A DNA stretch of 64,000 bases, taken from Lichina pygmaea (lineage: Eukaryota > Ascomycota > Lichinomycetes > Lichinales > Lichinaceae). This document shows, one piece after another, positions 1 to 64,000 of this stretch. The stretch spans positions 3,534,001 to 3,598,000 of the forward strand of contig OY730173.1 of assembly GCA_963422465.1 (NCBI GenBank), written 5' to 3'. Position 1 is the stretch's first letter. Each line of letters begins with the position of its first letter. The notes under the pieces were generated by a model. The model worked only from the letters and a program-made list of their open reading frames with translations. It was not told the origin of the DNA and did no database searches. Position numbers and translations under genes: made by a program.

Positions 1-590
1 TAGAGGGCGCGGCCAACCTGGGTGACGATGGAGTTGCGAGAAGGGTCTTCCGGTGCTTCTTCCCCGTCGTGCAGTCGTTGTAGGTTGATTTGTTCGGATG
101 GCGGTGGGATTTTGCCCTGTCGGACTAGCTCGCGGTAATGTAGGACGATCCCCATCGGTACGCCTTCTTGCTGGCAGTATGTCAAGCCTTCCCATACGCG
201 TGCGAACAGCGCCACTTCTTCGGGACTCTTTGTTCACACCTAGAATCAGTACGAGGGTATTCGTTGGCACGCGCAAGACGCCCGGAGCAAGGGAGCGGTC
301 CACGGGCATCTGCTCAGGTGGGAATCGAGAATTGAGAGATCAAGAACCGTATACGTACCAGCTCCTCCCCATCCGCATCCTGCTGAAGCGCTCGTCTCTG
401 TGTGGGGATTAGTCGGGTGATGCCGTTCACAGAGCTTTGGTAAGGATCACGCACGGTGTTGGCGGAAAACGGCATCCCGTTGCCCTGCTTTACCGTCAAT
501 CGGGGACTGTCCGCCAGCGAACATCTCAGTCTCGATCGAGATTCACCCACATCAACATAGTCCGCATCGTCAAATGGCATATTCGCCTAA
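1..590 (-). pseudogene. Gene-like host exons, unidentified product, probably part of a multi-exon gene
   Basis: Seen: on the minus strand a reading frame starting near 580 runs to about 359 and meets a convincing small intron at 358-310 (GTACGT donor, CAG acceptor, 49 bp). It resumes in frame at 309 with MPVDRSLAPGVL and a hydrophobic NTLVLILGV stretch. Near 228 the best coding frame shifts by one base and continues to the window edge with an ordinary protein composition (for example ARVWEGLTYCQQEG and MGIVLHYRELVRQGK). I do not recognise the family. The frame change could be a real frameshift, a missed small intron or a sequence error. Codon use and GC content differ from the transposons that begin at 1820, so I infer host sequence. 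The gene may be joined upstream with the signal-peptide-like exon at 728-988. Confidence 0.3.
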
Positions 591-727
591 GCGGCAGCCT
601 CATCAGCGGGCTTCGTAGGAGCATATCCAGTCCTTGGTCGACAAATTCACCCAAGCGTGTGTGCATTCCTGGAAGAGGTCTTCGCCGGACTTCTGTTCTA
701 ACTCTGTGACGGATCAGAAGGCAAACC

Positions 728-988
728 CTACAACGACCAAGCGGCCTCTGCTTCGGAGGCTAGCTCACCATTGACATCCGCTGTCCACATCCTCCACCCC
801 TTGTACTTCCTGTGAACTATGAATGCTCCGCGGGCAAGGATGGCGCTGGCGATCCCGCCTCGCACAAGCCTGCCATTGCGGGCTTCGTTGTTTTTGGATG
901 CTTGATTCGGGGCCCTTTCGTACTCATCAGGAGTGGCAAGCGCGATGGTTGCCAGAAGCCCAAGGGTAACCTTGTCGAGAAGCATCAT
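728..988 (-). CDS. Small hypothetical protein or first exon with a signal-peptide-like N terminus
   Basis: Seen: an 86-residue frame starting with two Met codons at 988 and 985. Residues 1-18 have a short polar start, a Lys and then a hydrophobic run (VTLGLLATIALA) followed by TPDEYE. This resembles a fungal secretion signal with possible cleavage after ALA. The rest is hydrophilic and ends GWRMWTADVNGELASEAEAAWSL. I recognise no domain. The C-terminal end of the frame may be an artefact of reading into an intron, because GT and AG dinucleotides follow, but no pair restores an obvious downstream frame. With 1-590 it could form one secreted-protein gene. A small secreted protein beside a transposon nest would fit an effector-like gene, but that is inference only. 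Confidence 0.3.
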   Translation of the reverse strand: MMLLDKVTLGLLATIALATPDEYERAPNQASKNNEARNGRLVRGGIASAILARGAFIVHRKYKGWRMWTADVNGELASEAEAAWSL

Positions 989-1479
989 CTTCTATCAAGC
1001 AGGAAACCTCGGAGGCGTCAAATTTTTAGTAGATCAGCCCGAAAGGCACATTTTGAGGACTCTCCTTGGTCCAATGGTTCAGTTCTCAGCAGCTGGAAGC
1101 TTTCGCCGCCTTACGAGCTCGGACTCGCAAAGACTGGACAGACGAACAGATTTCGTATGGCGTAACAAGCCAGTCAATGATCTTAGGCTGTATGGTAGAT
1201 GATCCGGCCGCCTAGCCGCACCTACGAGTACGAAGCTGGCTGACCGAAGCCATGTTTACGTATAGAAGTACTTCTGTACGGAGGGACGTACGTATGTCGG
1301 GTCGCAAAGTATTGCGAGGTTGGTGATAGTAGGAGTCTCACGACTTTTCGGCTAAATCATAGTATGTATGTACCCCTATAGTAGAAAGCTGAAATTCTCG
1401 ACCTCATCATACTCCACTCCACCACTTGTGCCACCTACAACATGCTGAAGTCAAAGTACTACACTATTACCCGTGCCTT
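989..1479. other. Non-coding stretch upstream of the minus-strand gene
   Basis: No supported gene. The segment would be the 5' region of the minus-strand frame starting at 988. It contains TACGTA- and GTACGT-rich blocks near 1255-1300 and pyrimidine-rich sequence near 1390-1440. No transposon in this window matches it. Confidence 0.35.
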
Positions 1480-1547
1480 GGAGGTACTTCGTACCTCCCC
1501 TCCCCTCGCTAGCTTGGTCGGGACACCCTTACTCTGTAAGGGTGTCC
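1480..1547. repeat. Two adjacent perfect hairpins
   Basis: Seen: GGAGGTAC-TTC-GTACCTCC at 1480-1498 (8-bp arms, 3-base loop) and GGACACCCTTAC-TCT-GTAAGGGTGTCC at 1521-1547 (12-bp arms, 3-base loop). Both pair perfectly. They could be relics of terminal inverted repeats of a small DNA element, transcription-end hairpins, or protein-binding sites. Nothing nearby decides between these. Confidence 0.7.
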
Positions 1548-1819
1548 GACAGCGCAACGGTGTGGACAGCGGAACAGTCCCACACAAAATTAAGCTGAAT
1601 TGGTGTCGACCATCTTCAAACCACTATAACTTCTCAACAACATGGTCAAATTATACACTAAGGCTGAGGATCATATCCAGGAAGCTCTTAGTTCTAATCT
1701 TCCTGACACAGAGTTCTTAATCCCAGAATAGCTAGCAGATTCAATGTTCCTGCACGATGTCTTGAAAGTCACCTCAAGGGAACTCCTTCTTGAAGTGGTA
1801 AGATTCTGGCCGACAGGAA
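1548..1819. other. Unassigned stretch up to the first LTR
   Basis: A short frame starts at 1642 (MVKLYTKAEDHIQEALSS) and stops soon after; reading past the stop gives further protein-like sequence up to the LTR at 1820. The N terminus vaguely resembles the start of fungal pogo/Fot1-type transposases, but it is too short to claim. Otherwise nothing is seen. Confidence 0.25.
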
Positions 1820-2386
1820 TGTTACGACCCAGGAGGAACACGGTCTTTAAGAGAGCAGCAGACAGGATACTGATCAGAAGTACCAGACAGCACGACACGG
1901 GAGACAATCACGTGACTGTCAAGACTGACCAGGGGTTGCTCGACGCAGTGTGCATATACATCGAGCATGGCGAGCCCAACTCGACCAGCTTGACGTAGCG
2001 TGCATATGCAGTGAGACTTTCAAGTACAGCTTGACCAGCTTGACGTAGCATGCATATGCATCAAGTCTTTTGAGCACAGCTTGACAGACTTGACAGTGAG
2101 TAAAGTGAGCACAGCTCACTGAGCTTGAAAACTGAGCACTATATAGTCAGGTGATAGTTCCCTTATGGAATAATCATCTTCAACTCATGTTGTGATCCAG
2201 ACAACTAGATCTACTTCAATACAAACCTCAGTCTTGTACGAAGCCACTGATCAGGTGTCATCACCACCATGTTCCACCAAACCCATTCGCACTTTTTAAC
2301 ACTCCTCTCCTGTGAGAACTAACCTGCCTTTCACATCTTGCCCTAATCCTACACTCAGGTAGGATAGTACAGTACAGACCGCAACA
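1820..2386 (+). repeat. Family A LTR (5' LTR of A-1)
   Basis: 567 bp, starts TGTTACGACC and ends CCGCAACA, matching the LTRs at 12861 and 18781. It keeps the TCACGTGA core, the CTATATAG box and the region around the inferred RNA start. The tandem block in the first half differs from the other A LTRs. The base before it closes the pentamer AGGAA, but no partner duplication is visible. Confidence 0.88.
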
Positions 2387-2610
2387 CTTTGAAGACCCTC
2401 AAGGATGAGTACCTTAGAAGTAACCAACCTGACATTCCCAGATGGAAAGATTAGCATCACCAAACCAGACTTGTTCTATGGTGAAAGGAACAAGGTTAAT
2501 GATTGGCTTATGCAACTCCAAGTCTACTTTTAATTCCAACCAGAGATAAAGCTGCCAAAAGAAAAATAGCCTCTCTTTGCAACAACTTATATAAAAGATA
2601 AAAAAGAACT

Positions 2611-4062
2611 ATGTCAAGTGACAAAACTGACTTTCTGTCAGTGAAGCTATACCACGATGTAAAGGCACACATAGATGCAGCAGACACCTTGGGAGACCTC
2701 TATTCAGAAGACAGATGAACTTTTGAGCTGTTGAAAAGAGTGGTGGAGTTCCTGGGATCGCTTGACAAGATCTCCGACATGATTGCAAACACAAACACGT
2801 ACCCGGAGGTGACATGCAGGAAGTGTGACACCAATACAGCAGTGCCGCAGGGCCCGCAGCAGTAGCAGCAGAACCAGGAGATCAGCAAGGAAGTATTAAC
2901 AGTCCTGGGAAGAGTTGAGGCCTGGCTGGGCAAGCTGGAGAAAGGTCAGCTAGTGGCAGGCAAACAAGGACCCAGGACCTACACAGAGACTGCACAGCAG
3001 GCACACAGAGGACTGCCAGCAGACACTGAGGCAAGGCACCATAAAGTGGTGCTAGTCAAGATCAAGGACTTGGTGGAAGCAGGACACCTTTGTCAGGTGT
3101 TGTGTGGGGAGCTGAAGGAGTGGATCAACCACTTCAGGAATACTGGTGCCAGAGTGGTACTGGGGGTACAGCGACTACCCAGTGGTGACTACACACTCCA
3201 CACCTCTACAGTCACAGCAAAGAGTGAGCTGGAGCAGTCAACAGAGTGGCTGGCCAGTATTGGGAAGTCAGCAGAGGTATCCTGACAAGTCTACTCCGTG
3301 CTGGTCCATGGAGTCAGCACCAAGTCCATCAACACAGAGCAACAGAAACAGGTGATTGATGCCCTCACCTGGCAGAACTGTACCCTACACCCAGGACTTG
3401 TGATTGTGAAAGTGGTGTGGCCTCAGGCAGCACAAGGAAAGGACTACTCATCACTAGTGGTGGATACCTACAAGCTGGCAGCAGCAAACTGAATACTGGA
3501 CAAGGGCATTGTTGAGGGAGCAGATGTCAAGACATGCAAGATCTACCATCACAACCTACAATTGTGGCAATGTTACAAGTGCCAGTGATACAGCCATGTA
3601 GTGACAGCATGCCGTGACCTACAGTGCTGTGCCCACTGCTCTGGCCAACACAACACCTGACAGTGCAGAGTCTCAGAGGATCCAGCCCGGGCCCACTGTG
3701 GTGCCTGCCATCAAGAAGGACACAAGGTGTGGGATAAAGTCTGCACCACATGTGACAAGGAGCTCAACCACCTCACAGCTGCAAGAATGGCAGCACCCAG
3801 ACAATTTTTAGTACCATGGGTGGAGACACAGGGTGACAAGTGCTTGCACAACAGCAGCAACAGCAGCAACAGTAGCAACAGCAACAGTGACATCAGGGCC
3901 AACAGTGACAATAGCAGTGGTGGTGTTGATAACACCCCCAGCCCCCCCAGCCCACCACCACCACCCCCCACACAGGCTCCTGGTGAGAAGTGCCCACACA
4001 GCAGTGACGGGGATGGTGATACACACAGCAGCAGCACTGTCCCCCCTACTGCACCAACCTGA
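2611..4062 (+). pseudogene. L3 ORF1, nucleic-acid-binding gag-like protein, broken by nonsense codons
   Basis: One frame of 484 codons from ATG 2611 to TGA 4060-4062 with no frameshift and about six in-frame stops. Alignment by eye with LINE L1 ORF1 (21823-23223) is clear: RLPSGD, a VLVHGV motif (Ile for Leu in L1), a conserved Trp block, and three cysteine clusters in the same order (CYKC..YSHVVTAC, CAHCSGQH, CGACHQEGH). Several stops fall where an Arg CGA would fit (in the first knuckle and before QC in the second), as expected from CpG decay, and one is TAG within a CAG run. The C-terminal third is low-complexity (Asn/Ser then Pro runs). The protein would have bound element RNA; it is now inactive. 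Confidence 0.75.
3848..3975 (+). repeat. Low-complexity CAGCAA/CACCCC tract inside L3 ORF1
   Basis: AACAGCAGC-type units followed by a C-rich run encode Asn/Ser and Pro repeats in the ORF1 frame. The overlapping Leu-rich and Thr-rich frames here are shadows of this tract. Confidence 0.7.
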
Positions 4063-4371
4063 AAACAACAAGGGTGGGTGAGGACACAACTGCCTGGCCA
4101 ACATACAATGACGATGTCACAGCTACACAGCTTCGCAGCAGCAGCAACACCAGCAACACCAGTGGCCTCCGCAACCCCTCCTCTTCCTGAATAAGGAATC
4201 TCGAGGTTTCTGCTGCTACAGACCTCCTTTCTTGTTCAACTGTTATCCCAGCAGTTTACCGTCACTAGAGACATGTGGGACAATAAAATTTTTCGCTCTT
4301 TGAGCCCTGGAGCCTAGAGGTCTCTCTTGATCTTGCAGCTCTAGGGTCCAGAGGTTTTCCTTGTTACACAG
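4063..4371 (+). other. 3' non-coding part of L3
   Basis: No gene is seen. The segment continues the L3 element after its ORF1 stop and is interrupted by the D LTR at 4372; the last 76 bp of L3 follow at 4754-4829. Confidence 0.5.
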
Positions 4372-4753
4372 TGTCATGGTTCTGGCCCAGTTGCATATCT
4401 GGCACAAGTCACACACCTTGCCGGGAAGTTCCATCTGCACTGTTGCCTGTTTGCTCTGCCATTGCCTTGTTACATATCTGGCACAAGTCACGCATCTTGC
4501 CGGGAAGTTCCATCTGCACGCACCTTGCCGGGAAGTTCCATCTGCACTGTTGCCTGTTTGCTCCGCTGTTGCCTGATCCCCTGCCTATAAGAACTTCTCC
4601 TGCTCCCCCAGCTTCTTCTCTTCTTTTCTCTTTTTCTTCCTTCCTTTGTCTTTCGTCTTGTACATCAATCCAAGTCTCAAGTCTCAAGCCAAGTCAGGTC
4701 AAGGTTACCAAATCAGTTAGGCTCGAGTTCTGCTCTGCTATTGCCTCGTCACA
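4372..4753 (+). repeat. Solo LTR, family D (the LTR of family C/D), nested in L3
   Basis: 382 bp, TGTCATGG to CGTCACA, with a 5-bp duplication CACAG at 4367-4371 and 4754-4758. It is longer than the 274-bp D LTRs at 30068 and 44022 because a block with GGCACAAGTCAC and CTTGCCGGGAAGTTCC is repeated. No internal region remains, so it is a solo LTR left by LTR-LTR recombination. Confidence 0.88.
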
Positions 4754-5051
4754 CACAGCTACACAGTGTTCCCGGTATACTCTAGCAGTAGCTAGTTCTG
4801 AAACAGAGTAGGAATACCATACCATACTATATATAAAAGATAATACTTATTGATAGATTAAGTCCTACATCAACAAACACCTATCAGGAAACAGAGGCAA
4901 TAACAGCACAGATGATTGGATGACTACATAGAGACTATTCAAGGAAGAAGTCAAGAAGATCCTTGGACTATCTAATGAAGATAAAGTGGCTATACAAATA
5001 ATCCAGTACATCAAGCAAAAACACTCAGCTACAGAGTATAACACATAATTT

Positions 5052-5488
5052 GGGGCGGCATGGTGTAGCGGGAAGCTGGTGAGAGTTTCCCACTACGTGG
5101 CACCCATGACCCGGAACTAGTGGTGTCAGGCCTGGAGAACCTGACTAAACTAGTCGTCAGTTCGAATCTGACCCACCCCACATTCTGCCACAAAAACCCC
5201 CGAGATTTATAGAACTTGTCTAAGATGTACTCCTCACAAGATGTATGAAAACCCTCAAGAAATAGCTCACCCAATATCTGTCAAAATCCACAAAACCCTC
5301 ATTACTGTGGTTTTCCTATTTCCCCTACGGGGTTTGGGGTTTTCCCACAGTACGTGCACTACAAACCACGGGGTGGACGGTAAATGCGTGAGGTCCCCGA
5401 GTCAAGTCTACCAGAGACAAAAATCCTTCAAGAAGTTCTGCATGGCTTAGCAGCCGAATCAGTGTAAGAATCAAATCAAATCAAAAAA
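5052..5488 (+). mobile_element. SINE-1, tRNA-derived SINE with LINE-type tail
   Basis: 437 bp bounded by a 14-bp duplication ATAACACATAATTT (5038-5051, 5489-5502). The head is tRNA-like: a box A-like TGGTGTAGCGGG at 5061-5072 and a box B-like AGTTCGAATCT at 5159-5169. A perfect T-arm sits at 5156-5172 (GTCAG/CTGAC), and the acceptor-like ends 5052-5058 and 5073+100 (5173-5179) pair 6 of 7. The head is 129 nt, longer than a tRNA. After an unrelated body the last ~45 nt (TTCTGCATGGCT ... CAGTGTAAGAATCAAATC) match the LINE 3' ends in this window. Confidence 0.9.
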
Positions 5489-5557
5489 ATAACACATAAT
5501 TTAAACAATACTCAGTACTAACTGACTGGGATAACAACACTCTGATAGTCATGTACT

Positions 5558-6154
5558 TGTCACAGTTCTGGCCCAGTTGCATATCTGGCACAAGTCACAC
5601 ACCTTGCCGGGAAGTTCCATCTGCACTGTTGCCTGTTTGCTCTGCTATTGCCTTGTTGCATATCTGGCACAAGTCACGCACCTTGCCGGGAAGTTCCATA
5701 TGCACTGTGTGACGAGGCAATGGCAGAGCAGAACTCAAGCCTAACTGATTCGGTAACTTTGACCTGACTTGGCTTGAGACTTGAGACTTGGATTGATGTA
5801 CAAGACGAAAGACAAGGAAGGAAGAAAAAAAGAAAAGAAGAGAAGAAGATGGGGGAGCAGGAGAAGTTCTTATAGGCAGGGGATCAGGCAACAGCGGAGC
5901 AAACAGGCAACAGTGCAGATGGAACTTCCTGGCAAGGTGCGTGACTTGTGCCAGATATGCAACGAGGCAATGGCAGAGCAAACAGGCAACAGTGCAGATA
6001 GAACTTCCCGGCAAGGTGCGTGACTTGTGCCAGATATGCAACTGGGCCAGAACCGTGACACACTGTTGCCTGTTTGCTCCGCTGTTGCCTGATCCCCTGC
6101 CTATAAGAACTTCTCCTGCTTCCCCAGCTTCTTCTCTTCTTTTCTCTTTTTCTT
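5558..6154 (+). repeat. Family D LTR fragment, truncated by MINE-1 and split by another D LTR
   Basis: The outer D LTR runs 5558-5707, is interrupted by the minus D LTR at 5708-6060, and resumes at 6066 up to 6154. There it ends abruptly in the pyrimidine tract (TTTTCTT) next to the GC-rich module. It had inserted into gag of A-1. Confidence 0.8.
5708..6060 (-). repeat. Solo D LTR inserted in another D LTR
   Basis: 353 bp, reverse orientation, TGTGACGAGG to CCGTGACA, flanked by the duplication CACTG at 5703-5707 and 6061-6065. This is a family inserted into its own LTR. Confidence 0.87.
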
Positions 6155-7271
6155 GGCCTGCAACGACTCGAACCTCCACGTGGTGCAGGCTGGGAACCTC
6201 AGGGCAGTCGATGGCGGGCAGCTTCCCAGACTGCTCGTAGTCGTTGCACCGAGAGCTAATCAAGTCACCGGTCAAGCTGCTGGTGTTGCGGAGCGACAGG
6301 CCACCGGAGGTGTCGCGCAGGCACCCTGGACGCCCCCGTGAAACAGCTACAGCAGAACAGAGGACTGCGACCAAGCTTGGGAGATGAAAACCACCTGACA
6401 GACGACTACCGTGTACGCTACAGCCCGAAGCCAGCCCCACAGCTGGTGGATGTGAAGTCTAGGCGTCTGATAGGGCACCTCTGGAGTAGTCGAGAGGAGT
6501 TCTCGTCATGTCACCCTCCTAGCAGAGTCTCCAGCTAACGCGTGAGGATCTGCTAGGGGGGGAGTGGCCTTGGCACCGCGGCGTTGTTAATCGAACACGG
6601 ACCACCTGTTAAAGAAGGAGAGTGGTCGTACGAGGAGACATCACCGCTCCAGTGCCTAAGGGCTGTGTGATAGCCAAAGTGCTGGCTTGATGGTTTTGTC
6701 TAAGGCCTTGCCACAAAGTCTCTTCGTACGATCCACAATCTGGGGCCAGGGGACTGGGTTATCCAGTGGGCCAACAGGTGCAACCGGGGCCCCACAGGCG
6801 ACAGCGGACCAAGGAGAACTCCTCCCTACTTGGTTAGTGGGCTGGAAAGGCAGCCCTGCAGGTGCTGGCACGGCCTGCAGGGTCCGTAAGGCCTGCGAGG
6901 CATGGTCGGCCTTTGTACGAGAGATCTGCGAAGGTAATGCGAAACAGTTAACAACTGCGAGGCGTGGCATATAATGGCAGTGACGGAGGTAGGGCCTGGG
7001 CCTACTACGAGACTGTCTATATCGCCCGAGAGGACAGATGCGCATGCTGGTTCGTACAGAGTGCAGACTTAGGCTGCAAACGACAAGCTCAGGGAGCAAA
7101 CTACAGTTGGAGCGTGGGCTCTGGGCTGGTGACCCAGCGCTCCGAAGCAGGATCCCAGGGGTGAGCACGTACGGCGGAGTGCAAGAGACCTCGGGACTGT
7201 GGGAAAGTGTGGTAGAGACCCTGTGGGGGGGTGCCAACTCTACACTATGTTCTGGCATAGTACGACTGTGG
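6155..7271 (+). other. MINE-1 5' module, GC-rich, function unknown
   Basis: About 1.1 kb with no convincing protein. A 200-codon minus-strand frame (6656-7258) exists, but its counterpart in MINE-2 shows no sign of protein constraint. About 300 bp (from ~6966) is ~85% identical by eye to 62669-62968. Its 3' end (ACTGTGGCCCT) is constant in both copies and carries no poly(A). This fits the 3' end of a non-polyadenylated RNA captured by the LINE machinery. Confidence 0.6.
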
Positions 7272-8510
7272 CCCTCTTCTGGTGTATCTGCCCTGGGGTT
7301 TGCAGATGATACAAATCTGCTTGCTTTTGGTCACTCCTTGAAAAGTAACCTTCTGAAGTTAAAGAACACACACCTCAAATGTCTATCATGGACTGCAAGA
7401 CATGGAATGGTCTTCTCTCCTGAGAAATATGAAATACTTCATTTTTCCAGAAGAAGATCAGACAATCTTCAGCTCAAGCTCAGACTGGGGAATGTGATTC
7501 TCAAACCAAAAGAAGAAGTGTGAGTACTTGGAGTGTACCTAGATGCAAAGCTCCACTGGCACAAACACCAGAGGATTATTCTTCAAAAAGCACAGAAAGC
7601 ACTCTCTTCTCTTTCTAGAACTTCCTATTCTACTTGGGGCTTTCCAGTTCACACATCACATCTGGTGTACACTGCTATACTGAGATCTCTACTGAGCTAT
7701 GCAGTGGGGATCTGGTTTAACTCTCTAAGAAAATCCTCCAATATCTCTTCTCTTGTTTCATTTCAAAACAGATGCCTAAGACTTATTGGGGGTGCCTTCA
7801 AAGCCACTCCTTCTTTTCTATTAGAGAGTGAGCTTTTTCTTCTACCTCTAGACCTATACTTTAAATTTCGCACTGCCTGTTTTCTTTCTTCTATTCAAAA
7901 CTCCCCTCTCAAATACTTCCTTGACAGTATCTTTTCCACTATTTCCAGCTATGCCTCTCTCTTGAAGAAACCTTTAAAGGAATCCTCAACTATCTCTCCT
8001 AAGTGGAAATTCACTTGGTTAAGTCAAATAACTACTAACCAGGCTAGTTCAAAGAAAGAACTACAAAAGCTCTTTACTAAAGAGTGGGAAGACCAATAGG
8101 AAGAGAAGAAAAGAAGAAGCTATCCAGGCTGGCAGACTTTCTGTCAAAAGCCACACAAAAACAATCTGAAGCTCTACAAAGAGTTACAGAAAGCTGAGGC
8201 AAGTCTACTACTGCAAATCAGGACTGGAAGAATTGGTCTGGCAAGTTTTCTTTTCAGAGCTGGAGTTCCTGACTTCCCTACCCCACTATGTGTGTGTGGC
8301 CAAGCAGAAGAAACTGCAAAACATATCACCTCTTCATGCTCTCTTTATTCAAGACAAAGACAACAAGTCTCTTTTAATCCCCAAGACTTCACCACTATTA
8401 TTTCAAACCCAGAGCTACTACAGAAGTTCTTGTACTGGTTTATGTCTTTGAAAAGACTAAACCAGTTTAATCTAGCTTTCAAACTCCACTATTCCCAATC
8501 CAATACCTAG
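7272..8510 (+). pseudogene. LINE L1-type ORF2 fragment (RT palm/thumb to C-terminal CCHC)
   Basis: Begins at the residues before GFADDTN, equivalent to L1a ORF2 residue ~672, and runs to the natural C terminus (LHYSQSNT stop at 8508-8510). It has the thumb region, the KEWEDQ block and the terminal cysteine knuckle (C-x-C-x8-H-x4-C). Stops interrupt it after KPKEEV and after KEWEDQ (TGG to TAG). It lacks the endonuclease and most of the RT and cannot act alone. It shares private residues with L1c (STWGFPVHTS, NSPLKYF, SYPGWQTF), so it derives from the L1c subfamily. Confidence 0.88.
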
Positions 8511-9790
8511 ATTCTCTTCTCTTACCAGAAACTTCAAGATTCCTTTTGTTACATTCCCTAGTCACACCCTGCCTTCAGTTTTTATCTCTTCAAGGGTTTT
8601 CTGAAGGAGTTCACTATTAGCTAGAAGATCTGCATGGCTGTAAAGCTACTACCAGTGTAAGAATCAAATAAAAAATAAAAATAAAAAAAAGAGACTTGTT
8701 GTCTTTGTCTTGAATAAAGAGAGCATGAAGAGGTGATATGTTTTGCAGTTTCTTCTGCTTGGCCACACACACATAGTGGGGTAGGGAAGTCAGGAACTCC
8801 AGCTCTGAAAAGAAAACTTGCCAGACTAATTCTTCCAGTCCTGATTTGCAGTAGCAGACTTGCCTCAGCTTTCTGTAACTCTTTGTAGAGCTTCAGATTG
8901 TTTTTGTGTGGCTTTTGACAGAAAGTCTGCCAGCCTGGATAGCTTCTTCTTTTCTTCTCTTCCCATTGGTCTTCCCACTCTTTAGTAAAGAGCTTTTGTA
9001 GTTCTTTCTTTGAACTAGCCTGGTTAGTAGTTATTTGACTTAACCAAGTGAATTTCCACTTAGGAGAGATAGTTGGGGATTCCTTTAAAGGTTTCTTCAA
9101 GAGAGAGGCATAGCTGGAAATAGTGGAAAAGATACTGTCAAGAAAGTATTTGAGAGGGGAGTTTTGAATAGAAGAAAGAAAACAGGCAGTGCGAAATTTA
9201 AAGTAGAGGTCTAGAGGTAGAAGAAAAAGCTCACTCTCTAATAGAAAAGAAGGAGTGGCTTTGAAAGCACCCCCAATAAGTCTTAGGCATCTGTTTTGAA
9301 ATGAAACAAGAGAAGAGATATTGGAGGATTTTCTTAGAGGGTTAAACCAGATCCCCACTGCATAGCTCAGTAGAGATCTCAGTATAGCAGTGTACACCAG
9401 ACATGATGTGTGAACTGGAAAGCCCCAAGTAGAATAGGAAGTTCTAGAAAGAGAAGAGAGTGCTTTCTGTGCTTTTTGAAGAATAATCCTCTGGTGTTTG
9501 TGCCAGTGGAGCTTTGCATCTAGGTACACTCCAAGTACTCACACTTCTTCTTTTGGTTTGAGAATCACATTCCCCAGTCTGAGCTTGAGCTGAAGATTGT
9601 CTGATCTTCTTCTGGAAAAATGAAGTATTTCATATTTCTCAGGTGAGAAGACTATTCCATGTCTTGCAGCCCAGGATAGACATTTGTGGTGTGTGTTCTT
9701 TAACTTCAGAAGGTTACTTTTCAAGGAGTGACCAAAAGCAAGCAGATTTGTATCATCTGCAAACCCCAGGGCAGATACACCAGAAGAGGG
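7272..9790. repeat. ~1.1-kb inverted repeat formed by MINE-1 and L1c
   Basis: Arm 1 is about 7272-8376 (plus) and arm 2 about 8686-9790 (minus), separated by ~310 bp holding the MINE-1 3' end and tail. The arms are near-identical by eye (only a handful of amino-acid differences in the shared frame). Confidence 0.85.
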
Positions 9791-11794
9791 AGTATGCACA
9801 GTCTCATGCAATTCAGAAATGTAGAATAGAAAAAGAATAGGGGATAATGGAGAACCTTGAGAAACTCCACAATGAATAGGAATAGAATAAGTCTCAGAAT
9901 CATCAAAGACAAGAGTGGTAGAGCGCTTATCACAGAAGAAGTAGATCCAGGAAGCTAGCCAGGCAGGTATTCCTTTTCTTTTCAGAATTTACTGTAGTAT
10001 CTTGGGGAGAACTCTGTCATAGGCTCCTGAGATATCCAGTGAGAGTAGGGATGCAACCATGCCTTCCTTCCAGACTTTTTCCACTTGGGAGGTTAGAAGG
10101 AAAAGTGCTGCTTCTGTGGATCTTCCTTTCCTAAAGCCCATCTGGATATCTGGCAATAGTCCAGCTTCTTCTGCTATCTTGCTTAGTCTGGCTGCAGCAA
10201 TAGCTTCCATCAGCTTGCCTGTTGTGTTTAGCAGAGCTATAGGGCACCAGGCTTTAGCTTGATTGTAGGTTCCCTTGCCAGGTTTCCTCAAGCAGACTGT
10301 TTTTGCACTCTTAAATCTTTCAGGGAAGTACTCCAGTTTCCAGCATGTTGAAGTCAGAATAGCTAGAGCTTGGCAGAACCTAGGCCCCAGAGCTCTCAGA
10401 AATCCATTTGGCAGCTTATCTCTCCCTCCTGCTGTGAAAGGTTTCTTCTTGGCCAGAATTTGCTCCACTTCTTCACATGTTACCTCCTGGGAGAGCTGTA
10501 TCTCAGAGATAGTCTGGGAGCTTTCTGAGCCTGGTTCTGGAACTAGAGCTTTTGGAAAGAACTGTTGTGAGAAGGCTTTAGTCTTTTCCTCAAAGGTTTT
10601 GGCTATTCCTTCTTGTGTTTCCAGGTCAGGAACCAGAGGAAGATCAGGAGTCTTGTTGGCTTTGGACTTTCCCCACTTTGCAAGCTTCCAGAACTTTGAA
10701 GAGCTGGCCAGCTCATGGATTTGGTGTCTGAAAGTGTTCTGTTTTCCATCTCTGACTGCCTTTTTCTTGAGCTTAGTTGCTTGCTCAAGTTCCTCTTGAC
10801 TTGCTTGCCTTTTTTGCACTTTTCTTCTTACTCTTCTTTCCTCTTTAACCTTGTTTTGGATCTCTTGATTCCACCAGGGAACTGAGTGGCCAGATTGCTT
10901 CTGGAGCTGTGTGGATTTGCTTGCTATTTCTTGGAGAAAGTTGTCAAGATACTCCAAGTACTCATCCACTTCATATTTGTCTTGGAAGTGGAAGGGCAGG
11001 TGTAGCTTCTCACACTCTACTCTTGCAAGGTTTGAGTCCAGTGTTCTCCAGTTTCTTTCTGGTTTCCAGATTTTCCTTGGAGGATCCAGGTCCAGGCAGG
11101 TTAGTACAGGTCTGTGGTCAGACCCATGAAAGAACTGAAGAGCCACTTTAGAGAAAATCAGAGAGTTAGAAAGAGAAGAAGAAATAAAAGACAGATCAAT
11201 AGAAGAACATGGTTTTTCAGAAAGAGATCTTGCTCTGGTAGGGGTGAAAGGTGCAATAGCTAAATCCAGATTTAAATCTTTCATTAGGTCTTGAAATTTG
11301 TTTGCAGTCTCAGAGTACAGTCTTCTTTTCTTTGACCAGTCTGGGTGGTGAAGATTTGAGTCTGTGAGAAGAATATGTTGTCCTTGTTCTTGTAATGCAT
11401 TTCGGAGTAAACAGAGAAGAGCTTCTGATGCCTCTGTGTAGTTTTCTTGACTTGATGGGGTGAAGTAGAGATTATGTACCCAAAGAGAAGTAGAAGAGTT
11501 TTCCAAGTAGATTTCAAGAGAAACAAAGTCTTTATTCCAGAAGGTAGGATGAAGAGAAGAGAGTTTCAGATTTTTATTAATAAGAAAAAGTGTTCTGCCA
11601 ATCTCTGAACAGTAGAGAGGAAGAAAGGAAGAGAAAACAGTTGAAGTGCTTGTTTCTAGGTGAGGGTTTTTCCAGAGCTCTTGAAGTGCAATAATGTCCA
11701 CCTCTTGGAGAGCTGAGGTTGCTAGCAGTAGCTCTTGGACTGATTGGCTTTTTTGCACATTATACTGGAGAAGTGTCAGCTTTGTGTCTTTCAT
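8690..11794 (-). pseudogene. L1c ORF2 (endonuclease-reverse transcriptase), broken
   Basis: Starts at ATG 11794 in an ATGA overlap with the ORF1 stop. EEP endonuclease motifs are present (LLQYNVQKSQ, LLTDSNLHHPDWS, GSDHRPVLT), then RT motifs (MGFRKGRSTEA, SLDISGAYDRVLP). A stop at 9989 follows LPKILQ, and further stops lie in the palm (before IYFFC and before VLGVYLD). The FADDTN core is intact at the sequence level. The C terminus is cut at 8690. In a working copy this enzyme nicks target DNA and copies the LINE RNA in place; here it is dead. Confidence 0.9.
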
Positions 11795-12855
11795 GCAGAC
11801 ATCTCAGCATCAAAGATCTTGAAGAAGTTAGCTGGTAGCTTTCCTCCAGAGTTGGCTGATCTTGAAGAAAGAATTTGCACTTCTGGGAGTGCACCTCTGA
11901 GTCTCTCTGAGCTTCTGCTTGGCTCAGCTGTTTTACGTTTTTTCCCCCCTGGTAGAGACTGAGAGAGAGGGAAAGACATAACTGGGGGGGGTTGTAGAGC
12001 TGGAACAGAGGTAGCTGTTGGGATCTCATATTTTCCTGGGCGTGTGTTCCATGCTTCTCTTGCCTTCTTGGCTGCTTCCTGGCGTACTGGACAGACACTG
12101 GCCTAGGCTGGGTGAGCTCCTCTGCAGTTGCAGCATTTTGGCTTGAGAAGCTGTTCAGGAACTTGGCAGGCTCTCCTTTCATGCTGGCCTCCACAGGCAC
12201 CACACACAGCTTTGTTCTTGCAGAAGCGTGCTTGGTGCCCATAGCCAAAGCACTTGAAACATTGTGCAATAACTGTGTCTGCCAGAAAAGGTTCTGCTTC
12301 ATGCATCCTGTGCCCCAGCACTAGCCCACTCTCAATCAAAAGATTGGCTTGTTCAGGGGTAGCCAGATCCAGGTGGAGAGAGGTAACTGGCTTCTTTTGA
12401 GCTATAGCCTTCTTAGACCAGTAGGCTCTCAGGATAGTGATTTGCTTGCTCAGAGATGGGTTGCTGTTCTGGATTATCTGGCGGGTTTTCTCCAGGTCTT
12501 CAGGTTGGATATCTTCTGTTCTGACTCCATGGATCAGAACTGGAAATCTCTTGGGCTGGATGGTTGCTTCCTTTGTGAAGATAGCTGATACCCAGGCAGG
12601 GTTTTTCTCTAGGAAGACTTTAGTCTCTTGGCTTTCTGTGTTAATAAGGATATCCCCTGAAGGAAGTTTCCTTACTGCTCTGACCTGCTTGTTGTAGGGG
12701 CTGGGTAGTCTGTCTTGAAGAGTCTGGAAAAGCTGGATGTGAGTTCTATTAGCCATGTCAGGTGGCTGGATACCAGGATGTACAAGAACTTCTTTGAGAA
12801 TTCTTGCAGGTAGAGGGATTTGTGCTGGAATAGATTTTTGGACAGCCTGGGCATA
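11791..12855 (-). pseudogene. L1c ORF1, C-terminal part
   Basis: Continues the frame of 19329-19650 across the A-2 insertion, from SYAQAVQK to FKIFDAEMSA. It has the RLPSGD-like KLPSGDILINT, the FPVLIHGVR block and three zinc knuckles (CFKCFGYGHQARFC, CGACGGQHERRAC, CCNCRGAHP). A TAG codon (rev. comp. near 12103) stops it just after the third knuckle; beyond it the frame stays open to the natural end. The stop overlaps the ORF2 start as ATGA. Confidence 0.85.
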
Positions 12856-12953
12856 TGATGTGTTACGACCCAGGAGGAACACAGTCTTTATATACTCACA
12901 GAAAGCAGCAGACAGGATACTGGACAGAAGTACCAGACAGCGTGACACGGGAA

Positions 12954-12969
12954 CCGGTCACGTGACCGG
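12954..12969. promoter_or_regulatory. Perfect 16-bp palindrome, CGG-N8-CCG with CACGTG core
   Basis: CCGGTCACGTGACCGG. It combines an E-box-like TCACGTGA core with inverted CGG triplets spaced by 8. Inverted CGG triplets are the usual target form of Zn2Cys6 factors. The 3' LTR has the same site with one triplet altered; the TCACGTGA core is kept in the A LTRs at 1820 and 45048. Confidence 0.6.
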
Positions 12970-13197
12970 CAAGACAAACCAGGGGGTGCTCGCCGCAGCA
13001 TGCATATGCACGAACAAGTGAGCAAAGTGAGCAGAGCTCACCCAGCTCGCCGCAGCGTGCATGAAAAGTGAGCAAAGTGAGCAGAGCTCACCCAGCTCAC
13101 TGCAGCATGCATGAAAAGTGAGCAAAGTGAGCAGAGCTCACTTATCTCACCGAGTGAGCAAAGTGAGCAGAGCTCACTCTGCTCACGAACTGGGCAC

Positions 13198-13203
13198 TAT
13201 ATA
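13198..13203 (+). promoter_or_regulatory. Sense TATA box of the A-2 5' LTR
   Basis: CTATATAG at 13197-13204, kept in all A LTRs, about 36 bp before the GTCTTCAA motif at 13234-13241 that is complementary to the primer-binding region. This places the RNA start near 13230. Confidence 0.6.
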
Positions 13204-13439
13204 GTCTGGCGATAGTTCCCCTATGGAACAATCGTCTTCAACTCATGTTGTGATCCAGACAACTAGATCTACTTCAATACAATCCTTTGTACGAAGCCGT
13301 TGATCAGGTGTCACCACCACCATGTTCCACCAAACCCCTTCGCACTCCTTGACACTCCTCTCCTGCGAGAACCAACCCGCCTTCCACCTCTCGCCCTAAT
13401 CCTATACTCAGATAGGACGGTACAGTACAGACTGCAACA

Positions 13440-13451
13440 CTTTGAAGACCC
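13440..13451 (+). promoter_or_regulatory. Candidate self-priming primer-binding site of A-2
   Basis: Two bases after the LTR, TTGAAGAC (13442-13449) is the exact complement of GTCTTCAA (13234-13241) near the inferred RNA 5' end. It does not begin with the TGG expected of a tRNA-primed site. The Tf1/sushi group is known to self-prime in this way. Confidence 0.5.
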
Positions 13452-13457
13452 TCAAGG

Positions 13458-14285
13458 ATGAGTACCTTAGGAGCAACCAACCCCAACTTCCCAGATGGAA
13501 AGATTAGTGTCACCAAGCCAGACCTGTTCTACAGTGAAAGAAACAAGGTCAACGACTGGCTTATGCAACTCCAAGTCTACTTTCAATTCCAACCAGAGAC
13601 AAGGCTGCCTAAGGAAAAGTGGCCCCTCTTTGCAACCACTTACATGAGAGGCAATGCTTATTGATGGATCAAGCCCTACGTCAACAAACATCTCTCAGAA
13701 AACAGAGACCACGACAGCACAACAGAATGGATGACAAAATGGACACGATTCAAGGACGAGATCAAAAGGATCCTTGGACCATCTAACGAAGACAAAGTGG
13801 CTATACGAATGATCCAGCACATCAAACAACAACGCTCAGCCGCAGAGTACACCACGCAGTTCAAACAATACTCAGTACTGACTGACTGGGATGACGACGC
13901 CCTGATGGTCATGTACCAATGTGGACTCAAGGAAAACATGAAGGATGAAATCACCTTCGACGGACAAGCAGTTGACACACTGGATGAACTCATCACACAA
14001 GCAATCAACATTGATGACAAGCTATTCAAGCGAGTGATGGAGAAGCGCCACGACAGAGGATACAGCCGCCCCGCATGGCATGTGAGCAACCACTACAAGC
14101 CACCTAACAAGGCACCGCCACATGATCCATATGGCTATGCACCCATGGAACTGGATGCAGTCCACCACAAGGGAAGGTTCACGAAGGGAAGGAACAACAA
14201 GAAGGGGAAAGCACTAAAGTGCTATGCCTGTGGCAAGCTAGGCCACATGGTGAAAGACTGTTGTTCAAAGAACAAGGTGCACTGA
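13458..14285 (+). pseudogene. A-2 gag region, fossil
   Basis: Capsid-type gag starting MSTLGATNPN with a Trp-rich retrotransposon gag domain (WMTKWTRFKDEIKRIL, EYTTQFKQYS). It ends in a CCHC knuckle, CYACGKLGHMVKDC. The same gag recurs in A-1 and in the plus half of A-4. It is broken. Confidence 0.85.
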
Positions 14286-14914
14286 CAGCAACTTAATACG
14301 CTCGACAGAGACTGGAATGTCATCAAGCCAGAGGACCCACCAGGAGAGGCTCAGCTATCCCTCGAACAATGGGATGACTACGATCAGATATTGGAAGCAG
14401 CCCACCAACTGGCAACATCAGGAGGCAAGGACCTACCAGAACTAACAGGTCAGGACAAGGGACAGGAGCCCTTAACCACCTCTGATGGGGACTGAGACAA
14501 ACCCGCGTCTATCAAAGAAGAAATACCACAAGGAAGCTATGCGTATAGCATAGACCCACAAAACCTACGGCATGGCGAACTACAGTGGAGGTTTTGCACG
14601 AAGCACTACTGCACCTACCACGAACAACTACGAAGGTACGGAGAACATTCACCCTACCACGCCACCTGCCACAAGCATTGGGTCAATTGCGAGAAGGATG
14701 CGTGTGAAATCCACCTTTGGGACAAACGCCAACACACTGCATTCCCCGGGCACACACATGATTGGCATGAACACCTCATGTTCCTACAACAAGGCAACAA
14801 CCACAACTGCTACATCAACAATTGGCAGTACTGCCTCAAGCCTGGATGTGACAAGCATCAGCAAGACAAATTCATGAACAGATTCCTCAGGACTGATGGG
14901 AAGGGCTGGACCTA

Positions 14915-17900
14915 TTGCCCAGTCAGTGGAAAGACACTTCAATCGGGAAAAGACTGAACTCCCTTGTCAAGGGGCGACATCAGGAGCTCAACAACATGAC
15001 CTCTAGCAACGCAAAGCACCTGCGATTGCCTGTGTCACTACATGCCAACACGCCAGTACAGACATACGCACTTGTTGACTCTGGAGCCAGTGGAAACTAC
15101 ATCTCGAGACAACTTTACAATACCCTCAGCACTGGAAGGAGACGCAAGCAGCAGCCCTATCAGCTCATGATGGCAAATGGACAGACAGAGCTAGTCTGCC
15201 ATGAGACGCAGCCAATGGAAATAGTTACCGGACACCATGCTGAAAGGATCCACCTTGATATCGTCAAGTTGGCCACTCAGGATATCTACTTGGGGATGCC
15301 TTGGCTAAAGAAGCACAACCCAGTTGTTAACTGGAAGACAGGAGTACTCACATTTAGGAACTGCACTAACAACACAGCTCGGACCTGTTACCAGCCGCAG
15401 AAGGTGTGGACAGATAAGGGAAGGAGTCCTCAGTGGAACCTCACTGACAGAAAGGACGACTCTCAAAAGAAGAGGTCTGCCTTGACAGGCACACCCCGGA
15501 ACCAGGTGGCCAAACAGTCAGAGATGAAGAGAGAGGAAGTTGTTAACCCTCTGGAGATCCCTGAAGAGTACCGACCTGGGTATGATAACCTCTTTCAGGA
15601 AGAGACAACAACAGCAGCGTTGCCTAAGCACCAACCTTGGGATCATGAGATCAAGTTGCAACCAGGGACGGAGCCAGGATTTGGACCAATTTACCAGTTA
15701 TCAGAGAAAGAGCTCCAAGTACTTCACGAGTACCTGGAGGAAAACCTGAAAAAGGGTTTCATTCGAGAATCTCAATCACCAGCAGGATACCCGATACTAT
15801 TTGCACCAAAGAAAGACAGAAGTCTTCGACTTTGTGTGGACTACAGGAAACTCAACAACATTACCATCAAGAACTGATATCTGTTGCCAAATGCGAACGA
15901 ATTGCGAGACAGGATCAGTCAAGCTACAACCTTTACCAAGCTGGACTTGAAAGGAGCATACAACCTGATACGCATGAAAAAAGGAGAAGAATGGAAGACA
16001 GCCTTCAGAACCTGATACAGACACTACAAGTATCTGGTTATGCTATTCAGACTCACGAACGCACCAGCAACATGTCAAGCATTGATCAACAACATCATCA
16101 GAGCACACCTGGACCAAACAGCTATCGCCTACCTGGACGACATTCTTGTCTACTCGAACACGCAACAAGAACATACCAAACATGTGAAGGATGTTCTACG
16201 ATGCCTACAAGAGGCAGGGCTCAAGCTCAACCCGAAGAAATGCGAGTTCAACAAACCGGAAGTTGAATTCCTTGGATACATCATAGGGATCGAAGGGATC
16301 AAGATTGACTCTGAGAAAATCAAAGTGATTCAGCAATGGCCAACACCAACATCAGTTAAGGAAGTACAAGCCTTCCTAGGATTTGCCAACTTCAACCGAC
16401 AGTTCATCAAGAACTACTCACAGATGGCAACTCCACTGACAGAACTCACAAAGAAGGACGTGGAGTACCGGTGGACGCAGAGATAACAAAAAGCATTCCA
16501 ACAGCTCAAGGACACTTGCGCCAAGGAACCAGTTCTCCTCAACTTCAAGACAGGCCAACCGACACAAATCAAGACAGACACTTCAGATCAGGCAGTGGGA
16601 GCATGTCTATGCCAACAGGCAGACAGCAAGTGGCACCCAGTTGCCTACTACTCACGAAAAATAACACAAGCAGAACAAAACTATGATATCCACGATAAAG
16701 AGCTACTGGCAGTCGTCAACGCACTCGAACACTGGAGAGTGTACGTGGAAAGCAGTTCTGAACTCACCATTCTCACAGACCACAAGAATCTGACAACATT
16801 CACGACAACCAAGAAGCTGAACAGATGGCAAGTCAGATGGGCTGAACTCCTAGGGCAACACAAGTTCAAGATCTTGTACACCCCTGGACAAGACAATAGG
16901 AGAGCAGACACACTAAGCCGATGAAAAGACCACATGGAAGATGATGAACACCAAGGAACGATCTTACAGCAGGACCAGCAAGGAAACCTGGTGCCCCAGC
17001 CACAGATCAACAAGCTCACAGCAGAAGACACTGAAGAACTAATAAGGAACTACCACGACAATCCAGCACATGGTCACCCAGGAATCTCCAAAACCACAGA
17101 CCTTATCCAACGGGCAGGGAACAATGTCATTAACCTCCGACAACATGTCACAAACTACATCAGCAAGTGTCTACTATGCCAGAAAAACAAATATGGAAGA
17201 CACAAGCCATACAGAGAAGGACACCCGAACACGATACCGAGAGGCCTGTGGGAAGACGTGTCAATGGACTTCATCACAAAGCTACCCAAGTCCAAAGACC
17301 CAGTCACAGGAATCACCTACAACTTGATTATGGTGATAGTGGACAGATTCACAAAATATCTAATAACAGTACCATTCAAGGAGACCCACACAGCAGAACA
17401 GTTGGGACACCTCTTACTGGACAGACTAGTCAGAGACCACGGAGTTCCAATCACGATCATTACAGACAGAGATAAACTCTTCACATCTAACTACTGGAAG
17501 ACAATCAGTGCAGCCATGGGAACAAAACCCAAAATGTCTACGGCCTATCACCCACAAACTGACAGCCAGACGGAGCGAGCGAACCAAGTCCTGGAGACTT
17601 ACCTACAGCATTACATCAACAAAACCCACAGTAATTGGGTACAGTTATTACCGGTGGCACAGCTGGCAATCAACCAGCACAGATCAGACTCAACAAAGGA
17701 ATCACCATTTTTTGCCAATTTTGGATGACATGCAAACATCGGGATACCAAGCAGAGCTTCACCAAACATGGAGAAAGCACTCCAACATGACAAGCTCCTA
17801 CGACAAACACACACGATGATGAGGCACTACCTTCAAGAGACCTCAGAAAGAATGCAACACCAAATGGACAAGAAATCGAAAATGGCACCTCAGCTAAAGA

Positions 17901-18271
17901 AGGGGGATAAAGTCTACCTCCTCACAAGAAATTGGAAAACAAAGAAACCAAGAACAAAGAAACTGGACCATGTTAAGGTCGGACTATTTTCAGTCGAAGA
18001 AAGAACTGGACCAGTCAACATCAGACTACGACTACCAAGAGACGCTCGGGTACACCCAAACTTTCATATATCGATGATTGAACCAGCTGACCAGAGCACA
18101 CCCTTGCAGGAAACATTCCATTACCAACCCGAAGAGGAACAAGAGTTTGAGGTTGAACAGATCCTAGCTAGAAAAGGTCAGCAATACCTTGTCAAGTGGA
18201 AAGGATACCCAGACTCAGAAAATACCTGGGAACCACTCAAGAACCTCGCGAACTGCCAGCTTCTTCTGTGA
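14915..18271 (+). pseudogene. A-2 pol region (protease, RT, RNase H, integrase, chromodomain), fossil
   Basis: Recognisable parts in order: protease (ALVDSGASGNYIS near 15070), RT with AYLDDILVYS near 16130, RNase H (TDHKNLTTF near 16775), integrase zinc region and core (DFITKLPKS near 17270, AYHPQTDSQTERANQ near 17540), and C-terminal chromodomain ([18 protein letters not shown] near 18185). This order and the chromodomain mark a chromovirus. Broken, several breaks. The spacer between gag and pol (14286-14914) is A-family sequence with further cysteine/histidine-rich coding-like stretches. Confidence 0.9.
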
Positions 18272-18332
18272 CAGTTTCGGCAGGAGCAGGACTGAACAGC
18301 TCAGCCTGCAGGAGGGACGTGTCAATGACCGA

Positions 18333-18737
18333 TCAAGTCAAATCCTCGCCATCCGACTCTATCTCTTTCACCAAGCACTGAAGCTTCTGCCTCGCACAGA
18401 CCTCGGCGCCCTCCAACACCTTTTGCTTCCGAGACAGACAAGCCTGCACTGTGGCAAGTTGTTCGAAGAGTGCATCACGTGTTGCCTTGTCAGTGGCAAC
18501 GTCCTCACGGAGGTTATCCCGGGACATGTTCAAAGATTCCCAGGACACAGAGACACAAGACCTTCCACGCCGAGTGCACGCAGCACATTTCAACTTATCG
18601 TCTTCTCCCGGCATCTGGAAGCACGGACGACCACGGAGAACACAAAAGTTGCAGGGCGTACGTGAAACAAAACTCCGATCACGGATTTGAGCAGCCAGCT
18701 GAGTTCAGCTAACAGTCGCACATGACTTTGGAGGCAT
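18333..18737 (-). pseudogene. A-2 antisense accessory ORF: Zn2Cys6-type cluster plus coiled coil, fossil
   Basis: Antisense to the element between pol and the 3' LTR. Cysteines are spaced C-x2-C-x6-C (CNFCVLRGRPC) then 11 residues then C-x2-C-x6-C (CAACTRRGRSC), inside the Zn(II)2Cys6 pattern of fungal transcription factors. A helical, Leu/Glu/Lys-rich stretch follows (DALFEQLATVQACLSRKQ). Homologous to 45777-46277 in A-4 and similar in plan to 56476-57006 in family B. This copy is broken (about one break). A TATATAAAG box lies upstream in the 3' LTR (18806-18814, minus). Confidence 0.65.
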
Positions 18738-18780
18738 GACCAGATTTCATCAAGATGATGAAAGATGGAGAGGGGGATAG

Positions 18781-19323
18781 TGTTACGACCCAGGAGGAAC
18801 ACAGTCTTTATATACTCACAGAAAGCAGCAGACAGGATACTGGACAGAAGTACCAGACAGCGTGACACGGGAACTGGTCACGTGACCGGCGAGACAAACC
18901 AGGGGGTGCTCGCCGCAGCATGCATATGCACGAACAAGTGAGCAAAGTGAGCAGAGCTCACCCAGCTCGCCGCAGTGTGCATGAAAAGTGAGCAAAGTGA
19001 GCAGAGCTCACCCAGCTCACTGCAGCGTGCATGAAAAGTGAGCAAAGTGAGCAGAGCTCACTCTGCTCACAAACTGGGCACTATATAGTCCGGCGATAGT
19101 TCCCCTATGGAATGATCGTCTTCAACTCATGTTGTGATCCAGACAACTAGATCTACTTCAATACAATCCTTTGTACAAAGCCGTTGATCAGGTGTCACCA
19201 CCACCATGTTCCACCAAACCCCTTCGCGCTCCTTGACACTCCTCTCCTGCGAGAACCAACCTGCCTTCCACCTCTCGCCCTAATCCTATACTCGGATAGG
19301 ACAGTACGGTACGGACCGCAACA
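18781..19323 (+). repeat. A-2 3' LTR
   Basis: 543 bp, TGTTACGACC to GACCGCAACA; one tandem unit (36 bp) fewer than the 5' LTR. On the reverse strand it carries a TATATAAAG box pointing toward the antisense ORF. Confidence 0.95.
18806..18814 (-). promoter_or_regulatory. Antisense TATA box in the family A 3' LTR
   Basis: TATATAAAG on the minus strand, 26 bp inside the LTR edge and ~70 bp upstream of the antisense ORF start at 18737. The matching place in A-4 has TATAAATAA (45698-45706, plus). Confidence 0.5.
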
Positions 19324-19328
19324 TGATG

Positions 19329-19650
19329 GCTTGGCTTCTTGTTTGTCCAGCCGCTTGTTGATATTCTCCAGCTCCTGGAAGATTCTGTTGGTGAGGCCAG
19401 TGGAGCTAGACTGGGCTTCTGTAGGGAAGGAGTTCTTTTTGATATTTTCCCAGCTTTTCAGAATAGATTCTGGGACTGGTTGAGTTTTGATCCAGGAGTC
19501 TACTAGTTTGTAGTCACTCTGGGGAGCTGGTTGGGGGGTAGGAGAGCTGGACTGGGTGCTAGCCAGACTGGGAGCTGGTTGGGAGAGTATAGCTGGTGTA
19601 GCTCTGGTGTTACTTTCTGAAAAGGTGGGTTTTTTCTTCTTGGGAGCCAT
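19329..19650 (-). pseudogene. L1c ORF1, N-terminal part
   Basis: MAPKKKKPTFSES at 19650 marks the true start by homology with L1a (MPVKKKKPD) and L2a (MSKKKPEKE). It continues through IFQELENINKRLDKQEAKPS, where A-2 interrupts. The N terminus is Ser/Pro/Gln-rich with a short coiled-coil-like segment before the break. Confidence 0.85.
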
Positions 19651-21822
19651 GTTAGAGATTGTTTGGCACTGGTTGGGTGTTTCCTGTCTGCAGAGTACTG
19701 CCAGAAAGAAGAGTCACCTGGTTTCCCAGCAGTAATAATCTAGTCCTGGGACCAATCCCCAAGACTAGACTTTCCTGGGCAGCTTTTTCCAACTAAGCTC
19801 TGGGCAAAGCTAGAAGTATTAACCTAGACTAGGGACCAGACCCCCTATCTAGACTTTCCTTGAGCCAAAGACTCTGCTAGCTCCAGAGTCAGTCAGACTC
19901 TAACTATTCCTCTTATCCTGAGACTCTCTCTCTGGTTGTGGGTAGATTGCTGGTTGTTGAAGAAGATCGTGGATTCAAGATCACAACTTTTGACAAACAG
20001 GTGTGATTCTCAAAGGTGATGGGTTTTCACCTTAAGGTTTGGGTGGTTTCAGAGAGGAACTCGGCTGTTTTCCAGAACATATGACAAATTGCGGCGTTTG
20101 TCAAAATTGATGGTCCTTGAAGAACGTGGTTCTGGGAAGAGTTTTTGTCATCTTGGAGATAGTTGACATACAATCTCAGGTAGCGTTCAAGCTCCTGATT
20201 CTCTTGTTCTGTCTGACTATCTATCTCTGGGTGGTGTCCTGAGGATAGTCATAACATGATGTCAAGATGGGCACAGAGTACTTTCCAGAATGAGCTGACA
20301 AACTGACCTTCTCTGTCTGAGACAATACTCCTGGGCAAGCCATGGGTACGGACAACAAACTGGATGAACATCTGGACAAGATGCGAGGTTGTCATCTCAG
20401 CACATGGCACAAAGTGGTGTTCTTTGGTGAGACAGTCAGTGATGACCCAGATGTGCTTGGCACCAGGGAAGCAGGCATCTCTTGACTTGGTCAAGTCAGT
20501 AATGAAATCTATAGCCAGATCCTGCCAACGTTGCTGAGGCATGGGAAGAGACAGCAGCTCTCCTTGGCGATCATGGGCAGGCTTTGCTTGAGAGCAGACA
20601 TGACAATTCCTGATGTACTGCTGTATGATGTTCACCATCTTTGGCCAATAGTACCAACAAGACAGGAGATTGTGGGTCTTGGCAATCCCAGTGTGGCCAG
20701 CCATTGCTTAGTCATGGGCTTCTTGGAACAGGTGTAGGTGTAGCTTATCGTTCTCAGGGATCCAGAGTCAGTTCTTGTAGAAGAGACAGTCATTTTCCAA
20801 GCTGCAGTCTGAGAGAGATACTTCTTGACTATGCCTGACACTATCCCTTAGCATCTGTGACACTGTTGCCACTGGATCACTTTCAGCAAGATTGTTATAG
20901 GCAGCTTGGATGACATCTGAAAGAGGTGCAGCATCAGGTTCAGTGTCAACTGGTACAGCTTCTGAACATCTCAGGATCTGGATGGGCTTGACTTGAACCT
21001 CTGAATGTGCAAGATTCTTGGGCTTGAGGACGACTTACTCCATGAAGTCTTGACAGGGATCACTGTCTGACAGGAGGTCTTGGGAACAATGAGTGAGGGT
21101 GTCAGCCTTGCACTGACTGCCTGGACAGTAGCTGATCTTGAAATTAAAGTGTGACAAGAACTCACTCCAACAGGCTTGACCATGTTCGGGTCGCAAACTC
21201 TTCCCAGTACCACTACGTTCAAGGACCATCACTTCTGATAATCACCGGACTTTGTCAGAAGTTCTGGAAACCAAGCGAGTATCTGTTGGGAACCACCAAA
21301 ACCTTAAGGTGAAAACCCATCACTTTGGGTAACCCAGCTTGTTTGTCAAAAGTTGTGATCTCTGAATCTTCGATCTTCAACTTCAACAACCAACAGACTA
21401 TCTATAACAAGGCAGAGAGTGGCCAGTGGGATTCTGAAAGACTGGGGACAGGCCCCAATTACCTAGGAACACTCAGTCTTGGGGTGTGGTCCCAGGATTG
21501 AGCAAGTACTCCCAGTCAGACAGATAACAGCTTGAACTTCTCTCAAGAGAAACATCTAGCATCAAGGAGATCAGGGCTCCCAGGATAAGAGAAATGGTTT
21601 AGAGCTTGCCTCTAGTGCTGGTAGAGTTGAAAAACTCTAGGAAAGCTCAGGCAGGGGGTGTGGTCTCCAGCTTGAGTTAATACAGCCAGATTTCCCTAGA
21701 GTCTAGTTGGAAAAGACTGCCCAGGAAAGTACAGTCTTGGGGAGTGGTCCCAGGATTGTGCAATTACTGCTAGGAACCAGGTGACCCTTTGTGAACAACC
21801 CACTGTGCAGGTTACCTACCCT

Positions 21823-23223
21823 ATGCCTGTCAAAAAGAAGAAACCGGACTCCTCCCAGAACACTACCAGAAAAACAACACCTTCTCCAACAATGCCAGCT
21901 CCCAGTTCTGCTGGTACTCAGCCTAGTTCTTCTACCCCCTATCCAGCTCTCCAGAATGACTACAACCTACTGGACTCATGGCTCAAGACTCAAGCTACCC
22001 CAGAATCTGTACTGAAAAGCTGGGAGAATATTAAGAAAAACTCTTGTACTAATGAAGCCCAGTCCACCAAAACCCAGTCTCTCCCCACTGGTCTGACCAA
22101 CAAGATTTTCCAGGAGCTGGAGAATATTAGCAAGCGGCTAGACAAGCAAGAATCTAAGCCATCATATGCCCAGGCTGTTCAGAAACATATCCCAGCTCAA
22201 ATCCCTCTAGCTCCAAGGATTCTGAAGGAAGTTCTTGTCCACCCTGGTAACCAGACACCTGATATGGCCAACAGGACTCACATCCAGCTTTTTCAAGCTC
22301 TCCAAGACAGACTCCCCAGTCCCTATAATAAACAAGTCAGAGCAGTGAGAAAACTTCCCTCAGGGGACATTCTTATTAACACTGAAACCCAAGAGACTAA
22401 GAGTTTTCTGGAGAAAGACTCTGCCTGGATATCAGCTATTTTTACCAAGGAAGCAACTATCCAACCCAAGAGATTCCCAGTGTTGATTCATGGAGTCAGA
22501 ACCACAGACATCCAGCCAGAAAACCTGGAAAAAACTCGCCAGACTATCCAGAACAGCAACCCATCCCTGAGCAAGCAAATCACTATTCTAAGAGCCTACT
22601 GGTCAAAGAAGGCTATAGCTCAAAAGAAACCAGTTACTTCACTCCACCTGGATCTGGCCACCCCGGAACAGGCCAATCTTCTAATTGAGAGTGGAGTAGT
22701 GCTGGGCCACAGATTGCATGAGGCAGAGCCTTTTCTGGCTAACACAGTGGTGGCACAATGCTTCAAGTGCTTTGGGTATGGACACCAAGCTCGCCTGTGC
22801 AGGAATCAAGCTGTATGTGGTGCCTGTGGAGGCCAGCATGAAAGAAGAACCTGCCAAATCCCTGAGCAACTACTAAAGCCAAAATGCAGCAACTGCAAAG
22901 GAGCTCACCCAGCCTGGGCTAGCACATGCCCAGTACGCCAAGAAGCAGTCAAGAAGGCAAGAGAGGCATGGATTTCCCGCCCAGGGAAGTATGAGATCTC
23001 CACTGCTACCACTGTCCCAGTCACACAGTCTCCAGTTACTTTCCCCTTCATACAGACTCTTCCAGGGGGAAAAAGACGGAAAACCACAGAGCCAACTAGA
23101 AGCTCAGAGAGACTCAGAGGAGGGTCTCCAGAAGTGCAAATTCTGTCTACAAGATCAACAAACACAGGGGGAAAGCAGTCAGTCAACCCCTTCAAGATCT
23201 TTGAAGATGAAATGTCTACATGA
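21823..23223 (+). CDS. L1a ORF1, gag-like RNA-binding protein
   Basis: 466 residues. I place the start at ATG 21823 (MPVKKKKPD). The upstream GTG at 21781 is in frame, but homologues in L1c and L2a begin at the matching KKK-P motif. The N terminus is Ser/Pro/Thr-rich, then IFQELENISKRLDKQ (short coiled-coil-like), a central domain with KLPSGDILINT and FPVLIHGVRT, and three knuckles from residue ~313: CFKCFGYGHQARLC, CGACGGQHERRTC, CSNCKGAHPAWASTC. The C-terminal tail is basic and Ser-rich. By family it binds LINE RNA to form the transposition particle. The stop codon overlaps the ORF2 start (ATGA), suggesting coupled termination-reinitiation. Confidence 0.93.
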   Translation: MPVKKKKPDSSQNTTRKTTPSPTMPAPSSAGTQPSSSTPYPALQNDYNLLDSWLKTQATPESVLKSWENIKKNSCTNEAQSTKTQSLPTGLTNKIFQELENISKRLDKQESKPSYAQAVQKHIPAQIPLAPRILKEVLVHPGNQTPDMANRTHIQLFQALQDRLPSPYNKQVRAVRKLPSGDILINTETQETKSFLEKDSAWISAIFTKEATIQPKRFPVLIHGVRTTDIQPENLEKTRQTIQNSNPSLSKQITILRAYWSKKAIAQKKPVTSLHLDLATPEQANLLIESGVVLGHRLHEAEPFLANTVVAQCFKCFGYGHQARLCRNQAVCGACGGQHERRTCQIPEQLLKPKCSNCKGAHPAWASTCPVRQEAVKKAREAWISRPGKYEISTATTVPVTQSPVTFPFIQTLPGGKRRKTTEPTRSSERLRGGSPEVQILSTRSTNTGGKQSVNPFKIFEDEMST

Positions 23224-26200
23224 AGAATACAAAGTTCACACTTCTTCAATACAATGTGCAGAAAAGCCAATCAGTCCAAGAGCTACTTCTAGCAACCCCA
23301 ACTCTTCAAGAAGTAGATATTATTGCACTTCAAGAACCCTGGAAGAATCCTCACCTTCAAACCAGCACCTCAACTGTTTTTTCTTCTTTTCTTCCTTTAT
23401 ATTCTCCAGAGATTGGTAGAACTCTTTTTCTTATTAACAAAAACCTGAATCTGTCATCTCTCCACCCTACTTTCTGGAGTAAAGACTTTGTTTCTCTTGA
23501 AATTCATCTGGAAAACACCTCTACTTCTCTGTGGGTGCATAATCTATACTTCACTCCCTCAAGTCAAGAGAACTACCTACAAGCATCAGAAGCTCTTCTC
23601 TGTCTACTCCAAAATGCTTTACAAGCAAAAGGGCAGCATATTCTTCTTACAGACTCAAATCTTCACCACCCTGACTGGTCAAAGAAAAGAAGACTATATT
23701 CTGACACTGCACACAAGTTCCAAACTCTAATGAAAAACTCAAATCTGGAGTTAGCTATTGCACCTTTTACACCCACAAGAGCTAGATCTCTTTCCCACAA
23801 ACCCTGTTCACCTATTGATCTTTCCTTTATATCTTCTTCTCTTTCTAACTCTCTAATCTTTTCTAAAATTGCTTTGCAGTTCTTTCATGGGTCTGACCAC
23901 AGACCTGTGCTAACTAGCCTGGACCTGGACTCACCAAGAAAAACCTGGAAGCCAGAAAGGAACTGGAAAACACTGGACACAAACCTGGCAAAACAAGAGT
24001 GTAATAATTTGCAGCTGCCCTTCCACTTTCAAGATAAACATGAAGTGGATGAGTACTTGGAATATCTTAACCACTTTCTCCAAGAAATAGCAGACAGATG
24101 CACAGAACTCCAGAAGCAATCTAGCCACTCAGTCCCCTGGTGGAACCAAGAGATCCAAACTAAAGTTAAGCAGGAAAGAAGAATAAGAAGACAAGTGCTC
24201 AGAGGACAGGCAAGCCAAGAAGAGCTAGAAGAAGCAACTAAGCTCAAGAAGAAAGCTGTCAGAGAAGGCAAACAGAACACCTTCAGAAAACAAGTTCATG
24301 AGCTAGCCAGTTCCTCAAAATTCTGGAAGCTTGCAAAGTGGGGAAAATCAAAAGCTAACAAGACCCCTGATCTTCCTCTGGTCCCTGATCTGGAGACTCA
24401 AGAAGGACTAGCCAAAAGCTTTGAGGAGAAGACAAAATCTTTCTCAGCTCAATTCTTTCCAGAAGCACGTGTTCCAGAACCAAGTACAGAAAGTCACCAG
24501 AGTACCCCAGAGATCCAGCTTTCTCAGGAGGTTACCACTGAAGAAGTGGAGCAAATTCTGAACAAGAAGAAACCTTTTACAGCAGGAGGAAAAGACAAGC
24601 TGCCAAATGGATTTCTGAAAGCTCTGGGTCCCAAGTTCTGCCAAGCTATAGCTGTTCTCACATCAACATGCTGGAGACTGGAATACTTTCCAGAGAAATT
24701 CAAGAATGCAAAAACAGTCTGTCTAAGAAAACCTGGCAAGGGAATCTATAACCAAGCTAAAGCCTGGCACCCTATAGCTCTGCTAAACACAACTGGCAAG
24801 CTGATGGAAGCTATTACAGCAGCCAGACTAAGCAAGGTAGCAGAAGAGGCTAAACTCTTGCCAGAAATCCAGATGGGGTTCAGGAAAGGCAGATCAACTG
24901 AATCAGCACTTTTCCTTCTAACTTCCCAAGTGGAAAAAGTCTGGAAAGAAGGCATGGTTGCATCTCTACTTTCTCTGGACATCTCAGGAGCATATGACAG
25001 AGTTCTTCCAGAGATTCTTCAAAAGATTCTGGAGAGAAAAGGAATCCCTCTCTGGCTAACTTCTTGGATCTTCTCTTTCTGTACCAGACGTACCACCACT
25101 CTAGTTTTTGATGACTCTGAGTCCTCTTCTATTCCTATTCACTGTGGAGTTCCCCAAGGTTCCCCTTTGTCTCCTATTCTTTTTCTATTCTATATTTCTG
25201 AACTTCATGAGACTGTACATTCTCCTACTACTGGTGTTTCTGCTCTGGGATTTGCAGATGATACAAATCTGCTTGCATTTGGACACTCTCTTAAAAGCAA
25301 CCTTCTGAAGTTGAAGAATACACATCTTAAATGTCTATCTTGGGCTGCAAGACATGGAATGGTCTTCTCTCCTGAGAAATATGAAATACTTCATTTTTCC
25401 AGAAGAAGATCAGACAATCTGCAGCTCAAGCTTAGACTTGGGAATGTGATTCTAAAACCAAAAGAAGAAGTGCGAGTATTGGGAGTGTACCTGGATGCCA
25501 AACTCCACTGGCACAAACACCAGAGAATTATTCTTCAAAAAGCACAAAAAGCACTATCTTCTCTTTCTAGAACCTCTTACTCCACCTGGGGCTTTCCAGT
25601 TCTCACAGCACGCCTTGTGTACACTGCAATACTCAGATCTGTACTGAGCTATGCAGTGGGAATTTGGTTCAACCCACTCAGAAAATCCTCTAATATTTCC
25701 TCTCTTATCATATTCCAAAACAAATGTCTGAGACTTATTGGGGGTGCTTTCAAAGCCACTCCTTCTTTTCTATTAGAGAGTGAGCTTTTTCTTTTACCTC
25801 TAGATCTCTATTTTAAATTTCGCACAGCTTGTTTTCTATCTTCTATCCAAACCTCCTCTCTGAAAGACTTTCTTGACAGTACCTTTTCTACTATTTCTTC
25901 CTATGCTTCTTCACTGAGGAAACCTTTAAAGAAATCCTCAACTATCTCTCCTAATTGGAAGTTCACTTGGTTAAGTCAAATAACTACTAACCAGGCTAGT
26001 TCAAAGAAAGAACTACAAATACTCTTTACTAAAGAGTGGGAAAACCAATGGGAGGAGAAGAAAAGAAAAGGCTATGCTGGATGGCAGGTGTTTTGCCAAA
26101 AACCTCACTACAACAACCTAAAGCTCTACAAAGAGCTACAGAAAGCTGAGGCAAGTCTACTACTGCAAACCAGAACTGGGAGAATTGGTCTAGCAAGTTT

Positions 26201-26462
26201 TCTTTTCAGAGCTGGAGTCCCTGACTTTCCTACCCCCCTATGCATGTGTGGTCAAGCAGAAGAGACAGTAAAGCATATCACCTCTTCATGCTCTCTCTAC
26301 TCAAGTCAAAGACAACATGCTCTCTTTAACCCCCAAGATTTCACTACTATTATTTCAAACCCAGAGCTTCTACAGAAGTTTCTGTACTGGTTTATGTCTT
26401 TGAAAAGACTAAACCAATTTAATCTGGCTTTCAAACTTCACTATTCACACTCCAACATCTAG
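23220..26462 (+). CDS. L1a ORF2, endonuclease-reverse transcriptase
   Basis: 1080 residues, uninterrupted. An EEP endonuclease spans residues ~1-230 (LLQYNVQKSQ near 8, ALQEPWKNP near 35, LLTDSNLHHPDW near 145, catalytic-type S225-D226-H227). The linker is Lys/Glu-rich. RT is about 430-720: QMGFRKGRSTES, motif A SLDISGAYD with D587, motif B GVPQGSPLSP, motif C F678-A-D680-D681. A thumb/C-terminal region ends with a C1008-x-C1010-x8-H1019-x4-C1024 knuckle. No RNase H motif is seen after the RT. It would nick target DNA and prime reverse transcription at the site. All catalytic motifs I can check are present, so it may be active. Confidence 0.95.
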   Translation: MKNTKFTLLQYNVQKSQSVQELLLATPTLQEVDIIALQEPWKNPHLQTSTSTVFSSFLPLYSPEIGRTLFLINKNLNLSSLHPTFWSKDFVSLEIHLENTSTSLWVHNLYFTPSSQENYLQASEALLCLLQNALQAKGQHILLTDSNLHHPDWSKKRRLYSDTAHKFQTLMKNSNLELAIAPFTPTRARSLSHKPCSPIDLSFISSSLSNSLIFSKIALQFFHGSDHRPVLTSLDLDSPRKTWKPERNWKTLDTNLAKQECNNLQLPFHFQDKHEVDEYLEYLNHFLQEIADRCTELQKQSSHSVPWWNQEIQTKVKQERRIRRQVLRGQASQEELEEATKLKKKAVREGKQNTFRKQVHELASSSKFWKLAKWGKSKANKTPDLPLVPDLETQEGLAKSFEEKTKSFSAQFFPEARVPEPSTESHQSTPEIQLSQEVTTEEVEQILNKKKPFTAGGKDKLPNGFLKALGPKFCQAIAVLTSTCWRLEYFPEKFKNAKTVCLRKPGKGIYNQAKAWHPIALLNTTGKLMEAITAARLSKVAEEAKLLPEIQMGFRKGRSTESALFLLTSQVEKVWKEGMVASLLSLDISGAYDRVLPEILQKILERKGIPLWLTSWIFSFCTRRTTTLVFDDSESSSIPIHCGVPQGSPLSPILFLFYISELHETVHSPTTGVSALGFADDTNLLAFGHSLKSNLLKLKNTHLKCLSWAARHGMVFSPEKYEILHFSRRRSDNLQLKLRLGNVILKPKEEVRVLGVYLDAKLHWHKHQRIILQKAQKALSSLSRTSYSTWGFPVLTARLVYTAILRSVLSYAVGIWFNPLRKSSNISSLIIFQNKCLRLIGGAFKATPSFLLESELFLLPLDLYFKFRTACFLSSIQTSSLKDFLDSTFSTISSYASSLRKPLKKSSTISPNWKFTWLSQITTNQASSKKELQILFTKEWENQWEEKKRKGYAGWQVFCQKPHYNNLKLYKELQKAEASLLLQTRTGRIGLASFLFRAGVPDFPTPLCMCGQAEETVKHITSSCSLYSSQRQHALFNPQDFTTIISNPELLQKFLYWFMSLKRLNQFNLAFKLHYSHSNI

Positions 26463-27581
26463 AAGCTTTTCCTACCAGACACTACAAGATTTCCTTTTGC
26501 TACACTTTCTAGTCACCTCCCTGTCTTCAGTTTTTATTCCTTTAAAGGTTTTCTGAAGAAGTTCACTATTAGCTGGAAGATCTGCATGGCTGTAAAGCTA
26601 CAAACAGTGTAAGAATCAAATCAAATCAAAAAAACAGGCTTGACAGTGGGAAAAACACTTTGACAACATGAAGTACTCCAAGTTCTTGTGATCAGAGATC
26701 ACCTTGACAGGTTCTGGAGATCCTTCAAGCTCTGCTCACCATTCTTCAAAGACATGGACAATTGCCAGCAACTCTTTGTTGTAGATCTTGTAGTTGCATT
26801 CTGCCAGCAGGTGGTGGCGTGACAAGAAAGCAACAGGGTGTAGAACTCCTTCATGATCTGGCTGTGACAGGACAGCACCAGAGACATAGTCAGAAGTGTC
26901 AGTCTCAACAACACACTCCTTCTCCAGATCAAAGTGCTGCAGGATGAGTGCAGTACTGAATACCTTCTTGATGCTTTCAAACAAGCGCTGCTCTGGGGTT
27001 TCCCACTTGAAGGCAACATTCTTCTTGGTCGGAGCTGTGAGTGGGGATGCAAGCTTGGCAAAGTTTTTGATGAACTGGCAGTAGAAGTTTGCAAAGGCAA
27101 TAAAGCTCTGCACTTCCTTGAGACTGGCAGGAGGATTCCACTCCTTGATAGTGTCAGTCTTGGCTGGGTCCATGCTCACAGATCTGGGTTGGCCATCTTC
27201 AGTGGCAGACTGAATGATGAGACCAAGGTACTTGACTTGATGCACTTCAAAGTCACACTTGGAGATGTCAACTTGTAGGCTTACATCTCGTAGTCGACTG
27301 AGAACAAGCTTGACATGTATCTGGTGTTCCTTGAGTGTCTGACTGTAGACAAGGATGTTATCCACATAGGTAGTGCCAAAGACGTCAAGGATGTCAGGTC
27401 CCAAAACATCATTGATGTAGTTCTGGAATGTGCTTGGAGTATTGGCAAGACCAAAGGGCATGACAAGGTATTCGTAGAGGCCTGAGCGTGTGCGGAACAC
27501 AGTTTTCCATTCTTCAACTTCCTTCATCCAGATACAGTTGAAGACACCAACAATGTCAAGCTTGGTGTACCACACAGCTCT

Positions 27582-28017
27582 GGGGCGGCATGGTGTAGTG
27601 GGAAGCTGGTGAGAGTTTCCCACTACGTGGCACCCATGACCCAGAACTAGTGGTGTCAGGCCTGGAGAACCTGACTAAACTAGTTGTCAGTTCGAATCTG
27701 ACCCACCCCACATTCTGCCACAAAAACCCCTGAGATTCATAGAACTTGTCTAAGATGTACTCCTCGCAAGATGTATGAAAACCCCCAAGAAATAGCTCAC
27801 CCAATATCTGTCAAGATCCACAAAACCCTCATTACTGTGGTTTTCCTATTTCCCCTACAGGGTTTGGGGTTTTCCCACAGTACGTACACTACAAACCACA
27901 GGGTGTACAGTAAATACGTGAGGTCCCCGAGTCAAGTCTACCAGAGACAAAAATCCTTCAAGAAGTTCTGCATGGCTTAACAGCCAAATCAGTGTAAGAA
28001 TCAAATCAAAATCAAAA
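27582..28017 (+). mobile_element. SINE-2
   Basis: 436 bp in RT of C/D-1. Duplication ACCACACAGCT at 27569-27579 and 28018-28028 (13 bp if one mismatch is allowed). Same tRNA-like head and LINE-type tail as SINE-1, tail hairpin GGCT-TAAC-AGCC. Confidence 0.92.
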
Positions 28018-30067
28018 ACCACACAGCTTTGCAAAGCTGGTCCAACATCTCCTGGATCAGTGGCAGGGGGTAACAGTTCTTGATGGTGATAGTGTTGAGT
28101 GCTCTGAAGTCTACACAGAAACATAATCCACCTCCTGGCTTCTTGACAAAAAGGACTGGTGCAGCAGCAGGTGATGAAGATGCTTGAATGAAGCCCTTGT
28201 TCAGGTTCTCTGTCAGGTACTTCTTGAGAACTTCGAGTTCTTCTCTGCTCATACTGCACAGAGGTCCAGAGGGTGCCTGGGTTCCTGGTTCCATCTTGAT
28301 CTTGTGGTCAACTCCTGGGCGTAGAGGAGGAAGCTTGTCAGTGTCATCCTTGCTGAAGACATCCAGGAACTTGTGGTACTGAGCAGGGAGAAGTGTGGCA
28401 GGATCCACACACTTCTTTGGCTTCAACACCTGCTCAATGTCTCTCAGAGAAACACTGAACACCTGGTGATCTGGCTTGGCAGCAAGGAGAGAAAATGCGG
28501 CAGTATTGATGGGGATTGGCATGGCAGAAAGAGGCTTGGGATCCTGAGGCTTTCCAGCAGACATCTTGGCTTCAAGATCCAAAGAGATTGGATAGCCATT
28601 GTTTGACTTGAGGCATGCTGATCGGCAGTGATCTGACTTGAACATGATTAAGGTGTTTGTCCAATCAATGTGTGGCCTGTGCTTCTGGAGCCATGGCATC
28701 CCCAGAATCACATCATAGTGAAGACCAGGAGACACAAAGAGAGAGACTTCCTCCTGGTGCATGCCATGTGCTGTGGTCATGATTATCTTGGCGAGATGTG
28801 TGGTTTGTGACATCTTGCCATTGAACAATCATAATGTGTGTGGGTAGGGGAGAGGTTCTTGGTGAAGAGATTGCGCAAAGGAAGCACCAATGCAGCCAAA
28901 TACTGAACAGCCAGAGTCAATAAGAGTATTGCACTTGAATTTCCCATCTAGGATACAAGGAAGAAACAAGCACTTGCTGTCTAATTGCTGGTCTGGAGAC
29001 AGATAGCCAACATGGAGATTCTTTTCATGTCCTTGGGCGTGACAATGACCAAGGACTACTTGTTTTCTGACTCTGGAGTAGTCTCAACAGTGGCAGACTT
29101 GGTGGTGGTTGTGGTGGCAACAACAGGCATGCTTTTCACTGGAAAGAAGGTTGAGACATGACCTTGGTTCCCACAGTAGAAGCAGAGGCCTTTGCTTTGG
29201 TGACATTCTCACTCTTCTGGCGTCAGCTTAGAGCAGCTGAGATCCATGGTAGGACTTGGTGGCTGTGGCGTGAAGACTGGCTTGATGAACCCTGGACACA
29301 GAACTGAAGCTCCTGACCGTGGAACTGAGGCTTGGGTGGGAGGTGCTTGACGTGGATGGTGAGAGTTGGCAGAAGTGGCACGCAACTGGTTGTCCTGCAG
29401 CTGGCATTCCTCAACAAGCTTTTGATAGCTGATGTCCTTGAGGTTGATGCTGACAAGCTGCTTGGCAAGCTCTTCAGAGACAGTGCATCAAAGATGGCAC
29501 TTCAAGGCCTTGTCGTTGAAGCCTGTGCGTGGAGCATACTGATTGAACTCTGTGAAGAACTCGGCAAAGGAATGGTTGGCCTGACGCAAGGCGATAAGCT
29601 TCCTCTGAGCTAGGAACTCTGGGTCTAGGTCAGAGAAGGTGTTCCGGAGATCTTGGACAATGTTGTGCCAGTCAATCTACTGGCCAGTCGTGATCTTAGC
29701 TGAGATGTAGGACTGCGCAGTGCCAGTTGTGCGTGAAAAGATGTACGCAATCCACGATGTTTCTGTAGGGTACTGGTCAGTGTTGAGTGTCATCTTGAGT
29801 GACAGTGATGTGATGAAGCTCTCAAGCTTCTCATGCGTGATTTCCGTGTTTCCACCATCGCCACTGAAGATCTCTGGGTCAGCAGTGTGTTCAGACTTGG
29901 ACTTGGGAGTGGTGTTGGTAGCTTGAATTCACATGAACTCTGCAAACATGTTGTGAAGGAACTTGTCATTTCCAGCAACTGGCATAGCTTGGTCTGGTTG
30001 TTGAGACATGACAAGAACGTGAACATGGCTTGGTGAAGTGTGTTATGGTTGGGTAGGTCTTTTGTAG

Positions 30068-30341
30068 TGTGACAAGGCAATGGCAGAGCAGAACTCAAGT
30101 CTAACTGATCCAGTAACCTTGACCTGACTTGGCTTGAGACTTGAGACTTGGATTGATGTACAAGACGAAAGACTAGGAAGGAAGAAAAAGAGAAAAGAAG
30201 AGAAGAAGCTGGGGAAGCAGGAGAAGTTCTTATAGGCAGGGGATCAGGCAACAGCAGAGCAAACAGGCAACAGTCCAGATGGAACTTCCCGGCAAGGTGC
30301 GTGACTTGTGCCAGATATGCAACTGGGCCAGAACTGTGACA
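30068..30341 (-). repeat. 5' LTR of C/D-1 (family D LTR)
   Basis: 274 bp, same length as 44022-44295. It has a CTATAAG box (30229-30234) and, 2 bp outside the LTR in the element, ACAAAAGAC (plus strand 30057-30065), which is 8/9 complementary to GTCTTTCGT inside the LTR (30165-30173). The same 2-bp offset is seen in families A and B. Confidence 0.85.
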
Positions 30342-30349
30342 GGAACATT

Positions 30350-30783
30350 TTTTTTTTGATTTCATTCTTACACTGATTCAGCTGTTAAGCTATGCAGAAC
30401 TTCTTGAAGGATTTTTGTCTCTGGTAGACTTGACTCAGGGACCTCACACATTTACTGTACACCCCATGGTTTGTAGTGTACGTACTGTGGGAAAACCCCA
30501 AACCCTGTAGGGAAATAGGAAAACCACAGTAATGAGAGTTTTTGTGAATCTTGACAGATATTGGGTGAGCTATTTCTTGATGGTTTTCATACATCTTGCG
30601 AGGAGTACATCTTAGACAAGTTCTATGAATCTTGGGGGGTTTTCTGGCAGAATGTGGGGTGGGTCAGATTCAAACTGACAACTAGTTTAGTCAGGTTCTC
30701 CAGGCCTGACACCACTAGTTTTGGGTCATGGGTGCCATGTAGTGGGAAACTCTCACCAGCTTCCTGCTACACCATGCCACCCC
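30350..30783 (-). mobile_element. SINE-3
   Basis: 434 bp, minus, with 13-bp duplication TGACAGGAACATT (30337-30349, 30784-30796) that includes the edge of the D LTR. The acceptor-like ends pair 7 of 7 in this copy (GGGGTGG with CCACCCC). The tail hairpin is AGCT-TAAC-AGCT, a paired change relative to the other copies. Confidence 0.92.
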
Positions 30784-30796
30784 TGACAGGAACATT

Positions 30797-32008
30797 GCAA
30801 GCAAACCACACTGGTAGCCAGTGAGAGGATAGTATACAATAGTAGATAGTGGTTGAACAGTGAGGGACTGCTGTTGTACAACAATACTGTGTATGTACCT
30901 CAAGATACTGCAGTGAGAAATAAGATATTATTTTGAAATCACAATAATCCACTTGCAGAACATTTTAGCAGTAAGAAGATATTGCAATTGGTGTGGTGCA
31001 AATAGCATTGGCCAGGGATTACCAAGAATGTGAAGAAGTACATCAAAACCTGCACAGTGTGTCAACACTCAAAGGTGTATAAACACAAGCTATATAGAGA
31101 GCTATCATCACTCCCAATCCCAACCTGACCATGGGCCACTATTATGATAGATTTTATTGTCAAACTGCCACCAAGTGCTAGCCACAGGCAGGTGTATCAC
31201 AGTGTACTGGTGGTGGTCAATCAATACACAAAAATAGCCAAATACTTCCCAACAAGGGAGACAATCAAAGCACCAGAGCTGGCAGATCTATTTCTGGTGA
31301 GAATTATCATACAATACAGGTCACCAGAGTCTATCATCTCAGACAGGGGTGGACTGTTCACAAGTGGGTACTGGAGCATGTTTTCCTACTCACTGATGAT
31401 ACACAAGAAGCTGTCCACAGCATACCACCCTCAAACTGACAGTCAGACAGAATACCAGAACCAGACACTGGAAAACTACCTTCAGTTGTATGTCAATTAC
31501 CTTCAAGATAACTGGGTAAGCCTTCTACCAGTGGTGGAATTCACATACAACAATAGCTTCAATACTACAATCAAGAGGACACCTTTCCAGATGCTTATAG
31601 ACTATGACCCAATGATGGAAATTGGTGCCAGGGATAACATCTTGGAGAAGGAGATGCCACACACACAAGAATGTACAGAGTACCTGACTCACATCTGAAG
31701 GAAGATGATGGAGTCTTGGAATGATGTGGTGAGATCCCAGGCAAAGTTCTATAACAAGAAGTACTTGAAGAAAGAGTTCAAGGAGGACAAAATAGTCTGG
31801 CTGGTGACAAAGAACATCTGCACACAACACCCCCACAAAAAGCTGGAATACCACTACACCAGACTGTTCAAAGTTACTGAACAAGTGCGGAAGCAGGCCT
31901 ATCACCTTCAGTTACTGGATGATTACAAGATCTACCTGGTATTCAACATCTTATTGCTGGAACCCTACCAGAAAAGACCAGGGGAAGCACTGGAACACCC
32001 TCCACTGA
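30797..32008 (+). mobile_element. Chromovirus fragment E (integrase region), fossil
   Basis: Plus-strand Ty3/gypsy integrase: zinc-region remnant near 31030-31080 (TCTVCQHSKVYKHK-like), core with MIDFIVKLPPS at 31144, STAYHPQTDSQTE near 31420, and NWVSLLPVVEFTYNN near 31510, then the C-terminal part to ILLLEPYQKRPGE near 31960. It differs from families A, B and C/D. The first ~200 bp and the missing RT give no LTR. It is cut at 32008 by L2b. Broken, with several breaks. Confidence 0.75.
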
Positions 32009-32175
32009 TTATTTTTATTTTATTTTATTCTTACTCTGATTTGGCTGGTGAGCCATGCAGAACTTCTAGATACATACTTTTTTTTCCCAGAAAACCTTTG
32101 AAGGAATAAAAACTGAGACTTGGGTAAGACTAGAGAATTATCTGGGAGAATATGCAGTGTCTAGAGAAAATAAAA

Positions 32176-35100
32176 TCACAGAGATGATAGGTTTTCTGGT
32201 AAGAGTTGGTGTGCTAAGTTAAACTGGTCTAGTCTTTTCAAAGATATAAACCAGAGAAGAAATTCTTTAAGCACTTTAGGCTTTTGAAGTAAAGTAGAGA
32301 AATTGTAGGAAAGAAAAGTGGCTTGCTGTCTTTGAGTAAGAAACTTGTTACAAGAGAAAGTGATATGTTGAGCAGTCTCTTCTCCAAAACCACAGGAACA
32401 TAGAGGGGATTGGAAGTCTGGAACATTTGCTCTGAAAAGAAAGCTGGCTAGTCCTATCCTTGCTGATAGAATCTGCAAGTAAAGACTAGCTTCAGCTTTT
32501 CTCAAGTCTTTGAAAACTTTGACATTTTGCCTTTGGGGTAGTCTGCAAAATAGCTCCCAGACTGGAGAACACTTCTGTCTGTTTGCCTGCCATCTGGCTT
32601 CCCACTCTTTCTGAAACACTTCTTGAAATTGTTTCTTAGAGTAATCTTGGTTAGTGGTTAGTTCTTCTAGCCATCTTGCTTTCCAGTTTGATTTGATTTG
32701 ATTTGATTTGATTTGATTCTTACACTGATTCGACTGTTAAGCCATGCAGAACTTCTTGAAGGATTTTTGTCTCTGGTAGACTTGACTCGGGGACCTCACA
32801 CATTTACTGTACACCCCGTGGTTTGTAGTGTACGTACTGTGGGAAAACCCCAAACCCTGTAGGGGAAATAGGAAAACCACAGTAATAAGGGTTTTGTGGA
32901 TCTTGACAGATATTGGGTGAGCTATTTCTCGGGGGTTTTCATACATCTTGTGAGGAGTACATCTTAGACAAGTTCTATGAATCTTGGGGGTTTTTGTGGC
33001 AGAATGTGGGGTGGGTCAGATTCGAACTGATAACTAGTTTAGTCAGGTTCTCCAGGCCTGACACCACTAGTTCCGGGTCATGGGTGCCACGTAGTGGGAA
33101 ACTCTCACCAGCTTCCCGCTACACCATGCCACCTCTTGCTTTCCAGTTAGGTGTGACAGTAGACAGAGACTTTGGAGGTGTTCTCAGAGTAGAAACAAAA
33201 AACAGTGATCTGGGAAAAGAGCTTATAGAGAAGTGAGGAGAGAGGATTAGAAGAAGTATTAGAAAAATAGAAAGATTGTAGGAAAGTTGCTGTTCTGAAT
33301 TTGAAATAAAGATCAAGAGGTGGTAGGAATAGTTCTCCTTCAATAAGAAATGTAGGAGTAGCTTTGAAGACACCTCCTATAATTTTTAGACACTTAGTCT
33401 GGAAAAGATTTAGAGAAGAAATATTAGAAGGTTTTTTGTGGGGATTGAACCAGACTCCTACTGCATAGCTGAGAAGTGATCTCAGTATTGCAGTGTAGAC
33501 AAGTCTAGCAGAGAGAACAGGTAGACCCCATGTAGAAAAAGTAGTTCTGGAAAGTGCTGAGAAAAACTTGGAAGCTTTCTGTAACATGATTTTCTGGTGT
33601 TTTTTCCAGAGAAGCTTGGAATCATAGTGTAGTCCCAGAATACGCACTTCTTCCTTAGGCTGTAGTACCACTTCTCCAAGTCTTAGACTGAGCTGAAGAT
33701 TATCTGTTCTTCTTCTAGAAAAATGGAGAAGTTCATACTTTTCAGGTGCAAACTTCATTCCATGTTTTCTTGCCCAGTCTAAACACTTGGAGTGAGTAGA
33801 CTTTAGCTTCAGGAGATTGCTTTTAAGAGAAGGGGAAAATGCCAGAAGGTTTGTATCATCTGCAAAGCCCAGAGCTGATACACTTTTCTCTGGTGTATGA
33901 ACAATATTATGAAGATCTGAAATATAGAAAAGAAATAAAATAGGAGAGAGAGGTGAACCTTGAGAGACTCCACAGTGTACTGGAAACAAAGAAGACTCTG
34001 AATCATCAAAAACAAGAGAGGTTTTTCTTTGGGTAGTGAAAGAAAAGATCCAGTTAACAAACCAGCTGGGGATTCCTTTTCTCTCCAGGATTTTCTTGAG
34101 AATTTCTGGCAGAACTCTATCATAAGCTCCTGAGATATCCAGAGAAAGAAGACTGGCTACCATTCCTTCCTTCCAGACTTTTTCAACTTGGGAAGTGAGT
34201 AGAAATAGTGCAGACTCAGTTGATCTTCCTTTTCTGAAGCCCATCTGGATTTCTGGTAGTAGGTTTTCTTTCTCAGCCAGTTCACTCAGCTTTGTGGCTG
34301 CTAGAGCTTCCATCAGCTTCCCAATTGTGTTGAGAAGTGCTATTGGCCTCCAAGCTTTGGCATAGCAATAGAATCCTTTGCTAGGCTTTCTCAAGCATAT
34401 TGTTCTGGCTGCTTTGTATCTGTCAGGGAAATATTCTAGCTTCCAGCAGGCTTCCAGAACTTTGGCTATCTTTTCATTGAAAGAGTCTCCTAATACCTTT
34501 AGAAATCCATTGGGTAGAGTGTCTTTCCCAGGAGCTGTAAAAGGTTTTTTCTTTTTCAGAATATTGTGAATATCTTCTTTGGAGATTTCCTGAGATAGCT
34601 GGTGTTGTTGGTGGTTGGCTGGCTGGTCCTGGGATTCTGGTACTGGCTGGAGAGGTAGAGGGAAGAACTGGGTTTTGAATACTTCTACCTTTTCTGTGAA
34701 AGTTCTGGCAGTTTCTCTATCTTGCTTTGTGAGCTCTGGAACAATTGGAAGTTCTGGTGGTTTGCCAGCTTTTTCTTTACCCCACTTGGCTATTTTCCAG
34801 TGCTTTTGTGTTTCAGCCAGGTTCTGGAGTTGTTCTCTGAATATCTTTCTTTTAGCATTCTTGATCAGGTGTTTCTTTTCCTTTATTACCTTCTCAAGTT
34901 TGTAGACTGGTTCTTGGTTTTGGAAGACTTTTCTTCTTAGTTTTCTTTCCTCTTTAATTTTCTCTTTAATCTCTTGGTTCCACCAGGGAACAGTGTACTT
35001 AGAGTCTCTCAGAGGTCTTGTTGTCTTGTCAGCCAGTTCTTGAAGAGCTTTGTCCAGGTTCTCCAGATAGTTGTCCACTTTCTCTCTGTTAAGTAGTGGT

Positions 35101-35897
35101 GGAATAGGGGGAAGATTCTTAGCTTCTTTCTTGACTTGGTCCAGATCTAGTGTTCTCCAGTTTCTTTGGTGGGTTCTGGCTTTCTTTGGTGTTTTCAGAC
35201 TTAGGATTGTCTGAACTGGTGTGTGGTCTCAACCTGTGTGGAAGTCTAGGTTAATCTGGGAAGAAATAAAGAAATTAAGAAGTGACATAGAAATAAAAGA
35301 TAAGTCAATAGCAGAGGAGGGAGGCTCTGCCAGTGTTCTTGCTCTTGTTGGTGTGAAAGGTGCTATTGCCAGCTCTAGTCCTTGATCATCTGTGAGTTCT
35401 TTGAACTTAGTAGCTAGTTCAGAGTAGAGTTGGGAGGATTTTGACCAGGATGGGTGGTGGAGGTTTGAGTCAGTCAGAAGAATATGTTATCCTTCTTTCT
35501 CCAGTGCCTGGGCCAGTACATCCAGTAGAGCTTCTGCTGATGCTCTGTAGTTTTCCTGGTTTGTAGGTGTGAAGTACAGGTTATGTACCCAGAACACTTT
35601 TGCTTGCACTCTTATCTCCAGTGATGTTAAATTCTTGCTCCAGAACACAGGGGTTATAGCTGACCTCTGTATTCTTCTGTTGATTAGAACCAGAGTTCTC
35701 CCTAACACTTGGTCTTGAAGAGGGTAGAAGGCTGAGAAGACTGTTGAGGTACTTGTTTCCTGGTATGGATTTCTCCATGGTTCTTGAAGTGCAATCAGAT
35801 CCACTTCCTGGAGTCTGGGGTTAGCTAGTAGAAGATCTTGACATGTCTGGCTTTTCTGCACATTATACTGGAGAAGGTTGAGAGTTGGTGTACTCAT
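32176..35897 (-). pseudogene. L2b ORF2, broken and split by SINE-4
   Basis: ATG at 35897 overlaps the ORF1 stop by one base (TGATG). EEP endonuclease start LLQYNVQKSQTCQ; a stop follows EKEG (35487), and another replaces the Ser of SDHRP near 35229. RT motifs MGFRKGRSTES, SLDISGAYDRVLP, GVSQGSPLSP and GFADDTN are all present. The C-terminal knuckle CSCGFGEETAQHITFSC is near 32380. SINE-4 at 32689-33133 interrupts the region after the thumb. It is inactive. Confidence 0.88.
32689..33133 (-). mobile_element. SINE-4
   Basis: 445 bp, minus, 15-bp duplication TCTTGCTTTCCAGTT at 32674-32688 and 33134-33148. The 5' end starts GGTGGCATGG, two to three bases shorter than the others. Tail hairpin GGCT-TAAC-AGTC (one G-U pair); tail (ATCAA)n of five units. 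Confidence 0.92.
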
Positions 35898-36762
35898 CAA
35901 ACCTCTGGGTTAGAATCCACAAGTATCTCAAAAGAGTTTTGTTTTGGAAGATTAGTGGTAGTCTTCAGGTTTTGCAGAGAGGTTGCTTGAGAGCTAAGTC
36001 TTGCACTTGATCTAGTTCTCACCAGCTCTCCCTGTTTTTTTTTCTTCCCATCCTCTCTATCAGACAGATTAGGGCCACTTCCAGTATTAGTGGTCTGGCT
36101 TGGAGAGAAGATAAAAGTGGAAGAGATGTTTTCTGGAGTGGTGTATCTTCCAGGTCTGGTGAGCCAGGATTCTCTAGCTTTCTGTGTAGCTTCCTGCTTT
36201 TTAGGGCAGACTTTTTCCCAAGCAGAGTGCTTCCCTCCACAGTTAGCACATTTGGGAACTAGCTTTCTTGAGGAATTGGGCAATCTCTTCTGGCATGTTT
36301 TCCTCCACATGCCAGGCACTGTGCTTGAGCTTGGCAGGTTCTTGCCTGGTGTCCAAACTTTGAGTATTTGTAGCATTGGACCACTGATGTATCCAGAAGT
36401 GCTGGCTCTACTTCATGGATCATGTGGCCAAGTACAACTCCTCTCTTGATTAGTAGATTAGCTTGCTCAGGTGTTGCAAGATCTATGTGCAGAGATGTCA
36501 CAGATTTCTTAAGAAGTTTGGACTTTCTGGTCCAGTAGGTTCTCAGGATTTTGACCTGGTTTTCCATACCAGGGTTTTGTCTGAAGATAGTCTTAGTTGT
36601 CTCTTCCAGGTTATCTGGGTTAAAGTCCTTTGTTTGAACTCCATGAACCATGACTGGGAAGATTCTGGAAGAGATCTTAGCTTCTTCAGAGAACACTGCA
36701 GAGATCCAGTCTTTGTTCTGTTCTAGTTGCGTCTTGGCTGAGAGAGATTCTAGAGAGATGAT
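35897..36762 (-). pseudogene. L2b ORF1, N-terminally truncated
   Basis: Begins mid-protein at IISLESLSAKTQLEQ and runs through FPVMVHGVQTKDF, a first knuckle (CYKYSKFGHQARTC, second Cys replaced by Tyr), CLACGGKHARRDC and CANCGGKHSAWEKVC. It changes frame near the third knuckle and ends at a TGA overlapping the ORF2 ATG. The lost start fits ordinary LINE 5' truncation. Confidence 0.8.
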
Positions 36763-36970
36763 TTTATTTTATTTTTATTTTATTCTTACACTGATTTAGC
36801 TGTAGAGCCATGCAGAACTTCTAGGTACATGTTTGTTTCTCCAGAAAACCTTTGGAGGAATAAAAACTGGAGCTTGGGAGAGACTAGGGAAAATCTTGTG
36901 GAATATGCAGTAGCTAAGGAAATTTGTACATGTAGCTATTTGTTAAAACAAACAGTTGACTTGGTAGAGC

Positions 36971-39900
36971 TTAGAAAGAGAGTTGGTGGGCTAGGTTGAA
37001 ATGGTCAAGTCTTTTCAAAGACATAAACCAGAAAAGAAGTTTAGGAAGTAGCTTGGAGGAGAATAAGATAGATGGGAAATCTTGTAGAGGGAATTGGATT
37101 TGTTGTCTTTGGTTTGAAAATTTGTTACAGAAAAAAGTGATGTGTTGGGCTGTTTCTTCTCCAAAACCACATGTGCATAGAGGGGAGTTAAAGTCTGGAA
37201 CATTTGCTCTGAAAAGAAAACTGGCCAGTCCTATTCTTGCTGACAGAATTTGAAGAAATAGACTAGACTCAGCTTTTCTCAAATCTTTGAAGATATTGAG
37301 GTTTTTCTTCTGTGGCCTTCTGGTGAACATGTCCCAAATAGCAGAACAATTTCCTCTGCTTACCTGCCATCTGGCTTCCCATTCTTTGTGGAAAACCTCC
37401 TGTAGACTTTTCTTTGAGAAGTCTTGGTTAGTAGTTAGTTGTTCCAGCCAGACTGTTCTCCAGTTTAGAGAAATAGTTGTCAGAGACTTTGGTGTAGTTC
37501 TGAGAGAGGAAACATAGAGAGAAATTTGACTGTGTAGTTTGTGGAGAAGTGTAGAAGAAGAGTTGGGTAGTGTGTTTGAATAGAAAGATGAAAGAAAACA
37601 TGCTGTTCTCAGCTTGAAGTATAAGTCTAGAGGGGGTAGAAATAGTTCTGATTCAAGTAGGAAAATAGGAGTGGCTTTAAAGACACCCCCTATAGTTCTT
37701 AAACATTTATTTTGGAAAGTAGATAATGAAATAATATTAGAGAGTTTCTTTTGGGGATTGAACCAGACTCCTACTGCATAACTAAGAAGAGATCTTAGTA
37801 TAGCAGTGTAGACATGGCGTGCTGTTAGGACTGGTAGTCCCCAAGTAGGGTAGGTTGTTCTGGATAAAGCTGAGAAATATTTGGAGGCTTTCTGTGACAT
37901 GATTTTTTGGTGTTTTTTCCAGACAAGTTTTGAGTCAAAGTAAAGTCCCAAGATGTGCACTTCTTTTGGTTGAAGTACCACTTCTCCAAGTCTTAGACTG
38001 AGCTGAAGATTGTCTCTTCTTCTTCTAGAAAAATGGAGAAGTTCATACTTTTCAGGTGCAAACTTCATACCATGTTTTCTTGCCCAGTCCTGACATTTGG
38101 AATGTGTAGACTTCAACTGGAGAAGGTTGCTTTTCAAGGAGGAGGAGAATGCAAGAAGATTAGTGTCATCTGCAAAACCAAGTGCTGAAACTCCTTTCTC
38201 AGGGGTGTGTACAGTATTGTGCAGTTCTGAGATATAGAAAAGAAATAGAATAGGAGAGAAAGGTGATCCTTGAGGGACTCCACAGTATATAGGGAACTGG
38301 GGGGATTCTGAGTCATCAAACACCAGAGAGGTAGTACGTGAAGTAGTGAAGGAAAAGATCCAGGATACAAACCACTTAGGAATCATTCTCTTAATCAGGA
38401 TCTTTCTGAGAACTTCTGGCAAGACTCTGTCATAGGCTCCAGAGATGTCTAGAGAGAGAAGACTAGCAACCATTCCTTCTTTCCAGATCTTTTCTACCTG
38501 GGAGGTCAGAAGAAAAAGTGCTGATTCTGTTGATCTTTCTTTTCTGAATCCCATCTGGATTTCTGGCAAGAGATTTTCTTTCTCAGCTAGTTCACTTAGT
38601 CTTGCAGCTGCAATAGCTTCCATTAGCTTCCCAATTGTATTCAGGAGAGCTATAGGGCGCCATGCTTTTGCTTGACAGTAGGATCCCTTGCCAGGTTTCC
38701 TTAGGCAGATTGTCTTGGCTGACTTGTACCTGTCTGGAAAGTATTCCAGTCTCCAGCAAGCCTCCAAAACCTTAGCAATTCTTTTGTTGAAAGAGTCTCT
38801 CAGTGCTCTTAGAAATCCATTTGGTAGAGTATCTTGGCCTGGTGCTGAGAGAGGTTTTTTCTTCTTTAGAACCTCTTGTACTTCTTCCTTGGAGACTTCT
38901 TGGGATAGTTGCCATTCCTGGGTTTCTTCTGGCAGGTCCTGTTCCTCTGGCTCTGGCTGTAGGGGAAGAGGGAAGAATTGAGTCCTGAAAGCTTCTGTTT
39001 TCTCTTCAAAAGACTTTGCCAGCTGTCCTTGTTGTCCTGTAAGTTCTGGGACTATTGGTAGGTCAGGAACTTTGCCAGCTTTTTCTTTTCCCCATTTGGC
39101 AATTCTCCAGTAGTCCTGGGTTTCTGCTAGCTGGTGGAGATGTGTTCTGAATGTCTTTCTTTTGGCCTGTCTGATCAGACTCTTTTTCTTTTTAGTTATC
39201 TCCTCTAGTCTGGTGGTTTCCTCTTGGCCTTGGAGTACTTTTCTTCTTACTTTTCTTTCCTCCTGGATTATTTCTTTAATTTCCTGGTTCCACCATGGTA
39301 CTGCATACCTGGACTCTTTGCAAGATTGGGTTGTCTTGTTTGCAATTTCTTGGAGAGTTTTGTCCAGTCTTTCCAGGTAATCATCCACTTCTTTCTTGCT
39401 GGTTAGAGATGGAATAGGTGGTAGATTATCAGCTTCTTGTCTTGCTTGACTAGCATCCAGAGTTCTCCAGTTCTTTTTGTCTGTTCTGGTTTTTCTTGGA
39501 GTCTCCAGACTGAGAATTGTGTGCACTGGTCTGTGGTCTGACTCTGTGTGGAATCTCATGTTAATTTGTGAGTAAATAAGAGAATTAAGTAAAGAACTTG
39601 AAATAAAAGAAAGATCAATTGCTGATGAAGGTGGTTTTAGAAGAGTTCTTGCTCTTGTTGGTGTGTAGGGAGCTATTGCCAGCTCTAGTCTCTATTTGTC
39701 TGTTAGGTTCTTGAAGGATAAGGCCAGTTCTGAGTATAGCTGGCTTGACTTTGACCAACTTGGGTGGTGGAGATTTGAGTCTGTCAGGAGAATATGTTCA
39801 CCCTCTTTTTGGATAGCTTGTTCCAGTAGGTCTAGAAGAGTCTGAGCTGACTCTCTATAGTTCCTTTGGCTTGTTGGTGTGAAATAGAGGTTGTGGATCC

Positions 39901-40207
39901 AGAATGACTTTGTTTGAACTCTTATCTCCAAGGAGACTAGATCTTTACTCCAGAAAATTGGGCTTATAGATGACCGCAAAATTCTTCTGTTAACAAGAAC
40001 AAGTGTTCTCCCTAGCTTCTGGCTTTGTAAAGGGTAGAAGGCTGAGAATGTTGTAGAGATGCTTGATTCTTGGTGGGGGATTTTCCAGAGTTCTTGCAGA
40101 GTGATGATGTCCACTTCCTGTAGTCTAGGGTTTGCCAGTAGAAGTTCTTGGCATGTCTGGCTTTTCTGGACATTGTACTGGGGAAGGTTAAGTGTGGAGT
40201 AACTCAT
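36971..40207 (-). pseudogene. L2a ORF2, endonuclease-RT with one nonsense codon
   Basis: 1078 codons in one frame from ATG 40207 (TAATG overlap with the ORF1 stop) to 36971. A TAG at 39692-39694 after NLTDK interrupts the endonuclease (fits CAG to TAG). EEP: LPQYNVQKSQTC, LLTDSNLHHPSWS, TESDHRPVHT. RT: MGFRKERSTES, SLDISGAYDRVLP, GVPQGSPFSP, GFADDTN. C-terminal knuckle CTCGFGEETAQHITFFC. Apart from the stop it looks complete. Confidence 0.9.
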
Positions 40208-41610
40208 TAATCTTCTTGGCTAGAGTCTTCCAAGATCTCAGTAGCTTTTTTTCTGGGTATGTTGATTTAGAACTCTGAGTTCTGTGCAAGTGGGAAAGTG
40301 GGGAGCTGAGTGTTCAGTCTTGAGCTTGAGTATGCTCTTAGTACTTCCTCTTGTTTTCTTTTCTTAGCTTCTTGTCTGTCTTGTAGACTTGGCCCTTTTT
40401 CTTGTGTTGAGGGAGTCTGAGGTAGAGCTAGTCTGGGAGCTGTTGTGTACCTCCCTGGTCTTGCTAGCCATACCTCTCTTGCTTTCTGGATTGCTTCCTG
40501 TTTTTTCTGGCAGGACTTTGACCAGGCTGGGTGGTTTCCCTTGCAGTTTGCACATTTTGGTGTTAGAGTTTCTGGAGAAGTCTGGCAGTCTCTTCTGGCA
40601 TGCTTTCCTCCACAGGCTGTGCACTGGGCTTGGGCTTGGCAAGTGCGTGCTTGGTGTCCAAACCTAGCACATTTGTAGCACTGGGTGACTGATGTTGCTA
40701 GCAGGGCTGGTTCTACTTCATGTAGAGTGTATCCTAGAACTACTCCTTTCTCAATTAGGAGGTTTGCTTGCTCTGGGGTAGCTAGATCCAGATGTAGAGA
40801 TGTGACTGGCTTCTGGAGGAGTTTGGCTTTTCTGGACCAGTAGGTTCTTAGGATGTTGACCTTACTTTCCATCCCAGGGTTTTGGGAGAAGATTGCCTTT
40901 TTTGTTTCCTCCAGGTTTTCTGGCTTGAAGTCTTTTGTCTGCACCCCATGGACTAGCACTGGAAAGATTCTGGGTGATATCTTGGCCTCTGCTGTAAAGA
41001 CAGCTGGGATCCAGTCCTTGTTTTCCTCTAGCTGAGTCTTGGCTTGAGGAGTTTCCAGAGAGATTATAATATCTTCTGAGGGTAGTTTTCTGGCTGCTCT
41101 TATTTCTTTTTGGCAGGAGAGTGGTGTTTTCTTCTTGAGAGCTTCCATAAGCTGGGCTCGTGTTCTGTTTGCTAGCTGGCCAGTCTGAGTTCCAGGTCTG
41201 ATAGTGATTTCACTGTGGATTCTGGTTGGAACAGGGATTTCCTGTCCTACTGTTTTCTGGGCTGCCTGGGTATATGTTGGCTTGGTGTTTTGTTTTTGGA
41301 CTTGCTTCTCAATACTGTCCAGTCTCTCAAGTATCTTCTGGAGATTCTGGGAGTTAGGTGAGTGAGTGGAGACATCTTTGTCCAGAGCTTCTGCCACTTT
41401 GGACAGAATACTATCCCATGCTTTTTTGATGTGTTGGGGAGCTTTTGTGTGGATAAGCCATTCTTCCACTAGCTGGGGAGGTGTCAGCCCCTTCTTTTCT
41501 TCTTTTTCTTGAGTCTGGGATTGGTCTGTCAGGGAGTTCACCACTGGGGGTTGCTGGGAGCTTGGAGAAGACTGGTTTTCTTTCTCTTTCTCTGGTTTTT
41601 TCTTTGACAT
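40207..41610 (-). pseudogene. L2a ORF1 with one late nonsense codon
   Basis: MSKKKPEKEKENQ start at 41610. It has a Gln/Ser-rich N terminus, a coiled-coil-like LERLDSIEKQVQKQ, KLPSEDIIISLETPQ, FPVLVHGVQTKDF and three knuckles (CYKCARFGHQARTC, CTACGGKHARRDC, CANCKGNHPAWSKSC). A TAA at 40267-40269 truncates it; in frame beyond, the ATEILEDSSQED end matches the L2b C terminus and stops at 40207. Confidence 0.9.
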
Positions 41611-42296
41611 TATGTGATTTTAGGTGTCTTCCAGCAGTTCTTTTTGGCTGGGATTGGTGAGGCTCTTTTGGAGGCTTCTTCCAGTTGTTCGCAAAGGGTC
41701 ACCTGGTTCCTAGCAGTAGTTGCACAATCCTGGGACCACTCCCCAAGACTGTACTTTCCTGGGCAGTCTTTTCCAACTAGACTCTAGGGAAATCTGGTTG
41801 TATTAACTCAAGCTAGGGACCACACCCCCTGCCTGAGCTTTCCTAGAGTTTTTCAACTCTAGCAGCACTAGAGGCAAGCTCTAAATCATTCCTCTTATCC
41901 TGGGAGCCCTGATCTCCTTGTTGGTGGATGTTTCTCACTTTTAGAAAAGGTTTCGTGTTTTATCTCTGATAGACTGGGAGTGCTGGCTTAATCCTGAGTT
42001 TTAGTCTCAGGGCTGATTGTTCCAAGGTAGGTAGGGCTTTGCCCAGTCCTTCAGAATACCTCTGGCCCCTCTCACTCTTGTTGTGGCTGGGTGGTTGGTA
42101 GTTGAAGCAAGAAGACGTGAGTTCTGGGATCACAACTTTTGACCAATAAGCCTGATTCAGAAAAGTGATGGGTTTTCACTCTTGGGAAGTGGGTGGTTTC
42201 AGCAAGCTTCGCGACTGGTTTCCAGGACTTATGACAAAATTCGCTGATTGTCAAAAGTGATGGTCCTTTGACGATGTGGTACTGGGAAGAGTTTTT
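41611..42296 (-). promoter_or_regulatory. L2a 5' UTR, mosaic with L1
   Basis: No ORF. A ~235-bp central block differs from the L1b 5' UTR (54708-54950) at about 8 positions. The flanking blocks are far more diverged, and the equivalent block of L1c is only ~75-80% similar by eye. Confidence 0.7.
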
Positions 42297-44021
42297 TGAG
42301 TACTAGTGGATAGAGAGATAACAAAAAGTATTCTAACAGCTCAAGAACACTTACACCAAGAAACTAGTTCTCCTTAACTTTAAGACAGGCCAACCAACAC
42401 AAATCAAAACAGACACTTCAGACCAAGCAGTGGGAGTATGCTTATACCAACAAGCAGATAGCAAATAGTACCCAGTTGCTTACTACTCACACACAATATC
42501 ATAAGCAGAAAGAAACTATAATATCCATGATAAAGAACTACTGGCAGTTGTCAACACACTTGAACACTGGAGAGTGTATACAAAAAGTAGTTCTGAACTC
42601 ACTATTCTCACAGACCACAAGAATCTGACAACATTCACTACAACAAAGAAACTGAACTGACAACAAGTCAGATAGGCTAAACTCCTACAGCAACACAAGT
42701 TCAAAATCTTGTACACCCCCAGATAAGAAAATAGGAGAGCAGACACACTAAGCTGACAAAAAAACCACATGGAAGATGATGAACACCAAGGAACAATCTT
42801 ATAGCAGGACCAGCAAGGAAACCTGGTGCTACAACTGCAGATCAACAAGCTCACAGTAAAAGACACTGAAGAACTAATAAGGAACTACGACAACAATCCA
42901 GTACATAGTCACCCAGCAATCACCAAAACCACAGACCTTATCCAATAGGCAGGAAATAATATTATCAATCTCTGATAATAAGTCACAGACTACATCAGCA
43001 AATATCTACTATACCAGAAAAACAAATACAGAAAATATAAGCTATACAGAGAAGAACACCTGAACATGATACTGACAGGTCTGTGGGAAGACATGTTGAT
43101 AGACTTTATTATAAAACTGCCCAAGTCCAAAGACCCAGTCACAGCAATCACCTATAACTCAATCATGGTGATAGTGGACAGATTCACAAAATACCTAATA
43201 GTAGTACTATTCAAGAAGACCCACACAGCAGAACAATTAGGACACCTCTTACTGGACAGATTAGTCAGAGACTACAGAGTTCTGATCATGATTATTACAG
43301 ACAGAGATAAACTATTCATATCTAACTACTGGAAAACAATCAGTGTAGTCATGGGAACAAAACCTAAAATGTCGAAAGTCTACCACCCACAAACAGACAG
43401 CCAGACAGAGTAAGCAAACCAAGTTCTGGAGACTTACTTACAGTATTACATCAATCAGACTTACAGCAATTAGGTACAACTATTACCAGTGGCACAGCTG
43501 GTAATTGACTAGCACAGATCAGATTCAACAAAGAAATCACTATTCTTTGCCAACTTTAGACAATATGCAAATATCAGAATGCTAAGCAAAGCTGTACCAA
43601 GTGTGGAGAAAGTACTCCAATATGACAAGCTATTATAGTAAACACACATGATGATAAGGCACTACCTCCAAGAGACCTTAAGGAAAATACAGTGCCAAAT
43701 AGATAAAACATCAAAAATAGTACCTCAGCTAAAGAAGGGGGACAAAATCTACCTTCTCACAAAAAATTGGAAAACAAAAAAACTGAAGACAAAGAAACTT
43801 GACAACATCAAGGTCAGACTATTTTTGGTTGAAAAAAAACAGGACTAGTCAATATCAAGATACAACTTCCAAGAGATACGGGAGTTCATCCAAACTTTCA
43901 TATCTTAATGATTGAACCAGCTGACCAGAGCACACCTTTGCAGGAAATATTTCATTACCAGCCTGAAGAGGAACAAGAATTCAAAGTCAAACAAATCTTG
44001 GCTAAGAAAAGTCAGCAATAC
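42297..44021 (+). mobile_element. Family A remnant A-3 (RNase H to chromodomain), fossil
   Basis: Aligns with A-2 pol from about 16465 to 18183, including TDHKNLTTF-like, DFIIKLPKSKDP and YHPQTDSQTE stretches. Very decayed, with dozens of breaks, and A/T-shifted. Cut on the left by L2a and on the right by C/D-2. The oldest family A copy in the window. Confidence 0.85.
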
Positions 44022-44295
44022 TGTGACAAGGCAATGGCAGAGCAGAACTCAAGCCTAACTGATTCGGTGACCTTGACCTGACTTGGCTTGAGACTTGAGA
44101 CTTGGATTGATGTACAAGACAAAAGACAAGGAAGGAAGAAAAAGAGAAAAGAAGAGAAGAAGCTGGGGGAGCAGGAGAAGTTCTTATAGGCAGGGGATCA
44201 GGCAACAGCGGAGCAAACAGACAACAGTGCAGATGGAACTTCCCGGCAAGGTGCATGACTTGTGCCAGATATGCAACTGGGCCAGAACTGTGATA
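44022..44295 (-). repeat. 3' LTR of C/D-2
   Basis: Same 274-bp D LTR as 30068-30341; it directly follows a chromodomain-type pol end, which links the D LTR to the C internal region. Confidence 0.88.
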
Positions 44296-45047
44296 TTACC
44301 CCCCTCCTTCACATGGTGAACTCCTGTGAGTCTCAGGCTGCTTGTGGGTGTAGTTCTGTGGCTGTGGTTTCTTTGGGTATTTCTCATGGAAGTTGTAGAT
44401 GGTGTCTTTGGTGTTGTCAAGATGCTTAATAGGCTCTTCAGTGGCATCTTCAATTGGCCATCCAGACTATTTGACCAGGTACTTGAACTTCTGTCAAGAT
44501 GTTGCTGGCTTGGAGTCAAGGATTTCTTCAACCTGGAACTCTTCATCTGTGTCTTGACCAATGACAGGGCCAGGGTGTTCATTTGATTAGCCAGGGATAG
44601 GATTAGCAGGTGTCAGATGTAGAAGGGAAACATGAAAGACAGGGTGGATCTTGAGAGTGTGTGGAAGCTCCAGATGGCAGGCACAGCTTCCGACTGTCTT
44701 CAACACCTTGAATGGTCCAATCCACTTGTCGTCAAGCTTTTTGCATGGGTGGCGTGTCCTGATGTTCTTGGTATTCAGCCAAACAAGATCTCCAGTTTGA
44801 TAGGACAGTGACAGGACTTGATGCAAATTGGCAGCCTGAGCTTGAGCTTCCTGGGATAGTCAGAGTTCAGCTTGCAACTGTTCCAGAATCTGTGTTATTT
44901 CTCCAGAGATTTCCATAGCATCTTGGTTGCAGGCTTCACTCATGGGTGTGATACTGAGCTGTGGATGGAACTCTTTGTTGGCAAAGAACAGTGACATACC
45001 AGAGGAATCAGACTGGGAGTTGTTCTGCGTGAACTCTGCCAGAGGAA
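44022..45047 (-). mobile_element. C/D-2: 3' end of a family C/D chromovirus, fossil
   Basis: 3' LTR 44022-44295 (274 bp), polypurine tract (GAAGGAGGGGGG) just inside it, chromodomain near 44450-44560 (YLVKWSGWP), and the integrase C terminus with DLVWLNTKNIRTRHP near 44770. It was inserted in A-3 (last five bases before it AATAC) and is cut at 45047 by the family A LTR. Broken, a few breaks. Confidence 0.8.
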
Positions 45048-45732
45048 TGTTGCGGTCTGTACTGTACCGTCCTATCCAAGTATAGGATTAGGGCAAGAGG
45101 TGGAAGGCGGGTTGGTTCTCGCAGGAGAGGAGTGTCAAGGAGTGCGAAGGGGTTTGGTGGAACGTGGTGGTGGTGACACCTGATCAACAGCTTTGTACAA
45201 AAGGATTGTATTGAAGTAGATCTAGTTGTCTGGATCACAACATGAGTTGAAGATGATCATTCCATAAGGGAACTATCACTGGACTATATAGTGCTGGCCT
45301 GTCAAGACAATCAAGATTGTCTCGACAGTCTTGATGTCAAGACAGGTGAGATTGTCTTGACAGTCTCACTATGTTATGCACCCTGTGTTGAGACAGGTGA
45401 GATTGTCTTGATGCTTCATGCATCCTGCGTTGAGACTGGTGAGATTGTCTTGATGCTTCATGCATCCTGCGTCAAGACTGGTGAGATTGTCTTGATGCTT
45501 CATGCATCCTGTGTCAAGACTGGTGAGATTGTCTTGATGCTTCATGCATCCTGTGTTGAGACTGGTGAGATTGTCTTGATGCTTCATGCATGCTGCGTCA
45601 AGACTCCTGTGTGTGTCTCGACAGTCACGTGACCCCTTGTTGGTTGGTCACTTGACTTCCATGGTGTCCTCTTGCCTGGCCCGCAGCCTGATTGCCTATA
45701 AATAAGTGGCTCCTATCCCCTGGGTCGTAACA
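45048..45732 (-). repeat. A-4 3' LTR with its own tandem array
   Basis: 685 bp, longest A LTR here. The extra length is a tandem array at about 45330-45610 of ~42-bp units built on GTGAGATTGTCTTGATGC and TTCATGCATCCTG, five copies. The TCACGTGA core is kept. The long repetitive frame across the array is not a gene. Confidence 0.9.
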
Positions 45733-45776
45733 CTACCCTCCTCTCCTTCATTCATTGTCCTGATGAATTCTTGAGT

Positions 45777-46277
45777 ATGTCTGCAAAATCACGTGCCTCT
45801 ACTTACCGAAACCAACTGGCAGCCCAGATCTGTGATCATAACTTTGTGTCACTTGCTCTGTGTGACTTTTGTGTTTTGAACCACAAGCCCTGCTTCCAAA
45901 TGTCTGACAACAACGATAAGTTGAAGTGCACTGAATGCACTCGTCGTGGGAAGTCCTGTGTGTCACTTTCTTGGGAGTTGTTGAACATGACTTGAGATAA
46001 CTTTCGCGAGGATTTGGCTGTTGATGAGGCCAAGCAGGATGCTCTTGTTGAGCAGCTTGCCAAGCTGCAGGCTCGTGTGTCCCGAAAGTGAAAGGTTCTT
46101 GAGGGTGCTGAGGGTCAAGCGAAGAAGAAGCTCCAGTGCCTTGTTGCTGAAATAGAGGTGGATGGTGAAGATTTGTCAGCGATGGTCATTGACGTGTCTG
46201 CGCTGCAGGCCAAGCTGTTCAGTCCTGCTTCTGCCAGAACTGCTGCAGGAGGAGCTGGCAGTTCGCGAGGTTCCTGA
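45777..46277 (+). pseudogene. A-4 antisense accessory ORF: Zn2Cys6-type cluster plus coiled coil, fossil
   Basis: Antisense to A-4, just inside the 3' LTR, starting MSAKSRASTYRNQL. Cysteines C29-x2-C32-x6-C39-x11-C51-x2-C54-x6-C61 fit the Zn(II)2Cys6 spacing. A Leu/Glu/Lys-rich helical region follows (QDALVEQLAKLQARVSRK, EGQAKKKLQCLVAEIE). A TATAAATAA box at 45698-45706 lies ~80 bp upstream in the LTR. The frame is broken, about two breaks. Homologue of 18333-18737. Confidence 0.65.
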
Positions 46278-49200
46278 GTGGTTCCCAGGTATTTTCCGAG
46301 TCTGGGTAGTTTTTCCACTTGACAAGGTATCACTGACCTTTTCTCTTCAGGATCTGTTCAGCCTTGAATTCCTGTTCTTCTTCAGGTTAGTAATGGAATG
46401 TTTCCTGCAAGGGTGTGCTCTGGTCGGCTGGTTCAATCATTGATATATGAAAGTTTGGATGGACTCTGGCATCCCTTGGTAGTCGTATCTTGATGTTGAC
46501 TAGTCCTGTTTTTTCTTCGACTGAAAATAGTCCAAACTTGATGTTGTCAAGTTTCTTTGTCTTTGGTTTCTTTGTTTTCCAATTTCTTGTAAGGAGGTAG
46601 ACTTTATCCCCCTTCTTTAGCTGAGGTGCCATTTTCGATTTCTTGTCCATTTGACGTTGCATTCTTTCTGAGGTCTCTTGAAGGTAGTGCCTCATCATTG
46701 TGTGTGTTTGTCATAGGAGCTTGTCATGTTGGAGTGCTTTCTCCGTGTTTGGTGAAGCTCTGCTTGGCATCCCGATGTTCACATATTGTCCAAAATTGGC
46801 AAAAAATGGCGATTCCTTTGTTGAGTCTGATCTGTGCTGGTTGATTGCCAGCTGTGCCACTGGTAATAACTGTACCCAATTGCTGTGGGTCTGGTTGATG
46901 TAATGCTGTAAGTAAGTCTCCAGGACTTGGTTTGCTCACTCTGTCTGGCTGTCAGTTCGTGGGTGATAGGCTGTAGACATTTTGGGTTTTGTTCCCATGG
47001 CTGCACTGATTGTCTTCCAGTAGTTGGATGTGAAGAGTTTGTCTCTGTCTGTAATGATCGTGATCAGAACTCTGTGGTCTCTAACCAATCTGTCCAGTAA
47101 AAGGTGTCCCAACTGTTCTGCTGTGTGGGTCTCCTTGAATGGTACCACTATTAGATATTTTATGAATCTGTCCACTATCACCATAATCAAGTCGTAGGTG
47201 ATTCCTGTGACTGGGTCTTTGGACTTGGGTAGCTTTGTGATGAAGTCTATTAACACGTCTTCCCACAGGCCTCTCGGTATCATGTTCGGGTGTCCTTCTC
47301 CGTATGGCTTATGTCTTCCATGTTTGTTTTTCTGGCATAGTAGACACTTGCTGATGTAGTTTGTGACATGTTGTCAGAGGTTAATGACATTGTTCCCTGC
47401 CTGTTGGATAAGGTCTGTGGTCTTGGAGATTCCTGGGTGACCATGTGCTGGATTGTCGTGGTAGTTCCTTATTAGTTCTTCAGTGTCTTCTGCTGTGAGC
47501 TTGTTGATCTGTGGCTGAGGCACCAGGTTTCCTTGCTGGTCCTGCTGTAAGATTGTTCCTTGGCGTTCATCATCTTCCATGTGGTCTTTTTGTCAGCTTA
47601 GTGCGTCTGCTCTCCTGTTGTCTTGTCCAGGGGTGTACAAGATCTTGAACTTGTGTTGCCCTAGGAGTTCAGCTCATCTGACTTGCTGTCTGTTCAGCTT
47701 CTTGGTTGTTGTGAACATTGTCAGATTCTTGTGGTCTGTGAGAACAGTGAGTTCAGAACTGCTTTCCACGTACACTCTCCAGTGTTCGAGTGCGTTGACA
47801 ACTGCCAATAGCTCTTTGTTGTGGATATCATAGTTTTGTTCCACTTGTGTCATTTTTCGTGAGTAGTAGGCAACTGGGTGCCACTTGCCGTCTGCCTGTT
47901 GGCATAGACATGCTCCTACTGCCTGATCTGAAGCGTCCGTCTCGATTCGTGTTGGTTGGCCTGTCTTGAAGTTGAGGAGAACTGGTTCCTTGGCGCAAGT
48001 GTCCTTGAGCTGTTGGAATACTTTTTGTTGTCTCTCCATCCACTGGTACTCCACATCCTTCTTCGTGAGTTCTGTTAGTGGTGTTGCCATCTGTGAGTAG
48101 TTCTTGATGAACTGTCGGTTGAAGTTGGCAAATCCTAGGAAGGCTTGTACTTTCTTAACTGACATCAGTGTTGGCCATTGCTGAATCACTTTGATTTTCT
48201 CAGGGTCAATCTTGATCCCTTTAATCCCTATGACATATCCAAGGAATTCAACTTCCAGTTTGTTGAACTCGCATTTCTTTGGGTTGAGCTTGAGCCCTGC
48301 CTGTTGTAGGCATTGTAGAACATCCTTCACATGTTTGGTATGTTCCTGTTGCATGTTCAAGTAGACAAGAATGTTGTCCAGGTAGGTGATAGCTGTTTGG
48401 TCCAGGTGTGCTCTGATAACGTTGTTGATCAATGCTTGACATGTTGCTGGTGTGTTCGTGAGTCTGAATAGTATAACCAGATACTTGTAGTGTCTGTATT
48501 GGGTTCTGAAGGCTGTCTTCCATTCTTCTCCTTCTTTCATGTGTATCAGGTTGTATACTCCTTTCAAGTCCAGCTTGGTAAAGATTGTAGCTTGGCTGAT
48601 CCTGTCTCGCAATTCGTTCGCATTTGGTAACGGATATCAGTTCTTGATGGTAATGTTGTTGAGTTTCCTGTAATCCACACAAAGTTGAAGACTTCTGTCT
48701 TTCTTTAGTGCAAATAGTATCGGGTATCCTGCTGGCGATTGAGATTCTTGAATGAAACTCTTTTTCAGGTTTTCCTCCAGGTACTCGTGAAGTACTTGGA
48801 GCTCTTTCTCTGATAACTGGTAAATTGGTCCAAATCCTGGCTCCGTGCCTGGTTACAACTTGATCTCATGATCCCAAGCTTGGTGCTTAGGCAACACTGC
48901 TATTGTTGTCTCTTCCTGAAAGAGGTTATCATACCCAGGTCAGTACTCTTCAGGGATCTCCAGAGGGTTAACAACTTCCTCTCTCTTCATCTCTGACTGT
49001 TTGGCCACCTGGTTCTGGGGTGTGCCTGTCAAGGCAGACCTCTTCTCTTGAGAGTTGTCCTTTCTGTCAGTGAGGTTCCACTGAGGACTCCTTCCCTTAT
49101 CTGTCCACACCTTCTGCGGCTGGTAACAGGTCCAAGCTGCGTTGTTAGTGCAGTTCCTAAATGTGAGTACTCCTGTCTTCCAGTTAACAACTGGGTTGTG

Positions 49201-50039
49201 CTTCTTTAGCCAAGGCATCCCCAAATAGATATCCTGAGTGGCCAACTTGACAATATCAAGGTGGATCCTTTCAGCATGGTGTCCGGTAACTATTTCCATT
49301 GGCTGCGTCTCATGGCAGACTAGCTCTGTCTGTCCATTTGCCATCGCGAGCTGATAGGGCTGCTGCTTACGTCTCCTTCCAGTGCCAAGGGTATCATAAA
49401 GTTGTCTTGAGATGTAGTTTCCACTGGCTCCAGAGTCCACAAGTGCGTATGTCTGTACTGGTGTGTTGGCGTGTAGTGACACAGGCAATCACAGGTGCTT
49501 TGCGTTGCTAGGGGTCATGTTGTTGAGCTCCCGATGTCACCCCTTGACAAGGGAGTTCAGTCTTTTCCTGATTGAAGTGTCTTTCCACTGACTGGGTAAT
49601 AGGTCCAGCCACTCCCATCAGTTCTGAGGAATCCGTTCATGAATTTGTCTTGCTGATGCTTGTCACATCCAGGCTTGAGGCAGTACTGCCAATTGTCAAC
49701 GTAGCAGTTGTAGTTGTTGCCTTGCTGTAGGAACATGAGGTGTTCATGCCAATCATGTGTGTGCCCAGGGAATGCGGTGTGTTGGCGTTTATCCCAAAGA
49801 TGGATCTCACACACATCCTTCTTGCAATTGACCCAATGCTTGTGGCAGGTGGTGTGGTTTTGATTTTGATTTGATTTTTGATTTGATTCTTACACTGTTT
49901 GTAGCTTTACAGCCATGCAGATCTTCCAGCTAATAGTGAACTTCTTCAGAAAACCTTTAAAGGAATAAAAACTGAAGACAGGGAGGTGACTAGAAAGTGT
50001 AGCAAAAGGAAATCTTGTAGTGTCTGGTAGGAAAAGCTT

Positions 50040-53000
50040 CTAGATGTTGGAGTGTGAATAGTGAAGTTTGAAAGCCAGATTAAATTGGTTTAGTCTTTTC
50101 AAAGATATAAACCAGTACAGAAACTTCTGTAGAAGCTCTGGGTTTGAAATAATAGTAGTGAAATCTTGGGGGTTAAAGAGAGCATGTTGTCTTTGACTTG
50201 AGTAGAGAGAGCATGAAGAGGTGATATACTTTACTGTCTCTTCTGCTTGACCACACATGCATAGGGGGGTAGGAAAGTCAGGGACTCCAGCTCTGAAAAG
50301 AAAACTTGCTAGACCAATTCTCCCAGTTCTGGTTTGCAGTAGTAGACTTGCCTCAGCTTTCTGTAGCTCTTTGTAGAGCTTTAGGTTGTTGTAGTGAGGT
50401 TTTTGGCAAAACACCTGCCATCCAGCATAGCCTTTTCTTTTCTTCTCCTCCTATTGGTTTTCCCACTCTTTAGTAAAGAGTATTTGTAGTTCTTTCTTTG
50501 AACTAGCCTGGTTAGTAGTTATTTGACTTAACCAAGTGAACTTCCAATTAGGAGAGATAGTTGAGGATTTCTTTAAAGGTTTCCTCAGTGAAGAAGCATA
50601 GGAAGAAATAGTAGAAAAGGTACTGTCAAGAAAGTCTTTCAGAGAGGAGGTTTGGATAGAAGATAGAAAACAAGCTGTGCGAAATTTAAAATAGAGATCT
50701 AGAGGTAAAAGAAAAAGCTCACTCTCTAATAGAAAAGAAGGAGTGGCTTTGAAAGCACCCCCAATAAGTCTCAGACATTTGTTTTGGAATATGATAAGAG
50801 AGGAAATATTAGAGGATTTTCTGAGTGGGTTGAACCAAATTCCCACTGCATAGCTCAGTACAGATCTGAGTATTGCAGTGTACACAAGGCGTGCTGTGAG
50901 AACTGGAAAGCCCCAGGTGGAGTAAGAGGTTCTAGAAAGAGAAGATAGTGCTTTTTGTGCTTTTTGAAGAATAATTCTCTGGTGTTTGTGCCAGTGGAGT
51001 TTGGCATCCAGGTACACTCCCAATACTCGCACTTCTTCTTTTGGTTTTAGAATCACATTCCCAAGTCTAAGCTTGAGCTGCAGATTGTCTGATCTTCTTC
51101 TGGAAAAATGAAGTATTTCATATTTCTCAGGAGAGAAGACCATTCCATGTCTTGCAGCCCAAGATAGACATTTAAGATGTGTATTCTTCAACTTCAGAAG
51201 GTTGCTTTTAAGAGAGTGTCCAAATGCAAGCAGATTTGTATCATCTGCAAATCCCAGAGCAGAAACACCAGTAGTAGGAGAATGTACAGTCTCATGAAGT
51301 TCAGAAATATAGAATAGAAAAAGAATAGAAGACAAAGGGGAACCTTGGGGAACTCCACAGTGAATAGGAATAGAAGAGGACTCAGAGTCATCAAAAACTA
51401 GGGTGGTGGTACGTCTGGTACAGAAAGAGAAGATCCAAGAAGTTAGCCAGAGAGGGATTCCTTTTCTCTCCAGAATCTTTTGAAGAATCTCTGGAAGAAC
51501 TCTGTCATATGCTCCTGAGATGTCCAGAGAAAGTAGAGATGCAACCATGCCTTCTTTCCAGACTTTTTCCACTTGGGAAGTTAGAAGGAAAAGTGCTGAT
51601 TCAGTTGATCTGCCTTTCCTGAACCCCATCTGGATTTCTGGCAAGAGTTTAGCCTCTTCTACTACCTTGCTTAGTCTGGCTGCTGTAATAGCTTCCATCA
51701 GCTTGCCAGTTGTGTTTAGCAGAGCTATAGGGCACCAGGCTTTAGCTTGGTTATAGATTCCCTTGCCAGGTTTTCTTAGACAGACTGTTTTTGCATTCTT
51801 GAATTTCTCTGGAAAGTATTCCAGTCTCCAGCATGTTGATGTGAGAACAGCTATAGCTTGGCAGAACTTGGGACCCAGAGCTTTCAGAAATCTATTTGGC
51901 AGCTTGTCTTTTCCTCCTGCTGTAAAAGGTTTCTTCTTGTTCAGAATTTGCTCCACTTCTTCAGTGGTAACCTCCTGAGAAAGCTGGATCTCTGGGGTAC
52001 TCTGGTGGCTTTCTGTACTTGGTTCTGGAACACGTGCTTCTGGAAAGAATTGAGCTGAGAAAGATTTTGTCTTCTCCTCAAAGCTTTTGGCTAGTCCTTC
52101 TTGAGTCTCCAGATCAGGGACCAGAGGAAGATCAGGGGTCTTGTTAGCTTTTGATTTTCCCCACTTTGCAAGCTTCCAGAATTTTGAGGAACTGGCTAGC
52201 TCATGAACTTGTTTTCTGAAGGTGTTCTGTTTGCCTTCTCTGACAGCTTTCTTCTTGAGCTTAGTTGCTTCTTCTAGCTCTTCTTGGCTTGCCTGTCCTC
52301 TGAGCACTTGTCTTCTTATTCTTCTTTCCTGCTTAACTTTAGTTTGGATCTCTTGGTTCCACCAGGGGACTGAGTGGCTAGATTGCTTCTGGAGTTCTGT
52401 GCATCTGTCTGCTATTTCTTGGAGAAAGTGGTTAAGATATTCCAAGTACTTGTCCACTTCATGTTTATCTTGAAAGTGGAAGGGCAGCTGCAAATTATTA
52501 CACTCTTGTTTTGCCAGGTTTGTGTCCAGTGTTTTCCAGTTCCTTTCTGGCTTCCAGGTTTTTCTTGGTGAGTCCAGGTCCAGGCTAGTTAGCACAGGTC
52601 TGTGGTCAGACTCATGAAAGAACTGCAAAGCAATTTTAGAAAAGATTAGAGAGTTAGAAAGAGAAGAAGATATAAAGGAAAGATCAATAGGTGAACAGGG
52701 TTTGTGGGAAAGAGATCTAGCTCTTGTGGGTGTAAAAGGTGCAATAGCTAACTCCAGATTTGAGTTTTTCATTAGAGTTTGGAACTTGTGTGCAGTGTCA
52801 GAATATAGTCTTCTTTTCTTTGACCAGTCAGGGTGGTGAAGATTTGAGTCTGTAAGAAGAATATACTGCCCTTTTGCTTGTAAAGCATTTTGGAGTAGAC
52901 AGAGAAGAGCTTCTGATGCTTGTAGGTAGTTCTCTTGACTTGAGGGAGTGAAGTATAGATTATGCACCCACAGAGAAGTAGAGGTGTTTTCCAGATGAAT

Positions 53001-53282
53001 TTCAAGAGAAACAAAGTCTTTACTCCAGAAAGTAGGGTGGAGAGATGACAGATTCAGGTTTTTGTTAATAAGAAAAAGAGTTCTACCAATCTCTGGAGAA
53101 TATAAAGGAAGAAAAGAAGAAAAAACAGTTGAGGTGCTGGTTTGAAGGTGAGGATTCTTCCAGGGTTCTTGAAGTGCAATAATATCTACTTCTTGAAGAG
53201 TTGGGGTTGCTAGAAGTAGCTCTTGGACTGATTGGCTTTTCTGCACATTGTATTGAAGAAGTGTGAACTTTGTATTCTTCAT
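50040..53282 (-). pseudogene. L1b ORF2, one nonsense codon
   Basis: Same 1080-codon frame as L1a ORF2, with a TAG replacing the Trp of KEWENQW (50451-50453; G to A). This gives 943 residues that include the whole endonuclease and RT but not the terminal knuckle. Other changes include NGF to NRF, SPI to SSI after the QGSPLS motif, and G to E beside SDHRP. Loss of the last 137 residues probably inactivates it. Confidence 0.93.
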
Positions 53283-54679
53283 GTAGACATTTCATCTTCA
53301 AAGATCTTGAAGGGGTTGACTGACTGCTTTCCCCCTGTGTTTGTTGATCTTGTAGACAGAATTTGCACTTCTGGAGACCCTCCTCTGAGTCTCTCTGAGC
53401 TTCTAGTTGGCTCTGTGGTTTTCCGTCTTTTTCCCCCTGGAAGAGTCTGTATGAAGGGGAAAGTAACTGGAGACTGTGTGACTGGGACAGTGGTAGCAGT
53501 GGAGATCTCATACTTCCCTGGGCGGGAAATCCATGCCTCTCTTGCCTTCTTGACTGCTTCTTGGCGTACTGGGCATGTGCTAGCCCAGGCTGGGTGAGCT
53601 CCTTTGCAGTTGCTGCATTTTGGCTTTAGCAGTTGCTCAGGGATTTGGCAGGTTCTTCTTTCATGCTGGCCTTCACAGGCACCACATACAGCTTGATTCC
53701 TGCACAGGCGAGCTTGGTGTCCATACCCAAAGCACTTGAAGCATTGTGCCACCACTGTGTTAGCCAGAAAAGGCTCTGCCTCATGCAATCTGTGGCCCAG
53801 CACTACTCCACTCTCAATTAGAAGATTGGCCTGTTCCGGGGTGGCCAGATCCAGGTGGAGTGAAGTAACTGGTTTCTTTTGAGCTATAGCCTTCTTTGAC
53901 CAGTAGGCTCTTAGAATAGTGATTTGCTTGCTCAGGGATGGGTTGCTGTTCTGGATAGTCTGGCGAGTTTTTTCCAGGTTTTCTGGCTGGATGTCTGTGG
54001 TTCTGACTCCATGAATCAACACTGGGAATCTCTTGGGTTGGATAGTTGCTTCCTTGGTAAAAATAGCTGATATCCAGGCAGAGTCTTTCTCCAGAAAACT
54101 CTTAGTCTCTTGGGTTTCAGTGTTAATAAGAATGTCCCCTGAGGGAAGTTTTCTCACTGCTCTGACTTGTTTATTATAGGGACTGGGGAGTCTGTCTTGG
54201 AGAGCTTGAAAAAGCTGGATGTGAGTCCTGTTGGCCATATCAGGTGTCTGGTTACCAGGGTGGACAAGAACTTCCTTCAGAATCCTTGGAGCTAGAGGGA
54301 TTTGAGCTGGGATATGTTTCTGAACAGCCTGGGCATATGATGGCTTAGATTCTTGCTTGTCTAGCCACTTGCTAATATTCTCCAGCTCCTGGAAAATCTT
54401 GTTGGTCAGACCAGTGGGGAGAGACTGGGTTTTGGTGGACTGGGCTTCATTAGTACAAGAGTTTTTCTTAATATTCTCCCAGCTTTTCAGTACAGATTCT
54501 GGGGTAGCTTGAGTCTTGAGCCATGAGTCCAGTAGGTTGTAGTCATTCTGGAGAGCTGGATAGGGGGTAGAAGAACTAGGCTGAGTACCAGCAGAACTGG
54601 GAGCTGGCATTGTTGGAGAAGGTGTTGTTTTTCTGGTAGTGTTCTGGGAGGAGTCCGGTTTCTTCTTTTTGACAGGCAT
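53279..54679 (-). CDS. L1b ORF1, intact
   Basis: 466 residues from ATG 54679 (MPVKKKKPD; the in-frame GTG upstream is rejected as for L1a). It differs from L1a ORF1 by about two residues: KWLDKQE for KRLDKQE (CGG to TGG type, a CpG change) and CEGQHER for CGGQHER in the second knuckle. ATGA overlap with ORF2. Confidence 0.92.
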   Translation of the reverse strand: MPVKKKKPDSSQNTTRKTTPSPTMPAPSSAGTQPSSSTPYPALQNDYNLLDSWLKTQATPESVLKSWENIKKNSCTNEAQSTKTQSLPTGLTNKIFQELENISKWLDKQESKPSYAQAVQKHIPAQIPLAPRILKEVLVHPGNQTPDMANRTHIQLFQALQDRLPSPYNKQVRAVRKLPSGDILINTETQETKSFLEKDSAWISAIFTKEATIQPKRFPVLIHGVRTTDIQPENLEKTRQTIQNSNPSLSKQITILRAYWSKKAIAQKKPVTSLHLDLATPEQANLLIESGVVLGHRLHEAEPFLANTVVAQCFKCFGYGHQARLCRNQAVCGACEGQHERRTCQIPEQLLKPKCSNCKGAHPAWASTCPVRQEAVKKAREAWISRPGKYEISTATTVPVTQSPVTFPFIQTLPGGKRRKTTEPTRSSERLRGGSPEVQILSTRSTNTGGKQSVNPFKIFEDEMST

Positions 54680-56032
54680 AGGGTAGGTAACCTGCACAGT
54701 GGGTTGTTCACAAAGGGTCACCTGGTTCCTAGCAGTAATTGCACAATCCTGGGACCACTCCCCAAGACTGTACTTTCCTGGGCAGTCTTTTCCAACTAGA
54801 CTCTAGGGAAATCTGGCTGTATTAACTCAAGCTGGAGACCACACCCCCTGCCTGAGCTTTCCTAGAGTTTTTCAACTCTACCAGCACTAGAGGCAAGCTC
54901 TAAACCATTTCTCTTATCCTGGGAGCCCTGATCTCCTTGATGCTAGATGTTTCTCTTGAGAGAAGTTCAAGCTGTTATCTGTCTGACTGGGAGTACTTGC
55001 TCAATCCTGGGACCACACCCCAAGACTGAGTGTTCCTAGGTAATTGGGGCCTGTCCCCAGTCTTTCAGAATCCCACTGGCCACTCTCTGCCTTGTTATAG
55101 ATAGTCTGTTGGTTGTTGAAGTTGAAGATCGAAGATTCAGAGATCACAACTTTTGACAAACAAGCTGGGTTACCCAAAGTGATGGGTTTTCACCTTAAGG
55201 TTTTGGTGGTTCCCAACAGATACTCGCTTGGTTTCCAGAACTTCTGACAAAGTCCGGTGATTATCAGAAGTGATGGTCCTTGAACGTAGTGGTACTGGGA
55301 AGAGTTTTTGTCGCAACCACTTACATGAGAGGCAATGCTTATTGATGGATCAAGCCCTACGTCAACAAACACCTCTCAGGAAACAGAGACCACGGCAGCA
55401 CAACAGAATAGATGACAAAATGGACACGATTCAAGGACAAGATCAAAAGGATCCTTGGACTATCTGACAAAGACAAAGTGGCTATACAAATGATCCAGCA
55501 CATCAAACAACAACGCTCAGCCGCAGAGTACACCACGCAGTTCAAACAATACTCAGTACTGACTGACTGGGACAACAATGCCCTGATGGTCATGTACTGA
55601 TGTGGACTCAAGGAAAACATGAAGGATGAAATCACCTTCAACAGACAAGCAGTCAACACACTGGACAAACTCATCGCACAAGCAATCAATATCGATGACA
55701 AGCTATTTGAGCAAGCGATGGAGAAACACCATGACGGAGGATACAGCCGCCCTGCATGGCATGTGAGCAACCACTACAAGCTGCCGTACAAGGCACCACC
55801 ACATGACCTATATGGCTATGCACCCATGGAACTGGATGCAGTCCACCACAAGGGAAGGTTCACAAAGGGAAGGAACAACAAAAAGAGGAAAGCACTGAAG
55901 TGCTATGCCTGTGGCAAGCTAGGCCACATGGTGAAAGACTGTTGTTCAAAGAACAAGGTGCACCGACAGCAACTTAATACACTCGACAGAGACTGGAATG
56001 TCATCAAGCCAGAGGACCCACCAGGAGAGGCT

Positions 56033-56423
56033 TGTTAAAGGCCAGTCCACGTTCACACAGAATGTGGGTGGTCCTGTCTTTGACCGAGGAGGGCAGGGAC
56101 TCAATAGATGAATAGCAAGGGGGGTAACTCTCTTGCTATTGTCGCTCGTAATGTGTGTTCAGCCTGGAGAGCTATTCTCTCCAGCTATCTGGGTTCTTAT
56201 ATACAGGAGCCTGAGGGGGGGGGGTCCTCCCAAGGGGTATCAGCTTTCTGCGTGGATGAGCTGGACGAGCTGGTTACATGTTGTCCACCTTGTCCACCGT
56301 GGACAAGCTGGACAAGCTGGTTACACATCGTCCACCTTGTCCACCAGGTCGGGTGAACATTGTTCTGTGTACCTCTGTACACTCGCTTCGGTCGGCTCAG
56401 CCGTTCCAGCCTGGGCCTTAACA
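56033..56423 (-). repeat. Family B 3' LTR
   Basis: 391 bp, TGTTAAAGGCC to GGCCTTAACA, a perfect short terminal inverted repeat. It contains CGGCTCAGCCG (56393-56403) and two ~47-bp repeats rich in GGACAAGCTGG/GTCCACC. Confidence 0.95.
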
Positions 56424-56475
56424 CCATCCCCTCCCTCCAAAGGTTCTGTCCCCAGATCCTCTCACTTCTCTTACC

Positions 56476-57006
56476 ATGACCCGGACATCTCGTGTTAATC
56501 GTCGTGGAGTCCTCAGTTCTCGTGTTGGCAAGATGGGCAAGGTATCCAAAGTTTCATGCAGCGCATGTCGTCATGACTGTGCCAAGTGTGTCATCAGTTC
56601 AGAGTCCACATTTTGTGGTCGGTGCCTTGAGAAGGGTCGCCGTTGTGATCTCCATCTCGCGGAGTCGGAGTGGGAGAAGATGGAGCTTGAGCGCACTCAG
56701 CTCAAGGCTCAACTGAAGGAGATCAAGGAGCAGGAGTCTGTTCTCCTTCCTCGCAAACTTCGTCTCCGTCATCAGTTGGGTGTGTTGTCCAAGAAGGAGG
56801 GTGAGGCCATCAAGTGTGAGCTTGCTGCGATCAAGGATCAGGAGGATCTTGAGCAGGAGGCTACGCGTGTGGAGTCCCCGCCACCTTTGGAGGACTTCTT
56901 CTCTTCGGAGGCTTTGGCTTCTCTCGAGCCTTTGTCTCCATCGATCCTGGCTTCTGCGGGTTTTGTCGGTGGAAACTCCGCAGTTTCTTGTTTGTCGCAG
57001 GGCTGA
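56476..57006 (+). CDS. Family B antisense accessory ORF: Zn2Cys6-type cluster plus coiled coil (looks whole)
   Basis: 176 residues, ATG 56476 to TGA, antisense to the element and 53 bp inside the 3' LTR. Cysteines C28-x2-C31-x6-C38-x8-C47-x2-C50-x6-C57 match the Zn(II)2Cys6 spacing, with basic residues (LEKGRRC) and one extra Cys at 35. Residues ~65-130 are heptad-like Leu/Glu/Lys (coiled coil), and an acidic, Ser/Pro-rich tail follows. Its last ~146 bp overlap, antisense, the 3' end of pol (stop at 56861-56863). Inference: a fungal-type DNA-binding protein encoded by the element. It could be an uncharacterised structural protein instead. Confidence 0.65.
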   Translation: MTRTSRVNRRGVLSSRVGKMGKVSKVSCSACRHDCAKCVISSESTFCGRCLEKGRRCDLHLAESEWEKMELERTQLKAQLKEIKEQESVLLPRKLRLRHQLGVLSKKEGEAIKCELAAIKDQEDLEQEATRVESPPPLEDFFSSEALASLEPLSPSILASAGFVGGNSAVSCLSQG

Positions 57007-60000
57007 AGTTCTCGGTGGGTTCCCACGAGTTCTCCTCATTGTCATACCCTAACCACTTGACCAGGTATTCAATTTTCCGTCCACTTCTCCGGCTGTCTAG
57101 GATCCTTTCAACATTGTACTCTTCTTTGTCGTCCTCGAAGTGCTATTCTGTTTTGATTACTGCGTCGCTGGGTGCTGGCTTGAGCAGCGAGACATGGAAT
57201 ACTCGGTGTATCCGTGCTTTTTTTGGCAGTCTCAGTCGGTAGTTGACTTCTCCAGTGCGCTTCTCAATCTCAAACAGTCTGATTCGTACATGATCCAGCT
57301 TTTTGCTCAGTCACTTCGAGCGCAGGTTTTTTGTTGACAAATAGACCTTATCCCCTCTCTCCAGGGTTGGTCCCTTCAACCTTTTGCTGTTTAGGTGGTG
57401 GCTTGTTGTCTTTTGTGCAGATTCAATTGCAGTCTTCATTTCCTCATGCATAGCAGTGAGTTTTTCGATGTTCGTTGAAGTGCCACTTCCAGCCGCCATT
57501 GCTTCCCAGCAGGGGTTTCTGCCGTAGTTTGCAAAGAACGGCGTCATGCCTGTCACGCTGTGTTGCTGATTGTTGTACACAAACTGAGCTATTGGTAGCA
57601 GTTCTACCCAATCGTCCTGTCAGTGGTTGACGTAGTGGTGTAGGTACTGTTCCATCGTCTGGTTTGTTCTCTCAGTTTGTCTGTCTGTTTGTGGATGGTA
57701 GGCAGTAGACATCCTTGTGTCTATCCCTAGCTGTTTTGTCCACGTGTTCCAGAATTTCAAGGTGAAGAGTTTGTCTCAATCCGAGATAATCTTCGTGGGT
57801 AGCCCTCGCTGGCTAACCAATTCTTTGAGCAGGACATTGGCGAGTTCGCTCACTGTTCCTGTCTCTCGCCACAGGATCAGGTGAGCGTATTTGGTGAGTT
57901 TGTCAACAACCACCAAGATACTGTCATATTTCACCTTTGTTACCGGGTCCTCTGACCTCGGCAGCTTCACCACAAAATCCATTGTGATGGTATCCCAAGC
58001 CACTTCTGGGAGGTCTATTTGTTGACTCTCTCCATAGGGTTTGTGGCGTGACAGTTTGTTTTTCGCACACTCTTCGCAGTTGCGAATAAATTCCGTCACT
58101 TTCCACTTCATTCTGTTGAAGTGGTAATGTCTCCAGATCTTTTCCAGGGTCTTGTCTCGCCCAGGATGTCTGTGTAGAGGTCCATCATGATGTTGTCAAA
58201 TCACATCCTCTTGTGCGCTCTCTGGCACTTCTTCCTTGTTCATGGCTGCAACGTTGTGGCCTAGGGTCAGGAGTGCACCCATTTCTTCAGTTTTCACTAA
58301 CTGAGGTTGAGCATAGACCAGAGTTTGTCCTTTTGTCACAAGGATTGGGCGCTCTTCTGTCGTGTCGTCTGTCGTCATATCAGGCCGCCTGCTAAGCGTG
58401 TCCGCTTGTGTGTTTTCTGATCCTTTTCGATAGAAGATCTGGAAGTCGTATGAAGCTAAAAGCTCTGCCCATCGGACTTGTTGTCTGTTTAGCTTCTTCG
58501 TCGTCGTGAAGTAAGCCAAATTCTTGTGGTCTGAGTACACGTCCACTGTGTACTTTGCTCCTTCCAGGTAAGGTCTCCACTCCTGGAATGTGTCGACAAT
58601 CACTAACAACTTCTTGTCGTGAACATCGTACCTGAGTTCTGGGCCAGAGAACTTTCTCGATCAGTATGCGACAGGGTGTAGGCAGTTTTTGGCGTCTGGT
58701 TGACACAAGCAAGATCCAAGTGCTTGGTCCGAGGCATCTGTCTCCATGATGATCTGCCATCCGGGATCAAATGATGCCAGTATGGGTGCGGAGGTGAACT
58801 TCTTTTTCAGCTCCTGGAACGCTCTCTCTTGGCTGTTCCCCCATGTGAAGGTTTCTTCCTTCTTTGTTAGTTCAGTCAAGGGTGCTGCTGTCCTTGAGTA
58901 CTCCTTGATGAATCGTCAGTAGAAGTTCGCAAATCCCAGGAAGGATTGGACTTCTTTGAGGTTTTTGGGTGTTGGCCAGTCTTGTACTGCCGTGGTCTTT
59001 GTATCATCCATACAGATTCCTTCTGTCGTCAGGATCAATCCCAAATATTCCACTTCTTTCACGTGGAAGACGCTCTTATCAAAGTGTAACCTCATTCCTG
59101 CTTTTTGGAGTACATGTAGGATCTTCTTGACATGCTGTCTGTGCTTCTCCAGGGTTCCATTGGTGTAAACCAAGACATCGTTGATATAAGCAGTAACAAA
59201 TATATCCAGGTATTGTCAGAGGATGATGTTAATAAGTGATTGGAACATCGCCGGTGCATTTGTAAGGCTGAATGGTATAACAGTATACTCATAATGCCCG
59301 TACCTTGTACGAAAGGCTGTCTTCCATTCTTCGCCATCTTTCATCCTAACCAGGTTGAAAGTGCCTCGGATGTCGAACTTGGTAAACCACTTGGCTCCTT
59401 GGATTCAGTCCTGGATTTCTGATATTAACAGTAGTGGGTAGCGATTCTTAATCGTGATCGAATTGAGCTGCCAGTAGTCGACGCACAGTCGTAATTTGCC
59501 ATCCTTCTTTGGCACAAACAATATCGGGTATCCGGCTGGTGATGTTGAAGGTCTTATGAACCCTTTCGCTAGGTTCTCGTCCAGGTAATCTCTTAAGGCC
59601 TCAAGTTCTTTTGCTGATAGAGCGTAAATAGGGCTGTGTGTGGGTTTCTTTCTGTCTTCCAGCGGAATTTCGTGATCCCACTCTTGGTGTTCTGGTAGTG
59701 TCGTGACCACTTCCTCACCAAACATCTCCTGGTAGTCTTTATACTCACTTGGCAGCTGCGGTGCCTGAGTCTCGCCCACGGCGTCATGCGTGGTGCAAAG
59801 TTGATGGTTTCGGGGCTTCATCCAAGCCACATAGGCTTGCCCTCACCGGTGGTGCTTCTTCCACCCTGCATATAAGATCTCTTTGATTCTCACTTTCTCT
59901 GGCTCTGCTCGAGTTGCCAGACTCCTCTTCGGAAAGACTAGGTGCCTTCTTTTCCAGTCAATCCTTGGGTTTTGACTTTCCAACCACGGAAGACCCAATA

Positions 60001-60430
60001 TAACTTCATGTGGTATCTGGACCAAGTCGAATTCTTCTGATCTGATTGTCGTACTGTCGACACACAGTTGTAGGTTCTTGGTCTCCTTCGTCACTTGTCC
60101 TTGGTTGTTGGAGAGTGGTGTCCCGTCCACTACCATTAGTTGATATGGATTCCTCTTTTCCTGAGTCAGGATCTTGTGCTTCCTGGCGAAACTTTCTGAC
60201 ATGAAGTTGCCAGTAGCTCCAGAGTTGATCATGGCGTTTGTCAGATGCCTGTTGACTCTCATCTTGATGCGAAAATGCGGACTGCAGGCTGTCGTGTCAA
60301 GGCTCTGCTTGACCCCTTCTCTCTGGAGTGTTGTCTTGCCCACTCTTCCGACTCTGGATTTGAAGAGCACTGCTAGTTTTTTGAACAACCAAGGCCCTGA
60401 GCCTGGTGTTCTGCTGCGTGTCTTTCGCAT
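56861..60430 (-). pseudogene. Family B pol region, fossil
   Basis: Protease (INSGATGNFMSES near 60200), RT ([20 protein letters not shown] near 59540), RNase H (DHKNLAYFTTTKKLNRQQVR near 58510; METDASDQALGS near 58740), integrase (MDFVVKLPRSEDP near 57970), C-terminal domain (LERGDKVYLSTKNL near 57340) and chromodomain (IEYLVKWLGYDNEENSWEP near 57060). Broken, several breaks. Confidence 0.9.
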
Positions 60431-60750
60431 TTTTCAGTGAAGCATAGCTCCCATACGTCTTCTCCGCAATCATCACGTTCTTTCCCTTGTTGGCTTAGCT
60501 GGTGCTTGATGCTCCAGGCTTTCTTGTGGTATTCTGGGCCAGGGAAGTGGTGCCTTCTTCTTTTCTCTAGGAGATGTTTCTTGCAGTGGTGGTCCTCGCA
60601 TCCTTTCCAATAAGGATGTCCGCAGGCTGGTGTCGTAGCCTGGTGAAGGTCCACTTGCACTGCGATGTCTCGGGGCTGTGAGATGCTGATGGTGTCGTCC
60701 ACCCATTGTGTCACTCTCACTTCGCCGTCCTCCGACAAGGTCGCATCCTG

Positions 60751-61917
60751 TCATCGGAGTAGTGGTGTCTTGGGAACTGGTGGCATGCTGGTTATGTCAA
60801 TCTTGTAGTCTGTTGTGTCGAATTCGGAGATCAGGTCATCCTCCCAATAAACCTTATCAATCTGGTCTTGGGTTGCGTGCAGGTCCTCCAGTGACCTCTG
60901 CAGATTGTTCTCTAGTTTTTCGATGTGCTGTCTGAGATTGTCCTCCTGTCTGAGGAGTGTTGCTTCTGACCGGTTCATGGGTAGCGTGCCTCTGGGAGCC
61001 CTCAGTGGCTCCTGAATGCTCTTGCCTTTCCAGGCGCTGGTGGCATTCAACTGCTTACCCTTGCCTTCTTTCTTCTTCTTGCTTTGGCAGTTGGCTGCGA
61101 GGTGTCCTGCCTTCTGGCAATTGTAACACTTCCATGTTTCTTTCTTCTTTGTTACCTGTGGTGTTGTTGCATCAATCTCCATGGGTGTCAAGCTGTACTT
61201 GTCTTGTGCTGGCACTGTCTTTTTGCTCCATAGCCTTGCATGCTTGCCTCACTTCTCGAGTTCTTGTTCGAACTGTTGGTCGTTGATGTGTACCGCTGTG
61301 TTGATCATATCCTCAAGGTCGGTGGGTCAGTCTCCTCGTGCGATGTCATCCTTGACTTGTTCCTTGAGAGCTTGGTAGAATAGTGCTGTCAAGGCACTGT
61401 CTCCCCATTGCGTCCTCACTGACAACTGTTGGAACTTCGCCGCAAAGTCTGATGCTGACCCTGTCTGCCGTAGTGCTTGGAGCTTTTGTTCCACATCTTG
61501 TTCTTCATCAATGACCCCGAAGGTCTTCTTCATCTGGGTCTTGAAGGTAGAGAATCTCCCAATGATCTGCCGTGTTGTGGTCTCCATGCTAGAGGGATCT
61601 TCCTTGTTGTCGAGGAAGTCTTGTAGGTAGACATTGAACCAGGCAAACGTCGGTCCGTCCAGGTAGGAAGCTGTGAACAGCACCTTCTCCTGTTCCGTAG
61701 GGAATTGTGCGGTGTTGAATCTGTAGTAAAGCTCAAGCTGAGAGAAGAATAATTCCAATCCCCCTTGTGATCCATCATACCTCTTCGGCGTACCCACCTT
61801 CAACAGCTTTGGAGGTAAGGTGAGGGTGGTAGGGACAGGTGGTTCCTGGGCTTGCGCCTGAGGCGCAGCCCAAGCTTGGCCTGCCTGCGAAGGGGTAGGG
61901 CTGTGTGGATCTGCCAT
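60751..61917 (-). pseudogene. Family B gag region, fossil
   Basis: Starts MADPHSPTPSQAGQAW at 61917. Retrotransposon gag domain (LELFFSQLELYYRF, FAAKFQQLSVRTQWGDSAL), then a CCHC knuckle CYNCQKAGHLAANC near 61110 and a helical Gln/Glu-rich tail. Broken, few breaks. Confidence 0.88.
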
Positions 61918-61945
61918 CGTATTGAGCCGGTGTCCTATGTGTTAG

Positions 61946-61955
61946 AGGCTGAAAC
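61946..61955 (-). promoter_or_regulatory. Candidate self-priming site of family B
   Basis: Immediately internal to the 5' LTR, offset 2 bases, TTCAGCCT (element strand) pairs exactly with AGGCTGAA in the inferred RNA 5' region. Same geometry as family A, different sequence. Confidence 0.5.
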
Positions 61956-62346
61956 TGTTAAAGGCCAGTCCATGTTCACACAGAATGTGGGTGGTCCTGT
62001 CTTCGACTGAGGAGGGCAGGGACTCAATAGATGAATAGCAAGGGGGGTAACTCTCTTGCTATTGTCGCTCGTAATGTGTGTTCAGCCTGGAGAGCTATTC
62101 TCTCTGGCTATCTGGGTTCTTATATACAGGAGCCTGAGGGGGGGGGGTCCTCCCAAGGGGTATCAGCTTTCTGCGTGGATAAGCTGGACGAGCTGGTTAC
62201 ACGTCATCCACCTCGTCCACCGTGGACGAGCTGGACAAGCTGGTTACACATCGTCCACCTTGTCCACCGGGTCGGGTGAACATTGTTCCGTGTACCTCTG
62301 TACACTCGCTTCAGTCGGCTCAGCCGTTCCGGCCTGGGCCTTAACA
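61956..62346 (-). repeat. Family B 5' LTR
   Basis: 391 bp. TATATAAG box (minus, 62119-62126); AGGCTGAA (minus, 62081-62088) 38 bp downstream of the TATA start is complementary to the site 2 bp beyond the LTR (61946-61953). Confidence 0.95.
62316..62326. promoter_or_regulatory. CGG-N5-CCG palindrome in the family B LTR
   Basis: CGGCTCAGCCG, present in both B LTRs (also 56393-56403), followed in the 5' LTR by another CCG two bases on. A candidate Zn2Cys6-type site. Confidence 0.45.
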
Positions 62347-62668
62347 AGGCTCAGCTATCCCTCGAACAATAGGACAACTACGATCAGACATTGGAAGCAG
62401 CCCACCAACTGGCAACATCAGGAGGCAAGGACCTACCAGAACAGACAGGTCAGGACAAGGGACAGGAGCCCTTAACCACCTCTGATGGAGACCAAGACAA
62501 ACCTGTGTCTATCAAAGAAGAAATACCACAAGGAAGCTATGCTTACAGCATGGACCCACGAAATCTACAGCACGGCGAACTACAGTGGAGGATTTGCACA
62601 AAGCACTACTGCACCTACCATGAACAACTACGAAGGTACGGAGGACATTCACCCTACCACACCACCTA

Positions 62669-64000
62669 TATAATGGCAGTGACGGCAGTAGGGTCTGGGC
62701 CTACTACGAGACTGTCTATATGGCCCGAGAGGACGGAAGCGCATGCCGGTCCGTACAGAGTGCAGGCTCAGGCTGCAAATAACAGGCTCAAGGAGCAAAC
62801 TGCAGTTGGAGCGTGGGCTTCGGGCTGGCAACCCAGCGCTCCGAAGCAGGACCTACGGGTGAGCGTACACGGCGGAGCGCAAAAGACCTCAGGACTGCGG
62901 GGAAGCGTGGCAGAGACCCTGCACAGGATGTCGACTCTGCGCTATGCCTCGGCATAGCTCAACTGTGGCCCTGACTGGTCAAAGAAAAGAAGACTATATT
63001 CTGACACTGCACACAAGTTCCAAACTCTAATGAAAAACTCAAATCTGGAGTTAGCTATTGCACCTTTTACACCCACAAGAGCTAGATCTCTTTCCCACAA
63101 ACCCTGTTCACCTATTGATCTTTCCTTTATATCTTCTTCTCTTTCTAACTCTCTAATCTTTTCTAAAATTGCTTTGCAGTTCTTTCATGGGTCTGACCAC
63201 AGACCTGTGCTAACTAGCCTGGACCTGGACTCACCAAGAAAAACCTGGAAGCCAGAAAGGAACTGGAAAACACTGGACACAAACCTGGCAAAACAAGAGT
63301 GTAATAATTTGCAGCTGCCCTTCCACTTTCAAGATAAACATGAAGTGGACGAGTACTTGGAATATCTTAACCACTTTCTCCAAGAAATAGCAGACAGATG
63401 CACAGAACTCCAGAAGCAATCTAGCCACTCAGTCCCCTGGTGGAACCAAGAGATCCAAACTAAAGTTAAGCAGGAAAGAAGAATAAGAAGACAAGTGCTC
63501 AGAGGACAGGCAAGCCAAGAAGAGCTAGAAGAAGCAACTAAGCTCAAGAAGAAAGCTGTCAGAGAAGGCAAACAGAACACCTTCAGAAAACAAGTTCATG
63601 AGCTAGCCAGTTCCTCAAAATTCTGGAAGCTTGCAAAGTGGGGAAAATCAAAAGCTAACAAGACCCCTGATCTTTCTCTGGTCCCTGATCTGGAGACTCA
63701 AGAAGGACTAGCCAAAAGCTTTGAGGAGAAGACAAAATCTTTCTCAGCTCAATTCTTTCCAGAAGCACGTGTTCCAGAACCAAGTACAGAAAGTCACCAG
63801 AGTACCCCAGAGATCCAGCTTTCTCAGGAGGTTACCACTGAAGAAGTGGAGCAAATTCTGAACAAGAAGAAACCTTTTACAGCAGGAGGAAAAGACAAGC
63901 TGCCAAATAGATTTCTGAAAGCTCTGGGTCCCAAGTTCTGCCAAGCTATAGCTGTTCTCACATCAACATGCTGGAGACTGGAATACTTTCCAGAGAAATT
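62669..64000 (+). mobile_element. MINE-2: truncated module fused to an L1-type LINE, cut by the window edge
   Basis: 62669-62968 matches the last ~300 bp of the MINE-1 module (from ATATAATGGCAGTGACGG). At CCCT (62969-62972) it passes into L1 ORF2 at residue ~152, whereas MINE-1 joins at residue ~672. Inserted in the spacer of A-4 at CCACACCACC(T). Confidence 0.8.
62973..64000 (+). pseudogene. L1-type ORF2 fragment of MINE-2 (rest of endonuclease to early RT)
   Basis: Begins DWSKKRRLYSD (L1a residue 152) without its own start. It contains SDHRPVLTS, the Lys/Glu-rich linker and the first RT segments, and runs off the window about residue 493. I see no stop in the part shown. Very close to L1a and L1b; it has NRF where L1a has NGF, as in L1b. 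Confidence 0.9.

Follow-up and report, generated by a model that had tools for sequence, protein, structure and literature searches.

A zinc cluster-like antisense gene and the adjoining U3 form one probably exchanged cassette in chromoviruses of Lichina pygmaea

The new finding reported here is that, in chromoviruses of the ascomycete Lichina pygmaea, an antisense gene next to the 3' LTR and the LTR U3 with its tandem arrays form one cassette that, judging by distances and site patterns, reassorts with pol. Two element families, A and B, are represented in the window, by which we mean the whole 64,000-nt stretch of contig OY730173.1 (positions 3,534,001 to 3,598,000) that was analyzed. The antisense frame of family B is a real gene. 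Its window copy, of the type referred to as B1, occupies 56476-57006 on the plus strand, antisense to a minus-strand element; it is open over 176 codons and has the cysteine spacing C28-x2-C31-x6-C38-x8-C47-x2-C50-x6-C57, which confirms the six-cysteine antisense ORF reported in a preliminary description of the window. That description does not touch on the U3 arrays or on cassette exchange. It places the ORF between pol and the 3' LTR, which is slightly loose in that the sense pol stop (read on locus L001, which covers the same stretch) lies at 56861-56863 inside the antisense frame, so that approximately the last 49 antisense codons overlap pol tail to tail. The frame is an antisense coding frame located from pol to the 3' LTR and kept across copies, that is, an aORF-3R, with a partial pol overlap.

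The element around the gene is a Ty3/gypsy chromovirus with gag, protease, RNase H, an LTR pair (96% identical), and a chromodomain ending pol (Table 1); among the broken pieces scanned, none had a Pfam match to RT or integrase. Neither Rfam families nor tRNAs were found in scans covering the whole window. The window also contains a LINE-like element (RVT_1, Exo_endo_phos_2) in two inverted copies at 21195-26625 and 49877-55307, which are probably very recent, because they are 100% complementary over 5431 nt.

Table 1. Features of the family B and family A elements in the window
Feature	Position	Strand	Basis
3' LTR, family B element	56033..56423	-	LTR pair
5' LTR, family B element	61956..62346	-	LTR pair
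Sense chromodomain and pol tail, family B	56864..57142	-	Pfam Chromo, E 4.9e-16
gag (Retrotrans_gag, Ty3_capsid), family B	61327..61917	-	Pfam
gag zinc knuckle part, family B	60751..61215	-	Pfam
Protease, family B	59843..60430	-	Pfam
RNase H, family B	58196..58609	-	Pfam
Tandem array in U3 (47-bp units, inverted-repeat arms), 3' LTR, family B	56251..56345	.	Repeat analysis
Matching U3 array, 5' LTR, family B	62174..62269	.	Repeat analysis
TATATA, near start of B1/B2 LTR divergence	56198..56203	-	Sequence
B1 antisense gene, 176 codons	56476..57006	+	ORF translation; purifying selection
Six-cysteine cluster, residues 28-57	56557..56646	+	Pattern, predicted model, fold rows
Long predicted helix, residues 63-131	56662..56868	+	Predicted model
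Tail-to-tail overlap of antisense gene and sense pol C-terminus	56861..57006	.	Sense stop 56861-56863
A1 antisense gene, broken, two premature stops	45777..46277	+	ORF reading
A1 tandem array, 42-bp units	45376..45605	.	Called U3 via alignment with A2
Antisense-oriented TATA, 80 nt upstream of A1 ATG	45697..45702	+	Derived position
A2 antisense gene, broken, stop at codon 11, early end	18333..18737	-	ORF reading; intact relative L106
3' LTR, A2 element	18780..19323	+	LTR pair
5' LTR, A2 element	12860..13439	+	LTR pair
A2 U3 tandem array, 50-bp units (GTGAGC..GCTCAC)	18927..19070	.	Repeat analysis
Matching A2 array in 5' LTR	13006..13152	.	Repeat analysis

The window copies of family A, one each of types A1 and A2, have the six-cysteine pattern attributed to them earlier, with an x11 spacer, but both frames are broken by stops; intact 166-codon relatives are present elsewhere in the genome. 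No LTR pair was found for the window A1 copy. It had been proposed that the two families share the plan of the protein but little sequence and that this reflects long retention. Retention of the gene is supported by the dN/dS values given below, but the similarity of the A and B antisense proteins (25-27% identity; profile comparison probability 7.6%, E 0.0046) falls short of establishing common descent.

The genome searched comprises 32.5 Mb in 8 contigs, and all copy counts are lower bounds, with 150 candidates scored of 279, 490, and 506 in the respective searches. With the window protein (P0001; 150 of 279 scored), we found at least 61 places with 84-100% identity ("B1"), 53 of which have a stop-free matched frame, and at least 89 further places with 58-68% identity. 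The family A search scored 150 of 490 candidates; a P0018-type A gene was absent among the 150 places scored of 506 candidates, the best having 66% identity. We read the 30 best-scoring B1 copies, the 30 best-scoring A1 copies, and 19 B2 copies and one B3 copy that were mostly chosen as stop-free; therefore, the stop and cysteine counts describe a nonrandom sample, and the intactness of B2 and B3 is no finding. In this sample, 29/30 B1, 6/30 A1, 19/19 B2, and 0/1 B3 copies have no premature stop, while the six-cysteine pattern is kept in 27/30 B1, 29/30 A1, 18/19 B2, and 0/1 B3 copies, in agreement with the expectation that the cysteines are conserved in other copies. Among the antisense-gene copies L001-L080, CpG-type C/T or G/A changes make up the majority of variable columns (63/91 in B1, 71/123 in A1 without the frame-shifted L046, and 76/116 in B2 using 16 of the 19 rows), and arginine codons therefore become Cys, His, Gln, Trp, or stop codons.

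When eight B1 copies were compared with eight B2 copies, similarity in pol and in the R-U5 part of the LTR was about as high between types as within them, whereas U3 and the antisense gene differed more between types than within. The non-CpG distances of the two parts conflict. Between B1 and B2b, the distance was 0.007 in pol (here, the 1.2-kb part of each locus most distant from the antisense gene) and 0.260 in the antisense ORF; between B2b and B2c, it was 0.196 in pol and 0.054 in the antisense ORF. A B1-type pol is present in 12 of the 19 B2 copies, the other 7 having a pol that is only ~77% identical, and a single fixed non-CpG difference separates B1 from all B2 copies in the 1.2-kb pol stretch. 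Moreover, next to the second-ranking match of the window copy's pol piece in the genome lies an antisense frame whose identity (65%) is B2-like. In family A, the A1-A2 pol distance of 0.033, based on one A2 copy, equals that within A1 (0.033), and the U3 upstream of the TATA and the antisense gene differ between A1 and A2 (eight A1 copies and one A2 copy). L074-L080 combine the second pol type, ~77% identical to the B1-type pol, with a B2 cassette.

AU tests on pol did not reject a single clade of all B2 copies in any of three runs (p 0.326, 0.395, and 0.194). A clade of B1 and B2b had a p of 0.645 for pol in the run with p 0.395, where the constrained tree beat the free search, and a p of 0.045 in the run with p 0.194, which used 19 of 50 B rows. 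For the cassette, the B1 plus B2b clade was rejected (p 0.0017 in the p 0.395 run and 9e-45 with 19 of 50 B rows). Because the pol tests gave no settled topology, the claim of reassortment rests on the distances and site patterns. On the pol tree, the B1/B2 label changes 7 times compared with 9-19 times in shuffles; therefore, the cassette type is partly structured on pol rather than freely mixed. The positions of the break points, close to the U3/R border and to where pol ends, would fit template switching between copackaged RNAs.

The U3 arrays consist of tandem inverted-repeat units of 47 or 69 bp in B1, 35 bp in B2, 42 bp in A1, and 50 bp in A2. They are present in the adjoining U3 of 27/30 B1, 19/19 B2, 29/30 A1, and 0/1 B3 copies and are always of the cassette's own type; arrays of another type further out in the flanks were taken as belonging to neighboring copies. 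The longest exact arms in B1, B2, A1, and A2 are 9, 8, 7, and 7 nt, with P values of 0.001, 0.003, 0.035, and 0.034 in mononucleotide shuffles and 0.02, 0.013, 0.10, and 0.23 in dinucleotide shuffles, respectively, and the lowest arm P among nine control arrays was 0.24. B1 and B2 have the arm core GGACGAG in common, at different spacing. The arrays adjoin the sense TATA, with the array upstream; the TATATA in the family B LTR (Table 1) is probably the sense core promoter. In family A, the array is flanked by the sense TATA on one side and by an antisense TATA on the other, the latter lying at -79/-80 relative to the antisense ATG in 30/30 A1 copies and at -77 in the A2 copy L106; no antisense TATA was found in family B. 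We note that the otherwise unalike A1 and A2 U3 regions (L034, L106, and the window A2 copy) share the palindrome GTCACGTGAC, and that this palindrome is located between the array and the antisense TATA.

The DNA targets of GAL4-, HAP1-, PUT3-, and LAC9-type factors are inverted or direct repeats, which are mostly bound by dimers. On balance, we lean toward the reading that the antisense protein is a dimeric regulator of its own U3. The product of the antisense frame would be a small DNA-binding protein that forms dimers and follows the Zn2Cys6 plan, in which a zinc cluster is followed by a long coiled coil; the antisense transcript encoding it would start in the 3' LTR. The protein would act on the tandem inverted-repeat units upstream of the sense TATA in the U3 of its own element, the candidate target in family A being the array flanked by the two TATA boxes, sense and antisense, and it would set how strongly the element and the antisense gene are transcribed. 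Gene and U3 would be exchanged as one cassette among elements that share a pol chassis, and template switching in reverse transcription would be the simplest route. Much more tentatively, the gene and the U3 array might be a cognate repressor (or activator)/operator pair that resembles phage immunity and controls copy number within a U3 type; cassette swaps on one pol chassis would then escape or respecify this control, giving the "heteroimmune" types B1, B2, and B3 as well as A1 and A2 in one genome.

A different reading, which we regard as rather unlikely although it deserves to be weighed, is that the protein is real and acts elsewhere, e.g., in nuclear import, integration-site choice, or on host genes, while U3 is swapped for promoter reasons and the gene hitchhikes. 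U3 and the antisense gene are neighbors, and passages on other elements describe divergence limited to U3: in crapaud of Podospora, U3 diverges upstream of the TATA while the rest is alike, and template switching is discussed (PMC10787394); in Tnt1, U3 diverges and the remainder stays alike (PMC1838419). The antisense protein of the maize element Grande, moreover, is described as nuclear (PMC7264820, PMC11963269). What speaks against action elsewhere is that the predicted fold is that of a sequence-specific DNA-binding domain with a coil, that inverted-repeat arrays are found in the U3 of B1, B2, A1, and A2, and that the antisense gene itself is under strong selection.

Zn2Cys6 proteins have the spacing C-x2-C-x6-C-x5-16-C-x2-C-x6-8-C, and the antisense proteins of both families conform to it. 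In the predicted model of the B protein, the cluster blocks have a pLDDT of 81-85 and are followed by the helix of residues 63-131, which is probably a dimerizing coiled coil; the A model has a mean pLDDT of 86.5. Structural matching of the predicted models with VIA-align returned Zn2Cys6 DNA-binding domains in 16/16 listed rows for B and Zn2Cys6 domains in 10/10 listed rows for A, at low Z in both cases. The core of the B model matches GAL4, CYP1, and LAC9 at 1.9-2.3 Å over 33-38 residues, and the A-model matches include AlcR, Pho7, and LAC9, which we take to be of the Zn2Cys6 class. Both models are predicted to comprise a binuclear cluster fold, a linker, and a coiled coil. Profile-profile comparison with 18 host Zn_clus domains, from which two of 20 stretches without a pattern match had been dropped, gave E values of 4.2e-5 for A4 (an alignment of relatives described below, with P0115 dropped from the profile) and 5.5e-4 for B; this genome has 27 Zn_clus matches.

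The Zn2Cys6 plan proposed initially is accordingly supported by the spacing, the long helix, and the predicted folds of A and B, including that of the 176-residue B protein, but not by the Pfam profile: the curated Zn_clus (PF00172) cut-off of 21 bits was reached by no protein scanned (best, 18.7 bits for P0094), and P0001 had no Zn_clus match at E <= 10. Because they fall below this cut-off, we refer to the proteins as Zn2Cys6-like and not as filed members of the family. This shortfall is one of several points that would fit another zinc module, such as an RNA chaperone or a protein-protein interaction domain, resembling Zn2Cys6 by spacing only; the Cys-fixed controls of the profile-profile comparison point the same way. 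The charge pattern of family A also differs. In Zn2Cys6 proteins, the second and third cysteines enclose a basic recognition stretch; many B copies have one (RRDRAK type), but it is largely absent in A, where basic residues are located in the second half of the cluster. In addition, there are weak matches to DUF3716 (PF12511), at 13.8 bits for P0015 and 12.9 bits for P0112 with a cut-off of 22 bits. Nevertheless, the matches listed for the A and B models are Zn2Cys6 domains only, and PDB profile searches, although all E values exceeded 0.2, returned Zn2Cys6 chains in 9 of 18 matches with A1 and in 6 of 7 matches over the cluster with A4. We consider a different zinc module improbable.

DUF3716 ORFs occur at L081-L085 and at nine further places in the genome, with 9 of the 14 matches over the cut-off, and the cysteine-rich pattern of DUF3716 resembles a zinc cluster too. 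Possibly, these ORFs are relatives or domesticated forms; our literature search found no paper on DUF3716.

Beyond this genome, protein searches were run three times and yielded 13, 60, and 230 matches, each at its own cut-off. The six-cysteine pattern was present in 74 of the 150 proteins returned, half of it only in 45, and neither in 31 (many incomplete); among relatives of >=140 aa, 49/56 have the full pattern. The relatives include diverse 162-177-aa proteins on short contigs, with an incomplete protein from a Watsoniomyces obsoletus MAG as one named source. No relative of P0078 was found in the viral_contigs scan. A family A relative on a 1194-base contig, P0068, has the precomputed Pfam label PF27583.1. 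The alignment A4 consists of 26 sequences picked by hand from the 230 matches (120 listed) and from earlier searches; six cysteines are present in 20 of its 26 rows, the other 6 being incomplete, and its full-length rows from short contigs are 33-48% identical to the first row.

Returning to the reading of the gene as a protein-coding regulator, the antisense frame outside the pol overlap had a dN/dS of 0.20 and zero stops between B1 and B2 (570 pairs, with all 30 B1 rows; a first run had used 12/30), while the other five frames of the same region had values of 0.40-2.08 and 2.5-9.1 stops per pair. In the zinc-cluster codons 22-60, dN/dS was 0.08, and masking of CpG sites gave 0.20 outside the overlap and 0.10 in codons 22-60. 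Within the pol overlap, the antisense value was 0.46, and the lowest sense frame had 0.34. At the protein level, B1 and B2 are 71% identical in the zinc-cluster residues 22-60 and 68% identical in the next stretch, i.e., the cluster is barely better conserved than the coil in identity, though its dN/dS is lower. For family A, with L046 left out of the A1 codon sets, 29 A1 copies compared with the broken window A2 copy gave 0.09, and six intact A1 copies compared with the intact A2 copy L106 gave 0.16, the mirror frame of the latter comparison having 0.26 and 6.5 stops. The differences between L034 and L106 are distributed over the three codon positions as 36/25/76, an excess at the third position. 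These data support purifying selection both between B1 and B2 and between A1 and A2, and hence the earlier proposal that an antisense gene has been retained.

If, instead, the antisense RNA were the useful product, controlling the element via dsRNA or siRNA, the open frame would be incidental. A review states that retroelement antisense RNAs can feed silencing, and an antisense TATA is present in family A; an RNA function, however, predicts neither amino acid-level constraint in one antisense frame with a third-position excess nor six cysteines in 20/26 A4 rows despite 33-48% identity, and we regard this reading as very improbable. Chance or a shadow of sense coding was judged refuted: although the last ~49 codons overlap pol and the wobble-mirroring sense frame outside the overlap also has a low dN/dS (0.40, but with 7.0 stops per pair), all three sense frames there have 4.9-7.0 stops per pair versus none in the antisense frame at dN/dS 0.20, and full-length homologs exist on other contigs.

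Antisense genes at the pol/3' LTR position are already known, and the preliminary statement that no such gene had been described does not hold. The gene brtn is an antisense gene of the Boty-like retrotransposons of Botrytis cinerea (Zhao et al. 2011, Virology, as cited in PMC7264820, PMC8365987, PMC4227169, and PMC5987419). Like the family A and B genes, it is antisense and located from pol to the 3' LTR, and its carrier is likewise a fungal Ty3/gypsy element that has a chromodomain; compared by description, the citing passages mention no zinc cluster, U3 arrays, or cassette exchange. The searched passages of two papers on fungal LTR elements (PMC3248453, PMC4427930) contain no antisense mention. 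In plants, aORF-3R genes (Grande gene23, RIRE2, and Retand) are likewise described as antisense, located from pol to the 3' LTR, and kept in most copies; the Retand protein is predicted to be DNA binding, and tandem repeats occur in the antisense-ORF region of approximately half of the Retand elements studied (PMC7264820, PMC11963269). They differ in that the passages on them name TRP28, SMC, or unassigned domains and no zinc cluster, in that Retand belongs to a nonchromovirus lineage, unlike families A and B, and in that these passages do not describe coexchange of U3 and gene. Crapaud and Tnt1, which surfaced in our literature search on U3, recombination, and accessory genes, resemble the elements described here in their U3-limited divergence; unlike here, the passages report no antisense gene moving with U3, the word "antisense" is absent from the crapaud paper (PMC10787394), and no U3/antisense-gene cassette was found among the papers listed. 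Similarly, among the open-licence papers listed, no title or abstract opening describes an antisense zinc-cluster gene.

According to passages of a review, it is unknown what antisense accessory genes do in LTR retrotransposons. Here, such a gene has a recognizable DNA-binding plan and a plausible target alongside, and the exchange pattern makes the pairing of regulator and target testable by simple binding and reporter assays. Should the proposed regulation hold, fungal-style transcription factors would belong to the retrotransposons' own gene set, and regulator/operator modules would be traded among these elements much as immunity regions are among phages. With the fungal Zn2Cys6 factors GAL4, HAP1, PUT3, and LAC9, the antisense proteins share the six-cysteine spacing, the predicted fold, the linker, and the coiled coil; they differ in being encoded antisense in a retrotransposon, in having 166-190 aa, in falling below the Pfam cut-off, and, in family A, in the basic second half of the cluster. 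Among retroviral proteins, HBZ of HTLV-1 is a bZIP protein. HBZ is encoded by an antisense gene of a retroelement (PMC11963269), with an antisense promoter in the 3' LTR (PMC7264820). HBZ resembles the system proposed here in being an antisense regulator gene with 3' LTR transcription and differs from it in that its DNA-binding plan is bZIP and not a zinc cluster.
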